NCBI GenBank assembly: GCA_937868765.1
Contig: CALMNL010000007.1
Span: 1 to 64,000 of the forward strand
Source of the DNA: an uncultured Desulfatitalea sp.
Lineage (GTDB): Bacteria; Desulfobacterota; Desulfobacteria; Desulfobacterales; Desulfosarcinaceae
Length of the DNA: 64,000 nt
Reading direction: 5' to 3'
Shown here piece by piece: positions 1 to 64,000 of this stretch. A model generated the notes under the pieces. That model was not told the DNA's origin. It ran no database searches and saw only the letters and a list, made by a program, of their open reading frames with translations. Each line of letters opens with the position of its first letter. Within the stretch, counting starts at the first letter, position 1. The translations under genes and the position numbers were made by a program.

Positions 1-501
1 CGCGGAAGCGGGGGGCGGGGGCGGAGGCCTGCGCGTATACACCCGGGGCGCGGGTGCCGCTGCGCGGCGTATGTTCTGGGTATCGTTGCCCTTGGCATAC
101 ATGCACTGTTCATAGGCCATGTCATAGCGCCGCTGGGTTTCATAGCCCGCCGCGTTGGCCGGTCCGCTGGCCACGGCCGCACCGCCCACCAGGCCGGTAC
201 CGGCCCCGATGGCCGCGCCGGCGCCCACATTGCCGGAAGCGGCGCCGATCATGGCACCCACGGCCGCGCCGGCCACCGCACCGACGGCCATGCCGTTGCC
301 CAATGTCTCGTTGGCCGCGTCGGTGGCGGATGTGCCGATTCGGTTTTCGGCCCACTGCCGGCAAGCGGCATCATCCTCCTGGAACGCCTCGAACGACTTG
401 CCCGGCCCGGGCCAGGTCATGACGCTGGGGCCGGTGGGCATGATGGCGCAGCCGTACAAAAGCGCCACCATGCAGATCGTTATTAAAGACCTTGTTTTCA
501 T
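1..501 (-). CDS. Gly-zipper lipoprotein, 3'-truncated by window edge
   Basis: An open frame of 167 codons starts at the ATG at 501 and runs off the left edge. The N-terminus is a lipoprotein signal peptide: MKTR, a short hydrophobic stretch, then a lipobox LLYGC with Cys at residue 18. Residues ~70-115 are a Gly/Ala-rich segment with repeated GxxxG spacing (GAVAGAAVGAMIGAASG), the pattern of YMGG-like Gly-zipper proteins of the outer membrane. The visible C-terminal part turns Pro-rich (RRPPPPPPASA). The family is usually envelope-associated with no known reaction. The start and lipobox are clear; the end is outside the window. Confidence 0.75.
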   Translation of the reverse strand, partial: MKTRSLITICMVALLYGCAIMPTGPSVMTWPGPGKSFEAFQEDDAACRQWAENRIGTSATDAANETLGNGMAVGAVAGAAVGAMIGAASGNVGAGAAIGAGTGLVGGAAVASGPANAAGYETQRRYDMAYEQCMYAKGNDTQNIRRAAAPAPRVYTRRPPPPPPASA

Positions 502-671
502 GGATTTTTCTCCAGCAATGCCGAGGGGAACCGCATGCATTCGTTGGCAGCCCGGCGGAGCAGGTCATTTACAAAACATCCCCTCCCGCACTCTTGCCTG
601 CATTGGACGAAGGCGGACTGTAAAATGTTTACAATCCGCCCCGGGCGCAACCCCTGTCTGGAGAAGGTCTC

Positions 672-1439
672 TTATTCGCCTTTGAAAACCGGCTCGCGTT
701 TCTGCAGGAAGGCCGTCATGCCTTCCATGGCATCCTTGCTGGCGCCCAGTTTGGTCGACCACTCCCGGTCGACCTTCAACCCTTCCATCAGACCCTTTTC
801 CAGGCCGGTGGCCATGCCTTCGAGCACGGCGCGTACCGCCAGCGGCGGCCGTTTGCTCAGGGCCACGGCCATGGCCATGGCTTCCTTCATCAGATCGGCC
901 GCGGGCACCACCCGATCCACCAATCCGACGGCCAGCGCCTCCTGAGGCTGGAGCCGCTTGCTGAAAAGGATCATGTCCAGGGCCTTGGATTTGCCGATCA
1001 CCCGGGGCAGGCGCTGAATGCCGCCCCAACCGGGGGTGATGCCCAGGTTCACTTCAGGCAGCCCCATGATGGTGCGGGGGGTGTCGGCGATCAGGCGGAA
1101 ATGGCACACCAGGGCCAGTTCGCAACCGCCACCCAGGGCATAACCGTTGATGGCCGCGATGACCGGTTTGGAGAGGCGCTCGATGCGGTTGAACACGTCG
1201 TTGCCGTTGGGGCCTTTGGCGATGTTGGCGATATCCGAGACATCCATGCCCGCGCAGAAGCCTTTTTCGCCGGCGCCGGTGATGATGACGGCGCGGGTCT
1301 CGCGGCTGTTTTCGATTTCGGTGATGACATGATCCAGTTCTTCGCGAATGCCGAGGTTGACGGAGTTTGTGGGCGGGCGGTTGAGGGTGATGGTGGTGAC
1401 GTAATCTTGGGTGGCCACGATGATGTTCTTGTACTGCAT
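672..1439 (-). CDS. Enoyl-CoA hydratase/isomerase (crotonase family)
   Basis: A 255-residue crotonase-fold protein, expected to hydrate 2-enoyl-CoA in beta-oxidation or a related acyl-CoA pathway. The oxyanion-hole segment FCAGMDVSDI lies near residue 65 and GYALGGGCELAL near 100-110. Both glutamates used by classical hydratases are present, E107 in GGGCELA and E129 in GLPEVNLG, which favours hydratase over isomerase-only activity. The start at 1439 (MQYKN) is preceded by a GGAGG site; an upstream in-frame Met at 1505 would add an unconserved extension. It stands alone, so the substrate chain length cannot be told. Confidence 0.9.
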   Translation of the reverse strand: MQYKNIIVATQDYVTTITLNRPPTNSVNLGIREELDHVITEIENSRETRAVIITGAGEKGFCAGMDVSDIANIAKGPNGNDVFNRIERLSKPVIAAINGYALGGGCELALVCHFRLIADTPRTIMGLPEVNLGITPGWGGIQRLPRVIGKSKALDMILFSKRLQPQEALAVGLVDRVVPAADLMKEAMAMAVALSKRPPLAVRAVLEGMATGLEKGLMEGLKVDREWSTKLGASKDAMEGMTAFLQKREPVFKGE

Positions 1440-1550
1440 GCCGAACCTCCTTGCTGATCTTTGATGGGTAAACGCCGCGATGACAAAGTGAAAAACGGAG
1501 GGCACTATTTCATGGGCTTCAGGTGGATGTCAAGCCGCGGCCGCAGGAAG

Positions 1551-1580
1551 AAAAAGGGCGGTCCCGGCCCGGAACCGCCC
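1551..1580 (-). terminator. Rho-independent terminator of the dodecin gene
   Basis: Read on the minus strand, GGGCGGT (1574-1580) pairs with ACCGCCC (1556-1562) across a GC-rich loop and is followed by five T (1551-1555). It lies 48 bases past the dodecin stop and before the crotonase gene, so it should separate the two transcripts. Confidence 0.75.
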
Positions 1581-1627
1581 CGATTTTCCCGCAAAGTCCC
1601 TCGTCTGGGAGGGGCGGGTGACCGTTT

Positions 1628-1840
1628 TCAATCGTTGGCATACTTGAACGAGAGCTTGACCCGTGCACGATAAGCGACCACCTTGCCTTCCTCCACCTTC
1701 ATGTCCAAGAGGCCCACTTCGGCAATGCGCAAGTCTCTAAGGCTCTTGCTGGCGGCGGCTACGGCGTTGCGGGCGGCTTCTTCCCAGGATTTGGGGCTGG
1801 ATCCGATGACTTCGATCACTTTGTAGACACTGTCGGACAT
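1628..1840 (-). CDS. Dodecin family flavin-binding protein
   Basis: A 70-residue protein starting MSDSVYKVIEVIGSSPKSW. Dodecins are small beta-alpha-beta-beta proteins that form hollow dodecamers and bind flavins (or CoA), acting as a flavin buffer or store. The family pattern is intact: VYKVIEVIGSSPKSWEEAA with the flavin-stacking Trp at residue 19, then an amphipathic helix and the strands VAYRARVKLSF. The Gln that contacts flavin in haloarchaeal dodecin is not evident; many bacterial dodecins differ there. The start is set by GGAGGAG just upstream of 1840; a longer frame up to 1924 lacks family similarity. A terminator follows. Confidence 0.9.
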   Translation of the reverse strand: MSDSVYKVIEVIGSSPKSWEEAARNAVAAASKSLRDLRIAEVGLLDMKVEEGKVVAYRARVKLSFKYAND

Positions 1841-2180
1841 AGGCTCCTCCTTTGGTTTGCAGGGACGGTTGCTCGGTAAGGTTGTGCAGATGGAAGGGCA
1901 CAACCGGCGTTCCAAAATTCCCACGGGTGAAAGCGCATCCTCAGGCGGTTCAACGGCAACGGCAACCCATCAGGTGTGGCATGGCTTCGGGTCTGTGCAA
2001 GGGAGATTCGGCGCAGGCGGCCGGTGAGCGTATTTTAAAATAGATCATCTTTGATGCGGGCTGTCAACCGGCAACTGACCTCCATGAACGGCCGCCCATA
2101 CGATCCTTTGGTTGCCGCCCCGCCTGTGGGCTGCTAAACTGCCCCCCATCGAGCCGACCCTCAATCCAAAGGAGAGAAAT
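1841..2180. other. Intergenic region between divergent genes
   Basis: 340 bases between the dodecin gene (leftward) and a membrane protein gene (rightward). It must carry both promoters, but I see no convincing -35/-10 pair. No coding signal, repeat or RNA fold stands out. Confidence 0.5.
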
Positions 2181-2837
2181 ATGCTGACAGCCGCTTCCCA
2201 ACAGGCACTGGACGGACTGCGGGATCTATCCACGCTGCAATGGTATGTGATTCCGATGCTTTCGGTGGTCTTCTACATATATACCGCCGAAGCCAGAAAG
2301 GCGCGCGCCACCGGCAATTGGGACGCCATCATCGCCGGTTTGACCCTGTTCGGCATGGATTTCATCAACGAGACCTGGAACGGATGGGTATTTCACTGGA
2401 CCCAGCGTTCGGCATTCTGGACGGCGCCCGGTCCCACGGCCCTGCGCACCATGGTCGGCTGGAACATCGAAATCATGTTCATGTTCGCCATCGCCGGCAT
2501 CATCTTTTACAACACCCTCTCCGAAGCGCCCGGCGCCAGAATCCTTGGGCTGCCGGACCGCTGGTTCTGGGCCATCGGCTATTCCGTCTTCTGCGTCTTC
2601 GTGGAGATCCTGCTTAACATGGGCGGCCTGCTCGTCTGGGAGTACCCCTGGTGGACGCGCTCCTTCGGCGGTGTCTGGCTGATCTTTCTTTTCGGCTACT
2701 TCCATTTCTACGTGGCCATCATCCTGGTGTTGAAGCTCAAGACCCTGCGCGCCAAAATCACGGCGGTGTCCAGCCTCTATGCCATCGCTGCCGTGGCGAA
2801 CATCATCTGTATGGGGTTTCTGGGATGGGTGTATTGA
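2181..2837 (+). CDS. Integral membrane protein of unknown function
   Basis: 218 residues with about six hydrophobic helices (around residues 15-32, 45-60, 88-108, 125-150, 160-185, 195-215). Aromatic-rich polar turns such as ETWNGWVFHWTQRSAFW lie between helices 2 and 3. No catalytic motif or named family is recognised. The start at 2181 has GGAGAG seven bases upstream; the upstream in-frame ATG at 2112 would add 23 polar residues and is less likely. It is a single-gene unit, divergent from dodecin and convergent with the thioesterase gene. Confidence 0.7.
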   Translation: MLTAASQQALDGLRDLSTLQWYVIPMLSVVFYIYTAEARKARATGNWDAIIAGLTLFGMDFINETWNGWVFHWTQRSAFWTAPGPTALRTMVGWNIEIMFMFAIAGIIFYNTLSEAPGARILGLPDRWFWAIGYSVFCVFVEILLNMGGLLVWEYPWWTRSFGGVWLIFLFGYFHFYVAIILVLKLKTLRAKITAVSSLYAIAAVANIICMGFLGWVY

Positions 2838-2963
2838 AAATGATTTCAGGCTCTCTCAGTACTCTTTATACTTGAGCGCATTGCCCCTGGCCTTGGCCAC
2901 CGGATGGTTGACCCGGTTCTATTCGACTTTGGCGTGGGCGGCATGGTCTTCATGCTCAGGGCA

Positions 2964-3437
2964 TTATCCTTGGGGCAACGGCTTCCTCCGGATGATCATG
3001 TAGGTGGCCAGCCCCATGGCGATCAGCCCGTTGCTCTCGGTGGTGACGCGCACCTCGCCCAGGGCCGTGCGGCCGCCTTTCTGGACGACACGCGCTTCGG
3101 CCCGCAGGGTGCCGCCGGTGAACGGCTTGAGGTAGTTGAGTTTCATCTCCAGGGTGACCAGGGTTTCCTGGCGGCCGATCAGGCCGATGAGGGCCATGGC
3201 CACGGCGGCATCGGCGGCCGAAAAAGTCGAACCGCCATGGGCGATGCCGTCGGCCTGGGTCAGCTTGGGATCGAAGGGCAGTTCCACCACCGCCCATCCT
3301 TTTTTGATGTCCGCCAGGCGCATGCCCAGCAGGGCCCAGAAGGGATGGACGGTGTGGGATTTGGCGATCAGCGCCTTTTTGAAATTGGGGGAGAGTTCTT
3401 CCAGTTCGGCGGGTTCGGTCATCGTCCTTTCTTTCAT
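2964..3437 (-). CDS. PaaI-like hotdog-fold thioesterase
   Basis: 157 residues with the hotdog thioesterase core. ITQ-ADGIAHGG-like segment LTQADGIAHGGSTFSAADAA (~residue 85-105) is the PaaI/YbgC-type active-site region, where the His-Gly-Gly turn and downstream Asp contact the acyl-CoA thioester. The expected role is hydrolysis of a small or aromatic acyl-CoA. Two starts are possible, 3437 (MKERTM) or 3422 (MTEPAE); neither has an ideal ribosome site. It lies 9 bases after the S4-domain gene on the same strand, so the two are probably co-transcribed. Confidence 0.8.
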   Translation of the reverse strand: MKERTMTEPAELEELSPNFKKALIAKSHTVHPFWALLGMRLADIKKGWAVVELPFDPKLTQADGIAHGGSTFSAADAAVAMALIGLIGRQETLVTLEMKLNYLKPFTGGTLRAEARVVQKGGRTALGEVRVTTESNGLIAMGLATYMIIRRKPLPQG

Positions 3438-3446
3438 CTGCCTGTG

Positions 3447-3656
3447 CTACGCCACTTGAATTGTATGACCTTCCAGGCATACCACCTGGCCTTTGCGGAT
3501 TTTGCATTGCCGGCGGTGCTCCACCTTGCCGTCCACGGTCACGCGGCCTTCGGTGATCAGGATCTTGGCCGTGCCGCCCGTGGCGCACAGGCCGGTGGCC
3601 TTGAGCAGTTTGCTCAGTTCGATGTATTCGCCCTGGATGTCGAATCGGGTTTGCAT
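3447..3656 (-). CDS. Small S4-domain RNA-binding protein (YbcJ-like)
   Basis: 69 residues that form essentially one S4 domain: IELSKLLKATGLCATGG, then AKILITEGRVTVDGKVEHRR, then KIRKGQVVCLEGHTI. This matches the free-standing YbcJ/RlbA-like S4 proteins, thought to bind structured RNA or ribosomes. No catalytic domain is attached. It is the first gene of a probable two-gene unit with the thioesterase; the functional link is unclear. Confidence 0.85.
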   Translation of the reverse strand: MQTRFDIQGEYIELSKLLKATGLCATGGTAKILITEGRVTVDGKVEHRRQCKIRKGQVVCLEGHTIQVA

Positions 3657-3818
3657 TCCGCTCTTTTAACCAAGATCGGGCCGCAACGCACGCAATTTTT
3701 ATTCTCCTTGCCCAAGTGCCTGGATTCAGGCTACATAGCGCCCGGCTGAATCCTGCGTCGCGGCGTCGGATGGCGACTTTCCCGGCAGCGGTCGATAATC
3801 TCGGCGATGGTGGTTGGC

Positions 3819-5396
3819 ATGAGCGGCAGTGTCTATCGAAAAGTCGGTGTGGCGGCGATCATCATGATGGCCTCCATCTTCCTGAGCCGGGTGCTGGGGG
3901 TGCTGCGCGAATCGGTCCTGGCGGCCCTGTGCGGCGCCGGCACCGCCGTGGATGCTTACAAGGCCGCCTTCGTGCTGCCCGAGATCCTCAACCACATCAC
4001 GGCCAGCGGCTTTTTCGCCACCACTTTCATTCCGATCTTTTCGCGCTACCTGGCGGATAAGGACGAAGCCGGGGCCTGGCGCATCTTCTCCGTCATCCTG
4101 AGCATCTTCGGCCTGGCCCTCTGTGTGCTGATCGCAGGGGCCATGGCGCTGGCGCCCCAGCTGATGGCTTTGCTGACCCATGGCCGTCCGGACCCGATCT
4201 TCCAGGCCATGGCCACGCGCATGACGCGCATCCTGCTGCCGGCCCAGTTCTTCTTCTTCGTGGGCGGCATTCTGATGGCCACCCAGTACGCCCGGGAGCA
4301 GTTTTTTAAGCCGGCGCTGGCGCCGCTGATCTACAACCTGGGAATCATCTTGGGCGGTATGGCCCTGGCCAGGCCCATGGGAGTCGAGGGTTTCGCCTGG
4401 GGGGCTTTGGGCGGCGCCCTGGTGGGCCACTTCCTCCTGCAGATCCTGGGCGCCGGCCGCCAGGGGATGCGTTTTGAATTTGTCTTCGACTGGCGTCACC
4501 CCGATGTGCGTCACTACCTGCTGCTGACCCTGCCGCTGATGTTCGGCCTCACCATGACCTTTTCCACCGAGATCTTTTCCAAATTCTTCGGCAGCTATCT
4601 GCCGGCCGGAGCCATCACCCACATCGATTTCGCCTGGCGCATCATCCTGATGCTGGTGGGGTTCTTCGGTCAGGCGGTGGGCGTTGCGGCCTACCCCTTC
4701 CTGGCCCGCCTGGCCGCGGAAAAGCGCCTTCCCGAGATGAACCAGCTGTTCAACAATACTTTGCGCTACCTGGCCATGGTAATTCCGGTGTCGCTGCTGG
4801 TCTTCCTGGTGCGCCACGAGATCGTGGCCGTGCTCTTTCAGCGCGGGGATTTCAAGGCGGCGGATACCAACGCCACGGCCCTGGCCCTGGCAGGCATGGT
4901 GGTGGGGGCCGTGGCTTTTACGGCCCAGACCGTGGTCAACCGTGGGTTCTACGCCATGCAGAACACCCTGCTGCCGACCGTCTACGGATCGCTGGCCGTG
5001 CTTCTGAGCCTGCCGCTCTACTGGATCGGCCTCAAGACCCTGGGGGTGCTGGGGATCGGCCTGGCCATCTCCGCCTCGGCCCTGGCCCAGGTGGGATTGC
5101 TATATACGGTGTGGAACCGGCGCAGCCGCAATGCCGGCAGCCGCGCCGTCTATCGGTTCTACTTCAAGAGTTTGCTGATATCACTGCCGGTGGCCGGGCT
5201 GCTGCTGGTCAGCAAACGGCTCTTCTCCGCATGGCTCGGCAGCGGATCGCTGTGGCGCAGTCTCTTGATGATCGCTGCTCAATCGCTTTTCTTTTTACTG
5301 CTGATGGCCTTGGCCACCTGGCTTTTCAGGATCGAAGAGGCCCGGGTGCTCTGGCGCAAAGCCGCGGGGCGATTGCCTTTCCTGCGCCAGGCGTGA
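3819..5396 (+). CDS. murJ: Lipid II flippase MurJ
   Basis: About 525 residues with 14 predicted membrane helices and the MurJ/MviN N-terminal signature (MASIFLSRVLGVLRESVLAA). MurJ moves undecaprenyl-linked lipid II across the inner membrane for peptidoglycan synthesis. Charged residues inside the helices, such as the Arg pair in SRVLGVLRES and the segment FFATTFIPIFSRYLA, fit the MATE/MOP-fold flippase cavity. Two close starts exist, 3807 and 3819, neither with a clear Shine-Dalgarno; MSGSVYRK at 3819 gives the usual family N-terminus. It ends 10 bases from the convergent DUF362-ferredoxin gene. Confidence 0.93.
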   Translation: MSGSVYRKVGVAAIIMMASIFLSRVLGVLRESVLAALCGAGTAVDAYKAAFVLPEILNHITASGFFATTFIPIFSRYLADKDEAGAWRIFSVILSIFGLALCVLIAGAMALAPQLMALLTHGRPDPIFQAMATRMTRILLPAQFFFFVGGILMATQYAREQFFKPALAPLIYNLGIILGGMALARPMGVEGFAWGALGGALVGHFLLQILGAGRQGMRFEFVFDWRHPDVRHYLLLTLPLMFGLTMTFSTEIFSKFFGSYLPAGAITHIDFAWRIILMLVGFFGQAVGVAAYPFLARLAAEKRLPEMNQLFNNTLRYLAMVIPVSLLVFLVRHEIVAVLFQRGDFKAADTNATALALAGMVVGAVAFTAQTVVNRGFYAMQNTLLPTVYGSLAVLLSLPLYWIGLKTLGVLGIGLAISASALAQVGLLYTVWNRRSRNAGSRAVYRFYFKSLLISLPVAGLLLVSKRLFSAWLGSGSLWRSLLMIAAQSLFFLLLMALATWLFRIEEARVLWRKAAGRLPFLRQA

Positions 5397-5406
5397 GTCG
5401 TCATTG

Positions 5407-6474
5407 CTACTGAAGCGTAATCGCCTTCTCCGGGCAGATCTCCTGGCAGCAAAAGCAGACGATGCACTTGCCCACATCCACCTGGGGCAGATCCTCGGGG
5501 ATGGAGAGGGCCTCGGCCGGGCACTGGGATACGCAGGTGCCGCAGGCCGTGCACAGCTCCGGGTCGGCCTTGGGCCGCAGCACGGTCTTGCTGTGGAGAA
5601 ATGCCTGGATGGCGGCGTTGCCGGCGATGGCTTCACCGCCCAGGGAGGGCAGTTTGAAGTCGGGGATGGTCCGCAACTCGCCGTCGATTTGAATTCCGGC
5701 CAGGTCGAAATCGCCTAAACCCAGCGCCTTGGCCTTGTGCAGGAACGGCAGGCGTTCCGGCGGGCAGCCCGCCATGTGGGCCATGACCGCATCCATGGCC
5801 ACGGCATTGTCGGCGGCCATGATCACGCCGATCTCGCGCAGGTCGGGCGATGCCGGGCCGTTGCCCTCCATGCCCACCACCGCATCCATGATGAACAGAT
5901 CGGGCACGCGCAGCCGGAAGACTTCTACGACGGCATCCTGAAAGCGCCGGGGATTGCCGGCGGCTTTGTGGATCACGGCTTTCTGGGCACCGGGCAGCAT
6001 GCCGTAGCTGTTTTTGATGGCGCCGGTGAGCACGGTCAGGCCGTGGGTCTTGAATTTGGGCAGGCTGATGACCACGTCGGCCTCCAGCACCGCCTGGGAG
6101 ATGCTCACCTGGGGGGTGAAATCCGGATTGAAAGGCAGGCTGCGGGAATCGTTGCCGATGTTGCGGTAGTAGCCCTTGGCCGCTTCCATCAGGCCGGTCT
6201 GCTGGAAACACTGCTCGTTGGCGCCGTAGCCGAAAAGGCCCGGGTTGTCGCCCACCACGATGTCGGCCGGTCCCAGGCTTTCGACCTTCTCCACTACGGC
6301 GCGCAGCACCGCCGGGTGGGTCACGACCGCCTCTTCGGCCCTGGACCCCCGGAGCACGTTGGGTTTGATCAGCACTTTCCTGCCCTTGAGATCCAGGGGA
6401 AAGAGCTCGAAAGCGCGCGCTATCGCGGGACGCACATCGTCATAGCCGGCAGGGTGGATCATCACTCTGGGCAT
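5407..6474 (-). CDS. DUF362 protein with C-terminal 2x[4Fe-4S] ferredoxin domain
   Basis: 355 residues. Residues ~1-270 are a DUF362 domain (KVLIKPNVLRGSRAEEAV near the start, then VVGDNPGLFGYG and the FKTHGLTVLTGAIKNSYGM segment). Residues ~305-350 carry two ferredoxin motifs, CTACGTCVSQCP and CIVCFCCQEICP. Proteins with this layout are common in anaerobes and are presumed electron carriers or Fe-S oxidoreductases of unknown substrate. The start has GGAGGAG upstream. The gene follows the CoA-disulfide-reductase-like gene by 12 bases on the same strand, suggesting a shared redox role. Confidence 0.85.
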   Translation of the reverse strand: MPRVMIHPAGYDDVRPAIARAFELFPLDLKGRKVLIKPNVLRGSRAEEAVVTHPAVLRAVVEKVESLGPADIVVGDNPGLFGYGANEQCFQQTGLMEAAKGYYRNIGNDSRSLPFNPDFTPQVSISQAVLEADVVISLPKFKTHGLTVLTGAIKNSYGMLPGAQKAVIHKAAGNPRRFQDAVVEVFRLRVPDLFIMDAVVGMEGNGPASPDLREIGVIMAADNAVAMDAVMAHMAGCPPERLPFLHKAKALGLGDFDLAGIQIDGELRTIPDFKLPSLGGEAIAGNAAIQAFLHSKTVLRPKADPELCTACGTCVSQCPAEALSIPEDLPQVDVGKCIVCFCCQEICPEKAITLQ

Positions 6475-6486
6475 GGGACGCTCCTC

Positions 6487-8154
6487 CTACAAGTATTTGT
6501 TGGCCTCGTGCAGCAGGAAGCTCTTGAAACCGCCGCTGATGTTCTTGACGTCGAACCCATACTGGGATAGGGCCCGGGCCGCGTAGTAGGCCCGCTGGCC
6601 GACGTAGCAGTAGGTCCAGATCTCGCGGTCGTTGGGCAGTTCGTTCATGCGGCGCCGCAGTTCGTTCAGGGGGATGTTGACGGCGTTCTCCAGGTGGTCC
6701 TGGTTGTATTCCATAGGATCGCGCACATCCAGCAGGAAGGCTTCGCTGTGTTCCGCATCTTCCCAATGGGCCAGCTTGACGTCGCCGCGCAGCACGTTGG
6801 CGGCGATCATGCCGGCCATGTTGATGGGGTCCTTGGCCGAGCCGAACTGGGGCGCATAGCACAGTTCGGTCTCTTCCAGATCGAAGACCGTGGCCTGTTT
6901 CTGGATGGCCATGGCGATGACGTCGATGCGCTTTTCCACGCCCTGCTGGCCCGCGGCCTGGGCGCCCACGATGCGGCCGTCGGCCTTGGCGAAGATCAGC
7001 TTGAAGCTGATGGGCGAAGCGCCGGGATAATAGCCGGCGTGGTGCCCGGGGTGCAGGTAGACTTTCTCCATCTGCTCCCACATGCCCAGGCGTTTGAGGG
7101 TCTTTTCGCTGGCGCCGGTAAAGGCCACCACATAGTCCAGCACGCCTACGACCGATGTTCCCTGGACGCCGCGGAAGGCGCTGTCGCGTCCCATGATGGA
7201 ATCGGCGGCGATGCGCCCCTGGCGATTGGCCGGGCCGGCCAGGGGCACCACCCCCCGTTGGCCGGTGATCACATCCTCGACCTCCACGGCATCGCCCACC
7301 GCCCAGATGTAAGGGTCGCTGGTGCGCATGCGGGTATCCACTTCGATGCCGCCGCCAGGGCCGATGGTCAGTCCGGCGTTCTGGGCCAGGCTGATGTGGG
7401 GCTTGACCCCGATGCACAGGATCACCAGGTCGGTCTCCAGTTGCTGGCCGTCGTTCAGGATCAATCGCAATCGGTGGCCTTCTCCTTTTTCAAAGCGGGC
7501 CACGCCATTGTTCAGATAAAGGTTGATGCCGTGTTTGACCAGGGTGTCGTGGATGGGCGCCACCATCTCCGGATCGAGCAGGGGCATGACCTGGGGCAGG
7601 CGCTCCACCACGGTCACCTGCAGCCCCCGGGTGTGCAGGTTCTCGGTCATCTCCATGCCGATGTAGCCGCCGCCCACCACCACTGCCTGGCGGGCCTGGG
7701 ACTGTTCGATCCACTGGACGATTTCGCGGCTGTCGGGAATGGTGCGCAGGGAGAAGATGCCGGGCAGATCGATGCCGGGAATCTCGGGCCGGATGGGCCG
7801 CGCGCCGGGCGAGAGCACCAGGGCGTCGTAATCTTCGGTATAGGTGGTGCCGCGCTCCAGGTCGTTGACCTGGATGCGGCGGTTGGCGCGATCGATGGCT
7901 TTCACGTTGCTGCGCAACCGTACGTCGATGTTGAAACGCTGGCGGAACAGCTCGGGGGTGGCCACCAGGAGATCTTCTTCCTTCTTGATCACATTGCCCA
8001 CGTAATAGGGCAGGCCGCAGTTGGCAAAGGAGACATACGGTCCCCTGTCGAAAATGATGATATCGGCTGATTCGGATAGGCGGCGGGCGCGGGCTGCGCA
8101 CGATGCGCCGCCGGCCACGCCACCGACGATGAGGATGCGTTTTCGGTCTGCCAT
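6487..8154 (-). CDS. FAD-dependent CoA-disulfide reductase with rhodanese domain
   Basis: 555 residues. An N-terminal FAD domain (RILIVGGVAGGASCAARARR) is followed by the single-cysteine site YVSFANCGLPYY with C46, the redox Cys that forms a mixed disulfide with CoA in CoADR/NADH-persulfide reductase enzymes. A central NAD(P)H-binding GxGxxG (VVVGGGYIGMEM) and a dimerisation domain come next. A C-terminal rhodanese domain (~460-555; LLDVRDPMEYNQDHL) has its own Cys in WTYCYVGQRAYYAA. The family reduces CoA disulfide, CoA persulfide or polysulfide, which fits sulfur metabolism in a sulfate reducer. The start at 8154 has GGAAAGG upstream. Confidence 0.9.
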   Translation of the reverse strand: MADRKRILIVGGVAGGASCAARARRLSESADIIIFDRGPYVSFANCGLPYYVGNVIKKEEDLLVATPELFRQRFNIDVRLRSNVKAIDRANRRIQVNDLERGTTYTEDYDALVLSPGARPIRPEIPGIDLPGIFSLRTIPDSREIVQWIEQSQARQAVVVGGGYIGMEMTENLHTRGLQVTVVERLPQVMPLLDPEMVAPIHDTLVKHGINLYLNNGVARFEKGEGHRLRLILNDGQQLETDLVILCIGVKPHISLAQNAGLTIGPGGGIEVDTRMRTSDPYIWAVGDAVEVEDVITGQRGVVPLAGPANRQGRIAADSIMGRDSAFRGVQGTSVVGVLDYVVAFTGASEKTLKRLGMWEQMEKVYLHPGHHAGYYPGASPISFKLIFAKADGRIVGAQAAGQQGVEKRIDVIAMAIQKQATVFDLEETELCYAPQFGSAKDPINMAGMIAANVLRGDVKLAHWEDAEHSEAFLLDVRDPMEYNQDHLENAVNIPLNELRRRMNELPNDREIWTYCYVGQRAYYAARALSQYGFDVKNISGGFKSFLLHEANKYL

Positions 8155-8324
8155 GGATGAACCTTTCCGGGATGCAGCGGTTAGGCTGATGTGTGACGCC
8201 TGATGGCGGCGGTGCGGCATCCGCCCTCCCGCCCTGGTTTACCTTAGTGAGGCTATAGCCCATCATGGGGAGCCTGTAAAGCCGGCCTTGGGGGCCTGTT
8301 TCGGCCGGGCCGGTCAGGCCGATG

Positions 8325-8537
8325 CTAAGAACCCTCGGCTCTTTTCTTCTTGATCGAACCCAGGATCAAGGCCGCCAAGCCGAGCAGGATTTCATCGGCG
8401 AAAGGAATGACGTCCGGCACGAGCAGATCGATGCCGAACAGGATGGCCGCCAACAGCACCAGTTTGGGGAAACGCAGCTGGGCGGCGAACGTCATTAAGC
8501 GATTGCGGATCAAGCCACCTTGGTTTACAGTCGTCAT
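8325..8537 (-). CDS. Small membrane protein, DUF6116-like
   Basis: 70 residues, MTTVNQGGLIRNRL then RLRFP-type segment LRFPKLVLLAAILFGIDLLVPDVIPFADEILLGLAALILGS, ending in KKKRAEGS. The central LLVPDVIPFADEILLGL block is the hallmark I remember from DUF6116 proteins, which have two membrane segments and no known function. The start at 8537 has GGAG six bases upstream. A longer frame to 8750 lacks similarity. Confidence 0.7.
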   Translation of the reverse strand: MTTVNQGGLIRNRLMTFAAQLRFPKLVLLAAILFGIDLLVPDVIPFADEILLGLAALILGSIKKKRAEGS

Positions 8538-8930
8538 ATGGCTCCGTTCGTTGATGGATTCCATTTGTGCGCAAAGATAAATAGGCCCGACCGCCATGGC
8601 AAGCAGGCAATTGAAAAAGGGGGACAGGTCGCCGATCCCTCCGGCGGTGAGGCAGGGTCCGGCTTGCTGCGCCCGCACCCGATCTTGCAGGAGATACTGG
8701 CGATCCAGTTGGATCTGGAGGAATTGCTGCGCGTCTACCGGTAGCGCCATTTAACCGCCTGCAATGCCAACCTTGCTGCAGGTAGTGGACAAGCTTGGCG
8801 AAATTTGCGATGGATCGATGGAACGCCTTGCGATGCCGCGGCCTTTTGTGATACTTTTTATAAGATCTGCCGGCGGCCGGGCTGCCGGCGTTTCGCTTTT
8901 TGGGTCGAAAGGGGTTATGCGGGTCTATCC
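8538..8930. other. Intergenic region before the acetyltransferase gene
   Basis: 393 bases between the DUF6116-like gene (leftward) and the ArgA-like gene (rightward). The rightward frame stays open back to an ATG at 8805, so the gene could begin earlier; the extra 42 codons look Cys/Arg-rich and unlike the family. No terminator or repeat is evident. Confidence 0.45.
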
Positions 8931-9932
8931 ATGCCACGGCTTTATATCGAAGAGTATACCCGCGCGCTTGCGGGCAAAACGGTCTGCATCGCTTGCCGCG
9001 AGGGGATCCTGCGCGACAACTTCAAGGCCGTGATCGACGATATCAAACAGCTCAACCGGCTCAAGATCAAAACCGCACTCTACCACAACATCGCCAACCG
9101 CTTCGCCAATCAAAAATATTTCCGCGTGCTCACCGAGCGCCTGCCCGAAACCCGCATCGTGCGGGTGCCGCCGGATGTCGACTTTTACGCTTATGTGCTC
9201 GATCATGAGGAAAAGGTCCACAAGCTGATCTTCCTGGAGCGCAAGGCCCTCATCGATCAGACCGGGAGCAAGATCAACGCCGTCACCACCCAGTATGTGC
9301 GCCAGAGCATCGGCGCTTGGGGCGATCTGATCGCCAACACCAACTTCAAGGGGGTGATGGAGCGCATTTGCGCGCGCATCGACAGCGGCCATTACGACCG
9401 CGTGCACATCCTGCAAGCCGGTAAAGACGCCATCAAATACGAGCTGTTCACCATCGAAGGGTTCGGCACCTTGATCGCCAACAACTTCGTGGAGAGCTTC
9501 CAGCAAGTCTCCAGCGAGGGGGATGTGCGGATCATCGAGGGGATTCTCAGCCTGTACAAGGCCGAAGGCTTTCTCAGGCCCAGGACCCAGGCCTATCTCA
9601 TGGAGAAACGCAACCAGTTCTTCGTCACCCTGATCGATGACATCGTGGTGGGGTGCGTGGAGAAAAAGGTAATTGACGCCCGCACGGTGGAGATCGCCGC
9701 CCTGGCGATTTCCACCAAATTCCGCAACCAGCGGGTGGGGATGTTCACCGTACAGGCCTTCATGGAGACACTGCGCAAGCAGGGATTCACCCATTTCATC
9801 TCCCTGACCAACAACCCCAATCTGGAGCATCTGTACCTGACCCTGGATTTCAAGCCATGCCATCGGCCCGAATATGCCGAGCGTCAGGCCGCGTCGCCCA
9901 AGGTGCGGATGTTTTTCAGGCAGGTTCCCTGA
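8931..9932 (+). CDS. N-acetylglutamate synthase-like protein (amino-acid-kinase-like + GNAT)
   Basis: 333 residues from MPRLYIEEYTRAL. Residues ~20-225 resemble the amino-acid-kinase fold; HILQAGKDAIKYELFTIEGFGTLIAN corresponds to the acetylglutamate-binding ELFT..G.GT(L/M)I region of ArgA/ArgB. Residues ~225-330 are a GNAT domain, with AALAISTKFRNQRVGMFTV for acetyl-CoA binding and FISLTNNPNLEHLYLTLDF. The likely reaction is glutamate acetylation for arginine synthesis, but the kinase-like half is shortened and another acceptor is possible. No clear ribosome site precedes 8931; an upstream start at 8805 remains open. Confidence 0.65.
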   Translation: MPRLYIEEYTRALAGKTVCIACREGILRDNFKAVIDDIKQLNRLKIKTALYHNIANRFANQKYFRVLTERLPETRIVRVPPDVDFYAYVLDHEEKVHKLIFLERKALIDQTGSKINAVTTQYVRQSIGAWGDLIANTNFKGVMERICARIDSGHYDRVHILQAGKDAIKYELFTIEGFGTLIANNFVESFQQVSSEGDVRIIEGILSLYKAEGFLRPRTQAYLMEKRNQFFVTLIDDIVVGCVEKKVIDARTVEIAALAISTKFRNQRVGMFTVQAFMETLRKQGFTHFISLTNNPNLEHLYLTLDFKPCHRPEYAERQAASPKVRMFFRQVP

Positions 9933-9980
9933 ACACAGTGCGCCGTGTCGGCGAGAAGAGTTGTTTTTGGCGACCCGCGG

Positions 9981-12221
9981 TTACTGCTGCGGCAGCACGG
10001 CATTGAGTTTTTGGGCCAGGTCATCCAGGGAAAACGGCTTCTGGATAAACCCGTCGGCGCCGGCATCCATCAAGGCCTGGGTCGGGCCATCCAGGGCATA
10101 CCCGCTGCAAACGATCACCTTGGCATCCGGCCGTCGCTCCCGGCTCACGGGGTAGAGCGTGGCACCGTCCATGTCCGGCAACTTGATGTCCAGCAGCACG
10201 GCATCGATGGGGGTCCGGCTGTCGCCCAAATAGGCCAGCGCTTCCCGGCCGGTGCAGGCGCTCACCACCCGATAACCCAATCGTTTTAGAATGTTGCGAT
10301 TCACCTCCAATACCATGGGTTCATCTTCCACCAGCAGAACCGTGGCGCTGATCTTGGGCGGTGCTTCGGGCTTGGGCGGGGGGGCTGCCGGGGGGGCATC
10401 CGTTTCCGGCAGGTAGAGCGTCACTTCAGTGCCTTGTCCGGGCGCGGAGGTGATGGCCACATGGCCGCCATGATTGCGCACGATACCATAGACCGCCGCC
10501 ATGCCCAATCCGCGCCCGGCGAACTTGGTGCTGAAAAAGGGTTCGAAGATACGCTGCAGGGTCTGGGCATCCATCCCCACCCCCTCGTCGCTGATGGAAA
10601 TGGCGACATAAGCTCCCGGCACCACACGCCCGTAAAAGGCGCTCTGGGAGGCCGAGATGGTGTGCGGGCGGCAGGCCACCAGAATTCGGCCCCCGTGGGT
10701 CAGCGCTTCCACGGCATTGGCCATGATGGCCGATACCACCATTTGCATCTGGGTCACATCCATGGTGACAAGAGGTTCACCGCAGGTCAGCTTCGATGCG
10801 ACGCTGACGTTGGCCGGGATGGTGTGTTCCAGCAGCGCCATGGTCTGCGCGACGAACGCATTCACGTCGGTCGGTTTCGCTTTGTACTTGCCTCCCTTGG
10901 CGTAGGCCAGCAACTGGCCGGTCATTTTGGACATCTGGGTGGCGGCCTGGATGATGGGATGGATGAACCGTTGGGGGTCTTCCGACCGATCTACTTGATA
11001 TAGCAGTAATTCGGCGTTGCCCATGACGACGGCCAGGGCATTGTTGAACTGGTGGGCCATGCCGCCGGCCAGGGTGGCCACGGCCTCGAACTTGCGGGCT
11101 TCTTCCAGTTGCAGGGCGGCCAACTGCTTTTCTTCCTGGGCCTTTTTCAGATCGGTGATGGGCAGGACCAGTTCCAAGGCTGCCGTGACCTGGCCTCCGC
11201 CGTCTCGAATGGGCGTTGTGATGGTTTGGGACCAGATGGGGTTGCCCTGGGCATCAGACCCCGCGCGTTCCTGGACAGCCTTCTCGCATCCCTGGGTGAG
11301 CACATGGCGGGCGTTGCAACTCTCCGGAGCGATGTCCTTGTAAATCGTGTCGAAACATGAGCGTCCCTCCACTTCTCCGAAAATGGCTTTCAGAACCCGG
11401 TTGGCCCACAATACTCTGTAATCCACTGAAATAACGGCGAGCCCCGCGCCGATGTTGCCGGTGATGGTCTCGAGGCGATCCCGTTCCTGGCGCAATTGCT
11501 CCTCCATGCGGATGCGATGGCGATTTTCGGCCTTCAGGCGTGCATTGGCCTTTTCCAGCTCTGCGGTTCTCTGGGCCACCCGGTCGGCCAGATGGTCTTT
11601 CATCTGCAGCAGTTTCATGCGGGTCTGGCGATAATTGCGCGCGATGAGAAAACTCAGGCCCCAGAACAGCAGGGTTGCCAGGCTCATGCAGTAATAGACC
11701 TCTCCCGCCCCCGGCAGGGTGAGCAGGCGCAGGCACAAGGCCAGGGTAATGGGGATCGAGAAGGCGAAGAAGGCGCGCAGCATGGCGGCGAAAGCCATGG
11801 CGGCGCCGGCCACCAGGCCGCAGACGACCACGATGAGAAACACCTGGTGCAGCGCCGAGTGAATGGGATAAAGAAGCCAGCCACCGACTCCCCACAAAAC
11901 GCCGGAAATCGTCAGGGAAGCGATGTTCCAGCGCGCCCAGCGCCGAGCGCCGTCAAAGGAAAAACGGTGGCGGGGGAAGTAGTAAACCAGCACCGCCCGG
12001 GCGCTCGACAGTAGAAATACCGCCGCCAGCCAACCGGCCAGCAGCGTCGTTTCGACCTGGTTCCGCAGCAGGTAGACCAGGAAAAAGGCATTGACGATCA
12101 CTGCGATGATGCTGATCCAGGACTGCTTGTGAAGCAGCTGAATGCGTTCCTGCTCGAGCCGTTGCCCACGGCTCGCGGTCATGCAGTCTGACGGTTCTTT
12201 GCGGCGAGATTCCCTGACCAT
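9981..12221 (-). CDS. Membrane hybrid histidine kinase with PAS and receiver domains
   Basis: 746 residues from the Met at 12221. Order: about six membrane helices (~30-190), a coiled-coil linker (~195-250), PAS (~255-370; IGAGLAVISVDYRVLWANRV), HisKA with phospho-acceptor His in AGGMAHQFNNALAVVMG, HATPase (DEGVGMDAQTLQRIFEPFF and GRGLGMAAVYGIV), a Pro/Ala linker, and a C-terminal receiver (VLLVEDEPMV; phosphorylated Asp in AVLLDIKLPDMDG). It would sense a membrane or internal signal and phosphorylate its own receiver; no DNA-binding output is attached. The start is uncertain: Mets at 12290, 12221 and 12182 all lack a strong ribosome site. Confidence 0.88.
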   Translation of the reverse strand: MVRESRRKEPSDCMTASRGQRLEQERIQLLHKQSWISIIAVIVNAFFLVYLLRNQVETTLLAGWLAAVFLLSSARAVLVYYFPRHRFSFDGARRWARWNIASLTISGVLWGVGGWLLYPIHSALHQVFLIVVVCGLVAGAAMAFAAMLRAFFAFSIPITLALCLRLLTLPGAGEVYYCMSLATLLFWGLSFLIARNYRQTRMKLLQMKDHLADRVAQRTAELEKANARLKAENRHRIRMEEQLRQERDRLETITGNIGAGLAVISVDYRVLWANRVLKAIFGEVEGRSCFDTIYKDIAPESCNARHVLTQGCEKAVQERAGSDAQGNPIWSQTITTPIRDGGGQVTAALELVLPITDLKKAQEEKQLAALQLEEARKFEAVATLAGGMAHQFNNALAVVMGNAELLLYQVDRSEDPQRFIHPIIQAATQMSKMTGQLLAYAKGGKYKAKPTDVNAFVAQTMALLEHTIPANVSVASKLTCGEPLVTMDVTQMQMVVSAIMANAVEALTHGGRILVACRPHTISASQSAFYGRVVPGAYVAISISDEGVGMDAQTLQRIFEPFFSTKFAGRGLGMAAVYGIVRNHGGHVAITSAPGQGTEVTLYLPETDAPPAAPPPKPEAPPKISATVLLVEDEPMVLEVNRNILKRLGYRVVSACTGREALAYLGDSRTPIDAVLLDIKLPDMDGATLYPVSRERRPDAKVIVCSGYALDGPTQALMDAGADGFIQKPFSLDDLAQKLNAVLPQQ

Positions 12222-12383
12222 AATAAATAACCCACGTCCCATACCGGATAAACCGGCTCCCGATGCTTTGAGACCGTACGGGCGGTTCAAACGAATACGT
12301 GTGCGTGCTTTGTTTGGAACAGTGAATCGAGGTGGTTCGGACTGACGGCGGCGGAAAATACCGGAAAGCAGAAAACGTTCAAT

Positions 12384-12917
12384 TCAGGTAACGGATATTT
12401 TCTGATCCCCCTGTGGAACAGCCCTTTTCAATAAAAAATCTATAAAATAGGCCACGTTGGGCGCGACATGGTGGACGCCGCACCGCCGGGCCATCTCTAT
12501 ATCGTAACGAAAGGCCGGGCCGCCGGCCACCAGGCAGGTGCCGGCCGGCAGGTGATGCCCCACCCGAGCCAGTTCTTCTTCGGAATCGAGTTGCAGCACC
12601 GTCAGCCCGACATATTCCGGGCGGTGCCGCTGGCAAGCGGCCACGATCTCGTCGGCAGGCCGCACCAGCCCCAGCGGGATGACCCGCATTCCGAGTACTT
12701 CGGCGAACAGGTGGATGATCTCCATGCCTTGGCCGATGCCGTCATCCAGCGTAGCGGTAATGATGCTTGGCATTGCGGCCCAAAGGCCTAAGATACCGTT
12801 TTCCTTTTTCCAGCGAATCAACTCCCGGGCGCAACCGATGGTCTGCTCCCGTGAGGGAAGCCCTCTCTCCATCCATTCACGGCTCAATTGGGCCAATTGT
12901 TTGCTGAGCGCCGACAT
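12384..12917 (-). CDS. Cobalamin (B12)-binding domain protein lacking the axial His
   Basis: 177 residues. After a helical cap (~1-45) comes a Rossmann-like B12 domain: SIITATLDDGIGQGMEIIHLFAEVLGMRVIPLG, then YVGLTVLQLDSEEEL, then GTCLVAGGPAFRYD. In classical B12-binding proteins the first loop reads DxHxxG and the His ligates cobalt. Here the aligned loop is DDGIGQG with Gly in place of His, so B12, if bound, would be base-on. The usual partner would be a methyltransferase, mutase or regulator; none is adjacent. GGGAGG precedes the start. Confidence 0.7.
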   Translation of the reverse strand: MSALSKQLAQLSREWMERGLPSREQTIGCARELIRWKKENGILGLWAAMPSIITATLDDGIGQGMEIIHLFAEVLGMRVIPLGLVRPADEIVAACQRHRPEYVGLTVLQLDSEEELARVGHHLPAGTCLVAGGPAFRYDIEMARRCGVHHVAPNVAYFIDFLLKRAVPQGDQKISVT

Positions 12918-13429
12918 CGCCCTCCCATGAAGAAAATGTGAGCCGCGGCCGTAAGGGGCCGATGCCAGGCGCCGCTATGTAAGGATGCGGTGATAACGCC
13001 TTGAAAAACGACGATATGGGGCTATAGTTGGAATTTCGAGCGCTGTCAAAAGGGAAATGCGTCTGAAACGAACGATTTGTGCGCGTACTCGTCTCACGCG
13101 TTGCAGGCATTTCCAGCGTAAATGCCCATCACGCAAAGCAAATTCCGGACGGCCGGGCCACGCCACCACCCTGGGACGGGCGAATTGGTGCCATTTTTAA
13201 AGGTTTGAGCAGAAGTTTTGGGCTTGTATATTTTCAACGGCCCGGGTATGGTTTATCTCGTTTTGCCTATCGCCCTGGCTCCATCAGAGGGCGCCATACC
13301 TAGCCACTGAAACGGTTTGCACCCCTCGTAAGCCAGGGAGTGCGCTCAAAACGGCATGGCCGATTTGCTGATTTCGACCATTGCCCCCAAGAATACCCAA
13401 ATGTACATGCCAAAGAAGGAGGAACATCG
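12918..13429. other. Intergenic region between B12-binding and HU genes
   Basis: 512 bases separating divergent genes. It must hold the HU promoter, but no consensus -35/-10 pair is convincing. Short open frames here have unlikely composition. No RNA fold or repeat recognised. Confidence 0.45.
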
Positions 13430-13699
13430 ATGAACAAGACCGATCTGATTGCTAAAGTCGCCACTGTGGTGGGCACTCAAAAGTTGGCCAAAGAAGCGGT
13501 TGATTGTGTGCTGGAGACCATCACCAAAGCCATGGCCGACAACGACACGGTTCAAATCGCCGGTTTCGGCAGTTTCAAGGTGAGCGAACGCAAGGCCCGC
13601 ACCGGACGCAATCCCCAAAGCGGTGCTTCCATCAACATCCCGGCCCGCAAAGTGCCCAAATTCATCGCTGGCAAAGCGCTTAAAGACGCCGTCAATTAA
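13430..13699 (+). CDS. HU family DNA-binding protein
   Basis: 89 residues, MNKTDLIAKVATVVGTQKLAKEAVD. The HU/IHF fold is complete: two N-terminal helices, the conserved VQIAGFGSFKVSERKARTGRNPQSG block that starts the DNA-binding arm, and IPARKVPKFIAGKALKDAVN at the end. HU bends and compacts DNA without strong sequence preference. AAGGAGG sits eight bases before the ATG. It is a single-gene unit followed by a strong terminator, as expected for an abundant nucleoid protein. Confidence 0.95.
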   Translation: MNKTDLIAKVATVVGTQKLAKEAVDCVLETITKAMADNDTVQIAGFGSFKVSERKARTGRNPQSGASINIPARKVPKFIAGKALKDAVN

Positions 13700-13725
13700 T
13701 CTGCGACCCTAAATTTGACCGCATG

Positions 13726-13761
13726 AACAGCCTGTTGAAAGCGAACACGATGGCTGTTTTT
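13726..13761 (+). terminator. Weak terminator-like hairpin after HU
   Basis: AACAGCC (13726-13732) pairs with GGCTGTT (13752-13758) across a 19-base loop and runs into a T tract. The long loop makes it a weak candidate; the hairpin at 13903 is much stronger. Confidence 0.4.
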
Positions 13762-13902
13762 ATCTGTTCGAATCATGGCTGATGATGCCGCGGATGCGCC
13801 CCGCATTCCCGACACGCCCCTGGGTTGAAGGGAAAACAATTGGCTGATTTGGCCGCAAGCCGGCAGCGGTTGCCCAAGACAAGAGAGGATAGGTAAAAGT
13901 AG

Positions 13903-13944
13903 AAAGAGGCAACGTCTCTCCTGAAGGAGCCGTTGCCTCTTTTT
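13903..13944. terminator. Strong bidirectional terminator between HU and ydbL-like genes
   Basis: AAAGAGGCAACG (13903-13914) pairs perfectly with CGTTGCCTCTTT (13931-13942), with a smaller CTCC/GGAG hairpin in the loop and T-runs on both strands. It lies between convergent HU (plus) and the YdbL-like gene (minus), so it can stop both. Confidence 0.9.
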
Positions 13945-13980
13945 CTATCTATCCCCGCCGATGGTTGCCGGCCGGGGGCG

Positions 13981-14355
13981 TTATTTTTGATACCATTTCC
14001 CCGAAGGGTCCTGGAGCCATTCGCCCGGTGTGGCCTTTTCGGCGATCTGCAGGGCCCTGCGCTGCCCGACCACCTTTATGTCGGTACCGGTCTGCCGGGC
14101 GATCTGGGCATAGATGCTTTTGCGGTCCTGGTTTTCGGCGGTCACCACATTTTGCTTTTCGGTCTGGCCTTTGAGCATCTCCAGGAAGCCCTGATTGTTT
14201 TCACCCACGATGCCCCGGGACTTGAGATCGACAATCGTCGGCAGGCGGTCACGCATGCGCGCCTTCACATCTTCGGCATGTCCGGTGCCAAACATGGTCA
14301 GAAAGGCAACAAGGACCAGGGTTGCAATAATAAGTCGTTTTATGCTTGCATGCAT
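13981..14355 (-). CDS. YdbL family (DUF1318) periplasmic protein
   Basis: 124 residues with a signal peptide (MHASIKRLIIATLVLVAFL..., cleavage near GTGHAED). The mature part reads MRDRLPTIVDLKSRGIVGENNQGFLEM, the DUF1318 signature, and ends in a W-rich GEWLQDPSGKWYQK. YdbL is the third member of the ydbH-ynbE-ydbL set; in enterobacteria it modulates YdbH-YnbE function in phospholipid transport to the outer membrane. AAGGAG precedes the ATG at 14355. It is last in the operon and ends at the bidirectional terminator. Confidence 0.88.
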   Translation of the reverse strand: MHASIKRLIIATLVLVAFLTMFGTGHAEDVKARMRDRLPTIVDLKSRGIVGENNQGFLEMLKGQTEKQNVVTAENQDRKSIYAQIARQTGTDIKVVGQRRALQIAEKATPGEWLQDPSGKWYQK

Positions 14356-14432
14356 GGGGTTCACTCCTTTTGATTGGGCTGATTTCGGAACATTCGATTG
14401 GCCTTTGAATTCTGCCTCTGGGGGCATCGCGG

Positions 14433-14648
14433 TCAATTGCTTTTGGGCTGAATTTTTTCTTCGGCCCGGTCCAGGTCGTCGAAGAAATCATCCAGCGCAC
14501 GATCCACCTTGACGTTGACATCGATGGTGATGTGCATGGGCGCCACTTCCACGCGATGCACGCTCTCCACCTTGTGTTGCGTCTGGCAGCCCCAGCAAGT
14601 AACCGAGAGTGCTGCCATCAGCATGATCCACGGAATGCTTTTCTTCAT
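14433..14648 (-). CDS. YnbE-like outer-membrane lipoprotein
   Basis: 71 residues with a lipoprotein signal peptide and a Cys in the CWGC box at residue 21. The mature segment VAPMHITIDVNVKVDRALDDFF matches the short YnbE family, whose strand augments the C-terminal end of YdbH to link inner and outer membranes. It sits between the YdbH-like and YdbL-like genes, the same order as in enterobacteria, which strongly supports the call despite the short length. Confidence 0.85.
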   Translation of the reverse strand: MKKSIPWIMLMAALSVTCWGCQTQHKVESVHRVEVAPMHITIDVNVKVDRALDDFFDDLDRAEEKIQPKSN

Positions 14649-14696
14649 GCGCGGCTCCTTTTTGAAGTGTTTGCGATTGATAATGGATGAGCACGA

Positions 14697-17432
14697 TCAG
14701 TTCTTCGGTGCCATCAACTGCCGGTAATGCAGGATCTCCCGCAAGGGGGTCTTGAAATTCAAGTCGATGTTGATTCCTTGAAATTCCGCTTGGCCCTGTC
14801 CGCTGAAACGCTTGAATGCACCCGATTGCGGGTCGTAAGCAAACGGCAGCAGGCGGTTGGGCTTGCCGTCCAGCTTGAGGCTCACCAGCAGGAGATCTTC
14901 TTCGCTGCGCAGATCCACCTTGGCCCAATTGTAGCTATAGTCTTTCAAAGCCTCACTGGCAATATCCAACTGGGTGTGCTGGGGGCTGCCGGGTGCCAGG
15001 CCTTTGAGCAGCGTCTCGGTGCCGCTGAGTCGAATGGTGCCGGTCTGCCCCGGAGTGGAGTAAAGAAAGCCGTTGTCGAAGCGCAGCATGCCGTCCTTCC
15101 AGAGCAGTGGGATGCGGCCGTTCACGGCGCCTTCCCCGCTGCCCTGGGCCGCGCCGAGCTGTTCGAGCAGCATGGCCAGATTGAGCCGATCGCAGTATAT
15201 GGTCGCTTCCACTTCGTCCCTTCCAGGAACGAGCCGGAACGCCTGGGTCTGCATGGTTCCCTGGCACCACTGCATTCCGGCTTTTTCGATGAATAGCGTC
15301 CCCTGGGGCTCCAGCTGAAAATCGACGTTCAGCTCGCGGGCCGCCAGCTTGCCGAGGGCCAGATCGGCCACATGCAACTGTTGCCGGGGTTCGCTGCGCA
15401 GGGGGATCAGATTTTCCAGGCGAAAATCGCAGGCGATCCCCTCCAGGCTCAACTGCCGGGCTTCGTGACGCAGGGCGCCTCGGTCGATCCGAATCCGTCC
15501 TTTGCTTTGGATCGTATTGCCCTTGGCGCGCACTTGGGCGTGCGCCTCGAAACGGCCCAGGAAGCGGAACCCTTCGGCAGCCGGCAGGATGCGTCCCAGA
15601 TCCATGGCCGCGGCCGGCGGCGTCGCTGGGATGGCAAGGTTCAGGTGCGCCCCTTCGCTGTCCAGTTCCGAACGCATCTGGACGTTTATTCCCGGGAAAA
15701 GTTTACTGGCATGGCGCAATTCGGCCCACAGCCCGGACGAGCCGAGCCCCACCTTGCCCCGCGCGCTGCCCAGGTTGCGGGATCGCCACAGGATTTGATC
15801 GATGCGCACCTCTCCTGTCGGCGGTCGGGGGCCCGGAGGATACCGCACGGGCAGCCGTACCGCGATGTCGCGCAATTGCACCGCCTGGGGCTCATACTGG
15901 GCCTGGCCGCCGGAGAGCGCCATCTCGCCGGTCGCGACCCAATTCTTTTCTTCTTTTTCGATAGTGAGCCGGGTGTCAATTCGGGGCAACGTCATCGCGG
16001 CCTCCGCCGCCCTGATTTGCAGACCGCTGAGGTTTGCCGTGGATTGGATGCAAGGGGCGGGGGCTGTCCGGAATTCGCCGTCGCTGCGGATGGCCGGCAG
16101 ATCGAGCCGGGCGGATGGGTGCCGGGCGGCCAGATCGTTGAGCGTTGCGTCGTAATGGCCGGTCAGCGTCCCGTCGATGACCTCGCCCGCGGCATCGATT
16201 CGAGGCGCCTGGCTTTCCATCCCCCATTGTGCGAGCTGCACGCAAAATTTGTTTTCCGTGGGGGAAGCAACGCCGTCGGCGGTGTGTACTTGCCATTGCA
16301 GCGCTTTGCCCTTCTCCTGCCGGGCGGACAGGTTCAGGTCGAGGGCCAGGGAATCGCGCAACGAGAGGGGGGGCAGGCCGCAGGCAGAGAGGGATTGCGG
16401 CGGCAGAACAAGATGGGATGTGGCTTCGGCGTTCCATCCTTGGGTTTGCACGGATAGGCGGCCCTGCAGGCCATCCACCTGGAGTGTGGCGGCTCCCTGC
16501 AGGCTGAATGGGGCCACGGTCCATGGGAAGTTGCGGCCATCGGCGGTTTCCCAGCGGATCGCGATGGGTTTGTCCTTGGATTCCGGGCCGCCGGGGGGGG
16601 CGATGCGGAGGAAGGAGGACGGCGCCGTGATCCCCGACAGGCGGATCTCGCCTGTCATGGCCGTCAGGGCCAAGGGTTGCAGCCGGCAGCGGGCCTTGGC
16701 CGCAAGATCGATGCGGGCGCCCCATTTCGCATCGGCGAAGAGGGTTACAAGATCGGAGAACCGGGCTGTCTCCACCTCCTGGGCGCTGATGGTTATGGAC
16801 AGGGTATTGGTGTCGGTTTCCATCTCGGCGCCGAGATGGATGGGGGCTCCCCGGGGCGACAGGTGGACCTCGGCCTCAAGATGCCCCTGGCCCAGGCGGC
16901 TGGTGTCCACATCCGCATCCAGCGGGACCGCCAGCATCCGGCCGCGCCAATGTACCGTGACCAGGGCGTTGTGCAGCGCCAGGCGTCCGAGTCCGATGGG
17001 CACTTTCTGGGGCAGCTCGGCCACCGGAACCGACCGATCGCCGGCAGCGCCTCCGGAAACACGAGGGCGCCAACCGGTGACGGCGGTCCCGTCCTCATCG
17101 AGGAACAGGGAGAGGTTCAGGCCGCAGAGGACGATGGCGTTGATCCGTCCCGCCAGAAGCGACGCCGGCGAATAATCGATCTGAACGGCATCCGCTGCTG
17201 CGAAGGATTGATCGCCCATGTTCAGGCGGATGGGGCCGGTGTCGCTGCCGCTCAAGCCGATTCGCCGCATCCGGATTGTCTGGGGATCCAGACCGGCATC
17301 CTCTGCCCAGCGCGGCAGCAGTCGGGTTTCCAGGTAGAAGGGCAGAAGATAAAAGAAGGCAAGAAGACTTCCCACGCACAGCACGAGCCCGGCGATAACC
17401 AAAATTGTTTTGTGGGAGCGCGAAAGCGGCAT
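14697..17432 (-). CDS. YdbH-like AsmA-family bridge protein
   Basis: 911 residues with one N-terminal membrane helix (KTILVIAGLVLCVGSLLAFF) followed by a long beta-rich periplasmic region. The C-terminal third has the YdbH-type segment LWKDGMLRFDNGFLYSTPGQ and ends ...NLNFKTPLREILHYRQLM. YdbH belongs to the AsmA-like bridges that carry phospholipids across the periplasm, partly redundant with TamB and YhdP. Neighbours ynbE-like and ydbL-like follow after 48 and 77 bases. It is divergent from pheA. Confidence 0.88.
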   Translation of the reverse strand: MPLSRSHKTILVIAGLVLCVGSLLAFFYLLPFYLETRLLPRWAEDAGLDPQTIRMRRIGLSGSDTGPIRLNMGDQSFAAADAVQIDYSPASLLAGRINAIVLCGLNLSLFLDEDGTAVTGWRPRVSGGAAGDRSVPVAELPQKVPIGLGRLALHNALVTVHWRGRMLAVPLDADVDTSRLGQGHLEAEVHLSPRGAPIHLGAEMETDTNTLSITISAQEVETARFSDLVTLFADAKWGARIDLAAKARCRLQPLALTAMTGEIRLSGITAPSSFLRIAPPGGPESKDKPIAIRWETADGRNFPWTVAPFSLQGAATLQVDGLQGRLSVQTQGWNAEATSHLVLPPQSLSACGLPPLSLRDSLALDLNLSARQEKGKALQWQVHTADGVASPTENKFCVQLAQWGMESQAPRIDAAGEVIDGTLTGHYDATLNDLAARHPSARLDLPAIRSDGEFRTAPAPCIQSTANLSGLQIRAAEAAMTLPRIDTRLTIEKEEKNWVATGEMALSGGQAQYEPQAVQLRDIAVRLPVRYPPGPRPPTGEVRIDQILWRSRNLGSARGKVGLGSSGLWAELRHASKLFPGINVQMRSELDSEGAHLNLAIPATPPAAAMDLGRILPAAEGFRFLGRFEAHAQVRAKGNTIQSKGRIRIDRGALRHEARQLSLEGIACDFRLENLIPLRSEPRQQLHVADLALGKLAARELNVDFQLEPQGTLFIEKAGMQWCQGTMQTQAFRLVPGRDEVEATIYCDRLNLAMLLEQLGAAQGSGEGAVNGRIPLLWKDGMLRFDNGFLYSTPGQTGTIRLSGTETLLKGLAPGSPQHTQLDIASEALKDYSYNWAKVDLRSEEDLLLVSLKLDGKPNRLLPFAYDPQSGAFKRFSGQGQAEFQGINIDLNFKTPLREILHYRQLMAPKN

Positions 17433-17639
17433 GGTTGCCTTTTAAACCACCTCGGTTGTGTTTGTTTTTCTTTACTGCAAAACAGGTCGGGCTGGCAAGG
17501 TGTCAGGGGCCGGCGGCAAGCCTCTCGAAAGGGGAGTGCCCGGATATCCTCCATTGCGTCCGGGGTTCGGTTCTTGTATAGGGCTGCATGAGGCCATCTC
17601 GCCAAATCCCGCATATGAGATGATTGAAGGAAAACCACT

Positions 17640-18701
17640 ATGAAACTGGATGAAATCCGCCAGAGAATAGACAAGATCGATCGGGAGCTGCTGGTGCTGC
17701 TGCAAGAGCGCATGAGCCTGGCCATCCGCTCCAAGAAGTTTAAGAGCGCGGTGGTCGATCCGGGCCGCGAGGAGGTGGTTCTCTCCCGGGCTGAACGCAT
17801 GAACCTGGCGCTGGTGCAGAGCTCTTTCGCGCGGCAGTTGTTGGGCACCATCATCGCCGAGAGCCGACGGTTGCAGCAGGAAGATCTCAGGCTCGTGGCT
17901 TTCCAGGGCGAACCGGGGGCGTACAGCGAAGTGGCCTGCCGGCGTCTGGTGCCTGGCCATGCGTTTATCCCCTGCATGGAATTTGTCCATGTGTTCGAAG
18001 GGGTGCAGGAGGGCTACCTCGATCTGGGCGTGGTGCCGGTGGAAAATTCCCTGGAAGGCGCGGTGACCCAGGTGAACGACCTCTTGACCACCACCGACCT
18101 GAAAGTGATCGGCGAGGTCCGCGTGGCGGTCAACCACTGTCTGTTGGCCACCGAAGCGGTGGATGTGCGCGACCTGCGGGTGGTGTACTCCCATCCCCAG
18201 GCGCTGGCCCAGTGCCAGCGTTTTCTGATTCAGAACAAGCTGGAAGCCCGCCCCTATTACGATACGGCCGGCGCGGCCAAGATGCTGGCCCGGGAGAACC
18301 CCCGTGCCGCGGCTGCCATCGCCAGTCCATTGTGTGCCGAGCTGTATGATATGGAAATCGTGGCCCAGGGCATCGCCGACGGTGCCGCCAACTCGACGCG
18401 CTTTCTGCTGCTCTCGCGTCAGCCTTACCAGGGTCGCGGCGACAAGACCTCCATCATCTTCGCCACTGCCCACCAGGCCGGGCGGCTCTTCAACGTGCTG
18501 CGCCTTTTCGCCGAAGCCGACATCAACCTGACGCGCATCGCCTCGATGCCCTTGCGGTCCGATCCGGGCAACTACAGCTTTTTCCTCGACTTCGAGGGCG
18601 ACATGGGCGATGCCCACGTGACGAAGGTTTTCAAGCAGCTGGACGAAATGGGGATCGCCGTCAAATGCCTGGGGAGCTATCCGGCAGACCAATCCTCCTG
18701 A
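17640..18701 (+). CDS. pheA: Bifunctional chorismate mutase/prephenate dehydratase
   Basis: 353 residues in the standard P-protein order. Residues 1-85 are an AroQ chorismate mutase (MKLDEIRQRIDKIDRELLVLL). Residues ~88-270 are prephenate dehydratase, with GVVPVENSLEGAV and the catalytic Thr-Arg-Phe in NSTRFLLLSR. Residues ~275-350 are an ACT domain. It makes phenylpyruvate from chorismate for Phe synthesis. The ACT motifs that bind Phe are altered: the usual ESRP is ASMP (NLTRIASMPLRSDPGNY), and GALY is GRLF. This suggests changed or lost Phe feedback. The ATG follows an AAGGAAA site. Confidence 0.93.
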   Translation: MKLDEIRQRIDKIDRELLVLLQERMSLAIRSKKFKSAVVDPGREEVVLSRAERMNLALVQSSFARQLLGTIIAESRRLQQEDLRLVAFQGEPGAYSEVACRRLVPGHAFIPCMEFVHVFEGVQEGYLDLGVVPVENSLEGAVTQVNDLLTTTDLKVIGEVRVAVNHCLLATEAVDVRDLRVVYSHPQALAQCQRFLIQNKLEARPYYDTAGAAKMLARENPRAAAAIASPLCAELYDMEIVAQGIADGAANSTRFLLLSRQPYQGRGDKTSIIFATAHQAGRLFNVLRLFAEADINLTRIASMPLRSDPGNYSFFLDFEGDMGDAHVTKVFKQLDEMGIAVKCLGSYPADQSS

Positions 18702-18713
18702 ATTCTGATGCCA

Positions 18714-20561
18714 TCACTGGGGGATCTCCAGATAGAAGGTCGCCCCCCGTTTCGGTTTGCTTTCCGCCCAGCAACGGCCTCCCATGCGCTGGGCCGCTTT
18801 GCGCACCATGGACAGCCCGATTCCCGTCCCTGGGAAGGCCTCGGCCGATTCCAGGCGCTGGAAGATGTCGAAAATGCGGTCATGGAAGCGCATGTCAAAT
18901 CCCTTGCCGTTGTCCCGGATCCACATCACCAGGCCGGTCTCGCTGCGCCGGCTGCCGATGGAGATGGTCGGCCGGGCGCTTTCTTTGGAGAATTTGACGG
19001 CGTTGTCGATCAGGTTGCGCAGGGCCACCGAGAGCCCCTCGCCATCGGCTTTCACCGAGCAGGCATCTAATTCCAGGCTGATGACAATGCCGCGGGCCTC
19101 GATTTCGCTTCGATACCTGGCGACGATCTCGGCCACCAGATCGGGCAGGTGCATGACTCGCTGGGTGGCGGGCCGGTGCTCGACGCGCACATAGGCCAGC
19201 AGCCCGTCGATGAGTCGGTTCATCTGGTCGATGCTGTGCCGAATGGAGCGCAAATAAAGCCGGCCATCTTCGTCGAGGCTCTGGCCGTATGCTTCCAGCA
19301 GCAACCGGCTGTAACCCTCCATGACCTGTAAGGGGACTTTCAAATCGTGGGAGACGGAAAAAGTGAAGGTTGCCAACTCGTGGTTCTTGATGGTCAGTTC
19401 GGCGCTGCGTTCGGCCACCCGCTGCTCCAGTTCGGCATTCAGGCGCTGGATTTGATCCATGGCCGCCTTGCGTGCGGTGATGTCCACGGCGCTGAAGGTG
19501 ATGCCGGCTTCGTGGTGCCGGGGGTCCAGGGGAACCGAGCTTAGCAGCACATCGAGGATGGTGCCGTCCGCCCGACGCCAGCGGGTCTCCACGGTGCCGA
19601 TCCCTTTTTCCCTGATCTGGCGGTATTTCTCACGGCCCACGAAATCGTAATCCACCTGGCTGGGGTAGAGAATGGCCGCGTTCTGGCCGATCAACTGCTG
19701 CCGGCTTTGTCCGGTCATCTCGCAGATGTGGTCATTGACTTCCAGCAGGGTGCGGTTGACCACCAGGCCGATGCCGATGGGGACCGCTCGCAGTAAACTT
19801 TCCAGCCGGGCCGTGCCCCGTCGCAACGCCTCTTCGGCCGAGTTGCGGTCCGCGATTTCCCGCTCCAGACGGGTCACGGTCTGCGCCAGGGCCAGGCTGC
19901 GTTGGCGTACTTCTCCATACAACTGGGCGTTGCGCAGAGCCGTGGCGATCTGGGCAGACATGGTTTCCAGAAATCTCGCCTGGGCGCTGAAGTCGCGGAC
20001 CTGGGTCTGGGATGCCAGGACCAGAACGCCTAACGTTCTATTTTCACAGCAAAGGGGAAGGGCCACCAACGAAATGACCCCGGCCCGCAGACATTCCTCT
20101 TTGGTGCGGCGCGCGTCGTCACGGATGTCCAGGGAGTAAACCGGCCGGCGTTTTTCCATGGCCAGGCCGCAAAGGCATTGGCCGACCCGGTGCAGGGAAA
20201 CGTTGACCGCCCGTCCGCAGCCATGGCCGTGGATCTGTTTTTTGAGTATCAGCCGTTCGCCTTTCTGGATAAAGAGCAAGGCCACATCGGGTTGCACCGC
20301 CTCCATGACGATCTCGAGGCTGATGGCGGCCACTTCGTCCAGTTCCAGGCTCTGATTGATATGTTGCCCCAGGCGGTAGAGGAAGGCCAGCTCCGTGTCC
20401 GAGCGGCGCCGACGTTGGTGGATCGGCGCGCCGTCCGGCGGCACCGGGGTTTGTCCGCGTTGCGTGAAGTCGAGGTCGCAGGTGCCGGCATCTTGGTGGG
20501 AATGGGGGCCGGCGCTTGATCGGGGCGGGTAGACGGTGATGGTATTGCGATTCATAGCCAT
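18714..20561 (-). CDS. Soluble GAF-PAS sensor histidine kinase
   Basis: 615 residues, no membrane helices. A disordered N-terminus (~1-45) precedes a GAF domain (~55-205; RVGQCLCGLAMEKRRPVYSLD, LVALPLCCENRTLGVLVLAS), a coiled coil, PAS (~245-370; GIGLVVNRTLLEVNDHICEMT), HisKA with His in TFTFSVSHDLKVPLQ, and HATPase (WIRDNGKGFDMRF, GTGIGLSMV). The SHDLK..LQ box resembles bacteriophytochrome-type kinases, but there is no chromophore Cys-His pair, so the ligand is unknown. The start at 20561 has GGGAGG upstream. Convergent with pheA, 12 bases apart; no response regulator is adjacent. Confidence 0.88.
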   Translation of the reverse strand: MAMNRNTITVYPPRSSAGPHSHQDAGTCDLDFTQRGQTPVPPDGAPIHQRRRRSDTELAFLYRLGQHINQSLELDEVAAISLEIVMEAVQPDVALLFIQKGERLILKKQIHGHGCGRAVNVSLHRVGQCLCGLAMEKRRPVYSLDIRDDARRTKEECLRAGVISLVALPLCCENRTLGVLVLASQTQVRDFSAQARFLETMSAQIATALRNAQLYGEVRQRSLALAQTVTRLEREIADRNSAEEALRRGTARLESLLRAVPIGIGLVVNRTLLEVNDHICEMTGQSRQQLIGQNAAILYPSQVDYDFVGREKYRQIREKGIGTVETRWRRADGTILDVLLSSVPLDPRHHEAGITFSAVDITARKAAMDQIQRLNAELEQRVAERSAELTIKNHELATFTFSVSHDLKVPLQVMEGYSRLLLEAYGQSLDEDGRLYLRSIRHSIDQMNRLIDGLLAYVRVEHRPATQRVMHLPDLVAEIVARYRSEIEARGIVISLELDACSVKADGEGLSVALRNLIDNAVKFSKESARPTISIGSRRSETGLVMWIRDNGKGFDMRFHDRIFDIFQRLESAEAFPGTGIGLSMVRKAAQRMGGRCWAESKPKRGATFYLEIPQ

Positions 20562-20898
20562 GTTCTGTCCCTCCCATTTATGGTGACGCACAGGGGAACA
20601 TACCTGCCATATCGTCTCTCAACATTTCAGGCGGACATCGGATCGCTGCGGCCAGGATGCGCTATCCTCGGGCCACTTCCTGGTCCCAAAAACATGGATG
20701 CAGTCGTGAAAAATACCGCTCAGAACAAATCGCGTGGCAAAACCGTGGGAGCTATGGAGGGTCGATTCCGGAGCTGTAATGTGAGGCTGCTGAAACTATA
20801 ATGCAGGAGAGAGATTGAAGTCAATCGGCTGGGGGGCTTTTTATCGCCCGCGAGGCCGGTGAAAGACCGTCCTCGCGGGCTGCCGGTTTTGGTTCCCG
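20562..20898. other. Intergenic region with an inverted repeat past ppdK
   Basis: 337 bases between the GAF-PAS kinase and the end of ppdK, both leftward. A perfect 10-base inverted repeat (20846-20855 with 20871-20880) lies just past the ppdK stop; it lacks a good T-run in the ppdK direction, so it is only a possible terminator or 3' stabilising hairpin. Nothing else recognised. Confidence 0.5.
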
Positions 20899-23634
20899 TT
20901 AAGATTTCTTGGACTTCAACGCCGCATGGGCTGCGGCCAGGCGCGCGATGGGCACCCGGAAGGGAGAACAGGAGACATAATTGAGCCCCAGCTCATGGCA
21001 CAAGGCAATGGAGGCCGGATCGCCGCCGTGCTCCCCGCAGATACCGCACTCCAGTTCGGGCCGCACGCGGCGGCCTTTGGTAACGGCGATGCGCATGAGT
21101 TCGCCCACACCATCGCGGTCCAGGGTGGCAAAGGGATTGTCCGGCAGGATGCCTTTATTCAAATAGGCCATGAGGAATCCGGCCTCGGCGTCATCTCTGG
21201 AAATGCCGAAGGTGGTCTGGGTCAGGTCATTGGTGCCGAATGAGAAAAATTGAGCGTATTCGCTGATCTGATCGGCGGTCATGGCGGCCCGCGGCAGCTC
21301 GATCATGGTGCCGAATTTATATTCGATCTGGATGCCCTGCTCCTGCATGACGTTCTTGGCTTCGCCTTCCAGGGCCTGCTGCTGCACCCTTAGTTCGTTG
21401 ACATGGCTGGTGAGCGGGATCATCACCTTGGGCAGTACCTTGATGCCTTCCCGGGTGACTTCGCAGGCTGCCTCGAAGATGGCGCGCACCTGCATGAGGG
21501 TCAATTCCGGGATCATGATGCCCAGGCGGACCCCGCGCAGCCCGATCATGGGATTTTGTTCGCGCAGTTGTTCGGCCTGACTCCGGATGCGTTCCTTGAG
21601 CCGGATCTGCTGGAGCAGTTGGTCGATCTCGGCCAGGTTGGCGGCATGGCCCACCCGCAGCTTCAGGTCGGCCAGCTCGTTGATCAGTTCCACCAGGTCG
21701 GGCAGGAATTCGTGCAGGGGCGGGTCGATGAGCCGGATGATGACCGGCAGGCCGTCCATGACCCGGAACAGTCCGGCGAAATCCTCCCGCTGGAAGGGCA
21801 GCAGGCTTTTGAGAGCCTCCCGGCGCTCGATGGGCAGGGTGGCCATGATCATTTTCTGCACGTGAGGCAAGCGCTCGCTTTCGAAAAACATGTGCTCCGA
21901 ACGGCACAGGCCGATGCCCTGGGCGCCGTACTCCCGGGCGCGCCGGGCGTCGACGGGGTAATCGGCATTGGCCCATACGCCCAGCGTACGGATCTCATCG
22001 GCCCAGGCGAGCAGTTTGATCAGCCAGGGGTCCTTGATATCCGGTACCTTGGTCTGGAGTTGACCGATGAACACTTCGCCGGTGTTGCCGTCGATGCTGA
22101 TCCAGTCACCTTCCAGGATCACCGTTTCTCCCACGCTCATGCGTCGTTTGTGCAGGTCGATCTGCAGGGCGCCGACGCCGACCACCGCGGGTTTGCCGAA
22201 CTGCCGGGCCACCAGGGCCGCATGGCTGGTGCGGCCGCCCCGGCTGGTGAGAATGCCTTTGGCGGCCAGCATGCCATGCACGTCGTCGGGCTTGGTCTCG
22301 GGCCGCACCATGATCACCTGCTTGCCCTGCTCCTTGGCCCACAATTCGGCGATGTCGGCGTCGAAGGCCACCACGCCGTAAGCGGCGCCGGGAGAGACGT
22401 TGAGGCCCCGCGCCAGTACCTTGTTCCCGGCGCGGGCCTGGGCCACGGCCTGGTTGTCGAACTGGGGATGGAGGAAGAAATCGATCTGTCCGGGGCTGAC
22501 CCGGGCCACGGCCTCTGCCTTGGTGATCAAACCCTCCTGCTGCATGTCCACGGCGATGCGCACGGCGGCCTGGGCCGTGCGCTTGCCGTCGCGGGTCTGG
22601 AGCATCCAGAGTTTACCCTTCTCGATGGTGAACTCCATGTCCTGCATGTCGCGGTAGTGTCGTTCCAGGTTCTTGGCGATCTTCAGCAGCTCGGCATAAT
22701 CATCGGGCATCTCCGCGGCCATCTGGTCGATGTTCTTGGTCATGCGGATGCCGGCCACCACATCCTCGCCCTGGGCGTTGATCAGGTAGTCGCCTTCCAT
22801 TTTGGGCTCGCCGGTGGCGCCGTTGCGGGTCATGGCCACGCCCGTGGCGCTGTCTTCGCCCATGTTGCCGAAGACCATGGTGACGATGTTCACCGCCGTT
22901 CCCAGGTCGTGGGCGATGCCGGCGGCATTGCGGTAGTCCACTGCGCGCCTGCCGTTCCAGCTCTTGAAGACCGCCTCGGTGGCCATCTTGAGCTGCTCCA
23001 CCGGGTCCTGGGGGAAATCCACCTGGGTGTGGCTGCGAAAAATGGTTTTGAACTGGGCGGTGAGGGCCTCCCAGTCGGCGGCGGTCAGGTCGGTGTCGCT
23101 GGAGACGCCTGCCTGACGCTTGGCATGGTCGATGGCTCTTTCGAAAGCTTCGTCCTCGATGCCCATGACCACCGAGCCGAACATCTGGATCAGTCGTCGA
23201 TAGGCGTCATAAACGAAACGGGGGTCGCTGGTCTGGGCGATCAGCCCCTGGGCGGTTTCGTCGTTCAGGCCGATGTTCAAAACCGTATCCATCATGCCGG
23301 GCATGGAGAATTTGGCGCCCGAGCGGCACGAGACCAGCAGCGGGTAATCCGGATCTCCGAATATCTTGCCGGTGGCGGTTTCGATGGCCAGCAGGGCGTG
23401 CAGTTCCTGATCCCACATTCCGTCCGGGAAAACCCCGCCGCCGGCCAGGTAGGCGTTGCACGCCTCGGTGGTCACGGTAAACCCCGGCGGCACCGGCACG
23501 CCGATGCGGTGCATGTCGGCCAGGTTGGCGCCCTTGCCGCCGAACAGGCCTCGAACCGCATCCCAATCCCCTTTGACATACTCCATGGCTTGATCCAGTT
23601 CATTGAACAGGTAAACCCACTTTTTCGTCTGCAT
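20899..23634 (-). CDS. ppdK: Pyruvate, phosphate dikinase
   Basis: 911 residues, full length. It interconverts pyruvate + ATP + Pi and PEP + AMP + PPi. The N-terminal ATP-grasp part begins WVYLFNELDQAM and has FGGKGANLADMHRIGVPVPPGF. The swivelling phosphohistidine domain has His471 in GGRTSHAALVARQFGKPAVV. The C-terminal TIM barrel has QGIGLCRSEHMFF and the catalytic Cys near residue 866 in ECGICGEHGG. GGAGAAAGGA precedes the start. In sulfate reducers PPDK is often used for gluconeogenesis or pyrophosphate economy. It is a single-gene unit. Confidence 0.97.
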   Translation of the reverse strand: MQTKKWVYLFNELDQAMEYVKGDWDAVRGLFGGKGANLADMHRIGVPVPPGFTVTTEACNAYLAGGGVFPDGMWDQELHALLAIETATGKIFGDPDYPLLVSCRSGAKFSMPGMMDTVLNIGLNDETAQGLIAQTSDPRFVYDAYRRLIQMFGSVVMGIEDEAFERAIDHAKRQAGVSSDTDLTAADWEALTAQFKTIFRSHTQVDFPQDPVEQLKMATEAVFKSWNGRRAVDYRNAAGIAHDLGTAVNIVTMVFGNMGEDSATGVAMTRNGATGEPKMEGDYLINAQGEDVVAGIRMTKNIDQMAAEMPDDYAELLKIAKNLERHYRDMQDMEFTIEKGKLWMLQTRDGKRTAQAAVRIAVDMQQEGLITKAEAVARVSPGQIDFFLHPQFDNQAVAQARAGNKVLARGLNVSPGAAYGVVAFDADIAELWAKEQGKQVIMVRPETKPDDVHGMLAAKGILTSRGGRTSHAALVARQFGKPAVVGVGALQIDLHKRRMSVGETVILEGDWISIDGNTGEVFIGQLQTKVPDIKDPWLIKLLAWADEIRTLGVWANADYPVDARRAREYGAQGIGLCRSEHMFFESERLPHVQKMIMATLPIERREALKSLLPFQREDFAGLFRVMDGLPVIIRLIDPPLHEFLPDLVELINELADLKLRVGHAANLAEIDQLLQQIRLKERIRSQAEQLREQNPMIGLRGVRLGIMIPELTLMQVRAIFEAACEVTREGIKVLPKVMIPLTSHVNELRVQQQALEGEAKNVMQEQGIQIEYKFGTMIELPRAAMTADQISEYAQFFSFGTNDLTQTTFGISRDDAEAGFLMAYLNKGILPDNPFATLDRDGVGELMRIAVTKGRRVRPELECGICGEHGGDPASIALCHELGLNYVSCSPFRVPIARLAAAHAALKSKKS

Positions 23635-23965
23635 GATCCTTTCTCCCGGAATTTTTGTAATGAATCCTGTTAAATATGAAGAAAAGCGGCCAGGACAGGT
23701 CGCTTCCGATCTGGCGCGTCACAGGATGGGTGGCCTTATCGTGGAGGCGCACTATAACCGATCTGCGTGGCGAAAAAAAGAGGCAGTGCCGCCGCTGCGA
23801 ATCGATGGCAGGCCGTTGCGGCAATGCATGGCCCCTTTGGCTGCATCGTTCGATGGGTTGAATGGGCTGTTGAAGGCCGAGCCACGGGCCGAGGGCAGGG
23901 GGCGTGCTTTTCGAAACGCGCGCCGGGTGGAACGGCACCCAGAGGGATAATTACCGGTCAACCGA
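23635..23965. other. ppdK upstream region
   Basis: 331 bases between the ppdK start and the broken DUF2845 gene, both leftward. It should carry the ppdK promoter; no consensus pair is evident. Rightward open frames here overlap each other and have shadow-like composition. Confidence 0.45.
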
Positions 23966-24289
23966 CTACTTCGAATACTCCTTTTTTACCAGGCGGCTGC
24001 CCTCGAAGGTCAGAATGTAGAGGCCGCCGTCCTTCTCGTAAATCCACTCGACCACCTAGTTCGTGTCTTTGACCTTCAACTGCTCATCCTTGAGGATCTC
24101 ATAGGTGGTGCGTTCGCCGACGGTTTGTTGGGAGGTGGGTTCGCCGTACAACTGCCGGACTTTGTACATGGTGTCGCCTATGCTGACGAAGGCGTTGCCG
24201 CAGCGCAAAGAGGTATCGCTCCGGCCGGGCTGGGCGGAAAGCAAAAAGAGACCGCCGGCCGCCGTCATCAGAATGAGAAGGTTTTTCAT
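23966..24289 (-). pseudogene. DUF2845-like secreted protein split by an in-frame TAG
   Basis: From the ATG at 24289 (GGAG six bases upstream) a signal peptide (MKNLLILMTAAGGLFLLSA) leads into SLRCGNAFVSIGDTMYKVRQLYGEP, the DUF2845 signature. The frame stops at TAG (24056-24058) after 77 residues. The same frame then continues for 29 codons to a second TAG at 23966, reading VVEWIYEKDGGLYILTFEGS then RLVKKEYSK. This is the usual family C-terminus, so one base change has split an otherwise intact gene. Sequencing error or TAG readthrough cannot be excluded. DUF2845 function is unknown. Confidence 0.75.
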
Positions 24290-24497
24290 CGTCCGCTCCC
24301 GGTGCTCTTTGGTTTGGTTTCTTTGGCGCTTTAAAGCAGGGTGCCGATCTGCCGATAATCTACCTGAACCATCTTCGCCTGGCAAATGAAATTGCAGGCC
24401 GGTAGTATTGCCGGTTGTCAACCGCCCGCTTTTTGAATACAAACATAATATCATCTCTCCGCCGCCACCGCCACCGCTGCCGAAGAAAGGATGAACC

Positions 24498-26012
24498 ATG
24501 ACCAAATCGGACAGCATCGACAGTCCCTCGGCTTTCACTTTGGAAGAATTCCTCCTTGAGGCCGTCCTGCCTTATGGCCAACCCCATGTCGTCGAACAGG
24601 GTGCCGATCTGATCCTGATGGGCGAACCTTCCGAGTGCTTCTACTATGTGGAGAAAGGCTCCCTGGAGGTCTCCTATGCCGCCCATCGCACCTCCATCGT
24701 GGTGGCGCTGATCGGACCGGGTGCGTTTTTCGGGGAGATCGGCTTTTTCGACCAGCAGACGCGCACCCGCAACATCCAGGCCACCGAAGTGACGCGTCTG
24801 CGGCTCTTCGACCGGATCGCCATGAATCGCCTGCGGGACGATGATCCGCTGCTGTACGCCCGGTTCCTGGAGAGCGTGCTGCGCATGGTTTGCGGCCGCT
24901 TCCGCCAAATCCTCTCCGACCGCGGGCCCCTGATGGCCTATGCGGCCAGTCTTTCCACGGGGCGCGAGCGTTTTGCAGGCCTCCAGCCGCTGCCCATGGA
25001 TCTGCTGGCCTCGCCCGTCTGGCAGCAGGTGAACGCGGAACTCGAGGGGTTCAAAGCCCGCATGTTCGACCTGGGCTACAAACTCCAGGCCGATCCGGAC
25101 CCGGATATCTCGCCTGCGCATCGGGCCGAGGGCGAAGCGAGCATAAACGACTTTTTTCAAAAGGTCCGGGAAATGGATGGCATCATCAATGCCCGCGAAA
25201 GCGCCGACCTGATCTGGGGCTACGTTTTCAAAGAGGCTTTCCCCTACCTGATGCGCAGCCGCTTCTTCGAGCGCGCCTACTACAAGCCCAAAGGGTACGC
25301 CGGCGATTTTTACATGATCGAAATGATCTACCGCAACCAGCCCGAGGGCGACGGCAAACTGGGGCGGCTGTTGGATGGCCTGTTCTTGCAGCAGATCGCG
25401 GCCAAGGCCGTGCGCGGGCGCCGCCTGCTGCTGCACCAGACCCTGGACCGGCTCTGTCGGGCGCGCCTCGGTGCACAAGGGGCGATCCGCATTCTCAACC
25501 TGGCCTGCGGGCCGTGCCGGGAGCTGTTCGATCTGATCGCCCAGGGCGGTTATGACCACTCCATCAACGCCCTGTGCGTGGACATCGACCCGGAGGCGCT
25601 TCAGTTCGCCGACCAGAAGGTGAACATCTTCGATCACCGCGCCAGCGTGCGCTTCATGAACGAGAACGTGATCAAGTGGGCCCTGGGGCGGGTCAAGCAG
25701 GATTTGGGCCTGCAGGATATCATCTACTCTTCGGGACTGTGCGATTATCTGGATGCGCGTCTGATGAAAGCGCTGATCAGGCGCTGCCACGAGCATCTCA
25801 AGCCGGGCGGGGTATTGATCCTCGGAAATTTTTCGCCGGTCAACCCGGACCGGCCCATCATGGACCACCTGCTCTACTGGCGCCTGATCCACCGCGATCC
25901 GGAGCAGTTGCGCGCGCTTTTCGATCAGACGCCTTTCGGTCGGGATATCGAAATCATCGCCGAGACCCAGGGCGTCAATCTTTTTGCGGTGGCGCGGCGG
26001 CCCGCTCCATAA
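24498..26012 (+). CDS. Cyclic-nucleotide-binding domain fused to SAM methyltransferase
   Basis: 504 residues. Residues ~15-135 are a CRP-type cNMP-binding domain (FYYVEKGSLEVSYAA, GPGAFFGEIGFF); there is no HTH. Residues ~220-500 form a class I SAM methyltransferase, with RILNLACGPCRELFDLI as motif I, ALCVDIDPEAL as motif II and LKPGGVLILGNFSP further on. KPKGYAGDFYMIEMIYRN resembles a region seen in proteins annotated for 3-hydroxypalmitate methyl ester synthesis, a memory-based link. It may be a nucleotide-gated methyltransferase making a signal molecule. Its last 38 bases overlap the convergent hybrid kinase gene. Confidence 0.8.
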   Translation: MTKSDSIDSPSAFTLEEFLLEAVLPYGQPHVVEQGADLILMGEPSECFYYVEKGSLEVSYAAHRTSIVVALIGPGAFFGEIGFFDQQTRTRNIQATEVTRLRLFDRIAMNRLRDDDPLLYARFLESVLRMVCGRFRQILSDRGPLMAYAASLSTGRERFAGLQPLPMDLLASPVWQQVNAELEGFKARMFDLGYKLQADPDPDISPAHRAEGEASINDFFQKVREMDGIINARESADLIWGYVFKEAFPYLMRSRFFERAYYKPKGYAGDFYMIEMIYRNQPEGDGKLGRLLDGLFLQQIAAKAVRGRRLLLHQTLDRLCRARLGAQGAIRILNLACGPCRELFDLIAQGGYDHSINALCVDIDPEALQFADQKVNIFDHRASVRFMNENVIKWALGRVKQDLGLQDIIYSSGLCDYLDARLMKALIRRCHEHLKPGGVLILGNFSPVNPDRPIMDHLLYWRLIHRDPEQLRALFDQTPFGRDIEIIAETQGVNLFAVARRPAP

Positions 26013-27963
26013 GCACCTTGCGGATGGCCTGGGAGAGGCTGTAGATGGTCACCGGTTTGCGCAGCACGGCCTTGACCCCCAGTTGACGGATCCGTTCGGC
26101 CGAGATCATGTTGCTGAAGCCGGTGTAGACGATGATGGGCAGGTCCGGCCGCAGGGCCAGGATCTCCCGGGCCAGCGCTTCGCCGCTCATGCCCGGCATG
26201 ATCATGTCGGTGATGACCAGGTCGTAATCGTCGATGTGCTCGTTCAGCTCCGCCAGGGCATTCTCCGGCGATGTATACGCGGAGACCCGGTATCCCAGCG
26301 CGGTGAGCAGCTTCGCCCCCAGTTCGGCCAGTCCCACCTCGTCATCGACCAGCATGATCCGTTCGTTGCCCAGGCTCAAGAGTTGGATCTGATGCCCGTT
26401 GGGAATCTCCCGGCCTTCGACCCGCGGCAGGAAGACCTTGAACTCGGTCCCCTCGCCCGGCCAGCTCTTCAGATCGATGATGCCGCCGTGGTTCTGGACG
26501 ATGCCGCGCACCACCGCCAGTCCCAGGCCGGTGCCCACGCCCTTGGCCTTGGTGGTGAAGTAGGGGTCGAAGATGCGCTCCATCAGGTGCTCGGGGATGC
26601 CGTGGCCGGTATCGACGACACTCAGACAGACGTACTTGCCTGGTTCTAGCTGGCTGGGATGAACGCGCTCTTCGGACGGCTGGGGCTGGATATCGATCTC
26701 TTCCAGCGCCACGGTGAGGGTGCCGCCTTCGGGCATGGCGTGGGCCGCGTTGGTGCACAGGTTGAGAATGATCTGGTGCATCTGGGTGGCATCGGCCACG
26801 ACGATGCTCTGGGTGGCCTGGATGTTCTGTCGGATCGCCAGGGTGGCGGGCAGGCTGGCCTTGAGCAGGCGCATGGCCTCTTTGACGATGAGGCTGATCT
26901 GCAGCGGCTTGAGTTCGCTTTCGCTCTGGCGGCTGAATGAGAGAATCTGACCGACCAGATCCTTGGCCCGGTGGCTGGCGTTGATCACTTCCCTCAGACT
27001 GTTTTCCGCCTCCCTGCGATCGGCCATCTGCATCATCGCCAGTTCGCTGTGCCCCATGATGGCGGCCAAAATGTTGTTGAAGTCATGGGCGATGCCGCCG
27101 GCCAGGGTACCGATGGCCTCCATCTTCTGGGCATGGCGCAGCTGGCCTTCCAGAATCTGCTTTTCCCAGGCCAGGCGCTGATGGGCCTCGATTTCGCGAC
27201 GCAGCTCTTCGTTGGCTGTGGCCAGCATGCGGGTACGTTCGCTCACCCGCTCTTCCAGGGCGTTTTTGGCTGCCTCCAGCTCCGTGTGTTGCAGGCTCAA
27301 CAGCCGGCGAAGATAAAAATCGCGGCGGTTGTAGTACTCGAAGGCATAGCACATGGCCATGCCGATCAGGTTGGCCGAAATGCAGAAGAAAAGGTTGTTG
27401 GCCAGGATTTCCCTGGGCAGATTTTCGTTGTAGGCCGCAGTGTACGCATAGACGATGATGATGACCCAGCCGCAGAAAGTGGAGCGCACGAACCGCATCC
27501 AGACGAAACTGTAGATGAACATGAGCACCAGCATCAAACCGGCGTAATAGGTGCCGACGACCAGGGCGTTGCCGATCATGGTCATGTAGACGATGGCCAG
27601 GCCGCCGACCAAGCCCATGACCATCATCAACTCCTGCAGAAACCGCGTGGCGTAGCGGGAGTAGGAGCACAGATAGATCAACGCGAAACTCGGGCAGACG
27701 ACACCGAAACGCACGGCCCAGAGGCGTTCCTTGATCTCCGGAGCCACAATGGCATCCAGGATCCCGAACATGGCGTAGAAGAAAAAGCTCAGCAGCAGCG
27801 CCACCCGGATCTGGGAGATCGACTTCTCCACGAAATCTTTCATGAAAGGCGTTTCGAGGAAAGCGCACTGCCCGGTGAAGGTCAGCGTCAGCGGGTGTAC
27901 CTCCATGGGCAGGGTAGCGTTGTCCGGAGTGGGCGAGAACGAGATGGATTTAAACGTTGGCAT
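25975..27963 (-). CDS. Membrane hybrid histidine kinase with receiver domain
   Basis: 662 residues. Order: about six membrane helices (~50-220) of a MASE-like sensor, a coiled coil (~225-280), NtrB-type HisKA with His in [17 protein letters not shown], HATPase ([36 protein letters not shown]), and a C-terminal receiver ([10 protein letters not shown]; Asp in [14 protein letters not shown]). It shares its layout with the 9981-12221 kinase but has no PAS. AAAGGA precedes the start. Its 3' end overlaps the opposite methyltransferase gene. It has no dedicated response regulator nearby. Confidence 0.9.
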
Positions 27964-27990
27964 GCCGGAGATTCCTTTTTCTGACGACCG

Positions 27991-29052
27991 CTATCGGATC
28001 GACTTCACCGTGTACCCGTTTTCCTGGAGAAGTTGCAGCAGGCCGTTGGGGCCGGAAAGGTGCAGCGCGCCCACCGCGACAAAGCTTTTGCCCTGGCGCA
28101 GATAGGGCGTCATGCGCGCCAGCATGAGGTGATTACGATCGTCAATGAGGCGACGGGAAAACCGTCGGACGGTCTCGCTGTCATTCTGGCGCCGGTTGGC
28201 CTCGTTCAAGTCGGCGATGCCACGCAGGTCGTCGGATGCATAGGCGTCGATGAGGCGATCGAAGAAACGGGGCAGATCCGTCAGTTGGGCCATGGTCAGC
28301 TTCAACAGCTCGATCTGATCCGGCAGGGGAAGCCCATCGAACACCGCCAACTGCTCTCCGGCCGTTTCCAGTCCGGCGGCGGGTTTGCCGGCGGTGGCGG
28401 CCCTCTGGTACAGCACCAGGTCCAGAATGGGATCGGCGCTCGGTTTGGGCGTGCTGAGCATCGCCATCACCGCCCAGGGCTTCATATTGCGAACCGCCGC
28501 TTCGGGCATGCCGTAATCGCCCATGGCCTTTTTCACCTGATCGTACAAGGTCGTGCCCAACAGGGCTTCGAGGTCCCGGCCGTCGGTGATCAGCATCCGC
28601 ATGGCCAGTTCGGCCATGGCCGCCGGATCGGGCACCATTTCCATGATAAAGCGTTCAGACTGATCCAGCGCCTGGGCAACGGCCGGCCGCAGACGGACCA
28701 CCCTGGGATCGGCGCTGTGAATGGTGCCCAGCAGATAACTGGGGGCGGCGCTGCCTTGGGAGATGCGCCACAATAATCCGCCTTGGAGCGCGGCTTGATC
28801 GGAGGGTCGTTCCGCTCCCGGTGCCGGCGTCTGGTCGCTGTGTGTCTCGGGCGGCGCCGCGTGTGGTTCGCGTTCCGGGATCGACCTGTGTTCGATGGGC
28901 GCATTGGGTGGGGGGCTGTCAGAGAAGTGCCGATGCCCATCTTTGTCTTGCCAGCGGTAGATTTCGGCCTTGCTGGGGCTGATCGGCAGGATCAACTGCA
29001 CCACCATTAAGCTGAGCAGTATGCCTCGACATAGGTCCGCAATGGCGTGCAT
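27991..29052 (-). CDS. TraB/GumN family protein with N-terminal DUF4124
   Basis: 353 residues with a signal peptide (residues 1-29). Next is a short DUF4124 module (AEIYRWQDKDGHRHFSDSPPP), then a Pro-rich linker, then a TraB/GumN (TIKI-like) domain with its two signature boxes, SYLLGTIHSADPRV and SFVAVGALHLSGPNG. The His residues in GTIH and GALH are the proposed metal ligands of this putative metalloprotease family. The DUF4124 fusion suggests anchoring in the envelope. It lies 27 bases upstream of the hybrid kinase gene on the same strand, so co-transcription is likely. Confidence 0.85.
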   Translation of the reverse strand: MHAIADLCRGILLSLMVVQLILPISPSKAEIYRWQDKDGHRHFSDSPPPNAPIEHRSIPEREPHAAPPETHSDQTPAPGAERPSDQAALQGGLLWRISQGSAAPSYLLGTIHSADPRVVRLRPAVAQALDQSERFIMEMVPDPAAMAELAMRMLITDGRDLEALLGTTLYDQVKKAMGDYGMPEAAVRNMKPWAVMAMLSTPKPSADPILDLVLYQRAATAGKPAAGLETAGEQLAVFDGLPLPDQIELLKLTMAQLTDLPRFFDRLIDAYASDDLRGIADLNEANRRQNDSETVRRFSRRLIDDRNHLMLARMTPYLRQGKSFVAVGALHLSGPNGLLQLLQENGYTVKSIR

Positions 29053-29355
29053 AGGTCTGGTTCCTGTGGGTTAAGGCCTTAGCTTAAAAGGGATTTTAAT
29101 TGATTGTCAAATACTCGATTTCAGAAGGATCGATCGGTACAAAATGGAACGGGGATCGACAAAGGGTCCGACATGTGTTAGTCTGTGCGCCAAATGCGGC
29201 GTTGAAACCCGCCCGAGTGCCACACCCGACGGGAATGTTTCAAGGCATGGCGATGAAAAGGTCCCCCGCCCCATGCATCGCATGCTGGTTCCGCGGCCCG
29301 GAAAGCGAACCGGGAAGTACCAGAACGTGACACGGCTAAAAGGAAGATACGTGTG
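29053..29355. other. Intergenic region
   Basis: 303 bases between the TraB-like gene (leftward) and a small rightward ORF. No promoter, repeat or RNA fold is convincing; the leftward frame over 29107-29598 has shadow-like composition. Confidence 0.4.
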
Positions 29356-29586
29356 ATGACCGCGCAAGCGGACCCCATCTATCTGCCCATCCTCACTCCT
29401 GCGCGTATCGAGGTGGGCCTTCGAACCCTGCTGGAGCAGCGCGCATCCGCTCCAGCCCGCCAGCAGGTGCGGCCGCGGATCTACCGAGTCCCGCCTCGCC
29501 CGGTCGATCAAGGCCTGGTCTACGGTCCGGAGGGCACTGTGGGCAAGACGCAGGTGACCGGCCTGGCGATCGATCTGTTTGCCTGA
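29356..29586 (+). CDS. Small hypothetical protein
   Basis: 76 residues starting MTAQADPIYLPILTPARIEV and ending GKTQVTGLAIDLFA. It is hydrophilic with no membrane segment or Cys and matches no family I know. AAAAGGAAG lies about 12 bases before the ATG (a GTG directly before it is an alternative start). The ordered composition and a terminal xIDxF-type tail, common in small proteins of this group, argue for a real gene, but this is weak evidence. Confidence 0.45.
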   Translation: MTAQADPIYLPILTPARIEVGLRTLLEQRASAPARQQVRPRIYRVPPRPVDQGLVYGPEGTVGKTQVTGLAIDLFA

Positions 29587-29619
29587 TGCCGTCGGCATTC
29601 TCCTGCCATAAAAAGCCGA

Positions 29620-29862
29620 TCAATGTATTCCCGTTCTGTGTTTGGGACAGGTGCCGTCTTGGGCCTGGGATGCTTTTTCCAATAGGTCGACAAGATTGAA
29701 TGGCTCTTGGGGGGTTGCCTGGCCATAGCAGTGGCAATCGCGCCCCTCGCCGCATCGGTGCAACCGCGGCGGCCCGCCCTCGCGGCGTGCCTTGAGCAGA
29801 AACACGGCGAAGCAGACGGCGAATATGGCGCAGGCCATTATGAGGACAATGAGAAACTGCAT
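29620..29862 (-). CDS. Small single-helix membrane protein with Cys cluster
   Basis: 80 residues. One N-terminal membrane helix (FLIVLIMACAIFAVCFAVFLL) is followed by a basic turn and RCGEGRDCHCYG, then a polar tail. The layout (helix plus short CxnCxC motif) recalls NqrM or FeoB-associated Cys-rich proteins, which help deliver iron, but no such partner is near. AAGG lies about ten bases before the ATG. Confidence 0.55.
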   Translation of the reverse strand: MQFLIVLIMACAIFAVCFAVFLLKARREGGPPRLHRCGEGRDCHCYGQATPQEPFNLVDLLEKASQAQDGTCPKHRTGIH

Positions 29863-30102
29863 GGAGGCCGACCTTATCTTGTCATTATTTACATGATAGG
29901 CGTATTTTCGCCCTTGTCATGGTTCGGCAGCCATCAGGCTGTTTTCACCTCTATACTAAATCGTGTCGATCCAGAAACAGGAAAATTTGGCCGGGCTCAA
30001 GACGCGCGGAAAATTGACCGCGGGCTATTGGCTGATATTTCAGGGATCAAATTTTTCGCGCAATGGCCGATTTCGGCCAAATCGGTCATTGCTGGATGGG
30101 CT

Positions 30103-31833
30103 CTAAATGGAATTTTGGTGCACGCCGCCTAACACCGGAAGGGGTGTCTGGACGGGCGTGGGAAGAATCCGCGGCCGGGCCAGGGCCGCGGCGTTGTGCT
30201 CGTAGAAGCAGGCCGGCTCGTACGACCAGCCCTGGGTCAGGCGCTGCTCTTCCTTTTTGATCTTGCGGTAGAGGAATCGGCCGATGGTGGCGGCGATGAT
30301 GCGCGTGGACCAGCCGAACTCCGCATAAAACCTGGCCAGTAACGTGTCCATTTGGCCACGGATGTGCCTGTCGCCCCGAAAGTGTTTGCGCATGGCCCAC
30401 ACCGCGCCGGCATAGGTGGTGCGCAACCCCTTGGCTTCCTGGGCAAAACGAGCCCGGATGCGCCGGTCCGGATGCTTCTGGTGGCGCAGCCAGCCGTTCA
30501 GGGTGGTGCGGATCAGACGGGCCAGGCTGGGGCCGTTCACTGCCAGGTCTCGATCGAAGGCATCGAGCAGGAATTGTTCCTCCCGGCCGTCGCGGATATG
30601 CGGATGGCGGTGGTTGAAACGGAACTGGCCGTGCACATCCGCCGGTGGCAGTTCGCTCTCCGGAATCAATGTGCCCTGGGCCTGGTGCTGGGCGTAAAGG
30701 GGGGTTCCGGGGATGGGCGTATAGAGCATGAATTGATGAAAATCGCTGTCATGGGCGATGGCGTCGTCGATGATGGCATGGATGTTTTCCGGGGTGTGAT
30801 GCCCAAGGCCGATGATCGATGACCCCAGCACCCGGATGCCGTGGGACTGCAGCCGCTTGACCAGTGCGCGGGTGTCCACGCCGTTGAGTTTGGCATAGCG
30901 GCTCTGCTTGCCCTCCAGCCCCATCCAGACCCAGGAGATGCCCAGGCCGAGCAACTGTTCGATACTGTAGGATTGCAGCACCCGGGCGGAGCTGAAGACA
31001 TACAAAGACCAGCTTTTCTGATGCCGCTCCATCAGTTCGAGCAGGCGCAGGGCCCGTTTGCGCTGCAGCAGAAAGTTCTCGTCGAGCACGAAAAATGCGC
31101 GCACCCTGAGTTCGGCGGCGATGCGCTGCATGACCGCGAACAGCGCGTCTCCGGTTTCAAAAAAGCTGACGAACTTGCCTTTGCCGCCGAACATGGCCGA
31201 GGTCGAACAGAAGTCGCAGCCCATGGGGCAGCCCACCGAGGGGATCAGGATGGCCGCCGTGCCGCCGGGGGACTCGGGCAGGGTCACGCCCATGATGCGC
31301 GTGCCGAAACCCGACAGGACCGCCGGATGCCGAACCGGTGCCTTTTCGTCCTGCCCCAGGAACCTGCGGAACCATTGCACCCCGTCTCCTCTGACGATGT
31401 GGTCGGCGTCGACGATCTGGGCCAGGTCACACTTGTTGGCGATGTGGCCGCCGATGACGATGGTGGCCCGGGGCTGCCAGCGGCGCACCAGCGTGCACAT
31501 CTCCACCACCTTGGCCACATTGGGCAGGATGGCGCCGATGCCTACGATATCGTAGGGTTTTTCCTGAAGCTCCTGGATAAATCGCTCCCGGGAGGGAAAA
31601 TCCAGCAGGCTGCAAGGCGCATCGATATTGGCCTGCAGCAGCATCAACCCGAACGAGCGATGAAACATGCGCAGGGACAGGCTCCCCTGGGTGCGCGTGA
31701 CCTGGTTCTGGTACAGTTCCATGGGATTGATGCGTCGGCTGCCGAAGGCATCGTCCCGGGCATAAGGCCCGAAGACGCTGCTGAGCAAGATTCTGGCACG
31801 GGTGCCGAGGGGGTGGACGGGTATTGCATGCAT
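30103..31833 (-). CDS. B12-binding radical SAM protein
   Basis: 576 residues from MHAIPVHPLG (AAAGGAG upstream). Residues ~30-170 form a B12-binding-like domain (GIGAILPNVAKVVEMCTLVR, ATIVIGGHIANKCD). The radical SAM domain (~195-400) has its CxxxCxxC cluster in VGCPMGCDFCSTSAMFGG, and a second half with WVWMGLEGKQSRYAKLNG and VLGSSIIGLGHHTPENI. A long C-terminal helical region (~430-560) is Arg-rich. Family members methylate or rearrange unactivated carbons in lipids or natural products; the substrate here is unknown. Nothing nearby indicates a pathway. Confidence 0.87.
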   Translation of the reverse strand: MHAIPVHPLGTRARILLSSVFGPYARDDAFGSRRINPMELYQNQVTRTQGSLSLRMFHRSFGLMLLQANIDAPCSLLDFPSRERFIQELQEKPYDIVGIGAILPNVAKVVEMCTLVRRWQPRATIVIGGHIANKCDLAQIVDADHIVRGDGVQWFRRFLGQDEKAPVRHPAVLSGFGTRIMGVTLPESPGGTAAILIPSVGCPMGCDFCSTSAMFGGKGKFVSFFETGDALFAVMQRIAAELRVRAFFVLDENFLLQRKRALRLLELMERHQKSWSLYVFSSARVLQSYSIEQLLGLGISWVWMGLEGKQSRYAKLNGVDTRALVKRLQSHGIRVLGSSIIGLGHHTPENIHAIIDDAIAHDSDFHQFMLYTPIPGTPLYAQHQAQGTLIPESELPPADVHGQFRFNHRHPHIRDGREEQFLLDAFDRDLAVNGPSLARLIRTTLNGWLRHQKHPDRRIRARFAQEAKGLRTTYAGAVWAMRKHFRGDRHIRGQMDTLLARFYAEFGWSTRIIAATIGRFLYRKIKKEEQRLTQGWSYEPACFYEHNAAALARPRILPTPVQTPLPVLGGVHQNSI

Positions 31834-31868
31834 GCAGAAAGTCTCCTTTGGCATTGAACCCTAAAACA

Positions 31869-31889
31869 AACGTGCCTGTGCGGCACGTT
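31869..31889. repeat. Perfect inverted repeat between divergent genes
   Basis: AACGTGCC (31869-31876) and GGCACGTT (31882-31889) form a perfect 8-base stem with a 5-base loop, 36 bases upstream of the radical SAM start. No strong T-run follows, so an operator or leader hairpin is more likely than a terminator. Confidence 0.55.
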
Positions 31890-32016
31890 CGCGTTTATCG
31901 GTTGTATTAACGGTCCTAAGCTAATAAACTTCAAAAAAGAATGAAAGCACGATGGGGGTTGTGACAAAAGTTTTACAAATCGGTGCCGCTTCGCCCCCGC
32001 CAACAAGGCCGGTACA

Positions 32017-32973
32017 ATGTTTCGAGCCAAATGGTTTCTGCATCCCATTGCGATCTTCATCTTCTCCATCGTGGCCGTGGCCGCTTCTCTGGCCTTGTAC
32101 ATCTACTGGTATGTGGAAGTCAGTGCAGGACTCAAGGCCGTCATCCAGAGGGCCAATCTCGACCCCAACCAGGTGCTGGCCGCCCAGACCTGGGTGGTTA
32201 TTCTGGTGCTCTCGATTCTGGTGGGCATCATTCTGGTGGGTATCTTCACCATCTTCGTTTACAACCAGAAGACATTCCAGCTCCTGCGCCTGCAACGCAA
32301 TTTCATCAACAACTTCACCCACGAATTGAAGACACCAGTTACCTCCCTGAAGTTGTATCTGCAGACGCTGGAAAAGCATGATCTGAGCCGACCGGATCAG
32401 CTCAAATACATCGACTTCATGATCCAGGACGCCGACCGCCTGGCCGATCATATCAACCGCATCTTAAGCCTGGCCCGCATCGAGAGCAAAACGTATCGGG
32501 CCGAGTTCGTTTCCCAGGATCTGGTGGCGCTTCTAGAGCAGTTTCGTCGCAAGAGCAGCCATGTGTTCGGCGAAAACACGATCCACATTCGCCCCCCCTC
32601 CGGCCCGCCTTTTGTCTTTCCGGTCGATCTTTTCCTGTTTGAAATGCTGCTGATGAACCTGGTTGTCAACGCCGTCAAATACAACGATTCACCGAAGCCG
32701 CGGGTGGAGGTCACCTTTGTCCGCCACAAACGGCACCTTGCGATCCGTTTCGAAGACAACGGGATCGGGCTGCCGCGAAACGAACTGAAGAAGATCTTTC
32801 GGAAATTTTACCAGGTGGGCCGGTCGGAAAGCATGACTGCCCGGGGCAGCGGTCTGGGCCTGTACCTGGCGGACAGCATCGTGCGTCTTCATAAGGGCCG
32901 CATCCACGCACAGAGCAAGGGCCGCGGCATGGGGGCGGTCTTCACGGTCATGCTTCCCCAGACCGGCCGTTGA
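32017..32973 (+). CDS. Sensor histidine kinase of a two-component pair
   Basis: 318 residues. Two membrane helices (~8-32 and ~60-85) flank a short extracytoplasmic loop of about 30 residues. HisKA follows directly with His in NNFTHELKTPVTSLKLYL, then HATPase (IRFEDNGIGLPRNELKKIF, GSGLGLYLADSIV). There is no HAMP or PAS domain, so the short loop or membrane itself may sense. It is followed 25 bases later by its OmpR-type regulator, and an AAGG site precedes the ATG. Confidence 0.92.
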   Translation: MFRAKWFLHPIAIFIFSIVAVAASLALYIYWYVEVSAGLKAVIQRANLDPNQVLAAQTWVVILVLSILVGIILVGIFTIFVYNQKTFQLLRLQRNFINNFTHELKTPVTSLKLYLQTLEKHDLSRPDQLKYIDFMIQDADRLADHINRILSLARIESKTYRAEFVSQDLVALLEQFRRKSSHVFGENTIHIRPPSGPPFVFPVDLFLFEMLLMNLVVNAVKYNDSPKPRVEVTFVRHKRHLAIRFEDNGIGLPRNELKKIFRKFYQVGRSESMTARGSGLGLYLADSIVRLHKGRIHAQSKGRGMGAVFTVMLPQTGR

Positions 32974-32998
32974 GAAGGACACTGGGCAGGAATAACAG

Positions 32999-33733
32999 AT
33001 GGACCCCTCCGGCAAAAAGCGTATTCTGATCATCGAAGATGAGGCGCACATCGCCGAAGGCCTGGCCTTGAACCTGACCTTGAAAGGCTATGCCGCGCGC
33101 ACGGCCGCCAGCGGCATGGAAGGTCTTCAGGCTTGGAAAGCGTGGCGGCCGGACTTGATCGTGCTGGACATCATGCTGCCCGGCATGGACGGCTTCTCCG
33201 TGCTGCGCCACATCCGTCTGGATGATGAGCGCCTGCCGGTTCTGATCCTGTCGGCCAGGAGCGAATTGGAAGACAAGGTCAAAGGTTTTTCTTTCGGCGT
33301 CGACGATTACCTGGCCAAACCTTTTCATCTGGAAGAGTTTTTACTGCGGGTCGAGCGGCTGCTGTTCAGGGCGCCGCAACCAGGGCCGGGCCTGTACGGA
33401 GCGGGTGAGCGATCGGCCACGTTGCAGGTGTACACCTTCGGGGCCAACCGCATCGACTTCGGTGCGGCAACGGCCCAGGGCCGAAGGGGCAGGATCGATC
33501 TCACCGACCTGGAAGTCAAATTGCTCAAGCTCTTCGTCACCCATCGCGGCCGGCCCATTACACGCGGCCAACTGCTCGAGATCGGCTGGGGCTATGACCG
33601 GCGCACCCGTACCCGCACGGTGGATAACTTCATCGTCCGTTTTCGCAAATATTTCGAACCAGACCCCAGGCGGCCCATCTATTTCAAGAGTCTGCGTTCG
33701 GTGGGGTATGTGTTCGACCACCCGGGAAATTGA
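32999..33733 (+). CDS. OmpR/PhoB-type response regulator
   Basis: 244 residues. Receiver domain residues 8-120: IIEDE acidic pocket, phospho-acceptor Asp in LIVLDIMLPGMDG, Thr/Ser switch in LILSARSE, Lys in YLAKPF. The C-terminal winged helix (~145-240) has GRPITRGQLLEIGWGYD, the recognition-helix segment RTRTVDNFIVRFRKYF, and the wing SLRSVGYVF. It should regulate genes in response to the upstream kinase; the targets are not evident. A CAGGA site lies before the ATG. Confidence 0.95.
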   Translation: MDPSGKKRILIIEDEAHIAEGLALNLTLKGYAARTAASGMEGLQAWKAWRPDLIVLDIMLPGMDGFSVLRHIRLDDERLPVLILSARSELEDKVKGFSFGVDDYLAKPFHLEEFLLRVERLLFRAPQPGPGLYGAGERSATLQVYTFGANRIDFGAATAQGRRGRIDLTDLEVKLLKLFVTHRGRPITRGQLLEIGWGYDRRTRTRTVDNFIVRFRKYFEPDPRRPIYFKSLRSVGYVFDHPGN

Positions 33734-34265
33734 ATAGTGAGGCATCCGACATGCAGACCCTGGCAACCATCGCTATCGGATCGGTTTCGGTCGCCGAGAC
33801 GGAGATCGACCCTGGCGGCGAGATTCGGCAGCGCGCAGTCCACATGCATGGCGGTCACCGGCAGCGAAGCAGGGACCTGGCGAGCCGATATTCAAAATTT
33901 TAATGGCAAGTCGCATGGCGTATTGGATTAATCGCTTTGACATTTCATCGCAGCCTTCCTAAAAGTTGCCGCTGATACCTTGGTTCCGAATTGTTGATGA
34001 CCCTATAAAGATGAGTATGTACCGTACACACCGTTTCACAGGCTTTACCTGAGCAAGCGGCTGTTCGCAGCCCGGGCCGGCATGCACAGGTTTTGTCCGA
34101 GGATCGGTGCCCCTCTTCTGAGTCTTCTTTTCCAGCAAGTCCGCACCGCATCTGGGGTCAGATCGCTGAAGGTCAGATTCCAGTTCCCCTCTTCCTGGTC
34201 CGGTTTCAACTCGGCGCAGGCCGTTTGCCATAATCTCAGGCATATGCGCGAAAGGAGTTTTCCGG
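33734..34265. other. Long intergenic region before the Hdr-type operon
   Basis: 532 bases. A 50-codon frame at 33751-33903 (MQTLATIAIGSVSVAE..., GAGG upstream) is possible but unsupported. A candidate promoter lies at 33937. The remainder shows no family, repeat or terminator; its length suggests regulation of the operon that follows. Confidence 0.45.
33937..33965 (+). promoter_or_regulatory. Candidate sigma-70 promoter of the Hdr-type operon
   Basis: TTGACA (33937-33942), 17-base spacer, TAAAAG (33960-33965). The -35 is perfect; the -10 matches TATAAT at four positions. It would leave a leader of about 290 bases before the HdrD-like gene. Confidence 0.35.
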
Positions 34266-35597
34266 ATGTCCCAGCCCATCATTTTGAAAAAAGAGCACCG
34301 CGAACGTTTCATCGATAAGGTCAAACATCTGCTGCCCAACGGCGGCAACCTGAGCCTGTGCCTCACCTGCGGCGCCTGCGCCTCGGGCTGCCCGGCCACC
34401 GGCCTGGAAAACATGGACCCGCGCAAATTCATGCGCATGGTGGCCCTGGGCCTGGACCAGGAGATCACCAAGCACCCCTGGGTGTGGATGTGCTCCATGT
34501 GCACCCGCTGCACCTACGTCTGCCCCATGGAGATCAACATCGCCGGGCTGGTGTACGAGGCCCGCAAGCTGTGGCCCCGGGAGGAGCGGCCCAAGGGGAT
34601 TCTGGGGTCATGCGACATGGCCCTGCGCAACGAGAGCGGCAGCGCCATGGGCACACCGCCCGAGGATTTCACCTTCGTGGTGCAGGACGTGGTGGCCGAA
34701 GTGCGCGAATCCCAGCCCGGCTGGGAGAACCTCGACGCCCCGTTGGAAAAACAGGGCGCTCACTTCTTTCTCAGTCAGAACTCCCGCGAACCGGTCACCG
34801 AACCGGACGAAATGGTGCCATTGTGGAAGATCCTGCACCTGGCCGGCGCGGACTGGACCTACAGCAATCAGGCCTGGGGCGGTGAAAACTACTGCATGTT
34901 CCTGGCCGATGACGAGAATTGGAAGAAAATCGCCGACAACACACTCCAGCGGGCCGAGGCGTTGGGGTGCAAGGTTTATTTGAACACCGAGTGCGGCCAC
35001 TCCACTTTTTCGGTCTGGCAGGGCAACCGAAAGTTCGGCCTCAACACTTCCCTCGAGATCGCGCCCATGGTGGCTTACTACTACGAATGGATCAAGGCGG
35101 GCAAACTCAAGGTCAGCTCCGAATGGAACCGGGACTTGAAGCTCAAGTTCACGGTGCAGGACCCCTGCAACCAGATCCGCAAGAGTTACGGCGACGCCCA
35201 GGCCGACAAGATGCGCTACGTGGTCAAGGCATGTGTGGGCGAAGAGAATTTCATCGACATGGTCCCCAACAAGTCCAACAACTATTGCTGCGGCGGGGGC
35301 GGCGGCTATCTGCAATCGGGCTATACCGAGGCGCGCTTCAAGTACGGCAGGATCAAGTTCGACCAGATCATGGCCACCGGCGCCGATTACTGTCTGACCC
35401 CCTGCCACAACTGCCACGCCCAGATCCATGAACTGGCCCACCATTTCGGCGGCAAGTACCACGTGACCCACCTGTGGACCATCATCGCCCTCTCCCTGGG
35501 GGCGCTGGCCGAAAATGAACGGGAGTATCTGGGCGATGATCTGAAAGAGGTGTGGTTGCCCGGAGAACCCGGAACACCCGATCCGTTCAGGGGATAG
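34266..35597 (+). CDS. HdrD-like Fe-S electron-transfer subunit
   Basis: 443 residues. The N-terminus has two ferredoxin motifs: CLTCGACASGCPATG (C32, C35, C38, C42) and MCSMCTRCTYVCPM. The C-terminal CCG-type domain has DPCNQIRKSYGD, NNYCCGGGGGYLQSG and LTPCHNCHAQ, the cysteine set that holds the noncubane clusters in heterodisulfide-reductase HdrB/HdrD. It is a likely thiol/disulfide or electron-relay subunit working with the HdrA-like protein. GAAAGGAG precedes the ATG. It heads a tight operon with two MvhD-like genes and the tandem HdrA gene. Confidence 0.9.
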   Translation: MSQPIILKKEHRERFIDKVKHLLPNGGNLSLCLTCGACASGCPATGLENMDPRKFMRMVALGLDQEITKHPWVWMCSMCTRCTYVCPMEINIAGLVYEARKLWPREERPKGILGSCDMALRNESGSAMGTPPEDFTFVVQDVVAEVRESQPGWENLDAPLEKQGAHFFLSQNSREPVTEPDEMVPLWKILHLAGADWTYSNQAWGGENYCMFLADDENWKKIADNTLQRAEALGCKVYLNTECGHSTFSVWQGNRKFGLNTSLEIAPMVAYYYEWIKAGKLKVSSEWNRDLKLKFTVQDPCNQIRKSYGDAQADKMRYVVKACVGEENFIDMVPNKSNNYCCGGGGGYLQSGYTEARFKYGRIKFDQIMATGADYCLTPCHNCHAQIHELAHHFGGKYHVTHLWTIIALSLGALAENEREYLGDDLKEVWLPGEPGTPDPFRG

Positions 35598-35631
35598 GCT
35601 GATTTCAGAAGATGACCAAAGGAGCATATCG

Positions 35632-36096
35632 ATGACGGCGACCGCGGATAAAGACTTCGAGCCCCAGATACTGGCTTTTTGCTGCAAGTATTGCGCTTAC
35701 GCGGCCGGGGACCTGGCCGGCAGCATGCGGTTGAACTATCCGGCCAACGTCAAGATCATCCAGGTGCCCTGTACCGGCCGGGTGGACATGCTGCACCTGC
35801 TCAAGGCCATCGAGGAGGGGGCTGACGGCGTATACGTGGCCGGTTGCCTGGAAGGCGAATGTCACTTCCTCGAAGGCAATTTGAAGACCAAACGCAAGGT
35901 GGCGGCGGTGCGCAAACTGCTTGCCGAGGCCGGAATGGCGCCCGAACGGGTGCGGATGTTCAATCTCAGTTCCGCCATGGGACCGCGCTTTGCCGAGATC
36001 GCCACCGAGATGACCGCGGCCGTCCGCGCTCTCGGACCGACGCCCATCCCGCGTATCGATCTGCGCGCAGCGGCACAAGTCCGGGAACAGACCTGA
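35632..36096 (+). CDS. MvhD-like iron-sulfur subunit (first copy)
   Basis: 154 residues. LAFCCKYCAYAAGDLAG at the start and VPCTGRVD plus GCLEGECHFLEGN further on are the MvhD [2Fe-2S] signature. MvhD passes electrons between a hydrogenase or other input module and HdrA. No hydrogenase is in the window, so the electron donor must be something else. AAAGGAG precedes the ATG. It is paired with a second copy 31 bases downstream; the two are clearly paralogous but diverged. Confidence 0.9.
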   Translation: MTATADKDFEPQILAFCCKYCAYAAGDLAGSMRLNYPANVKIIQVPCTGRVDMLHLLKAIEEGADGVYVAGCLEGECHFLEGNLKTKRKVAAVRKLLAEAGMAPERVRMFNLSSAMGPRFAEIATEMTAAVRALGPTPIPRIDLRAAAQVREQT

Positions 36097-36127
36097 ACTT
36101 TATACGGCACCGAGGAGAAGCACTTCC

Positions 36128-36574
36128 ATGGAATGGGAGCCCAAAATCATCGCCTTTTTCTGCAACTGGTGTACCTACGGCGCCGCCGACCTGGCCGGCG
36201 TGAGCCGCCTGCAATATCCACCCAACATCCGCGTGGTCCGCGTGCCGTGCAGCGGCCGCATCAGCCCCAAGTTCCTGCTTTCGGCCCTGCGCAACGGCGC
36301 CGACGGCATCTGGGTATCGGGTTGCCACCCGGGGGATTGCCACTATATCGAGGGCAATTTTTACGCCCGCCGCAGGTTCGCCCTGCTCGACAACCTGTTG
36401 GCCTACATGGGGCTGGAACCGGGTCGGATTCACTTTTCCTGGATCTCTTCGGCCGAATCCACCAAGTTCGCCGCCACGGCCCAGAAGGTGACCGAAGCCA
36501 TCCTGGCCCTGGGACCGGCACGGCAGTTCATCCGGACCCCCGTCGCCGTGGAGGAAAAGGCCGAGGCGGTCTAA
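36128..36574 (+). CDS. MvhD-like iron-sulfur subunit (second copy)
   Basis: 148 residues. FFCNWCTYGAADLAGVSR, VPCSGRISPKF and GCHPGDCHYIEGNFYARR give the complete MvhD cysteine set, here closer to methanogen MvhD (CNWC..ADLAG). The C-terminal half runs ...GRIHFSWISSAESTKFAATA. Two MvhD-like subunits next to a two-flavin HdrA suggest that each flavin half has its own Fe-S partner. GGAG precedes the ATG. Confidence 0.92.
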   Translation: MEWEPKIIAFFCNWCTYGAADLAGVSRLQYPPNIRVVRVPCSGRISPKFLLSALRNGADGIWVSGCHPGDCHYIEGNFYARRRFALLDNLLAYMGLEPGRIHFSWISSAESTKFAATAQKVTEAILALGPARQFIRTPVAVEEKAEAV

Positions 36575-36593
36575 GCGGAAGGAGAATTTGATC

Positions 36594-39500
36594 ATGACCC
36601 AACCCATTGGTGCCGTTCTGGTCGCCGGCGGCGGTATCGCCGGCATTCAGGCGGCTTTGGATCTGGCCAATTCGGGCTATAAAGTCATCCTGGTGGAACG
36701 CAAGGCGGCCATCGGCGGCGTCATGGCCATGTTGGACAAGACCTTTCCCACCAACGACTGCGCCATGTGCATCATGAGTCCCAAGCTGGTGGAGGTGGGC
36801 CGCCACGCCAATATCGAAATCCTCACCATGACCGATATCGCGTCCATCGACGGGGTCAAAGGCGATTTCAGCGTGACCGTGCGTCGCAGGCCGCGTTATG
36901 TGGATCTGGACAAGTGTATCGCCTGCGGGGTCTGTGCCGAGAAATGCCCCAAAAAAGTGGAAGATGCCTTCAACCAGGGGTTGATCAAGCGCAAGGCCGC
37001 CTATGTGCTCTATCCCCAGGCCGTGCCGCTCAAGTACGCCATCGACGAAGCGCATTGCATCTACCTGCAAAAGGGCAAGTGCGGGGCCTGCGCCAAGGTG
37101 TGCCCGGCCGGCGCCATCCGGCTGGATGAAAAGGAAACCCGGCAGACGCTCAGGGTAGGGGCAGTGATTCTGGCGCCCGGCTATCAGGCCTACAATCCTT
37201 CGGGGTTGGACAACCTCGCCTATGGCACCTCTCCGGATGTAATGACCTCTCTGGAGTTCGAGCGCATCCTCTCGGCCTCCGGGCCCTATGGCGGCCACCT
37301 GATGTGCCCCTCGGACCGGCGCGAGCCCAGGCGCATCGCCTGGCTGCAATGCGTCGGCTCCCGGGACCAGAACCGCTGCGGCCATTTTTACTGCTCGGCG
37401 GTGTGCTGCATGTATGCCATCAAGCAGGCCATCATCGCCAAGGAGCATTCCGAGCATCCCCTGGACTGCACCATTTTCTACATGGACATGCGTACCCACG
37501 GCAAAGGGTTCGAGGATTGCTTCAACGAAGCCCGCGACAAGCACGGTGTGCGTTTCCAGCGCACCCGTGTCCACACGGTCCTGCCCGACAGGGAGAGCGG
37601 CCGGCTGTCCCTGCGGTATCTCGGCGAAGCCGGCAGTGTGCTGGTGGAGCAGTTCGATCTGGTCATCCTCTCCGTGGGGCTGGAAAGCCCACCTGCGCTG
37701 CGCCGGCTGGCACAGAACCTGGATATCGAGCTGAGTCCCGGCGGCTTCGCCCGCGTCGACGATTTCAGACCCACGGCCACTTCCCGGGATGGCATCTATG
37801 TCTGCGGCGCCTTCGCCGGGCCCAAGGACATTCCTCAGTCGGTCATCGAGGCCGGCAGCGCGGCCCTGTGCGCCGGCGCCGATCTTTCCGCCGGCCGCCA
37901 CAGCCTGACCGTGCGTGCCGCGGCGCCCGCCGAGCGCGACGTGCGCGGGGAATCGCCCCGGGTGGGGGTCTTTATCTGCCATTGCGGCATCAACATCGGC
38001 GGCGTGGTGGACGTACCCGCCGTGCGCGATTTCGCCCGCACCTTGCCCAACGTGGTTTTTGTGGCCGACAACATGTACTCCTGCTCCCAGGACACCCAGA
38101 ACATCATCAGCGGCAAGATCGAAGCAGAGCGATTGAACCGTATCGTGGTGGCGGCCTGCTCGCCCAAGACCCACGAGCCGTTGTTCCAGGAAACCCTTAC
38201 GGCGGCCGGGCTCAACAAGTACCTGCTGGAGTTCGTCAACATCCGCAACCAGGACTCCTGGGTGCACATGGAACAACCCGCGCGCGCCACGGCCAAGGCC
38301 AAGGACCTGGTGCGCATGGCCGTGGCCAAGGTTTTACGCCTTTCCCCGCTGAAAGAGGAGATGCTGACCATCTCCCCGCGCGCCATGGTGGTAGGTGGCG
38401 GCGTTTCCGGCATGGCCGCGGCCCTGGCCCTTTCGCGCCAGGGGTATCCGGCCGTGATCGTCGAGCGCGAGGGCGCTTTGGGGGGCCAGGCGCGTTATCT
38501 GCACAAGACCGCCAAGGGGGACCCCATCGAGGCGCGCCTAGCAGACCTCATCACCCAGGTCGAGGCCGATCCGGGCATCAACGTACAGCTCAACGCCACG
38601 CTGACCAAGGTGGAGGGTTTCGTCGGCAATTTCAAATCCACGGTGGCCGCGAATGGCAATGAAACCGTCATCGACCACGGAGTCACGGTGATCGCCAGCG
38701 GCGCCCGGGAGTCACGCCCCAGCGAATATCTCTTCGGGCAGGACGAGCGGGTCATCACCGGCCTGGAACTGGATCGGCGCATGAAGGCCGGCGACAGACG
38801 ACTGGCCCAGGCCCGGACCGCGGTGTTCATTCAGTGCGTGGGCTCGCGCGAACCCGAACGGCCTTACTGCTCGCGCATCTGCTGCACCCATTCGATCCTG
38901 GCCGCATTGCATCTAAAGGAGCTCAATCCGGAGATGGCGGTGTTCGTCCTCTACCGCGACATTCGCAGTTACGGCGAGCGGGAGGCGCTCTATCGACAGG
39001 CACGCGAAAAGGGCGTCATCTTCATCCGCTACGACCGCGACCACAAACCCCAGGTCCAGGCCACCCCCGAGGCCTTGGAGATAACGGTCATGGATCACGT
39101 GCTGCGCCAGCCGCTGGTGATCCCGGCGGACCTGCTCACCCTGGCTGCGGCCATCGTGCCATATCGCGATGAACAACTGGCGCAGTTCTTCAAAGTGCCC
39201 ATGAACGCCGACGGCTTCTTTGTGGAAGCCCATGTGAAGCTCAACCCCTGCGCGTTTGCCACCGATGGCGTTTTCCTCTGCGGCCTGGCACATTATCCCA
39301 AGCCCATCGACGAATCCATCGCCCAGGCCCAGGCGGCGGCTTCGGCCGCCACCGTGCTGCTGGCCCAGCAGACCATTCGCACCAGCGGCACCACGGCCCG
39401 GGCGGAACCGCGCATCTGTTCGGGATGCGGGGTGTGCGTGAGCCTGTGCCCTTACAATGCTCCCTCTTTGAGGACCCAGGGACCGATGGCCGGCAGAGCC

Positions 39501-39620
39501 GAAATCAATCCGGCCCTGTGCAAGGGGTGCGGCCTGTGCGTGGCCTCCTGCCGTTCGGGCGCATTGCAGTTGCAGGGATTCGATGACGGGCAGATCCTGG
39601 CCATGATCGAGGCGGCGTAG
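36594..39620 (+). CDS. Tandem HdrA-type flavoprotein (two FAD domains, multiple Fe-S clusters)
   Basis: 1008 residues. First half (~1-440): FAD site GGGIAGIQAALDL, the HdrA-specific FPTNDCAMCIMSPKL, two ferredoxin motifs (CIACGVCAEKCPKK; CGACAKVCPAG) and LQCVGSRDQ. Second half (~450-1000): an HdrA N-terminal domain (VFICHCGINIGGVVD, AACSPKTHEPLFQ), a second FAD site (GGGVSGMAAALALSRQG), FIQCVGSREPERPYC, and terminal CSGCGVCVSLCP and CKGCGLCVASCR. It is thus roughly two HdrA copies fused. HdrA flavins bifurcate electrons in methanogens; BamE-type fusions are used with benzoyl-CoA reductase. The start at 36594 is chosen from AAGGAG spacing. Confidence 0.92.
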   Translation: MTQPIGAVLVAGGGIAGIQAALDLANSGYKVILVERKAAIGGVMAMLDKTFPTNDCAMCIMSPKLVEVGRHANIEILTMTDIASIDGVKGDFSVTVRRRPRYVDLDKCIACGVCAEKCPKKVEDAFNQGLIKRKAAYVLYPQAVPLKYAIDEAHCIYLQKGKCGACAKVCPAGAIRLDEKETRQTLRVGAVILAPGYQAYNPSGLDNLAYGTSPDVMTSLEFERILSASGPYGGHLMCPSDRREPRRIAWLQCVGSRDQNRCGHFYCSAVCCMYAIKQAIIAKEHSEHPLDCTIFYMDMRTHGKGFEDCFNEARDKHGVRFQRTRVHTVLPDRESGRLSLRYLGEAGSVLVEQFDLVILSVGLESPPALRRLAQNLDIELSPGGFARVDDFRPTATSRDGIYVCGAFAGPKDIPQSVIEAGSAALCAGADLSAGRHSLTVRAAAPAERDVRGESPRVGVFICHCGINIGGVVDVPAVRDFARTLPNVVFVADNMYSCSQDTQNIISGKIEAERLNRIVVAACSPKTHEPLFQETLTAAGLNKYLLEFVNIRNQDSWVHMEQPARATAKAKDLVRMAVAKVLRLSPLKEEMLTISPRAMVVGGGVSGMAAALALSRQGYPAVIVEREGALGGQARYLHKTAKGDPIEARLADLITQVEADPGINVQLNATLTKVEGFVGNFKSTVAANGNETVIDHGVTVIASGARESRPSEYLFGQDERVITGLELDRRMKAGDRRLAQARTAVFIQCVGSREPERPYCSRICCTHSILAALHLKELNPEMAVFVLYRDIRSYGEREALYRQAREKGVIFIRYDRDHKPQVQATPEALEITVMDHVLRQPLVIPADLLTLAAAIVPYRDEQLAQFFKVPMNADGFFVEAHVKLNPCAFATDGVFLCGLAHYPKPIDESIAQAQAAASAATVLLAQQTIRTSGTTARAEPRICSGCGVCVSLCPYNAPSLRTQGPMAGRAEINPALCKGCGLCVASCRSGALQLQGFDDGQILAMIEAA

Positions 39621-39654
39621 AAGCAGGCCGAAGGCTGAAACAGCAGGAGCAATC

Positions 39655-40161
39655 ATGTTGCAGTGCATTCATCTGGACCCGCGCGTCGAGAAGTGCCTGG
39701 AAACGCTGCGGCGCTCAGGAAAAAAGGCAGCCCTGGCCGCGGCCAAGGCCGCAGAGATCATCGAGCGCCTGCGCAACGGCGGCGTGATTCCCGACCGTGT
39801 GGGCACCGTGACCAAGCATGGCGAGCTGCGCATCAAGGGGGTCATGAAGTACGACCTGGGCAGCGGCTACCGCCTGATCACCTACAAGCAGGGCCCCCGC
39901 TTTTTTCTACTCTATGCCGGAAGTCACGACGATTGTCACCGCTGGATCGAGAACAACCGCGAGTTGACCGTGGATCAGATCCTGGAGCGCTGCGTGGTGC
40001 TGCCGACCCAATTGTCGGAAGCGGCCTGCCCGACCCATGAAGATGACGGCCATGGCGGAGAGGAAGAATTCGACCCCTTGGCCGAGATCTCCGATCGGGA
40101 TCTGCGCCGGGTGTTTTGCGGTTTGGTGGGAGTCCCCGCTGCGCGGGGAGTGGAAAGCTGA
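39655..40161 (+). CDS. RelE/ParE-like fold protein within the Hdr operon
   Basis: 168 residues. The middle reads LRIKGVMKYDLGSGYRLITYKQGPRFFLLYAGSHDDCHRWIENN, resembling the strand core of RelE/HigB-type proteins, where the last strand commonly reads (F/L)(L/V)..GSH(D/E)(D/E). The N-terminus is helical and Lys/Arg-rich; the C-terminal 45 residues are acidic. No antitoxin gene accompanies it; it lies 34 bases after the HdrA gene with a good AGGAG site. A regulatory or RNA-binding job in the operon is possible; toxin function is only inferred from the fold. Confidence 0.6.
   Translation: MLQCIHLDPRVEKCLETLRRSGKKAALAAAKAAEIIERLRNGGVIPDRVGTVTKHGELRIKGVMKYDLGSGYRLITYKQGPRFFLLYAGSHDDCHRWIENNRELTVDQILERCVVLPTQLSEAACPTHEDDGHGGEEEFDPLAEISDRDLRRVFCGLVGVPAARGVES
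40133..40149. repeat. GC-rich hairpin, upstream member of a pair
   Basis: TCCCCGC (40133-40139) pairs with GCGGGGA (40143-40149) around a TGC loop, inside the last codons of the RelE-like gene. A near-identical element occurs at 40552, so the two flank the HesB-like gene. Confidence 0.5.
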
Positions 40162-40218
40162 ACAAATAGTCGCCATTTCAGGCCCTTCAATTGAACTCAA
40201 CGTCAAGGAGCGGAACGC

Positions 40219-40530
40219 ATGCTGAATGTCACTGAAAAAGCGCAAGCGCAAATTGCGGATTATTTCAAAGAGAACGAAATCAAACCCATCCGGGTCTTTC
40301 TGACCAACGGCTGCGGCGGCCGCCAGATCGCCCTGGCCCTGGATGCGGCCCGGCCCGAGGATGTGATCTTCGAATTTGCCGGCATCCAATACCTCGTGGA
40401 AAAATCCTTCCTGGCCCAGGCCCAGCCCATCGAGATCGATTTCGCCGGCCACGGCTTCAAAGTCTCCTCGTCCCTGCAACCGGGGGGCGGCTGTGGCGGG
40501 TGTGGATCGTCGGAGAGCTGCTGTTCGTAA
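40219..40530 (+). CDS. HesB/IscA-like small protein with Cys-rich tail
   Basis: 103 residues. The fold matches IscA/HesB (MLNVTEKAQAQIADYF; IRVFLTNGCGGRQIALAL; VEKSFLAQAQPIEIDFAG). The classical A-type scaffold cysteines are rearranged: only NGCGG survives mid-chain, and the C-terminus is GGGCGGCGSSESCCS with extra Cys. It may be a specialised Fe-S carrier for the large Fe-S enzymes next door. It has a GGAG site, and is flanked by two similar hairpins. Confidence 0.8.
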   Translation: MLNVTEKAQAQIADYFKENEIKPIRVFLTNGCGGRQIALALDAARPEDVIFEFAGIQYLVEKSFLAQAQPIEIDFAGHGFKVSSSLQPGGGCGGCGSSESCCS

Positions 40531-40551
40531 TCAAGCGTACCCTTTGCCTGC

Positions 40552-40572
40552 ATTCCCCCTGCGCGGGGGGAT
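40552..40572. repeat. GC-rich hairpin, downstream member of a pair
   Basis: ATTCCCCC (40552-40559) pairs with GGGGGGAT (40565-40572), one wobble, around TGCGC. It lies 21 bases past the HesB-like stop and lacks a T-run, so a classic terminator is unlikely; it may end or punctuate the first operon. Confidence 0.5.
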
Positions 40573-40770
40573 CCGGCGCACCGTTTCTCCAGCAAATCAT
40601 TGGATTTCGCTATGGCGAATGATCCGCAGATCTAGATTATCGATTTGATCTATTTCCGCTATCCATGAAATAGAAGCCGGGTCAAAGCAGGCCGCGCGAC
40701 CGTAAAAAAACATGCACCATGGACGAGGCTGAGAGACTGCGGACAATTCCAATTTTTCCGGAGGTGACAA

Positions 40771-42051
40771 ATGAGCGACGCATACCGTTCCATGTGGAAA
40801 GAGTTAGGACTTGATCTGGAAGCTCACGACATGCTGCTGGGGGTTCTGGGCAACGCCTACCAAGAGATTTATCTATCCCAAAAAGAGCGCCCCGAGGGCA
40901 TGGGTTATTTCGACTTCGTCATGAGCGAGGTGCACGGTCTGCGCATCAAGGAACTGCTGGACGAAAAGGCCGCCGGCCGCAAGATCGTCGGCTCCTACTG
41001 CGTATTTGTGCCCGAGGAGATCGCACTGGCCGCCAACGCCACCCTGGTGGGGTTGTGCTCGGGCGCCGATTTCGCCACCGAAGAAGTGGAAAAGCTTCTG
41101 CCGCGCAACACCTGCGCCCTGATCAAGTCGGCCTTCGGGTTCAAGCTGGGCAAGGTGTGCCCCTACCTGGAAAGCGCCGATATGATCGTGGGCGAGAACA
41201 CCTGCGACGGCAAGAAGAAAGCTTACGAGAGCCTGGGGCATCTGGTTGACAACCTTTACGTGATGGACCTGCCGCAAGTGAAGTCGGAAAACGGCCGCGC
41301 GCTGCTTCGGGCCGAGTATTTCCGCTTCAAGGCGGCCGTGGAAAAGCTCACCGGCAGCGTGATCACCACCGAATCCCTGAAAGCCGCCATCCAGACGGTT
41401 AACGCCAAACGCAAGGCGATCCATCGCCTGTCCGCCCTGCGCGAGGCCGACCCGGCGCCTATTTCCGGCTTGGATGCGCTTTTGGCCAACCAGGTGTTTT
41501 TCTATGATAACCCGGCGCGCTTCACCGCCTCGGTGAACAAAATCTGCGACGAACTGGAAAAGCGCATCGAGGCCAGGCAAGGAGTCTTCCCCGCCAAGAC
41601 CCCACGCATTCTCATCTCCGGCTGCCCCCAGGCCGTGCCCAATTGGAAGCTGCCCTTCATCGTGGAGGGTTCCGGCGCGGTCATTGTGGGCGAAGAGTCG
41701 TGCGTAGGCGAGCGCGGCACCCGCAATTTAACTTCCGAATCCGGCCAGACAGTGGATGAAATGATGGCGGCCATCGTGGATCGATATTTCCAGGTCGATT
41801 GCGCCATCTTCACCCCCAACGCCGAGCGGCTGGCCCACATCGAAGAGATGGCGGCCGCCTACAGGGCCGACGGGGTGATCCATTACGGCCTGCAGTTCTG
41901 CCAGCCCTATCTCATGGAGGCCATTCCGGTGGAAAAGGCCCTGGAGAAGAAGAACATCCCCTGCCTGCGCATCGAGACCGATTACAGCATGGAAGACGCG
42001 GGCCAATTGAAAACCCGCATCGAAGCCTTCGTGGAGCAGCTCAAGGGGTAA
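40771..42051 (+). CDS. HgdB/YjiM-family double-cubane-type reductase (first)
   Basis: 426 residues of the 2-hydroxyacyl-CoA dehydratase/BcrB family (COG1775). Cys115 in RNTCALIKSAFGF, Cys130 in GKVCPYLE and Cys145 in GENTCDGKKK match the cluster-ligand set of the YjiM/DCCP subgroup, whose members carry a double-cubane [8Fe-9S] cluster and reduce small molecules such as acetylene in vitro. Benzoyl-CoA reductase or dehydratase activity is possible but the motif favours DCCP. GGAGG precedes the start. Followed 3 bases later by its activase. Natural substrate unknown. Confidence 0.85.
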   Translation: MSDAYRSMWKELGLDLEAHDMLLGVLGNAYQEIYLSQKERPEGMGYFDFVMSEVHGLRIKELLDEKAAGRKIVGSYCVFVPEEIALAANATLVGLCSGADFATEEVEKLLPRNTCALIKSAFGFKLGKVCPYLESADMIVGENTCDGKKKAYESLGHLVDNLYVMDLPQVKSENGRALLRAEYFRFKAAVEKLTGSVITTESLKAAIQTVNAKRKAIHRLSALREADPAPISGLDALLANQVFFYDNPARFTASVNKICDELEKRIEARQGVFPAKTPRILISGCPQAVPNWKLPFIVEGSGAVIVGEESCVGERGTRNLTSESGQTVDEMMAAIVDRYFQVDCAIFTPNAERLAHIEEMAAAYRADGVIHYGLQFCQPYLMEAIPVEKALEKKNIPCLRIETDYSMEDAGQLKTRIEAFVEQLKG

Positions 42052-42054
42052 TCG

Positions 42055-42819
42055 ATGGAGAGGCGCTTCGCGGGTATCGACATCGGCTCGCGCACCATCG
42101 AGCTGGTGGTGGTCGATGGAAAAGGCAGGGTCGTAAAATCCCTCAAAGCCGACACCGGCTTCGATCCCATGGCCGAAGCCAGGCGGCTGATGGACGGTGT
42201 GGGCTACGACGGCATCATGGCCACCGGCTATGGCCGCAACCTGTTCGAGATCGCCTTCGAAGCGCCCACCGTGACCGAGATCAAGGCCCATGCCCGGGGG
42301 GCACGGGCCTTTTTTGCGCAAGCTACGAGCGTTTTGGATATCGGTGGCCAGGACAGCAAGGCCATCGCCCTCTTTGCCAACGGTAAAGTGAAGAAGTTCG
42401 AGATGAACGACCGCTGCGCCGCGGGGACCGGCAAGTTCCTGGAGATCATGGCGCGCACCCTGGGCTTCGATATCGAAGCCTTCGGTGACGAAGCGTTGCG
42501 GGCTGAAAAAGAGACTGCCATCTCCAGTATGTGCACGGTTTTCGCCGAATCGGAGGTCACTTCCCTCATCGCCAAGGGCCAGGACCGCCGGGAGATCGCC
42601 CTGGGGGTGCACGCCAGCGTCATGCGCCGGGTGGCGGCCATGCTCCAGCGCGCGGCCCCCGAGGGGGATGTCGTCTTTACAGGCGGTGTGGCCAACAATG
42701 GCTGTCTGCGCTCGCTCCTGGCGCAAAAACTGGGACGCAAAGTGCGCCATTCGCCCCAGGCCCAATTCGCGGGGGCATTGGGGGCGGCGCTAATTGCCAT
42801 GGAAGGAAAAGGCCGATGA
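42055..42819 (+). CDS. ASKHA-family ATPase activase (HgdC/YjiL/BcrA-like)
   Basis: 254 residues, actin-like ATPase: phosphate-1 FAGIDIGSRTIELVVV, phosphate-2 VLDIGGQDSKAIAL, adenosine VVFTGGVANNGCLRSLL. Two cysteines, C121 in NDRCAAGTGKFLE and C160 in SSMCTVFAESE, bridge a [4Fe-4S] cluster across the homodimer. These proteins use two ATP to drop electron potential and inject one electron into an HgdB-type partner. It lies between two such partners and overlaps the second by four bases, so a single activase may serve both. An AAGGGG site precedes the ATG. Confidence 0.93.
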   Translation: MERRFAGIDIGSRTIELVVVDGKGRVVKSLKADTGFDPMAEARRLMDGVGYDGIMATGYGRNLFEIAFEAPTVTEIKAHARGARAFFAQATSVLDIGGQDSKAIALFANGKVKKFEMNDRCAAGTGKFLEIMARTLGFDIEAFGDEALRAEKETAISSMCTVFAESEVTSLIAKGQDRREIALGVHASVMRRVAAMLQRAAPEGDVVFTGGVANNGCLRSLLAQKLGRKVRHSPQAQFAGALGAALIAMEGKGR

Positions 42820-43967
42820 ACATCTCTCCGCTGATGGATGACGGCTATGCCGGCGAGCCGGCCAAACGGGTCCTGAACTACATGCAAGGCCGCAAGCAGA
42901 AGGGCGACCCCATTGTGGGGATCTACTGCGGCTATGCACCCATCGAGCTGATCCAGGCCATGGGGTTGGTGCCGGCCGTGCTGTGCGCGTTTTCCAAGGT
43001 ACCTATCCCAGCGGCCGAGACCGTGCTGCCGGCCAATTTGTGCCCCCTGATCAAATCCAGCTATGGTTTCATCATCGAAGGCACCTGTCCTTTTTACGCC
43101 ATGTCCCAGGCGGTTATCGCCGAGACCACCTGCGACGGGAAGAAGAAGATGTTCGAGCTCATCGCCGACATCAAACCTACCCACGTGATGGATCTGCCCC
43201 AGGTGCCGGACGATCGGGAGGCCCGGCGCAACTGGAAGCGGATGATCCTCAAGCTGCAAGGCTTTCTGGAACGCACCTTCGATCGCGAGGCCGATGAGAA
43301 AAGAATCGAAGCAGCCCTGAAATCGTCCAATCGTAAAAACGCCCTGATGCGCAAGCTCTTCGACTATGCGGCCCTGATCCCGCCGGTGCTGCATTGGAAA
43401 GAGATGTACGACGTGGGTTTCCTGGCCCTGCCTGCCACGGGCGAAGAGATGGCGCCAATCTTGGAAGTCCTGTTGGAGAAGTTGGAGCAGCGTGTGCGGG
43501 AGGGAACCCATTTCGGTAAACCGGGAGCGCCACGGGTCCTGGTGAGCGGATGCCCGGTGGGCGGGGATGCCACCAAGATTTTCAAGGTGATCGAGGAGGC
43601 TGGCGGTGTGGTGGTGGCCCCTGATGCCTGCACCGGCATGAAGGCGTTTGCAGGTGTCTTTGAAGAGGACAGCGGCGATCCCATCGCCGCCATCGCCGAC
43701 CGATACCTCGACATTCCCTGTGCCTGCATGACGCCCAATAATCGCCGCCTGACCGATCTGACGGCCATGATCGATCGCTTCAAGCCGGATGCCGTGGTCG
43801 ATTTTGTATTGCAGGCGTGTCACGGCTACAGCGTGGAGTCCTACAAGATCGGCCGGCATGTCCAAGAGACCCATGGGCTGCCTTTCCTCAAAGTGGAGAC
43901 CGATTACGCCGACGGCGACACCGGGCAACTCAGGACCCGCATCGAGGCGCTTTTCGAAAGCATCTGA
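42816..43967 (+). CDS. YjiM-like double-cubane-type reductase (second)
   Basis: 383 residues, the usual length for the YjiM group. The ligand set is clear: C76 in NLCPLIKSSYGF, C91 in GTCPFY, C106 in ETTCDGKKKMFE, with SGCPVGGDATKIF and LQACHGYSVESYKI further on. The closeness to E. coli YjiM in these motifs makes a double-cubane reductase more likely than a true dehydratase subunit. The start overlaps the activase stop (ATGA), implying coupled translation. It may form a hetero-complex with the 40771 protein or be a separate enzyme. Confidence 0.87.
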   Translation: MNISPLMDDGYAGEPAKRVLNYMQGRKQKGDPIVGIYCGYAPIELIQAMGLVPAVLCAFSKVPIPAAETVLPANLCPLIKSSYGFIIEGTCPFYAMSQAVIAETTCDGKKKMFELIADIKPTHVMDLPQVPDDREARRNWKRMILKLQGFLERTFDREADEKRIEAALKSSNRKNALMRKLFDYAALIPPVLHWKEMYDVGFLALPATGEEMAPILEVLLEKLEQRVREGTHFGKPGAPRVLVSGCPVGGDATKIFKVIEEAGGVVVAPDACTGMKAFAGVFEEDSGDPIAAIADRYLDIPCACMTPNNRRLTDLTAMIDRFKPDAVVDFVLQACHGYSVESYKIGRHVQETHGLPFLKVETDYADGDTGQLRTRIEALFESI

Positions 43968-43991
43968 ACGGGTGACGGCGGAGATCGGCCC

Positions 43992-44195
43992 ATGGAGCTC
44001 GTTTTTGTGTGCCCGCAAGCCCGGGCGGCATTTCGCAGCGAGAAGTACCAGATCGTGGAGAACCGGGGCGTGCGGGCCGGCGCCGATGGCCAGAAGATTC
44101 TGGACGCCAAGGTGGCGCTGACCGAAGCGTGCCCCTTCTGCGGTCAGAACCATGTTTATCCTGCCGATGAATTGGCTTGCCCATTCGGATCATAG
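43992..44195 (+). CDS. Small CPFCG zinc-ribbon-like protein
   Basis: 67 residues: MELVFVCPQARAAFRSEKYQ, then KVALTEACPFCGQNHVYPADELACPF. The CPxCG and C-P-F pairs look like a small zinc ribbon or rubredoxin-type metal site. It follows the second reductase by 24 bases with GGAG eight bases before the ATG, so it is probably the last gene of the reductase operon. No family name is known to me. Confidence 0.65.
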   Translation: MELVFVCPQARAAFRSEKYQIVENRGVRAGADGQKILDAKVALTEACPFCGQNHVYPADELACPFGS

Positions 44196-44442
44196 GGCGT
44201 GTCCAGTCGCCTCGCTGAAAATGTCGCATCCCCATTGTCTCAAAATGTCCGCCGCCGGACCGGCCCTCCCCGCCGGCTTAAAGGCGCACAGATACCCTGT
44301 TGGATTCAGAGCGGGTGGAAATCGAGCGCGATAAGTGTTAAGGACACTCAGCGGCCGGTTGGGCAGCACCGAACACATTTGATCTTGTGCGGGCTCGCTT
44401 TAGACGCAAATCCGGTAAAATTGGAGAAAGGGGGGCGGGACA

Positions 44443-45000
44443 ATGCAAATCGTTGTGCCTCAGGCCATGTTCTTTACCAAAGGGGTGGGCTACCACCGCA
44501 ACCGGTTGCAGAGTTTCGAACTGGCCCTGCGCGACGCGGGCATCGAAATGTGCAATCTGGTGACCATATCGAGCATTTTCCCGCCGGATTGCAAAATTAT
44601 TTCCAAAGAAGAAGGCTTGAAGCGCCTGAAGCCAGGCCAGATCACATTTGTGGTCCTCGCCAGGGAAGACAGCAACGAACCCAGCCGATTGTTGACGGCC
44701 GCCATCGGCCTGGCCCAGCCCAAAATCAAGAAGCAATACGGATATATTTCCGAGCATCACGGCTTCGGCCAGAACGCGCGACAGTCGGGAGATTTCGCCG
44801 AGGACCTGGCCGCCACCATGCTGGCTTCGACCCTGGGTATCGAACTCGATCCCGATAAGGCCTGGGACGAGCGCAAGAAGCATTACGTGGCCGGCAGGAA
44901 CCGGCAGTTCGTCAGCCGCAGCATTGCCAAGGCGGCGCACGGGCATAAGGACGGCCTGTGGACCACGGTGCTGGCCTGCGCTGTCATGCTCTGCGATTGA
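44443..45000 (+). CDS. pdaD: Pyruvoyl-dependent arginine decarboxylase
   Basis: 185 residues. It is made as a proenzyme and self-cleaves at a Ser-Ser bond to form a pyruvoyl cofactor; the site is [13 protein letters not shown] with S43-S44. The family segment [20 protein letters not shown] follows. It converts arginine to agmatine for polyamine synthesis. AAAGGGGGG precedes the ATG. Its last 17 bases overlap the end of the convergent rhombosortase-like gene. Length fits the family (~160-195). Confidence 0.93.
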
Positions 45001-45709
45001 TTGGCCCGCAGGCGCAGCGGTTCGCCAATGCTTTGCGGGTATCGGTTGGCCCGGATTTCTTATGCCGCGCGCTTGAGAAGCAAATTCCGATCTGTGCCAC
45101 CAGATAAACCAGCCCCACAAGAAGGCCGATGAGATGGGCCAGGGGAGTAAACCCCCCCATGTCGCCCAACGTGTCGGTGGCGAAGAAAGGAACCTTGAGG
45201 GCCGTTTCATAGGCGATCTTGAAGAGATGGACGCCGAAAACGGCGCAATAGATGACTTTGAGGCTTTTCTTCAGGCTCGGATCCAAGACATACAGGCCTG
45301 CGCCCAGAACCAACTGGGTGTTGATCAATCCCGATATTCCCCGGTAGGCAACCAGATCCCTTTGAAATAGCAGCAACCCCAGGCTGATGGCGACCGCCGC
45401 TACGGTCAACGCCTGCGTGTACCGGCGGCCGAGCTTCTGTTCGAAGACGATTCCCTGGGCGATGAAGACCGAGGTGTCGAGATAGAAGTGCGCGGCGCTC
45501 CAATGCACCAGGTGACCGGTGAAGAGGCGCCAGATTTCTCCCCGCAGGATTGCCGTCCGATCGAACTGTATCCAGGCGCACAGGGATTGAAACCACGGGG
45601 CCAGGGCATCTCCCAGGAGGAATCCGGCATTGATGAAGCACAACACGAGGCCTAACCAGAGGGTGATCTTGAACTGACCCAAGCGGTTTTTGAGTGCATC
45701 GAAAGTCAT
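44984..45709 (-). CDS. Rhombosortase-like rhomboid protease
   Basis: 241 residues with about six membrane helices. Rhomboid catalytic dyad: S126 in [10 protein letters not shown] and H192 in [10 protein letters not shown]. The second-helix box [20 protein letters not shown] resembles the WRL.TGHLVH..W.H motif of rhombosortases, the rhomboid subfamily that cuts GlyGly-CTERM proteins. The next gene upstream on the same strand (84 bases) ends in a GlyGly-CTERM-like tail, which supports the call. Prediction: it releases or re-anchors that protein at the membrane. Confidence 0.8.
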
Positions 45710-45793
45710 GGGCGTTTCTCTTCTTGCCGGGTCGTTAGGGTGCTTTCGCGGCGACCTGGCCCGTCGCCGCGAAAGTTTCGGTGTGGTCGCAGG

Positions 45794-48022
45794 TCAGCTT
45801 TTTTTCTTTCGATTCAGGAAAAGACCCGCGGAGCGCACGGCCAACAGCAGCGAGGCCAGGAGGATCGACACGCCTCCCACCGAACCGCCGCCGAAGCCGC
45901 CGGATCTGCCATGGTCCGGCCGGCCGGGGCTGCTGGCGGTCGCAGGCGGCATCGCGGTTTGCGTCGGCGGTTGCGCCTGGGCCAGCACAGGGCCCGCCGG
46001 GAGATTCTGCACGTAGATGCTTCGGCCGCCGGCCTGGGTGTCGGCGAAGAGATGATCCATGCCATCGGGAATGGCCAGCAGCACTGGTTCGGTTCTCAGG
46101 TTGCGGGAAAGATCGCCGGGGATATCCCGCTCCACCGCGATGAACGAGGTGTAATCGGTGACGATCTGATGGGTCAGGCCCAGTTCCGTTATCTTCGCCT
46201 TGGTGCTGCTGGAGATGTTGCCGATCTCCTTGTTGGTCAGCTGCCGGATGCGGGCGCGGGCCCATAGCACCGGCAGACTGTCGTGGGCCGGATCGGTGGC
46301 CGGCAGGTCGAGATCGAACTGGGAGACCACCTTCTGGCCCGCAATGTTTCCGGTCAGTTTGACTCTGGCCTGTCCGGCGTTTTCATAGCGGCCGATGAGC
46401 ACCAGGGGCCGGTCGGCATACAGGTCGGGCAGCGGCTCCGGCATGATATCCTTCACCTTCAGTTGCCCCCAATCCAGGGCCAGGTCGGTCATGATGGGAT
46501 AGGAGATCTTGGCGGCAAAGCGCTTGGCGATCTCCGCGGCGTTGTCCGTGTTGGTGATACGCATGGAGAATCCCCTGCCGATCTCGGCGGCGCGCTGGAT
46601 CAGGAAATCGTTGGGTGCGGCACCCATGGCCACCGGGTAGATCCGTAGGTGCGCGTACTGCGGCTTGCTCAGATAGTTCAAGATAGGCGCGTCATTGCCC
46701 ACCAGGGCGTCGGTGACGATAATCACATAGGCGTGGCGGTTCTCGTTTTCCGAGGCCGGTTTGAGCACCTGCCGGATGGCGGGCAGCATCTCGGTGCCGC
46801 CCGAGGAAGCCAGGCCGCGGATAAACTGCCGGCCGCTGGCGATGTTCTCCGGGGTCGCCGCCAGGTAGTGCGGGGAGAATTCGTGGGTTTCGTTGTTGAA
46901 AGCCACGACGTGGAAGCGGTCCTGGGGGTTCAGGGTGCCGAGGATGTACTCGGCAAACTGCCGGAGCTGGCCGATGGGCGGGCCACCCATGGAGCCGCTG
47001 ATGTCCAGCAGCAGAACCATGTCCCGGGCCGAGACCTCGGCGCGTTCCACCGTGTGCTTGGGCTGGATGACGATGCCGAAGAAACCGTCGCCCTGGTCCC
47101 CCTTGTGGGTCATGGTCGCCAGCATTGTGTTCTGGCCGCCGACTTTATACTCCAGCACGAAGTCTTTGTTGGGAATCACCGGGCCGTTTTTCAGGCGGAC
47201 CGTGGCCTGGGTTTCCGAAGTATTTTCCACGGCCAATTCGTGGGTCACACCGGTGATGTCTTGAAGGGGCAGGCCGGCGTCGATTTTGACCGTCACGTCG
47301 ATATCATGTCCCGGCCGCATGCCTGGGGGAATATATTGGGGGGTGATCTTCGAGGCGTCCGGCACCTGGTCGGTGTCGTCGGCCCAGCCGCGGCCCACGT
47401 TGCCGCGGCCCATGGCCTGGCCGGGGATGTAGCGCGGCGCCACCACCATGGGGAAGCTGAAGAGATAATGGGCCCCGTCGATCTTCAGGGGGTGCACATA
47501 CGCGATGTTGGCCACCACCGTGGCCCGGGGCGGGATGTTGACCAGCGACTGGGTGAAGATGTCGGGCCGCTCCTGTTCGAGCAGTCCGGCCTTGCGACCC
47601 TCCTGCCTGGCCTGCTCGTACTCCTTGCGGGCCGCTGCCTTCTTCTTGACCACCCCTTTGATCACTTTCTCCCCGATGCGAAACGCGTAGCCGTCCACGG
47701 CCGCGTTTTCGGGCATGGGAAAGACATAGATGGTTTCCAGCCGATCGTCGTAGGGGTTTTCGAACACCTGGCGCAGCCGCACCCGGGCGACGACGCCGCT
47801 GATTTCCACCGCGGCTTCGGTTTTGCGCAGGATGAGCTGGTCCGTGGCTGCGGGCCGGGCGGCAGCGGGCTGGAGCTTGTCCAGGCTGGCCTCGGCGATG
47901 AGCATCTGGCCCTGGGTGACGGGTCGGCCATCGATGGTGACATAATCCGCCTGGACGCCCCCGGCCGCGCAAAGCAGCAGCGTGCCGATGGAGAGCAGGA
48001 TGGTTTTGATGCGCTTTAACAT
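45794..48022 (-). CDS. VIT-VWA protein with GlyGly-CTERM-like tail
   Basis: 742 residues from MLKRIKTILL (AAGGAGA upstream), with a signal peptide. A VIT domain (~45-180; GVVARVRLRQVFENPYDD) is followed by a VWA domain (~330-510) with MIDAS motif DISGSMGG. The end is a Gly-rich segment SGGFGGGSVGG, a hydrophobic stretch, then NRKKKS: the GlyGly-CTERM pattern of rhombosortase substrates. VIT-VWA proteins are often surface adhesins; in marine proteobacteria they are classically paired with a class GN sortase instead. The adjacent rhomboid gene completes the pair. Confidence 0.88.
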   Translation of the reverse strand: MLKRIKTILLSIGTLLLCAAGGVQADYVTIDGRPVTQGQMLIAEASLDKLQPAAARPAATDQLILRKTEAAVEISGVVARVRLRQVFENPYDDRLETIYVFPMPENAAVDGYAFRIGEKVIKGVVKKKAAARKEYEQARQEGRKAGLLEQERPDIFTQSLVNIPPRATVVANIAYVHPLKIDGAHYLFSFPMVVAPRYIPGQAMGRGNVGRGWADDTDQVPDASKITPQYIPPGMRPGHDIDVTVKIDAGLPLQDITGVTHELAVENTSETQATVRLKNGPVIPNKDFVLEYKVGGQNTMLATMTHKGDQGDGFFGIVIQPKHTVERAEVSARDMVLLLDISGSMGGPPIGQLRQFAEYILGTLNPQDRFHVVAFNNETHEFSPHYLAATPENIASGRQFIRGLASSGGTEMLPAIRQVLKPASENENRHAYVIIVTDALVGNDAPILNYLSKPQYAHLRIYPVAMGAAPNDFLIQRAAEIGRGFSMRITNTDNAAEIAKRFAAKISYPIMTDLALDWGQLKVKDIMPEPLPDLYADRPLVLIGRYENAGQARVKLTGNIAGQKVVSQFDLDLPATDPAHDSLPVLWARARIRQLTNKEIGNISSSTKAKITELGLTHQIVTDYTSFIAVERDIPGDLSRNLRTEPVLLAIPDGMDHLFADTQAGGRSIYVQNLPAGPVLAQAQPPTQTAMPPATASSPGRPDHGRSGGFGGGSVGGVSILLASLLLAVRSAGLFLNRKKKS

Positions 48023-48083
48023 GGGATCTCCTTTCTGAACATGTTGTCTGCACGGGGAACCGGTCTGCCCGTACAAAAGCGCA

Positions 48084-48109
48084 AAAAGCGGGCCGCAGGG
48101 CCCGCTTTT
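48084..48109. terminator. Perfect bidirectional terminator hairpin
   Basis: AAAAGCGGGCC (48084-48094) pairs with GGCCCGCTTTT (48099-48109) around a GCAG loop, an 11-base perfect stem with T-runs on both strands. On the minus strand it ends transcription from the QueG-like gene before the VIT-VWA gene. Confidence 0.88.
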
Positions 48110-48196
48110 ATTCAACGTATTGATAATTTATTGTCTTATTCGATGTGGGAGGGGGAGTGGCCGTTGCGAACGACGGGGAGATATATGCATTTTATG

Positions 48197-48220
48197 TCCA
48201 TATGGTGATCACCGAATGGA
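48197..48220. repeat. Palindrome downstream of the QueG-like gene
   Basis: TCCAT (48197) and ATGGA (ending 48220) flank the perfect palindrome GGTGATCACC, with a two-base mismatch on each side. A GC-rich stem (48243-48251 with 48262-48270) lies next to it. Both are in the 3' spacer between two leftward genes; function unknown. Confidence 0.5.
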
Positions 48221-48311
48221 TATATGCGTGAGATTTCCATGCAGCCGCGCCGGGGGCGACCGCGGCGCGGCCGTCTTCCGGTGTCGATCCTCGGTGCCCG
48301 CCGCAAAGGGG

Positions 48312-49052
48312 CTATCGATTGTTCGGGCACATCTTCAGGCATTCATCGCACGCCAGCCAGTAGTCGTAGCCGGCCGTGTTGATCACCCGTTCGATGTGCT
48401 TCAGTCCGTTGGCATCCTTGAGCGCCAGGGGATAGATGGCGTGCTTGATGGTATGGCCCAGGCACTTCATTTTCTCGAAGCGGCCTTCGGGTGCAAAAGC
48501 GCCGGCCGGGCAGCTTTGCTGGCAAGCCCGGCATTTGGGCGGGCACGGATCGCTTTCGATCAGCGGGTCGCCGGGGATCGCCGCTTCGGTCACCACGGCC
48601 GCCAGGCGCAGCCGCGACCCGAATGTGGGATGATACATCTGACCGCTGCGGCCGAAGGCGCCCAGGCCGGCCCGCACCGCGGCATGCTTGAGCGAAATGA
48701 GCCCCCACGGCTCGGCGCCGTGGAAGGCCATGGGCGCATAACTGGGGATCATCACGGCGTGGTGGCGCCCCTGGGACTCGATGAAGTTGCACAACCCCAG
48801 GCTGATTTCATCCAGCTGACGGTAGACCGTGTGGTAGGCACGGTGAAGGGTGTGCAGGTTGTAGCCCGGCGATGTGAGGACCCCGCGCGGGACTTCGATC
48901 CCCAGGACGATTACCGTTTGCGCGTTCTTGCAGACCGCGGCGGGATGATGGGCTTCGGGGGCGTCGCCGAAACGCGCCACCGGTGCAAAGCCCACCGCCG
49001 ATACGCGATCTTCCAGATAGTGGGTGATGGTTGCCTTCAAATCGTTCTGCAT
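48312..49052 (-). CDS. QueG-like Fe-S protein (short form)
   Basis: 246 residues from MQNDLKATITHYLEDR (AAGGAAG upstream). It has the QueG core (VGFAPVARFG near the start; GSRLRLAAVVTEAAIPGD) and a double [4Fe-4S] motif PPKCRACQQSCPAGAF with a second set ACDECLKMCPNN at the very end. True epoxyqueuosine reductase is ~380 residues and has a B12-binding and HEAT-repeat part that is absent here. It is a related reductase of unknown substrate. It lies 28 bases after the MarR gene on the same strand. Confidence 0.75.
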   Translation of the reverse strand: MQNDLKATITHYLEDRVSAVGFAPVARFGDAPEAHHPAAVCKNAQTVIVLGIEVPRGVLTSPGYNLHTLHRAYHTVYRQLDEISLGLCNFIESQGRHHAVMIPSYAPMAFHGAEPWGLISLKHAAVRAGLGAFGRSGQMYHPTFGSRLRLAAVVTEAAIPGDPLIESDPCPPKCRACQQSCPAGAFAPEGRFEKMKCLGHTIKHAIYPLALKDANGLKHIERVINTAGYDYWLACDECLKMCPNNR

Positions 49053-49080
49053 GCCTTGTGCTTCCTTTCCTGTTCTAAGT

Positions 49081-49512
49081 TCATGGTAGGTGGGAAACGC
49101 CTCGGATCGCGCGCAGCATCTGTCGCAAGGCCTTCTGTTCGGTCCCATCGAGCACCGATAGAAATTCGGCGTTGGCCTTGTCCAGCCGTTGCTGAATGCG
49201 GGGCACCAGCCTCCGCCCATCGGGGGTCAGACAGATGTGAATGGCGCGCCGGTCCCTGGGATGGCGCTGCCGCTCGATCAATCCGGAATGCGCCAGCCGG
49301 TCCAGAACGCCGGTGAGGGTGGCGCCATCCAGTCCGGTACGCTCGCTCAGCTCTTTGGAGGTGACGGAATCCTGGTCCCCCAGAAAGTTGAGAACCATGG
49401 CCTGGACCGCCGTGATCCCCAGGTCGGCCAGGCAGCTGGTCCAGAAGCGCGCGCCGGCCTGACTGGCCCTGGCAAGCATGAAGAAGATGCAATCATCCAC
49501 CTTTAGAGGCAT
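49081..49512 (-). CDS. MarR family transcriptional regulator
   Basis: 143 residues with a MarR winged helix: ITAVQAMVLNFLGDQ, recognition-helix segment LSERTGLDGATLTGVLDRLAHSGL, wing ERQRHPRDRRAIHICLTPDG. MarR proteins repress neighbouring genes and let go when a small aromatic or lipophilic ligand binds. It is divergent from the haloalkane-dehalogenase-like gene, with two tandem palindromes between them that look like its operator. It likely controls both that gene and itself with the QueG-like gene. Confidence 0.92.
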   Translation of the reverse strand: MPLKVDDCIFFMLARASQAGARFWTSCLADLGITAVQAMVLNFLGDQDSVTSKELSERTGLDGATLTGVLDRLAHSGLIERQRHPRDRRAIHICLTPDGRRLVPRIQQRLDKANAEFLSVLDGTEQKALRQMLRAIRGVSHLP

Positions 49513-49527
49513 CGCCGCTCCTTGGGA

Positions 49528-49556
49528 TTTGTATACGAATAATTTGTAGACAAATT
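49528..49556. promoter_or_regulatory. Two abutting palindromes, probable MarR operator
   Basis: Site 1, 49528-49541 (ATTTGTATACGAAT), is palindromic except at one pair. Site 2, 49541-49556 (AATTTGTAGACAAATT), is a perfect 7-base inverted repeat with a 2-base spacer. They abut 16 bases from the MarR start, in the divergent gap with the dehalogenase-like gene. AT-rich palindromes of this size are typical MarR sites. Confidence 0.75.
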
Positions 49557-49661
49557 AAATCCACCAATGCTATGACGTCAAGCACAATTTGACATCCGAA
49601 GGTAAGGTCCTTCGGCCCCGGGTTAAAAGCGAAAAGCGTGCTCGACCAAAGGAGGCTCTAA

Positions 49662-50579
49662 ATGGAGGTGTTGCGAACGCCGGATCGAAATTTCGAAAAT
49701 CTTCCCGGTTTCGATTTCAAACCCAATTATCTGCAGATCCCGGACGGCGAGGGCGGTTCGTTGCGGGCGCACTACCTCGATGAAGGTCCCCGGGCGGCGC
49801 CGACGGTTCTGCTGCTGCACGGCGAGCCCAGCTGGTGCTACCTGTACCGCAAAATGATACCGGTCCTGGTCCGCGCAGGGTACCGTGCCGTGGCGCCGGA
49901 TCTGATCGGATTCGGGCGCTCGGATAAGCCTGCCCGGCAGCACGATTATACCTACCAGCGGCATGTGGATTGGATGCAGGGCGTTCTCGACCAGCTGCAA
50001 CTGACCGACATGACCCTGGTTTGCCAGGACTGGGGCGGGTTGATCGGGTTGCGCCTGCTGGCCGGCCAACCGGATCGCTTCGCCCGGGCGGTGGTGGCCA
50101 ACACCGGTCTGCCCACGGGCGATCATCCCATGTCGGACGCCTTTCTGGCTTGGCGCGATTATTCCCAGAGCACGCCGCAATTCCATGTGGGCGGCATCAT
50201 CAAGGGCGGTTGCGTGCAGCCGCTGCCGGACGCGGTCGTCGCGGCCTACGATGCGCCCTTTCCCGATGACACCTACAAGGCCGGCGCCCGGGTCTTTCCT
50301 TCCCTGGTGCCCATCCGCCCCGATGATCCGGCCGCCGCGGCCAATCGCCAGGCGTGGCAGGTGCTTTCGAAATTCAATAAGCCCTTTTTGACCGCTTTCA
50401 GCGACGGAGACCCGATTACCCGCGGCGGGGACAAGGTGTTCCAGAAAATGGTCCCCGGCGCCCGGGGATGCCCGCACGCCACCATCGAGGGCGGCGGCCA
50501 TTTCCTGCAGGAAGACCAGGGCGAAGCGCTGGCCGGGGTGGTGGCGGATTTCATCGGGCGCTTCCCCGCGCAGGCGTGA
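49662..50579 (+). CDS. Haloalkane dehalogenase-like alpha/beta hydrolase
   Basis: 305 residues. Nucleophile D123 with halide-binding W124 in LVCQDWGGLIGL; oxyanion-hole HGEPSW at residues 53-58; candidate acid D250 in FSDGDPIT; base H280 in GGGHFLQED. This is the layout of subfamily-I haloalkane dehalogenases, which hydrolyse haloalkanes to alcohol plus halide. An Asp rather than Ser nucleophile excludes ordinary lipases; epoxide hydrolase is less likely because the residue after Asp is Trp with HGEP. Start has AAGGAGG. It is divergent from the MarR gene. Confidence 0.85.
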   Translation: MEVLRTPDRNFENLPGFDFKPNYLQIPDGEGGSLRAHYLDEGPRAAPTVLLLHGEPSWCYLYRKMIPVLVRAGYRAVAPDLIGFGRSDKPARQHDYTYQRHVDWMQGVLDQLQLTDMTLVCQDWGGLIGLRLLAGQPDRFARAVVANTGLPTGDHPMSDAFLAWRDYSQSTPQFHVGGIIKGGCVQPLPDAVVAAYDAPFPDDTYKAGARVFPSLVPIRPDDPAAAANRQAWQVLSKFNKPFLTAFSDGDPITRGGDKVFQKMVPGARGCPHATIEGGGHFLQEDQGEALAGVVADFIGRFPAQA

Positions 50580-50581
50580 AA

Positions 50582-51172
50582 TCAAGCCGTCATGGCCGTA
50601 TGCCGCTCTGCCTGGAACATGGCCAGGTTGGCGGCCAGCACCTTGCCCGTGAGCAGATCTTCCAGGGCCTGCTGATAATGGGCGGCGTCGAGCCCTGGGA
50701 TCAATCCCAGGCGCTGGATGTGGGCCAGAATGACGATATTTTGCATGCGCGCATCGCTCAGGTCCGGACGATGCACGCGGATCAGGCGGGCGCCGAGCCT
50801 GGCGCACGCCTCGTCGACGGCGGCGGCCTCGACCTCGGCGGCCTGGCCGAGCCGCACGGGCAGGGGCTGCCACAGCGCGTCGTAGTAGATCAGGATGCCG
50901 CCGGGTTTGAGGGCTTTCCGGGCGGCGCGAAGGGCCTCGTGGCGCTCCAGGGCGACCACCAGGTCGGCCTGGTGGGCGGAAATCAGCGGTGAATGGACTT
51001 GCGAACCGATGCGCAGCTGGGAGACCACGATGCCGCCGCGCTGGGCCAGGCCGTGGGTGTCCACCGATTTGACCGCCAGCCCGGCATGGTCGGCGGCCCG
51101 CAGCAGCGCTTCGCTGAGCAGTCCGATGCCCTGGCCGCCCACCCCGCTCATGTAGACGTTGTAAGTGCTCAT
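50582..51172 (-). CDS. iorB: Indolepyruvate ferredoxin oxidoreductase beta subunit
   Basis: 196 residues: YNVYMSGVGGQGIGLLSEAL, DTHGLAQRGGIVVSQLRIG, the gamma-domain signature of 2-oxoacid:ferredoxin oxidoreductases. With IorA it oxidatively decarboxylates arylpyruvates to aryl-acetyl-CoA and reduces ferredoxin. It overlaps iorA by four bases and ends two bases from the convergent dehalogenase-like gene. Confidence 0.9.
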   Translation of the reverse strand: MSTYNVYMSGVGGQGIGLLSEALLRAADHAGLAVKSVDTHGLAQRGGIVVSQLRIGSQVHSPLISAHQADLVVALERHEALRAARKALKPGGILIYYDALWQPLPVRLGQAAEVEAAAVDEACARLGARLIRVHRPDLSDARMQNIVILAHIQRLGLIPGLDAAHYQQALEDLLTGKVLAANLAMFQAERHTAMTA

Positions 51173-53058
51173 GCGTTCGCTCCTGATGGTCTGGCGGGCG
51201 GCGTGATGGCCCGGGTCGGGCAGGTCTGGACGCAGGAGCCGTCGCCGATGCACAGATCCGGATTGACCTCGATCCGGCCGTCCGGACCGCGGGTGAAGGT
51301 GGGGCAGCCGAAGGCCGCTACACAGACATGCATTCGTTCGCACGCCTTCTGATCGATATCCACCCGGCGGGGTTCGAAACCCGGCTTGCGGCGCTGCTCC
51401 CGGGTGAATTTGAGCATGCAGGGATGGCGGGCGATCACCACGCTGAAACCCTCCACTGCCATGGCCTTGCCCACCAAATCGGTGAGCTGCTCCTGCTGGT
51501 AGGTGTCGGTTTCGAAGATGGATTCCACCCCGAAGCCTTCCAGAATCCTGCGGATGGGGATCCTGGGCGTTGTCCCCAGGACGTTGCGTCCGGAGCCGGC
51601 ATGATCCTGGTGCCCGGTCATGGCCGTGGTGCCGTTCTCCATGACGATCATGGTGATGTTGTGCCGGTTGTGCAACGCATTGATCACCCCCGGCATGGCG
51701 GCGTGGTAGAACGTGGAATCGCCCATGAAGACCAGTACCCGGCGACTCCGGTTGAACAGGGAAAGGCCCGCGCCGATGCCCGGGGAGGCGCCCATGCACA
51801 TCAGCAACTGGCCCACCTCATAGGGCGGCAGATATCCCAGGGTGTGGCAGCCAATGTCGGCCACGGTGATGTCTGCTGCGGACAGGGCCTGCTTGATGGC
51901 GTGAAAGGCGCTGCGATGGCCGCAGCCGGGGCACATCTGGGGCGGCCGCTCCGGCACCTGGACCGTGTCGACAGCCTCCGGCGGCGCTGGCAGCAAATCG
52001 GGCCAGACCTTGTGCAGAATGCCGCCGACCTTGTCCGGCGTATACTCCCCGATCCAGTCCTCCTGGTCCTGTTTGCCCCATATCTTCGTCCGCAACCCCA
52101 GATCGTAAGCCTTGGCCTTGATCTCCATTTCCAGCAGGTCGTCCAACTCTTCCAGCACCAGCACTTCCTGGTGTTCGCCGAGAAAAGCGGCGATCTGACC
52201 GTAATCCAGGGGATAGACCACGCCGAGCTTCAGCACATCCGGTCTGGGTTGCACGTTTTCGAGCGCATCCATGAGCGATAAGAACGGCAGGCCCCAGGTG
52301 ATGACCCCGCGTCGACGGTTTCCATGATCGAGCAGCCGGTGCAGACCGCATCGGACCGCTTGTGCCCGAACCGCCGCCAGGCGGTCCAGGGCCCGCCGTT
52401 TGAGCTCGGCCACTGAAAAGGGCAGGGGAATGTACGGTCCATTGGCGACATCGAACCGGGGGGCGCGATCCACCGCCGCGGGCTGCCATGCCGGGAAAGA
52501 GACCTTCTGTTTGGCGTGGCAGACGTGGGTGGTCAGGCGCAGGATGACCGGCATGTGCAGTCGGCGGCTCAGGCGCGCCGCCTCCAGATAGAAGGAGTGC
52601 ACTTCGGCCGGGTCGGCCGGCTCGAAAACCGGCGTGTAGGCCAGCCGGGCATAGTGGCGGTTGTCCTGCTCGTTCTGGGAGGAGTTCGCCCCCGGGTCGT
52701 CTCCCAGCACCACCACCAGGCCGCCCGCCAGGTGCATCAGACTCAGCTGCACGAAGGTGTCGGCGGCCACATTCAGACCCACGCTCTTGAAGAAGACGGT
52801 GGCCAGGTGGCCGTTCACCGACGCGCCGTAGGCCACCTCGGTGGCCACCTTCTCGTTGGTGGAGAACTCGAAGTAAAAGGGGCGCTGTTCGGCGGGAATG
52901 GAAACGATGGCCGCGGCGATCTCGGGCGTGGGCGAGCCCGGATAGGCGGTGATCACCTGGGTGCCTGCCTCCACCATGGCGCGCACCAGGGCCGTGTTCC
53001 CCATGACGATCTCGGCAAAAGCTTCCTGTCGCAGAAGCATTTCTCCCATAAGCTTCAT
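51169..53058 (-). CDS. iorA: Indolepyruvate ferredoxin oxidoreductase alpha subunit
   Basis: 629 residues from MKLMGEMLLR (GGGAGA upstream). N-terminal pyrimidine-binding domain (AYPGSPTPEIAAAI, FEFSTNEKVATEVAYGAS), a TPP-binding domain (DIGCHTLGYLPPYEV, FMGDSTFYHAAMPG, VMENGTTAMTGHQ) and a C-terminal Fe-S domain with CERMHVCVAAFGCP and CIGDGSCVQTCP. The first ferredoxin motif is noncanonical in spacing. It is part of aromatic amino acid breakdown or its reverse; ferredoxin produced could feed low-potential enzymes elsewhere in this window. Confidence 0.93.
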   Translation of the reverse strand: MKLMGEMLLRQEAFAEIVMGNTALVRAMVEAGTQVITAYPGSPTPEIAAAIVSIPAEQRPFYFEFSTNEKVATEVAYGASVNGHLATVFFKSVGLNVAADTFVQLSLMHLAGGLVVVLGDDPGANSSQNEQDNRHYARLAYTPVFEPADPAEVHSFYLEAARLSRRLHMPVILRLTTHVCHAKQKVSFPAWQPAAVDRAPRFDVANGPYIPLPFSVAELKRRALDRLAAVRAQAVRCGLHRLLDHGNRRRGVITWGLPFLSLMDALENVQPRPDVLKLGVVYPLDYGQIAAFLGEHQEVLVLEELDDLLEMEIKAKAYDLGLRTKIWGKQDQEDWIGEYTPDKVGGILHKVWPDLLPAPPEAVDTVQVPERPPQMCPGCGHRSAFHAIKQALSAADITVADIGCHTLGYLPPYEVGQLLMCMGASPGIGAGLSLFNRSRRVLVFMGDSTFYHAAMPGVINALHNRHNITMIVMENGTTAMTGHQDHAGSGRNVLGTTPRIPIRRILEGFGVESIFETDTYQQEQLTDLVGKAMAVEGFSVVIARHPCMLKFTREQRRKPGFEPRRVDIDQKACERMHVCVAAFGCPTFTRGPDGRIEVNPDLCIGDGSCVQTCPTRAITPPARPSGANA

Positions 53059-53078
53059 GGCATTCTCCCGTGTGTCGA

Positions 53079-53933
53079 TTACTCCAGTCGATAGGCGACC
53101 ACCCGATTGTCGAAAAAGGTGGGAATCAGAAGAAGACGCTTGTCGGCGATGAACGCCAGGTCGGCCGAGTTTATCTTCTGGTCGGTGGTGTCCAGCAGCG
53201 GCACCGCCGGTTTGCCTTGCTCGATGATCTGGGTTCGCCCCACCCAATCGCTGACGATGTACCTTCCCGGCGATAACAACTGGAGGCCGTCGATGCCGCC
53301 CGCATTGTCGATAAGCAGGGTGACCGATTTGGCGGCGGTGTCCACCTCGCACAATCCTTCGTCGGTACCCACCAGCAGCCGGCCGTTTTCCATGAGCATG
53401 CCATTGGGGTTATGCTGCTGCAAGGAAATAAAGACCGCCAGCTGGTCGTTCCGAATCGTATAGAGTCTGTTGGTCTCCATGTCGCTGATGTAGACCGCAC
53501 CCGTGGGGGCGATGGCGATGTCGTTGAGAAACCTGGCTTGCGGCGCTTCCCAGGTCTTTTGGATACGGCCGGCGGCGATATTGATGGCGTGGACGCGGTC
53601 GATGTCGGTCACGTACAGTGTGCCGCGCAAGAGGCCCATCCCCTTGGGCGCGTTGAGGCCCGTGACCCAGCGCAGGTTTTCGATGGCGCCGTCCAGGTTC
53701 ACCCGCGAGATGAACCCCTGGCCGTTCTTTTCCGTGGGATTGCCGGCGATGTTGGACACGTACAGAATTTGCCGCTGCGCGTCGTACATCACCGATTCCG
53801 GCACCTCCAGCGCCTGGGGTGTTTGCCACACCTGCGCCAGCCTGGGTGGATTCGCGAGAACGTGCGATGGGGCCCCGATTACAAAAAAAAGAAGTATCGA
53901 CAGAGCGATTCCTGCGATTCCGGCTGAACGCAT
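53079..53933 (-). CDS. Secreted beta-propeller (SMP-30/NHL-like) protein
   Basis: 284 residues with a signal peptide ending near SHVLANPP. Repeated strands such as PESVMYDAQRQILYVSNIAG, LNDIAIAPTGAVYISDMET and PNGMLMENGRLLVGTDEGL fit an SMP-30/gluconolactonase-type six-bladed propeller. Catalytic metal ligands of the lactonases are not obvious, so binding rather than hydrolysis is possible. GGAGGAAG precedes the ATG. It lies 20 bases upstream of iorA on the same strand. Confidence 0.8.
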   Translation of the reverse strand: MRSAGIAGIALSILLFFVIGAPSHVLANPPRLAQVWQTPQALEVPESVMYDAQRQILYVSNIAGNPTEKNGQGFISRVNLDGAIENLRWVTGLNAPKGMGLLRGTLYVTDIDRVHAINIAAGRIQKTWEAPQARFLNDIAIAPTGAVYISDMETNRLYTIRNDQLAVFISLQQHNPNGMLMENGRLLVGTDEGLCEVDTAAKSVTLLIDNAGGIDGLQLLSPGRYIVSDWVGRTQIIEQGKPAVPLLDTTDQKINSADLAFIADKRLLLIPTFFDNRVVAYRLE

Positions 53934-53970
53934 CCCTTCCTCCTCTTGGTCAAGGGGCAGGCGCCCCTGG

Positions 53971-54327
53971 TCAGCCCTGGGTCAGGCTGTCGGACATGAG
54001 GTTTGTGAAAAAATCGTCGGATTGATGATTTACCTGGGTCTGGAGCTTTTCAAATTGGTGCATCAACCGCTCGGCGAAAGGGGTGAGCCGCGATCCGTTG
54101 CCCTGGGTTTCCACAAGGGGTTTTCCCAGGCGCTCTTCAGACATGCGGATACGCATCCACACCGCCCGGTAGCTCATCTTGAGCGCCTTGGCAGCAGCAT
54201 TCAGCGAACCGGTTTCGCGGATGGTGGCCAGCATGCGATAGCGCCCCATTCCAAAAACGACGTTTCCATCGCCATCCTCGATCCAGACTTTCGAGCGCAC
54301 GGCAAAAAGTTTTTGTTCCTGGGTCAT
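53971..54327 (-). CDS. ModE-like transcriptional regulator (HTH only)
   Basis: 118 residues from MTQEQKLFAVRSKVW (AGGAG upstream). It has the ModE N-terminal winged helix (VVFGMGRYRMLATIRETGSL, NAAAKALKMSYRAVWMRIR, LVETQGNGSRLTPFAERL). The molybdate-binding MOP domains of full ModE are missing, as in many anaerobes. It is divergent from the MoeA/Mop operon, the gene set expected to need molybdenum control. Confidence 0.9.
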   Translation of the reverse strand: MTQEQKLFAVRSKVWIEDGDGNVVFGMGRYRMLATIRETGSLNAAAKALKMSYRAVWMRIRMSEERLGKPLVETQGNGSRLTPFAERLMHQFEKLQTQVNHQSDDFFTNLMSDSLTQG

Positions 54328-54420
54328 GGCCGGTTCTCCTGATTTTACGGGTGCCATGGAAAGCCATAGCAGTGTTTTGCGGGTTTTGGAACCCGCCGAT
54401 CGTCGCGGGCGCTGTAAAAA

Positions 54421-54450
54421 GTTATTCTTGGTTATTAATGGTTATTAATA
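54421..54450. repeat. Three tandem 10-bp repeats, candidate ModE operator
   Basis: GTTATTCTTG, GTTATTAATG and GTTATTAATA lie end to end (54421, 54431, 54441), consensus GTTATTNNTR. The 10-base period puts each copy on the same DNA face. They sit between the ModE-like gene and a good promoter 55 bases downstream. Confidence 0.65.
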
Positions 54451-54504
54451 AGACAAACATCCGATCATAGCGGCTAAATATCCGTCATAAGACCTATATC
54501 AAGG

Positions 54505-54532
54505 TTGACATAGGAGGCCTTTTCTTTATAGA
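54505..54532 (+). promoter_or_regulatory. Sigma-70 promoter of the molybdenum operon
   Basis: TTGACA (54505-54510), 16-base spacer, TATAGA (54527-54532). Both boxes are near consensus, spacing good. Expected start of transcription is near 54540, leaving about 80 bases before the ATG at 54622. Confidence 0.7.
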
Positions 54533-54621
54533 GAAACCCGTGCGTTTTTCTGTCGATGAACCGGCTGGCACCGTTTCTGGCACATTGTGGCATTTCGGAT
54601 TTCAAATCAGGTCTGCGTGGC

Positions 54622-55407
54622 ATGAATACATCGCTTTCCGTTAATCCAGAACTCTCGGCGACCGTCCGGGCCCGCAATGGCGATGCGCTGGCCGGCATCA
54701 ACCGCTGCCTGGATCAAACCGCCATCCCCCATGAACTGAGCGAACATTTGCTGGAGGAAATGCTCGGCGGGATTCAAACCGCCGGCTCACCCCGGGACGC
54801 TGTCTATTGGCTGAGCCTGGCGCGCCTGACCGAAGCAGCCATCTTGTGCGCCGGCCATTACGCCGACAATTGCGAATTCAGGGCGGCGGGCGATCTGCTG
54901 GTCAATCCGCGCAAAATCCGGGTGCATGTGCCGGGCCGTGGACCCTCCTTTACCAAGGCGCGCCACGGACGCCTTACCGATCAACTGGCCCAGCGGTTCG
55001 CCGGCTGCGACGGCGGCCCTGTCGACAAGCGCGAGGCATCGTGCGAGATCGTCGCACCGGCCCTGCTGCCCGACCTGTACCGCCGTCTTTCGACTTCGGG
55101 ATATTTCACCGGGGAATATCTGGCGCATGTCGAAACACGGTTGACCGCCGTGTCCGCCACCATCGCTTTCCTGGCAGCCTGGCCGGTGGCGGCCAACGAA
55201 CAGCTGTACCAGCGGTTGCAGGAGGGGGATGCCGCCCTGCGGGAGTTTGTCGAAGGCCATCTTTGCCGCTTCGACCCCACCTGGTTCTGGCTGTTGGGGC
55301 ACCGTATCCGGCAATCCCGGTCGCTCAACGGCCGCGCATCCGGAAAGGGTCTCCTGTCGCCCCTGGCGGATCGCGATGCGCTGGCGGCCCATGCGTCGCG
55401 CAACTGA
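54622..55407 (+). CDS. Hypothetical protein in the molybdenum locus
   Basis: 261 residues from MNTSLSVNPELSATVRARNG. Mostly helical and soluble, with LSEHLLEEMLGGIQTAGSPR, WLSLARLTEAAILCAGHYA and YLAHVETRLTAVSATIAFLAAW; several Cys but no obvious metal motif. It matches no family I know. Position between a ModE-like regulator and a MoeA-like gene, 29 bases before the latter, suggests a role in molybdenum-cofactor or Mop oxidoreductase maturation. An earlier ATG at 54556 is possible but lacks a ribosome site. Confidence 0.7.
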   Translation: MNTSLSVNPELSATVRARNGDALAGINRCLDQTAIPHELSEHLLEEMLGGIQTAGSPRDAVYWLSLARLTEAAILCAGHYADNCEFRAAGDLLVNPRKIRVHVPGRGPSFTKARHGRLTDQLAQRFAGCDGGPVDKREASCEIVAPALLPDLYRRLSTSGYFTGEYLAHVETRLTAVSATIAFLAAWPVAANEQLYQRLQEGDAALREFVEGHLCRFDPTWFWLLGHRIRQSRSLNGRASGKGLLSPLADRDALAAHASRN

Positions 55408-55436
55408 CGTGGTGGCATCGCAGGTGAAAGGGTCTC

Positions 55437-56459
55437 ATGAAAGCACTTCCCGTTGAACAAGCCGTGGGCATGATGCTGGGCCATGACGTCACCCGCATCA
55501 TCCCCGGCGGAGAAAAAGGACCGGCCTTCCGCAAAGGCCATGTGATCCAGTTGGCCGATGTGCCGGCTTTCCTCGACATCGGCAAGCGGCACGTCTATGT
55601 CATCGACCTGCCGCCGGGAATGCTCCATGAAGACGAGGCGGCCCGCCGCCTGGCCGCCGCCGTGGCCGGCCCCGGTCTCAGCCTCACGGCGCCGGTGGAA
55701 GGACGCATCAACCTGGTTGCCGCCCGGCGCGGCCTGCTCAAGATCGATGTGGCGGCCCTGCATCGGCTCAATGCCGTCGAGGATATCGTCCTGGCCACCG
55801 TTCAAACCGATCACGCCGTGACCACCGGCCGGCCGGTGGCCGGCGTGCGGGTCATTCCCCTGGCCGTGCCCGAAACGAAGCTCACGGTGGCCGAGAAGAT
55901 TTGCACGGAAGTATTTCCCCTGATTCAGGTCAAGCCGTTCCAGGCCTTGCGGGTGGGCATGGTGACCACCGGCAGCGAAGTCTACCAGGGCCGCATCGAA
56001 GACAAATTCGGCCCGGTGGTCCGGAAGAAGTTCGAAACGTTGGGCAGCACCGTCACGCGCCAGATACTGGTGTCCGACGATGTCGGCATGACCGTACAGG
56101 CCATTCGCGAGCTCATCGCCGAGGGGGCCCGGATGGTGGTGGTCACCGGCGGCATGTCGGTGGACCCCGACGACCGTACGCCCGCTGCAATTCGGGCTGC
56201 CGGCGCCGAGGTGGTGACCTATGGCGCGCCCGTCTTTCCCGGCGCCATGTTCATGCTGGGCTATATCGGCGACATCCCGGTGCTCGGGCTGCCCGGCTGC
56301 GTAATGTACTACCGCACCAGCATTTTCGACCTGGTGGTGCCTCGCCTGGCCGCCGGCGAGCGGTTGCGGCGGGAAGATATCACGGTATTGGGCCACGGCG
56401 GTTTCTGCCGGGGCTGCGAGGTTTGCCGGTATCCGGCCTGCGGCTTCGGCTGTGGATAG
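55437..56459 (+). CDS. MoeA-like molybdopterin-binding protein with Cys-rich tail
   Basis: 340 residues. The MoeA core is present (VGMVTTGSEVYQGRIEDKFG, VVTGGMSVDPDDRTPAA, PVFPGAMFMLGYIGDIPVLG). The N-terminal part (VEQAVGMMLGHDVTRIIPG) and the short length fit the MoeA-like molybdopterin-binding group found beside aldehyde oxidoreductases. The end, GGFCRGCEVCRYPACGFGCG, has five Cys, unusual for MoeA. It probably processes the molybdopterin cofactor for the downstream enzyme. AAAGG precedes the ATG. Confidence 0.85.
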   Translation: MKALPVEQAVGMMLGHDVTRIIPGGEKGPAFRKGHVIQLADVPAFLDIGKRHVYVIDLPPGMLHEDEAARRLAAAVAGPGLSLTAPVEGRINLVAARRGLLKIDVAALHRLNAVEDIVLATVQTDHAVTTGRPVAGVRVIPLAVPETKLTVAEKICTEVFPLIQVKPFQALRVGMVTTGSEVYQGRIEDKFGPVVRKKFETLGSTVTRQILVSDDVGMTVQAIRELIAEGARMVVVTGGMSVDPDDRTPAAIRAAGAEVVTYGAPVFPGAMFMLGYIGDIPVLGLPGCVMYYRTSIFDLVVPRLAAGERLRREDITVLGHGGFCRGCEVCRYPACGFGCG

Positions 56460-56487
56460 GTCAAAACTTCCCATCGCGCTCAATATC

Positions 56488-56557
56488 GGCGTTGGGGCGA
56501 GGCGGCCAATCCTCGAAATACGACCTGTATGTCTGCGGTCGGCCGCCTCACCCCGCC
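56488..56557 (+). ncRNA. Structured leader upstream of the Mop-type gene
   Basis: A long near-perfect stem: 56494-56507 (GGGGCGAGGCGGCC) pairs with 56541-56554 (one mismatch). An outer GGC/GCC extends it past a small bulge, and an inner GACC/GGTC hairpin (56522-56540) stacks on it. No T-run follows, so it is not a terminator. Placement before a molybdenum enzyme suggests a Moco-type riboswitch, but I cannot confirm the consensus. Confidence 0.45.
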
Positions 56558-56638
56558 TTGATCTTGAGCCCGATGGAAAGTTTCGAAACCGCCAATAGAA
56601 ATTGTACTTAAACCTTAAAACGATTAAGGAGAAAGCAC

Positions 56639-59362
56639 ATGATTAAACGCACGCTACAAGTCAATGGGGTTCCCCGTATGGTGATCGCTCCGGCCGAAGC
56701 GTCGCTGGCCAACGTGCTGCGCGAGCAGCTGGGCCTGACCGGCACCAAGATCGGCTGCGGCCAGGCCCAGTGCGGTTGCTGCAACGTGATCCTGGACAAC
56801 AAGCTGGTGCGCTCGTGCGTTACCAAGATGGCCAAGGTGCCCGACGGCGCCACGGTGGTCACCGTGGAAGGCATCGGCAACCCCGGCAACCTGCATCCCA
56901 TCCAGCTGGCCTGGATCGTCCACGGCGGCGCCCAGTGCGGCTTCTGCACCCCGGGCTTCATCGTGTCGGTCAAGGCGCTGCTGGACGAGAATCCCAAGCC
57001 CACCCGGGAAGATGTGCGCGAGTGGTTCCAGAACCATCGCAACGCCTGCCGCTGCACCGGCTACAAACCCCTGGTGGACGCGGTCATGGACGCGGCCAAG
57101 GTGATGCGCGGCGAAATGAAAGCCGAACAGCTGCTCTTCCAGATGCCCAGGGATGGGCAGATCTGGGGCAGCAAGTACCCCCGGCCGACGGCCGTGGCCA
57201 AGGTCACCGGCACGCTGGATTACGGCGCCGACCTGGGGTTGAAGCTGCCGGCCGACATGTTGCACCTGGCCCTAGTGCAGGCCGAGGTGCCCCATGCCAA
57301 CATTAAAAAAATCGACATCTCCGAAGCCGAGAAGATGCCCGGCGTGGTCAAGGTGGTGACCGCCAAGGACGTCAAAGGCAAGAACCGCATCACCGGCCTG
57401 ATCACCTTTCCCACCAACAAGGGCGACGGCTGGGACCGGCCGATCCTGTGCGACCAGAAAGTCTTCCAGTACGGCGATGCCATCGCCATCGTCTGCGCCG
57501 AGAACGAGTACCAGGCCAAGCACGCGGCCGAAAAAGTCAAAGTGGAGCTGGAAGAGCTGCCGGCCTACATGAGCGCCCCCGCGGCCATGGCCGAAGATGC
57601 CATCGAGATCCACCCGGGCACACCCAACGTCTACTTCGAACTGCCCATCGTCAAGGGCGGCGAAACTGCGCCCATCATGAAGTCGGCCTCCCACGTGATC
57701 GAGGGTGAATACTACTTGCAGCGCCAGCCCCATCTCACCATGGAGACCGACGTCGGCTTCGCCTACTTCGACGACGAAGAGCGTCTGACCATCCACTCCA
57801 AGAGCATCGCCATCCATCTGCACCTGGCCATGATCGCCCCGGGTATCGGGATCGCCCCCGACAAGCTGCGCCTGGTGCAGAACCCCACCGGCGGCACCTT
57901 CGGCTACAAGTTCAGCCCCACCATGGAGGCCCTGGTGGGCGTGGCCTGCATGGCCACCGGCCGCCCGGTCTACCTGCGCTACGACTACCACCAGCACATC
58001 ACCTATACCGGCAAGCGCTCGCCCTTCTGGATGAAGGTGAAGTTGGGCGCCGACAAGGATGGAAAACTGTTGGCCATGGAGAGCGACTGGAGCGTGGATC
58101 ACGGGCCGTACTCCGAGTTCGGCGACCTGCTCACCCTGCGCGGGGCCCAGTTCATCGGTGCCGGTTACGGCATTCCCAACATCCGCGGCATGGGGCGCAC
58201 CGTATGCACCAACCACGCCTGGGGCTCGGCTTTCCGGGCCTACGGTTCGCCCCAGAGCTTCTTCGCCAGCGAAAGTCTCATGGACGAACTGGCCGCAAAG
58301 ATGGGGATGGACCCCCTGGAGCTGCGCGCCCGTAACGTCTACCGCCCCGGCGACACCAGTCCCACGGGCCAGACCCCCGAAGTGCTTCCCTTCCCGGAGA
58401 TGGTCGAGAAACTGCGGCCGCTCTACAAGGCCGCCCTGGAAAAGGCCAAGAAGAACGCCACGGCCGAGGTCAAACGCGGCGTGGGCATCTCCGTGGGCAT
58501 CTATGGCTGCGGCCTGGACGGCGCCGACGGCTCCACGATCCGTGTGGAACTCAACCCCGACGACACCATCACTGTTTACAGCAGCTGGGAAGATCACGGC
58601 CAGGGCGCCGATATGGGTTGCCTCGGAACGGCCCACAAGGCCTTGCAGCCCCTGGGCATCGCCCCGGAGAAGATCCGCCTGGTCATGAACGACACGGCCA
58701 TCACGCCGGTCAGCGGGCCTTCGGGCGGCAGCCGCCAGCAGGTGGTCACCGGCAATGCCATCAAGGCCGGCTGCGATCTGCTGCTGGGCGCCATGCGCAA
58801 GAAGGACGGCACCTTCCGCACCCATGCCGAAATGACGGCCGAAAACATCCCCACCAGTTACGACGGCAAGTGGACCGCCGCCAGCGCCACCAACTGCGAC
58901 CTTGCGACCTCCCAGGGCAAGCCCTTCTCGGTCTACATGTACGGCATGTTCATGGCCGAGGTGGCGGTGGAGACCAAAACCGGCAAGACCACCGTGGAGA
59001 AGTACACCGCCATCGCCGACGTGGGCACCATCAACAACAGACTGCTGGTGGACGGTCAGATGTACGGGGGCATCGCCCAGGGCATCGGCCTGGCGCTGAG
59101 CGAAGACTTCGAGGACCTGCAGAAGCACACCTCGTTGCGGGCCTGCGGTCTGCCCTATGCCAAGATGATCCCCGACGACATCGAACTGATCTATATCCAA
59201 TCCCCGCGTCCGGACGGTCCCTTCGGCGCGGCTGGCGTGGGCGAGCTGCCCCTGACCAGCTCCCATGTGGCCGTGATCAATGCGATCCACAACGCCTGCG
59301 GTGCCCGCGTGCGCCATCTGCCGGCCCTGCCGGAGAAGGTGCTGGCGGCCATGAAGAAATAG
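56639..59362 (+). CDS. mop: Molybdenum aldehyde oxidoreductase, Mop type
   Basis: 907 residues, the same length as Desulfovibrio gigas MOP. Two [2Fe-2S] domains: IGCGQAQCGCCNV and GGAQCGFCTPGFI with CRCTGYK. The molybdopterin domains follow, and the catalytic Glu is at residue 869 in GAAGVGELPLTSS, the same number as in D. gigas. It oxidises aldehydes to acids using molybdopterin cytosine dinucleotide. AAGGAG precedes the ATG. A structured leader lies upstream and a terminator-like hairpin follows. High-confidence call. Confidence 0.96.
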   Translation: MIKRTLQVNGVPRMVIAPAEASLANVLREQLGLTGTKIGCGQAQCGCCNVILDNKLVRSCVTKMAKVPDGATVVTVEGIGNPGNLHPIQLAWIVHGGAQCGFCTPGFIVSVKALLDENPKPTREDVREWFQNHRNACRCTGYKPLVDAVMDAAKVMRGEMKAEQLLFQMPRDGQIWGSKYPRPTAVAKVTGTLDYGADLGLKLPADMLHLALVQAEVPHANIKKIDISEAEKMPGVVKVVTAKDVKGKNRITGLITFPTNKGDGWDRPILCDQKVFQYGDAIAIVCAENEYQAKHAAEKVKVELEELPAYMSAPAAMAEDAIEIHPGTPNVYFELPIVKGGETAPIMKSASHVIEGEYYLQRQPHLTMETDVGFAYFDDEERLTIHSKSIAIHLHLAMIAPGIGIAPDKLRLVQNPTGGTFGYKFSPTMEALVGVACMATGRPVYLRYDYHQHITYTGKRSPFWMKVKLGADKDGKLLAMESDWSVDHGPYSEFGDLLTLRGAQFIGAGYGIPNIRGMGRTVCTNHAWGSAFRAYGSPQSFFASESLMDELAAKMGMDPLELRARNVYRPGDTSPTGQTPEVLPFPEMVEKLRPLYKAALEKAKKNATAEVKRGVGISVGIYGCGLDGADGSTIRVELNPDDTITVYSSWEDHGQGADMGCLGTAHKALQPLGIAPEKIRLVMNDTAITPVSGPSGGSRQQVVTGNAIKAGCDLLLGAMRKKDGTFRTHAEMTAENIPTSYDGKWTAASATNCDLATSQGKPFSVYMYGMFMAEVAVETKTGKTTVEKYTAIADVGTINNRLLVDGQMYGGIAQGIGLALSEDFEDLQKHTSLRACGLPYAKMIPDDIELIYIQSPRPDGPFGAAGVGELPLTSSHVAVINAIHNACGARVRHLPALPEKVLAAMKK

Positions 59363-59379
59363 AAAATGGTTTTAGCTTT

Positions 59380-59403
59380 TAAGTTTTAGGTGTCAGGTAT
59401 CAG
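59380..59403 (+). repeat. Heptamer tandem repeats after mop
   Basis: TAAGTTT, TAGGTGT, CAGGTAT, CAG run end to end with a 7-base period (consensus YAGGTNT). Similar heptamers occur at 62011-62024, again just after a stop codon. Confidence 0.5.
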
Positions 59404-59404
59404 A

Positions 59405-59441
59405 GGGGGCGGGAGAGGATCCCCGCCCCCATCGACTTTTT
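59405..59441 (+). terminator. Terminator or attenuator between mop and the next gene
   Basis: GGGGGCGGG (59405-59413) pairs with CCCGCCCCC (59422-59430) around an 8-base loop; a T-run (59437-59441) starts six bases after. It lies only 14 bases before the next ATG, so it may only partly stop transcription. Confidence 0.6.
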
Positions 59442-59454
59442 GAGAGCAGCGACC

Positions 59455-61995
59455 ATGGATCAAACCGAACTCAGACAGTGGGAGCAGCGCTGCATCCAGG
59501 AGGAGCCGCCGGAATGCACGGCCGCCTGTCCGATTCATGTGGACGTGCGTACCCTCATCGGCCACCTGCGCGAAGGTCGCTGGAACCTCGGCTGGCAGAC
59601 CTTGACCCGGGTGATGCCCCTGGCCGGCATCCTGGGGCGTATCTGCGACGCCCCCTGCCAGAGGCGCTGCAAACGTGCGCAAGCCGGCGGCGCCATTGCC
59701 ATCGGCGCCCTGGAGCGCGCCTGCGTGAACCTGGCCGACGGCGGCTATCGCCTCATGCCGCTGCCGGCCAAGAGCAAAAAGATCGCGGTCCTGGGCAGCG
59801 GGTTGAGCAGCCTCACGGCCGCCTGGGACCTTTCGCGCAAGGGCTACCCGGTTACGCTTTTCGAAGCCGGACCGCAGCCCGGCGCCGGCTTGTGGGCCGT
59901 TCATTCGAGTATCCTGACCTTTGATATCCTGCGCGCGGAACTGGCCTGGCTGGAAAAATGGGGCGTCCGCTTCGAAACCGATCATCCGCTCCACAGCCGG
60001 ACATTCCTTTCTCAAACCATCGAGAATTTCCAGGCCGTTTACATCGGTCTGGACGCGGTGGCCTCGCCCGAATGGGAACTGGCCCGCACGGACGATGGGT
60101 GGGTGCGCGCAGACCATGCCACCTTCGCCACCAGCCACCCCCAGGTATTTGCCGGCGGCGCGAGCCGGTCGGTGATTCTCCAGGCCGCCCAGGGCCGCTG
60201 GGCCGCCACCACCATCGATCGGGTCCTGCAGAAAGTCTCCCTGACCGCCGGCCGGGACAAAGAGGGGCCTTATGCCACCCGGCTCTTCACCCGCCTCGAC
60301 GGGGTCGCATCCCAGCCGACCGTGGCCATGGCCGACCCGATGAGCGGCTACACGGCCGACGAAGCCCGGACCGAAGCCGGCCGCTGCCTGCAGTGCGAGT
60401 GCCTGGAGTGCGTCAAGGTCTGCCCTTACCTGGCGGCGTTCGGCGCCTATCCCCGCAAGTACGTCCGGGAGATCTACAACAACGAATCCATCGTCATGGG
60501 CACCCGCACGGCCAACCGCCTGATAAATTCGTGCAGCCTGTGCGGCCTGTGCGAGACGGTCTGCCCCGAAGATTTCGCCATGCAGGAGATCTGCCTTGCG
60601 ACCCGCCGCAGCATGGTGGACAAGGAAAAGATGCCGCCCTCGGCCCATGAGTTCGCCCTGGAAGACATGGCCTTCAGCCAGAGCGACGCATTTCTGCTGG
60701 CGCGCCATGCACCGGGACTGGACCGGAGCAGCCATCTTTTCTTCCCCGGCTGCCAGTTGTGCGCCTCAGCTCCGGACCAGGTCGCGGCGCTCTACGATTA
60801 CCTGCGAACCCGACTCGGCACCGTGGGCCTGATGCTGGGCTGCTGCGGCGCGCCGGCTTTCTGGTCCGGGCGCCAGGCCCAAAGCGAGGAGATCCTGGGC
60901 CACTGGCAGGCCCAATGGGAAGTCTTGGGCCGTCCCCGGCTGCTCCTGGGCTGTTCCACCTGCCATCAAATGTTCCGCGAGCGACGCCCCCGGGTGCCCA
61001 TTCAGTCGGTGTGGGAGACCCTCGCCGAGGTGGGGTTGCCGCCGTCCGGGGGCGCCGTGACGGCTGCGGCCCTGGCCGTTCACGATCCCTGCACCACGCG
61101 GACGGCACCCTCCATCCAGGCCGCCGCGCGAGGCCTGCTGACCGAGCGGGGGGTAGTGCCCATGGAGTTGGCTCTGGGGCGCGAGACCACCGAATGCTGC
61201 GGCTTCGGCGGGCTGATGGAGAACGCCAACCCCGAGCTCGCCCGGGAGGTGACCCGCCGCCGTTCGACCCTCAGCGACCACGACTACCTGACTTACTGCG
61301 CCATGTGCCGCGACCGCCTGGCTGCGGCCGGCAAGCGCACCCTGCATTTGCTGGATTTGATCTTCCCCCTGGCCGGCGAGCCCGATGCAGCCGCAAGACC
61401 CCGGCCGGGATGGTCGTTGCGCCGGGAGAACCGCGCCCGGCTCAAGTCCGATCTGCTGGAACGGCTGTGGGGCGAAAGCGCCCCGCACAAAGCGGCCTAT
61501 GGTTCCATTCGGCTGCAGATGGCCGCCGGTGTCGGTGAACTTTTGGAAGCAAGACGCATCCTCACCGAAGATCTCCAGCAGGCCATCGCCCAGGCCGAGG
61601 CATCGGGCCGGAAATTCTACCACCCGGTCACCGGGCGCTTCCGGGCGGCTGCGCGCCCCCGGCACGTGACCTTCTGGGTGGAATACGGGAGCACCCCGGG
61701 TGGCTTCGAGGTCTTCAATGCCTATTGCCATCGCATGGCCGTCACGAGCGGCCCAGCCGCCCAGGGGGCCGATAGCGTGCGGGCGGTCGATCGAAACCAA
61801 TGGGCCGAAGATTTGGCCTGGCATTGCACCATGTGCCGTCAGCCGCTTTCCATCGGCCCGGTCAGTGCCGCCTACATGAACAACAGCTTCACCACCGAGA
61901 TGCCCGCTTGCCCGGCCTGCGGCCTGGTGCTGGTGCCCGAACCCTTGGCCCTGGGCAAGATGGCGGAAGTCGAGCAGATATTGGAAGACAAATGA
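59455..61995 (+). CDS. Fused NAD(P)-type flavoprotein / HdrD-like / redox-domain protein
   Basis: 846 residues from MDQTELRQW. Order: GltD-like Fe-S N-terminus (CTAACPIHVDVRTL, CDAPCQRRCKRAQ), FAD domain (IAVLGSGLSSLTAAWDLSRK), ferredoxin motifs (CLQCECLECVKVCPYL; CSLCGLCETVCPED), HdrD-like CCG domain (GCCGAPAFWSG; CCGFGGLMEN; CAMCRD), and a C-terminal domain (~660-846; YHPVTGRFRAA, WHCTMCRQPL, CPACGLVL). The first part matches proteins beside Mop oxidoreductases; the C-terminal part resembles a redox protein that I recall as a separate gene in Desulfovibrio, so it looks fused here. Likely electron acceptor of Mop. Confidence 0.85.
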   Translation: MDQTELRQWEQRCIQEEPPECTAACPIHVDVRTLIGHLREGRWNLGWQTLTRVMPLAGILGRICDAPCQRRCKRAQAGGAIAIGALERACVNLADGGYRLMPLPAKSKKIAVLGSGLSSLTAAWDLSRKGYPVTLFEAGPQPGAGLWAVHSSILTFDILRAELAWLEKWGVRFETDHPLHSRTFLSQTIENFQAVYIGLDAVASPEWELARTDDGWVRADHATFATSHPQVFAGGASRSVILQAAQGRWAATTIDRVLQKVSLTAGRDKEGPYATRLFTRLDGVASQPTVAMADPMSGYTADEARTEAGRCLQCECLECVKVCPYLAAFGAYPRKYVREIYNNESIVMGTRTANRLINSCSLCGLCETVCPEDFAMQEICLATRRSMVDKEKMPPSAHEFALEDMAFSQSDAFLLARHAPGLDRSSHLFFPGCQLCASAPDQVAALYDYLRTRLGTVGLMLGCCGAPAFWSGRQAQSEEILGHWQAQWEVLGRPRLLLGCSTCHQMFRERRPRVPIQSVWETLAEVGLPPSGGAVTAAALAVHDPCTTRTAPSIQAAARGLLTERGVVPMELALGRETTECCGFGGLMENANPELAREVTRRRSTLSDHDYLTYCAMCRDRLAAAGKRTLHLLDLIFPLAGEPDAAARPRPGWSLRRENRARLKSDLLERLWGESAPHKAAYGSIRLQMAAGVGELLEARRILTEDLQQAIAQAEASGRKFYHPVTGRFRAAARPRHVTFWVEYGSTPGGFEVFNAYCHRMAVTSGPAAQGADSVRAVDRNQWAEDLAWHCTMCRQPLSIGPVSAAYMNNSFTTEMPACPACGLVLVPEPLALGKMAEVEQILEDK

Positions 61996-62043
61996 TAACA
62001 AAAATGGTCTTAGGTTTCAGGGGAAGGATAGGAGTCGATCGGG

Positions 62044-62751
62044 ATGGGGAGGTCCAGCCATCTTTATGAATCGCCGGCCTTGAGGGCCGTCACCGGTCCC
62101 GCCATCCGTCCGGGCGGGTTGGCCCTGACCGAGCGGGCGCTGGCCCTCTGCCGCCTGCCCATGGATGCCCTGGTACTGGATGTGGGCTGCGGCAGCGGCG
62201 CCACCGTGGCCCACCTGCGTCACTGCCACGGATTGCGGGCCATCGGCCTGGACCTATCTCCGACGCTGTTGGCCGAAGGACGGCGGCTGGACGCTGCGCT
62301 GCCCCTCCTCCAGGCACGGGCCGAACGGCTGCCGTTGCGGGATGCCCGGCTGACCGCGATTTTCAGCGAATGCCTGCTGTCGCTGGTGGCCGATCCGGCT
62401 GCCGCCCTGGCCGACTGGCATCGCGTCCTGGCCGCCGACGGTTTTCTGGTGGTGTCGGATCTTTACGCCCGCGCCGGTCGATGGGCCCAGCAAGCTTGTG
62501 CTTCCGCGCCCGGGTGCCTGGCCGGGGCCGTGCCGCGGGACCTGCTTCTGGCGCGCATGCAGGCAGCCGGATTCGATGTGCTGCTCTGGGAAGATCATAC
62601 CCCCCTGCTCAAGCAGTTGGCCGCCCGCCTGGTGTGGGCGCACGGCTCCCTGGCCGCCTTCTGGCAGGCGGCCGGCGCGGGATGCGGTGGCGGAATCCCG
62701 GGCGGCGGGCGGCCGGGATATTACTTGATGGTGGCCCGGAAAACAGGCTGA
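62044..62751 (+). CDS. SAM-dependent methyltransferase of the Mop locus
   Basis: 235 residues, class I methyltransferase: motif I VLDVGCGSGATVAHLR, motif II AIGLDLSP, post-I region AERLPLRDARLTAIFSE, then LAADGFLVVSDLYA. It belongs, by position and pattern, to the methyltransferase set found in DVU_1556-like aldehyde oxidoreductase loci. The target is unknown, perhaps a cofactor or peptide matured by the radical SAM protein. AGGAG lies nine bases before the ATG. Confidence 0.75.
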   Translation: MGRSSHLYESPALRAVTGPAIRPGGLALTERALALCRLPMDALVLDVGCGSGATVAHLRHCHGLRAIGLDLSPTLLAEGRRLDAALPLLQARAERLPLRDARLTAIFSECLLSLVADPAAALADWHRVLAADGFLVVSDLYARAGRWAQQACASAPGCLAGAVPRDLLLARMQAAGFDVLLWEDHTPLLKQLAARLVWAHGSLAAFWQAAGAGCGGGIPGGGRPGYYLMVARKTG

Positions 62752-62804
62752 GGAGTGCTGACTTCCCATATCGACAGGTCAGGCTCCGGAAGAGGAAGCA
62801 GACC

Positions 62805-63239
62805 ATGGACGATCTCATGCTGCGCATGCTGCGCTGGGGACAACAAGGCTACAGCTGTGCCCAAATACTCCTGCTGCTGGCTTTGGAGGCGCGGGGGGAA
62901 TCCAATCCGGGGCTGGTGCGCGCCATGGCCGGGCTGGCGTATGGCTGCGGGGCCGGGCGGGCCGCTTGCGGCGCGCTGACCGGCGGCTGCTGCCTGCTGG
63001 CCTATCTGGCGGTGGAAGTGGACGCCGCCGACCGTCCCGTGGAGTGTTTGCCCAGCATGCTCCAGGAACTCTCCGACTGGTTCGAGGCACGCGCGGGGCA
63101 GGCCCACGGCGACATTACCTGCGAAGTGATCGTGGGCGAGAGCGGTCCGGCCGCATCCCGCCATATCTGCGGCGCCATCGTGGCCGAAACCTATGGCAAG
63201 GCCATGGAGATTCTAACGGCCAGCGGCGTGGCCCCATGA
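62805..63239 (+). CDS. C_GCAxxG_C_C family protein
   Basis: 144 residues. The name-giving pattern is visible: C18 in GYSCAQILLLLAL, GCGAGRAACGALTGGCC (C48, C55, C62, C63), with C106 and C122 later. These proteins are presumed redox or metal-binding and recur in anaerobe gene clusters; the copy near Mop oxidoreductases is a known subset (DVU_1555-like). Start at 62805 follows GGAAGAGGAAG; it overlaps the next gene by four bases (ATGA). Confidence 0.88.
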   Translation: MDDLMLRMLRWGQQGYSCAQILLLLALEARGESNPGLVRAMAGLAYGCGAGRAACGALTGGCCLLAYLAVEVDAADRPVECLPSMLQELSDWFEARAGQAHGDITCEVIVGESGPAASRHICGAIVAETYGKAMEILTASGVAP

Positions 63240-64000
63240 CGAAATTTGCCACCCAAAGCCTCTGTCCCGTCTGCCTGGCGCGCATTCCGGCCCATCGGGT
63301 CGTCCGCGGGGAGGATCTCTTCCTGAAGAAGCATTGCCGCGCCCACGGGTGGTTCCAGACGCCCATCTGGCGAGGGGCGCCGGCGATAGGGGCGTGGCAG
63401 CGGCCCAAGATTCCCACCCGGCCGGTCCTGGCCGGACATGCGGTGGAAAAGGGGTGCCCTTTCGACTGCGGACTGTGTCCGGAGCACCGGCAGCGGTCGT
63501 GCACGGTGATCCTGGAGGTGACCCGGCGGTGCGACCTTTGCTGCCCGGTGTGCTATGCCGGTTCCGGCCCCAGGGGCCGTGACCCCGCCGTGGAAGAGAT
63601 CGCCGGCTGGTTCGAAGGGCTGCGCCGCGCCGGCCGGGGGGCCAACATCCAGCTCTCCGGCGGCGAACCGACCCTGCGCGACGATTTGCCCGCGCTGGTG
63701 GCCCTGGGCCGCCAGGCCGGCTTCGGGTTCATCCAGATCAACACCAACGGCCTGCGCCTGGCCGCCGAACCCGACTATGCCGCGGCCCTGCGGTCGGCCG
63801 GGGCCGCCTCGATCTTTTTGCAGTTCGACGGCGTCACCGACACGGTCTATCGGAAGCTGCGCGGTCGGGCCCTGTGGGCTGTCAAACAGGCCGCCGTCGC
63901 TGCCTGCGCCCGGGCCGGCCTGGGGGTGGTGCTGGTGCCCACCCTGGTGCCGGGGGTCAATATCGATCAGGTGGGCCGCATTTTAGACCAGGCCGTGGCC
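63236..64000 (+). CDS. Radical SAM protein of the Mop locus, 3'-truncated by window edge
   Basis: 255 codons are visible from MTKFATQSLCPVCLARIP. The CxxxCxxC cluster is C99, C103, C106 in RRCDLCCPVCYAG, with LSGGEPTLRDDLPAL (GGE motif) and QINTNGLRLA. The N-terminal CPVC and KKHCRAHGWF pairs plus CPFDCGLCPEHRQRSC give extra Fe-S sites, as in Tes-like radical SAM proteins and the TrsS group I remember from this locus. Cys codons are used throughout, with no in-frame TGA. It overlaps the preceding gene and continues past the window. Confidence 0.87.
   Translation, partial: MTKFATQSLCPVCLARIPAHRVVRGEDLFLKKHCRAHGWFQTPIWRGAPAIGAWQRPKIPTRPVLAGHAVEKGCPFDCGLCPEHRQRSCTVILEVTRRCDLCCPVCYAGSGPRGRDPAVEEIAGWFEGLRRAGRGANIQLSGGEPTLRDDLPALVALGRQAGFGFIQINTNGLRLAAEPDYAAALRSAGAASIFLQFDGVTDTVYRKLRGRALWAVKQAAVAACARAGLGVVLVPTLVPGVNIDQVGRILDQAVA

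Follow-up and report, generated by a model that had tools for sequence, protein, structure and literature searches.

A double-cubane reductase block with an Hdr-type electron carrier in an uncultured Desulfatitalea and its possible role in selenium assimilation

Double-cubane cluster proteins (DCCPs) hold one of the most unusual iron-sulfur clusters in biology. To our knowledge, it is only incompletely known how anaerobes make selenide for SelD. The solved DCCP (6eno, 7yyl) stems from Carboxydothermus hydrogenoformans (PMC7306483), and the physiological role of DCCPs is described as unclear in the available text of PMC11971306. In E. coli, a DCCP, its activase and a DUF3343 protein are encoded in a row (yjiM-yjiL-ytiA, read from a plasmid record carrying the yji region). 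According to excerpts of a preprint (PMC10418091), Type 1 mlp gene clusters contain a DCCP and its reductase together with sel genes, and the DCCP is already labelled there as "provisionally linked to selenium metabolism". These are, however, corrinoid methyltransferase clusters, commonest in Firmicutes, and their composition as described in these excerpts includes no Hdr genes. On the side of electron transfer, the closest described systems are the soluble HdrABC-MvhADG and formate dehydrogenase-Hdr complexes (e.g. 5odc, 7bkb) and BamDEF of class II benzoyl-CoA reductase. BamDEF has an HdrA/MvhD-like make-up and is ATP-independent. It is predicted, in the text available of PMC5109826, to transfer electrons to a low-potential reductase.

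The window studied here is a stretch of 64,000 nucleotides from an uncultured Desulfatitalea sp. All ten genes that the original prediction had placed, in this order, between positions 34266 and 44195 were confirmed there on the + strand, including two FlpD/MvhD proteins (Table 1). A 67-aa reading frame, counted as an eleventh, closes the gene set; homologues were found in L085, L104, L170, L174 and L175. Between the Hdr and the DCCP block lies a gap of 240 bp, and the activase frame shares 4 bases with that of DCCP2.

Table 1. Position of the features of the block in the window
Feature	Coordinates	Strand	Remarks
Conserved 45-base leader upstream of hdrD	34047..34091	+	kept in L085, L090, L096, L103
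HdrD-like Fe-S protein	34266..35597	+	Fer4 pair and one Pfam CCG match
MvhD/FlpD-like protein 1	35632..36096	+	PF02662, 164 bits
MvhD/FlpD-like protein 2	36128..36574	+	PF02662, 178 bits
Tandem HdrA-like flavoprotein, 1008 aa from ATG	36594..39620	+	two FAD domains, Fer4 sites
RelE/ParE-like protein	39655..40161	+	regular companion of HdrD, in some genomes close to SelD
IscA/HesB-like protein	40219..40530	+	NF038090 IscA_HesB_Se, 94.8 bits (cut-off 85)
Double-cubane-cluster reductase DCCP1	40771..42051	+	NF040772, 468 bits
ASKHA activase (DCCP reductase)	42055..42819	+	TIGR00241, 221.6 bits (cut-off 125.4)
Double-cubane-cluster reductase DCCP2	42816..43967	+	NF040772, 441.6 bits
67-aa protein	43992..44195	+	homologues beside SelD, YedE or DCCP elsewhere

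Both reductases exceed the cut-off of 350 bits for the DCCP family, and the gene for the single activase common to them lies between the two copies, as had been proposed. DCCP1 matches 6eno/7yyl over the full length (E about 1e-136), its cysteines 77, 96, 115, 130, 145, 311, 344 and 377 align with cysteines of these structures, and DCCP2 retains all eight; the TCDGKKK motif pointed out in the original prediction is shared by DCCP1, DCCP2 and the solved protein. A neighbouring activase is a further likeness to the solved DCCP, whereas two diverged copies per activase, the attached Hdr module and the selenium neighbourhood of the relatives set the present locus apart. The E. coli genes likewise differ, as the 17 kb examined around them contain no Hdr genes. 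An identity of DCCP1 as 2-hydroxyacyl-CoA dehydratase or class I benzoyl-CoA reductase was rejected, with scores far under the cut-offs of the equivalogs HadC (102.4 bits; cut-off 700), BzdN (76.2 bits; cut-off 453.8) and BcrC (54.4 bits; cut-off 421.15).

The connection of the reductases to the Hdr module is conserved beyond this genome. DCCP1 was present in 19 of 23 genomes with a Cys-containing HdrD (Fisher 3e-9, 146 genomes), and in 10 of the 19 genomes having both, the two genes lie at most 15 kb apart, where 0.12 would be expected; the linkage whose absence in relatives had been named as counter-evidence is thus found there. Counting the window, 26 distinct loci have an Hdr-type carrier no more than 12 kb from DCCP1, and in loci such as L054 and L159 HdrD directly abuts DCCP1 and the activase. 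A second HdrD-like gene (about 31% identical) adjoins a DCCP in eight further loci, three of which also have MvhD. HdrD and the RelE-like protein are steady partners across the linked loci, unlike HdrA, which is full-length in five of the 26, reduced to a mini-HdrA of 110–150 aa in six, about 320 aa long in one and absent in 14 (in eight of these, HdrD is flanked on either side by 4 kb of sequence or more, the others being incomplete).

As in electron-bifurcating Hdr complexes, an HdrA flavoprotein occurs in the block together with HdrB/C-type and MvhD proteins. The HdrA has two Rossmann FAD starts (at about residues 10–47 and 599–725) and a pair of 4Fe-4S sites at the C-terminus. In contrast to HdrABC-MvhADG, MvhAG is missing, HdrA is a tandem protein that lacks the first 140 positions of the HdrA2 model, the match beginning at 141, and it is dispensable across the linked loci. 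No electron-input enzyme (MvhAG, Fdh, FlxAB) was found among the products of 34266–44195, and Fdh had no match anywhere in the window. Of the complete pathway from electron bifurcation to ATP-driven reduction that the original prediction had seen here, the Hdr carrier linked to DCCP1 is supported; bifurcation is the weaker part, and the pathway as a complete one is not supported. That earlier view, in which HdrA bifurcates electrons to HdrD/MvhD and onwards to the activase and the DCCPs so that a substrate other than selenium, organic or small and inorganic, is reduced, agrees with the Hdr-DCCP linkage, with the formate dehydrogenase encoded in close relatives' clusters and with the unclear role of the characterised DCCP (PMC11971306, available text), but appears unlikely, given the few loci with a full HdrA and recurrent neighbours none of which, as far as identified, is catabolic.

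These identified recurrent neighbours of DCCPs are ABC-transport, selenium and Hdr genes, many smaller clusters being unassigned, and ABC transporters, Pst-like ones included, outrank the selenium genes. A core selenium gene (SelD, SelB, YedE, YedF, DUF3343 or LysR_Se) was found near the DCCP in 33 of 80 named loci and in 21 of 60 phylum loci, the latter coming from 60 of 92 genomes selected for the highest-scoring DCCPs and not drawn at random. The remaining 47 named and 39 phylum loci have none, and many loci are short. SelD lies near the DCCP in 11 of the 60 phylum loci, from seven GTDB families, compared with 0.33 expected, and at least 11 of the 56 genomes of the order have it no farther than 20 kb from a DCCP. 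Examples of SelD, YedE, YedF and LysR_Sec_metab beside DCCPs exceed the NCBIfam cut-offs. Taken together, the surroundings in relatives suggest a role in preparing selenium for selenoproteins. This selenium context had been missed in the original prediction.

In the window itself, SelD, SelB, YedE, YedF and DUF3343 are all absent, and HesB_Se is the sole gene of a selenium family; SelD-YedF of this genome resides on another contig (C6, L165), and no YedE above the cut-off was detected in the genome. Phylum-wide co-occurrence is weak (SelD in 95 of 99 genomes with DCCP and 176 of 198 others; p 0.03), because SelD is nearly universal and a phylogenetic profile inside the phylum therefore has little power; four phylum genomes have a DCCP and no SelD. 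Among 14 named control genomes, two have a DCCP above the cut-off, E. coli and M. jannaschii, and these are also the two with a SelD above it. In Gammaproteobacteria, a DCCP is present in three of 168 genomes, and two of these three, in a divergent branch, lack SelD. The surroundings of a Sulfurovum DCCP copy contain no selenium genes, and the 31 kb examined around an Acetoanaerobium DCCP hold no clear core selenium gene, a cysteine desulfurase lying 3 kb and a weak YedE-like match 13 kb away.

Of 29 HdrD copies lying 12 kb or less from DCCP1, six of which repeat a genome, 27 have Cys at residue 243. The HdrD of the window has Cys243, and a Sec codon occupies this site in the three paralogues that were read, out of six other HdrD matches in the genome. 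The formate dehydrogenases of the clusters have Cys at the active site in seven of seven copies at ≥44% identity, and the solved 9t1s chain shows X at that position. YedF, TusA and DUF3343 could act on sulfur too, and a system in which persulfide or polysulfide bound to TusA/DUF3343-type carriers is the substrate of the DCCP, with selenium genes adjoining because sulfur and selenium carriers overlap, was considered. TusA, DUF3343 (Pfam "Se/S carrier"), rhodanese and NifS families are indeed not strictly selenium-specific, but the selenium families SelD, SelB and LysR_Sec_metab adjoin DCCPs as well and the linked HdrD has Cys for Sec, which leaves the sulfur explanation improbable.

The trisulfide of DsrC is regarded as the substrate of DsrK. 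The nearest NCBIfam models of the HdrD-like protein are TmcB, HmcF and DsrK, all far under cut-off, and it looks closer to DsrK/TmcB than to methanogen HdrD because of its single CCG match. That HdrD itself opens the S-Se bond of a selenium compound, the DCCP having a separate job, would fit this and the standing of HdrD and the RelE-like gene apart from DCCP1 in G115, G045 and G096, but is the most doubtful proposal, as a DCCP occurs with selenium genes and no HdrD match in E. coli and in several loci of the phylum (e.g. L207, L209, L249, L254 and L256).

The Hdr and DCCP blocks of the two closest relatives have a formate dehydrogenase between them, a further likeness to the soluble Hdr complexes. 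The order in L085 (92%) is HdrD-MvhD-MvhD-miniHdrA-RelE-HdrA-HesB-FdhA followed by DCCP1-activase-67aa-YedE-TusA-DUF3343, with no DCCP2, and in L086 (89%) it is HdrA-RelE-HesB-C_GCAxxG-FdhA-SelB-(418-aa ORF)-DCCP1-activase-DCCP2-SelD-YedF. This enzyme, which has no counterpart in the window, is likely the electron source of the Hdr line in these relatives. The E. coli YgfI table was also considered as backing for the formate link and was set aside as weak.

The reading we prefer, with a probability of roughly 0.55, is that the block serves selenium assimilation as a low-potential reductase system, driven by ATP and supplied through a Sec-free electron line; its substrate, direction of electron flow and cluster content we infer as follows. 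From family membership and the conserved cysteines, DCCP1 would carry an [8Fe-9S] double-cubane cluster, and DCCP2 probably would as well. The shared activase would drive electrons into both with ATP, as established for the family. Electrons would be supplied by HdrD/MvhD, in this genome with the tandem HdrA, and in the closest relatives HdrD/MvhD may be fed by the formate dehydrogenase of the same cluster. HdrD and the cluster formate dehydrogenases are Sec-free (Cys) isoforms, as is to be expected of proteins whose work precedes the making of selenocysteine. The product may be selenide or carrier-bound reduced selenium, passed via HesB-like, DUF3343 or TusA-type carriers to SelD. Tentatively, and with clearly less confidence, the DCCPs might be the ATP-driven enzyme dedicated to selenium reduction that has been missing in anaerobes, served in Desulfobacterota by a Sec-free line of Cys-Fdh, HdrA/MvhD and Cys-HdrD. 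The RelE-like and 67-aa proteins would then be two further unrecognised selenium proteins.

The RelE-like gene lies between those for HdrA and HesB. Its product scored 19 bits against ParE_like, with 24.4 required for Pfam gathering, and a profile search against the PDB gave nothing below E 0.03. An identity as RelE/ParE toxin was rejected on the score and on its occurrence as a single match per genome in all 28 genomes that have it.

The hdrD leader is conserved in the four loci of Table 1 although the flanking sequence diverges, and occurs once in the genome when up to 3 mismatches are allowed. No Rfam match was obtained for positions 30000–48500 at E up to 1, thus no known riboswitch accounts for the leader or the 240-bp gap. 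Alignment of 13 sequences upstream of DCCP1 revealed no common leader, and scans for promoters and terminators gave no more than shuffled sequences did.

Through these gene neighbourhoods, the question of the DCCP role meets that of selenide supply, and both become open to experiment, even in E. coli with yjiM-yjiL-ytiA. The Cys-for-Sec isoforms point to a rationale in which the enzymes needed for selenium assimilation do without selenium. If this holds true, selenium would be assimilable before any selenoprotein exists, thanks to the Sec-free electron line.

The family assignments given to the block genes in the original prediction were borne out by family model searches, and the genes lie on a single strand throughout (table). 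The window is the opening 64 kb of contig C7, in a genome of 5.36 Mb. Both double-cubane-cluster reductases (DCCP1 and DCCP2) exceed the NF040772 cut-off and fall short of those for dehydratases and benzoyl-CoA reductases. The solved DCCP aligns with DCCP1 over its whole length (E 4e-136), and the eight aligned cysteines are present in DCCP1 and DCCP2. Upstream of hdrD, 45 bases with ACCTG/CAGGT ends (34047-34091) are near-identical in four relatives with divergent flanks; this leader is single-copy in the genome, has no Rfam match and possibly forms a hairpin (GCUG-YUYG-CNGC). By reading only, a radical SAM protein (30103-31854), a histidine kinase/response regulator pair immediately upstream of hdrD (32017-33733), a pyruvoyl arginine decarboxylase-like gene (44443-45000) and a minus-strand gene for a VIT/vWA protein (45794-48115) were noted.

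Features of the Hdr and DCCP block in the window
Feature	Position	Strand	Remark
hdrD-like	34266-35597	+	ORF
mvhD 1	35632-36096	+	ORF
mvhD 2	36128-36574	+	ORF
hdrA	36594-39620	+	ORF
RelE-like	39655-40161	+	ORF
HesB-like	40219-40530	+	ORF
gap	between HesB-like and DCCP1		240 bp
DCCP1	40771-42051	+	ORF, NF040772
activase	42055-42819	+	ORF
DCCP2	42816-43967	+	ORF, NF040772
67-aa ORF	43992-44195	+	

Selenium genes are prominent among the recurrent neighbours of DCCP1, namely YedE (487.8 bits, cut-off 200), YedF (210.7 vs 110), SelD (354.5 vs 125), the regulator LysR_Sec_metab (288.9 vs 250), DUF3343 (PF11823) and, by Pfam domains, SelB; a NifS-like desulfurase stayed below its cut-off. By locus number, the neighbour clusters run from DCCP and activase through an ABC ATPase, DCCP2 and three Pst-like ABC transporter parts to YedE, HdrD, DUF3343 and a 290-aa protein, then TusA, SelD and YedF. 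The roughly 290-aa protein matches Carb_kinase weakly, accompanies the YedE-TusA-DUF3343 block (L059:11434-12339; 16/80 named loci) and is an uncharacterised member of it. A PstSCAB-like transporter often found near DCCP (L088:16991-19522, L093:13461-16733, L060, L080) could import an oxyanion, conceivably selenite.

At fixed thresholds, at least one of the six core selenium genes (SelD, SelB, YedE, YedF, DUF3343 and LysR_Sec_metab) was found at 33 of the 80 named loci (DCCP1 75-92% identical; the best 80 of 472 relatives) and at least two at 21. The corresponding numbers were 21 and 10 for 60 phylum loci, the best hit of each of the 60 top-scoring non-order genomes among 92 over the cut-off. 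SelD was present at 11 of these 60, with 0.33 expected, and the 11 loci represent seven GTDB families, four loci being from one family. Within the order, at least 11 of the 56 genomes with listed DCCPs (counted by hand) have SelD no more than 20 kb away from one, and YedE occurs in 28/41 genomes with DCCP1 vs 29/105 without (p 8e-6). SelD is also found near DCCP2-type genes (L170, L172, L173). Of the 14 named control genomes, the same two exceeded the cut-offs for DCCP and for SelD.

A tree was built from 95 DCCPs, comprising the phylum loci, roughly one in four of the named loci and a small number of further ones, with the E. coli label assigned by hand. Its selenium-linked members require at least 13 changes and are thus scattered over the family, some placements being unsure with long branches. 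No core selenium genes were seen at the four loci of a divergent branch (L267, L268, L274, L197). In an E. coli plasmid record with the yji region, a DUF3343 gene, ytiA, comes after yjiM-yjiL. The gammaproteobacterium Shewanella fodinae (L129), with SelD in its genome, carries an 80% identical DCCP1 and an adjoining activase, probably acquired from Desulfobacterota-like bacteria.

For Slackia, Lin et al. 2015 (PMC5322559) name an HgdB-type subunit and an activase among the STRING partners of selenium genes, without discussing them in the first part of the candidate section or in the discussion. The dicubane cluster protein was provisionally tied to selenium in a 2023 preprint (PMC10418091), and the physiological relevance of DCCP reactions was called unclear in a 2025 paper (PMC11971306). 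A table in PMC9068703 has yjiM and yjiL among genes changed for YgfI, beside formate hydrogenlyase genes, which is weak support at best for a formate link. Among the literature matches listed, no text joined Hdr proteins to DCCP or mentioned the Cys-for-Sec isoform described below.

SelD, SelB, YedE, YedF and DUF3343 are all absent from the window, where the HesB subfamily (NF038090) is the only selenium mark, and the selenium inference for the window depends on its relatives. In L085 (DCCP1 92% identical), the order is HdrD, MvhD, MvhD, mini-HdrA, RelE-like, HdrA, HesB, FdhA, DCCP1, activase, 67-aa, YedE, TusA and DUF3343, with DCCP2 absent. L086 (89%; sequence cut at its start) has HdrA, RelE-like, HesB, C_GCAxxG protein, FdhA, SelB, a 418-aa ORF, DCCP1, activase, DCCP2, SelD and YedF. 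In G126, of the same genus, a homologue of the 67-aa protein adjoins SelD-YedF (L175), and its DCCP1 (L103) has no selenium genes nearby. Other genes seen beside Hdr/DCCP genes encode a C_GCAxxG_C_C (seleno)protein (L086:3019-3606) and a rhodanese that partly matches selenoprotein TsoB (L091:8867-9397).

The formate dehydrogenase alpha subunits of L085 and L086, the window's two nearest relatives (931-983 aa; TIGR01591, 845.9 and 806.8 bits, cut-off 666.25; L085:7053-10004, L086:3835-6630) lie between HesB and DCCP1, where the window lacks such a gene and has the 240-bp gap. Similar genes near DCCP or HdrD in L050, L073, L088 (two copies, one with two stops) and L099 bring the number of such loci to six among those searched. 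The active-site position is Cys in 7/7 copies; the solved relative 9t1s shows X there, which was read as Sec.

The HdrD family has several members per genome, most of those listed with one in-frame TGA. Residue 243 (NTE(U)GH) is encoded by TGA in three paralogues of this genome, among six other matches, and is Cys in the window HdrD. Among 29 HdrD copies (at least 55% identity, within 12 kb of DCCP1), it is Cys in 27, Sec in one (L101, whose nearer HdrD copy is Cys) and Phe in one (L142); six copies repeat a genome and the set is largely one clade, representing few evolutionary events. Cys at this position would be expected if HdrD is needed for selenium assimilation. In-frame TAA codons in Cys-type or near-Cys-type HdrD genes (G011:C347, G097:C70; TGA and TAA in G069:C2) perhaps mark pseudogenes or assembly errors.

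DCCP1-type genes (at least 59% identity, or contig-end fragments above 70%, a cut set by hand among 56 genomes listed) occur in 41/146 genomes of the order. TGA is absent in 23 of the top 24 listed HdrD matches, one per genome; this is at least 23, as weaker-scoring Cys copies, e.g. in G035, fall outside the count. Nineteen of these 23 genomes have DCCP1 (Fisher 3e-9, which overstates the evidence, related species not being independent), and in 10/19 DCCP1 and HdrD are no more than 15 kb apart (0.12 expected).

HdrD was located within 12 kb of DCCP1 at 26 distinct loci including the window, after removal of six same-genome repeats. A RelE-like gene was nearby in 21, HesB in 13 and MvhD in 12; HdrA was full-length in five, a mini-HdrA (110-150 aa) in six, about 320 aa in one close to a contig end (L133) and missing in 14, in eight of which HdrD is flanked on either side by 4 kb or more of sequence. 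From these counts, the stable unit is HdrD, RelE-like, DCCP1 and activase, and the flavoprotein is optional. The mini-HdrA (about 110-130 aa in L046:10332-10715, L048, L085:2608-3006, L090 and L096) replaces or joins full HdrA beside the RelE-like gene; that of L046 has one Rossmann start and one Fer4. Since a second HdrD-like protein (about 31% identity) also adjoins DCCP or activase (L134, L213, L216, L219, L223, L225, L227, L228; with MvhD in L225, L227 and L228), the pairing may have more than one origin.

The RelE-like protein, by alignment of 30 homologues, combines a RelE-type core with a C-terminal tail that is also conserved, and the element order in its predicted model (mean pLDDT 78) was read as ParE/RelE. 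It has a single match per genome in 28/146 genomes, of which 21 also carry DCCP1. Only a few kb separate it from SelD in G033, G127 and G132; in G033:C220 and G132:C184, from genomes that gave no DCCP1-type hit, the distance is about 3 kb or less. It is regarded as a new selenium/HdrD-associated protein.

ATP-driven electron transfer by the DCCP/activase family is established elsewhere, and we infer a selenium substrate. Gene relations alone were observed; the most likely route they suggest would start from an electron source, formate in the relatives, and lead to HdrD/MvhD, with HdrA in the window genome. Electrons would then pass via the activase, with ATP, to the double-cubane clusters. There, selenium in an oxidised form would be reduced to selenide, or to a product bound to a carrier, and delivered to SelD.
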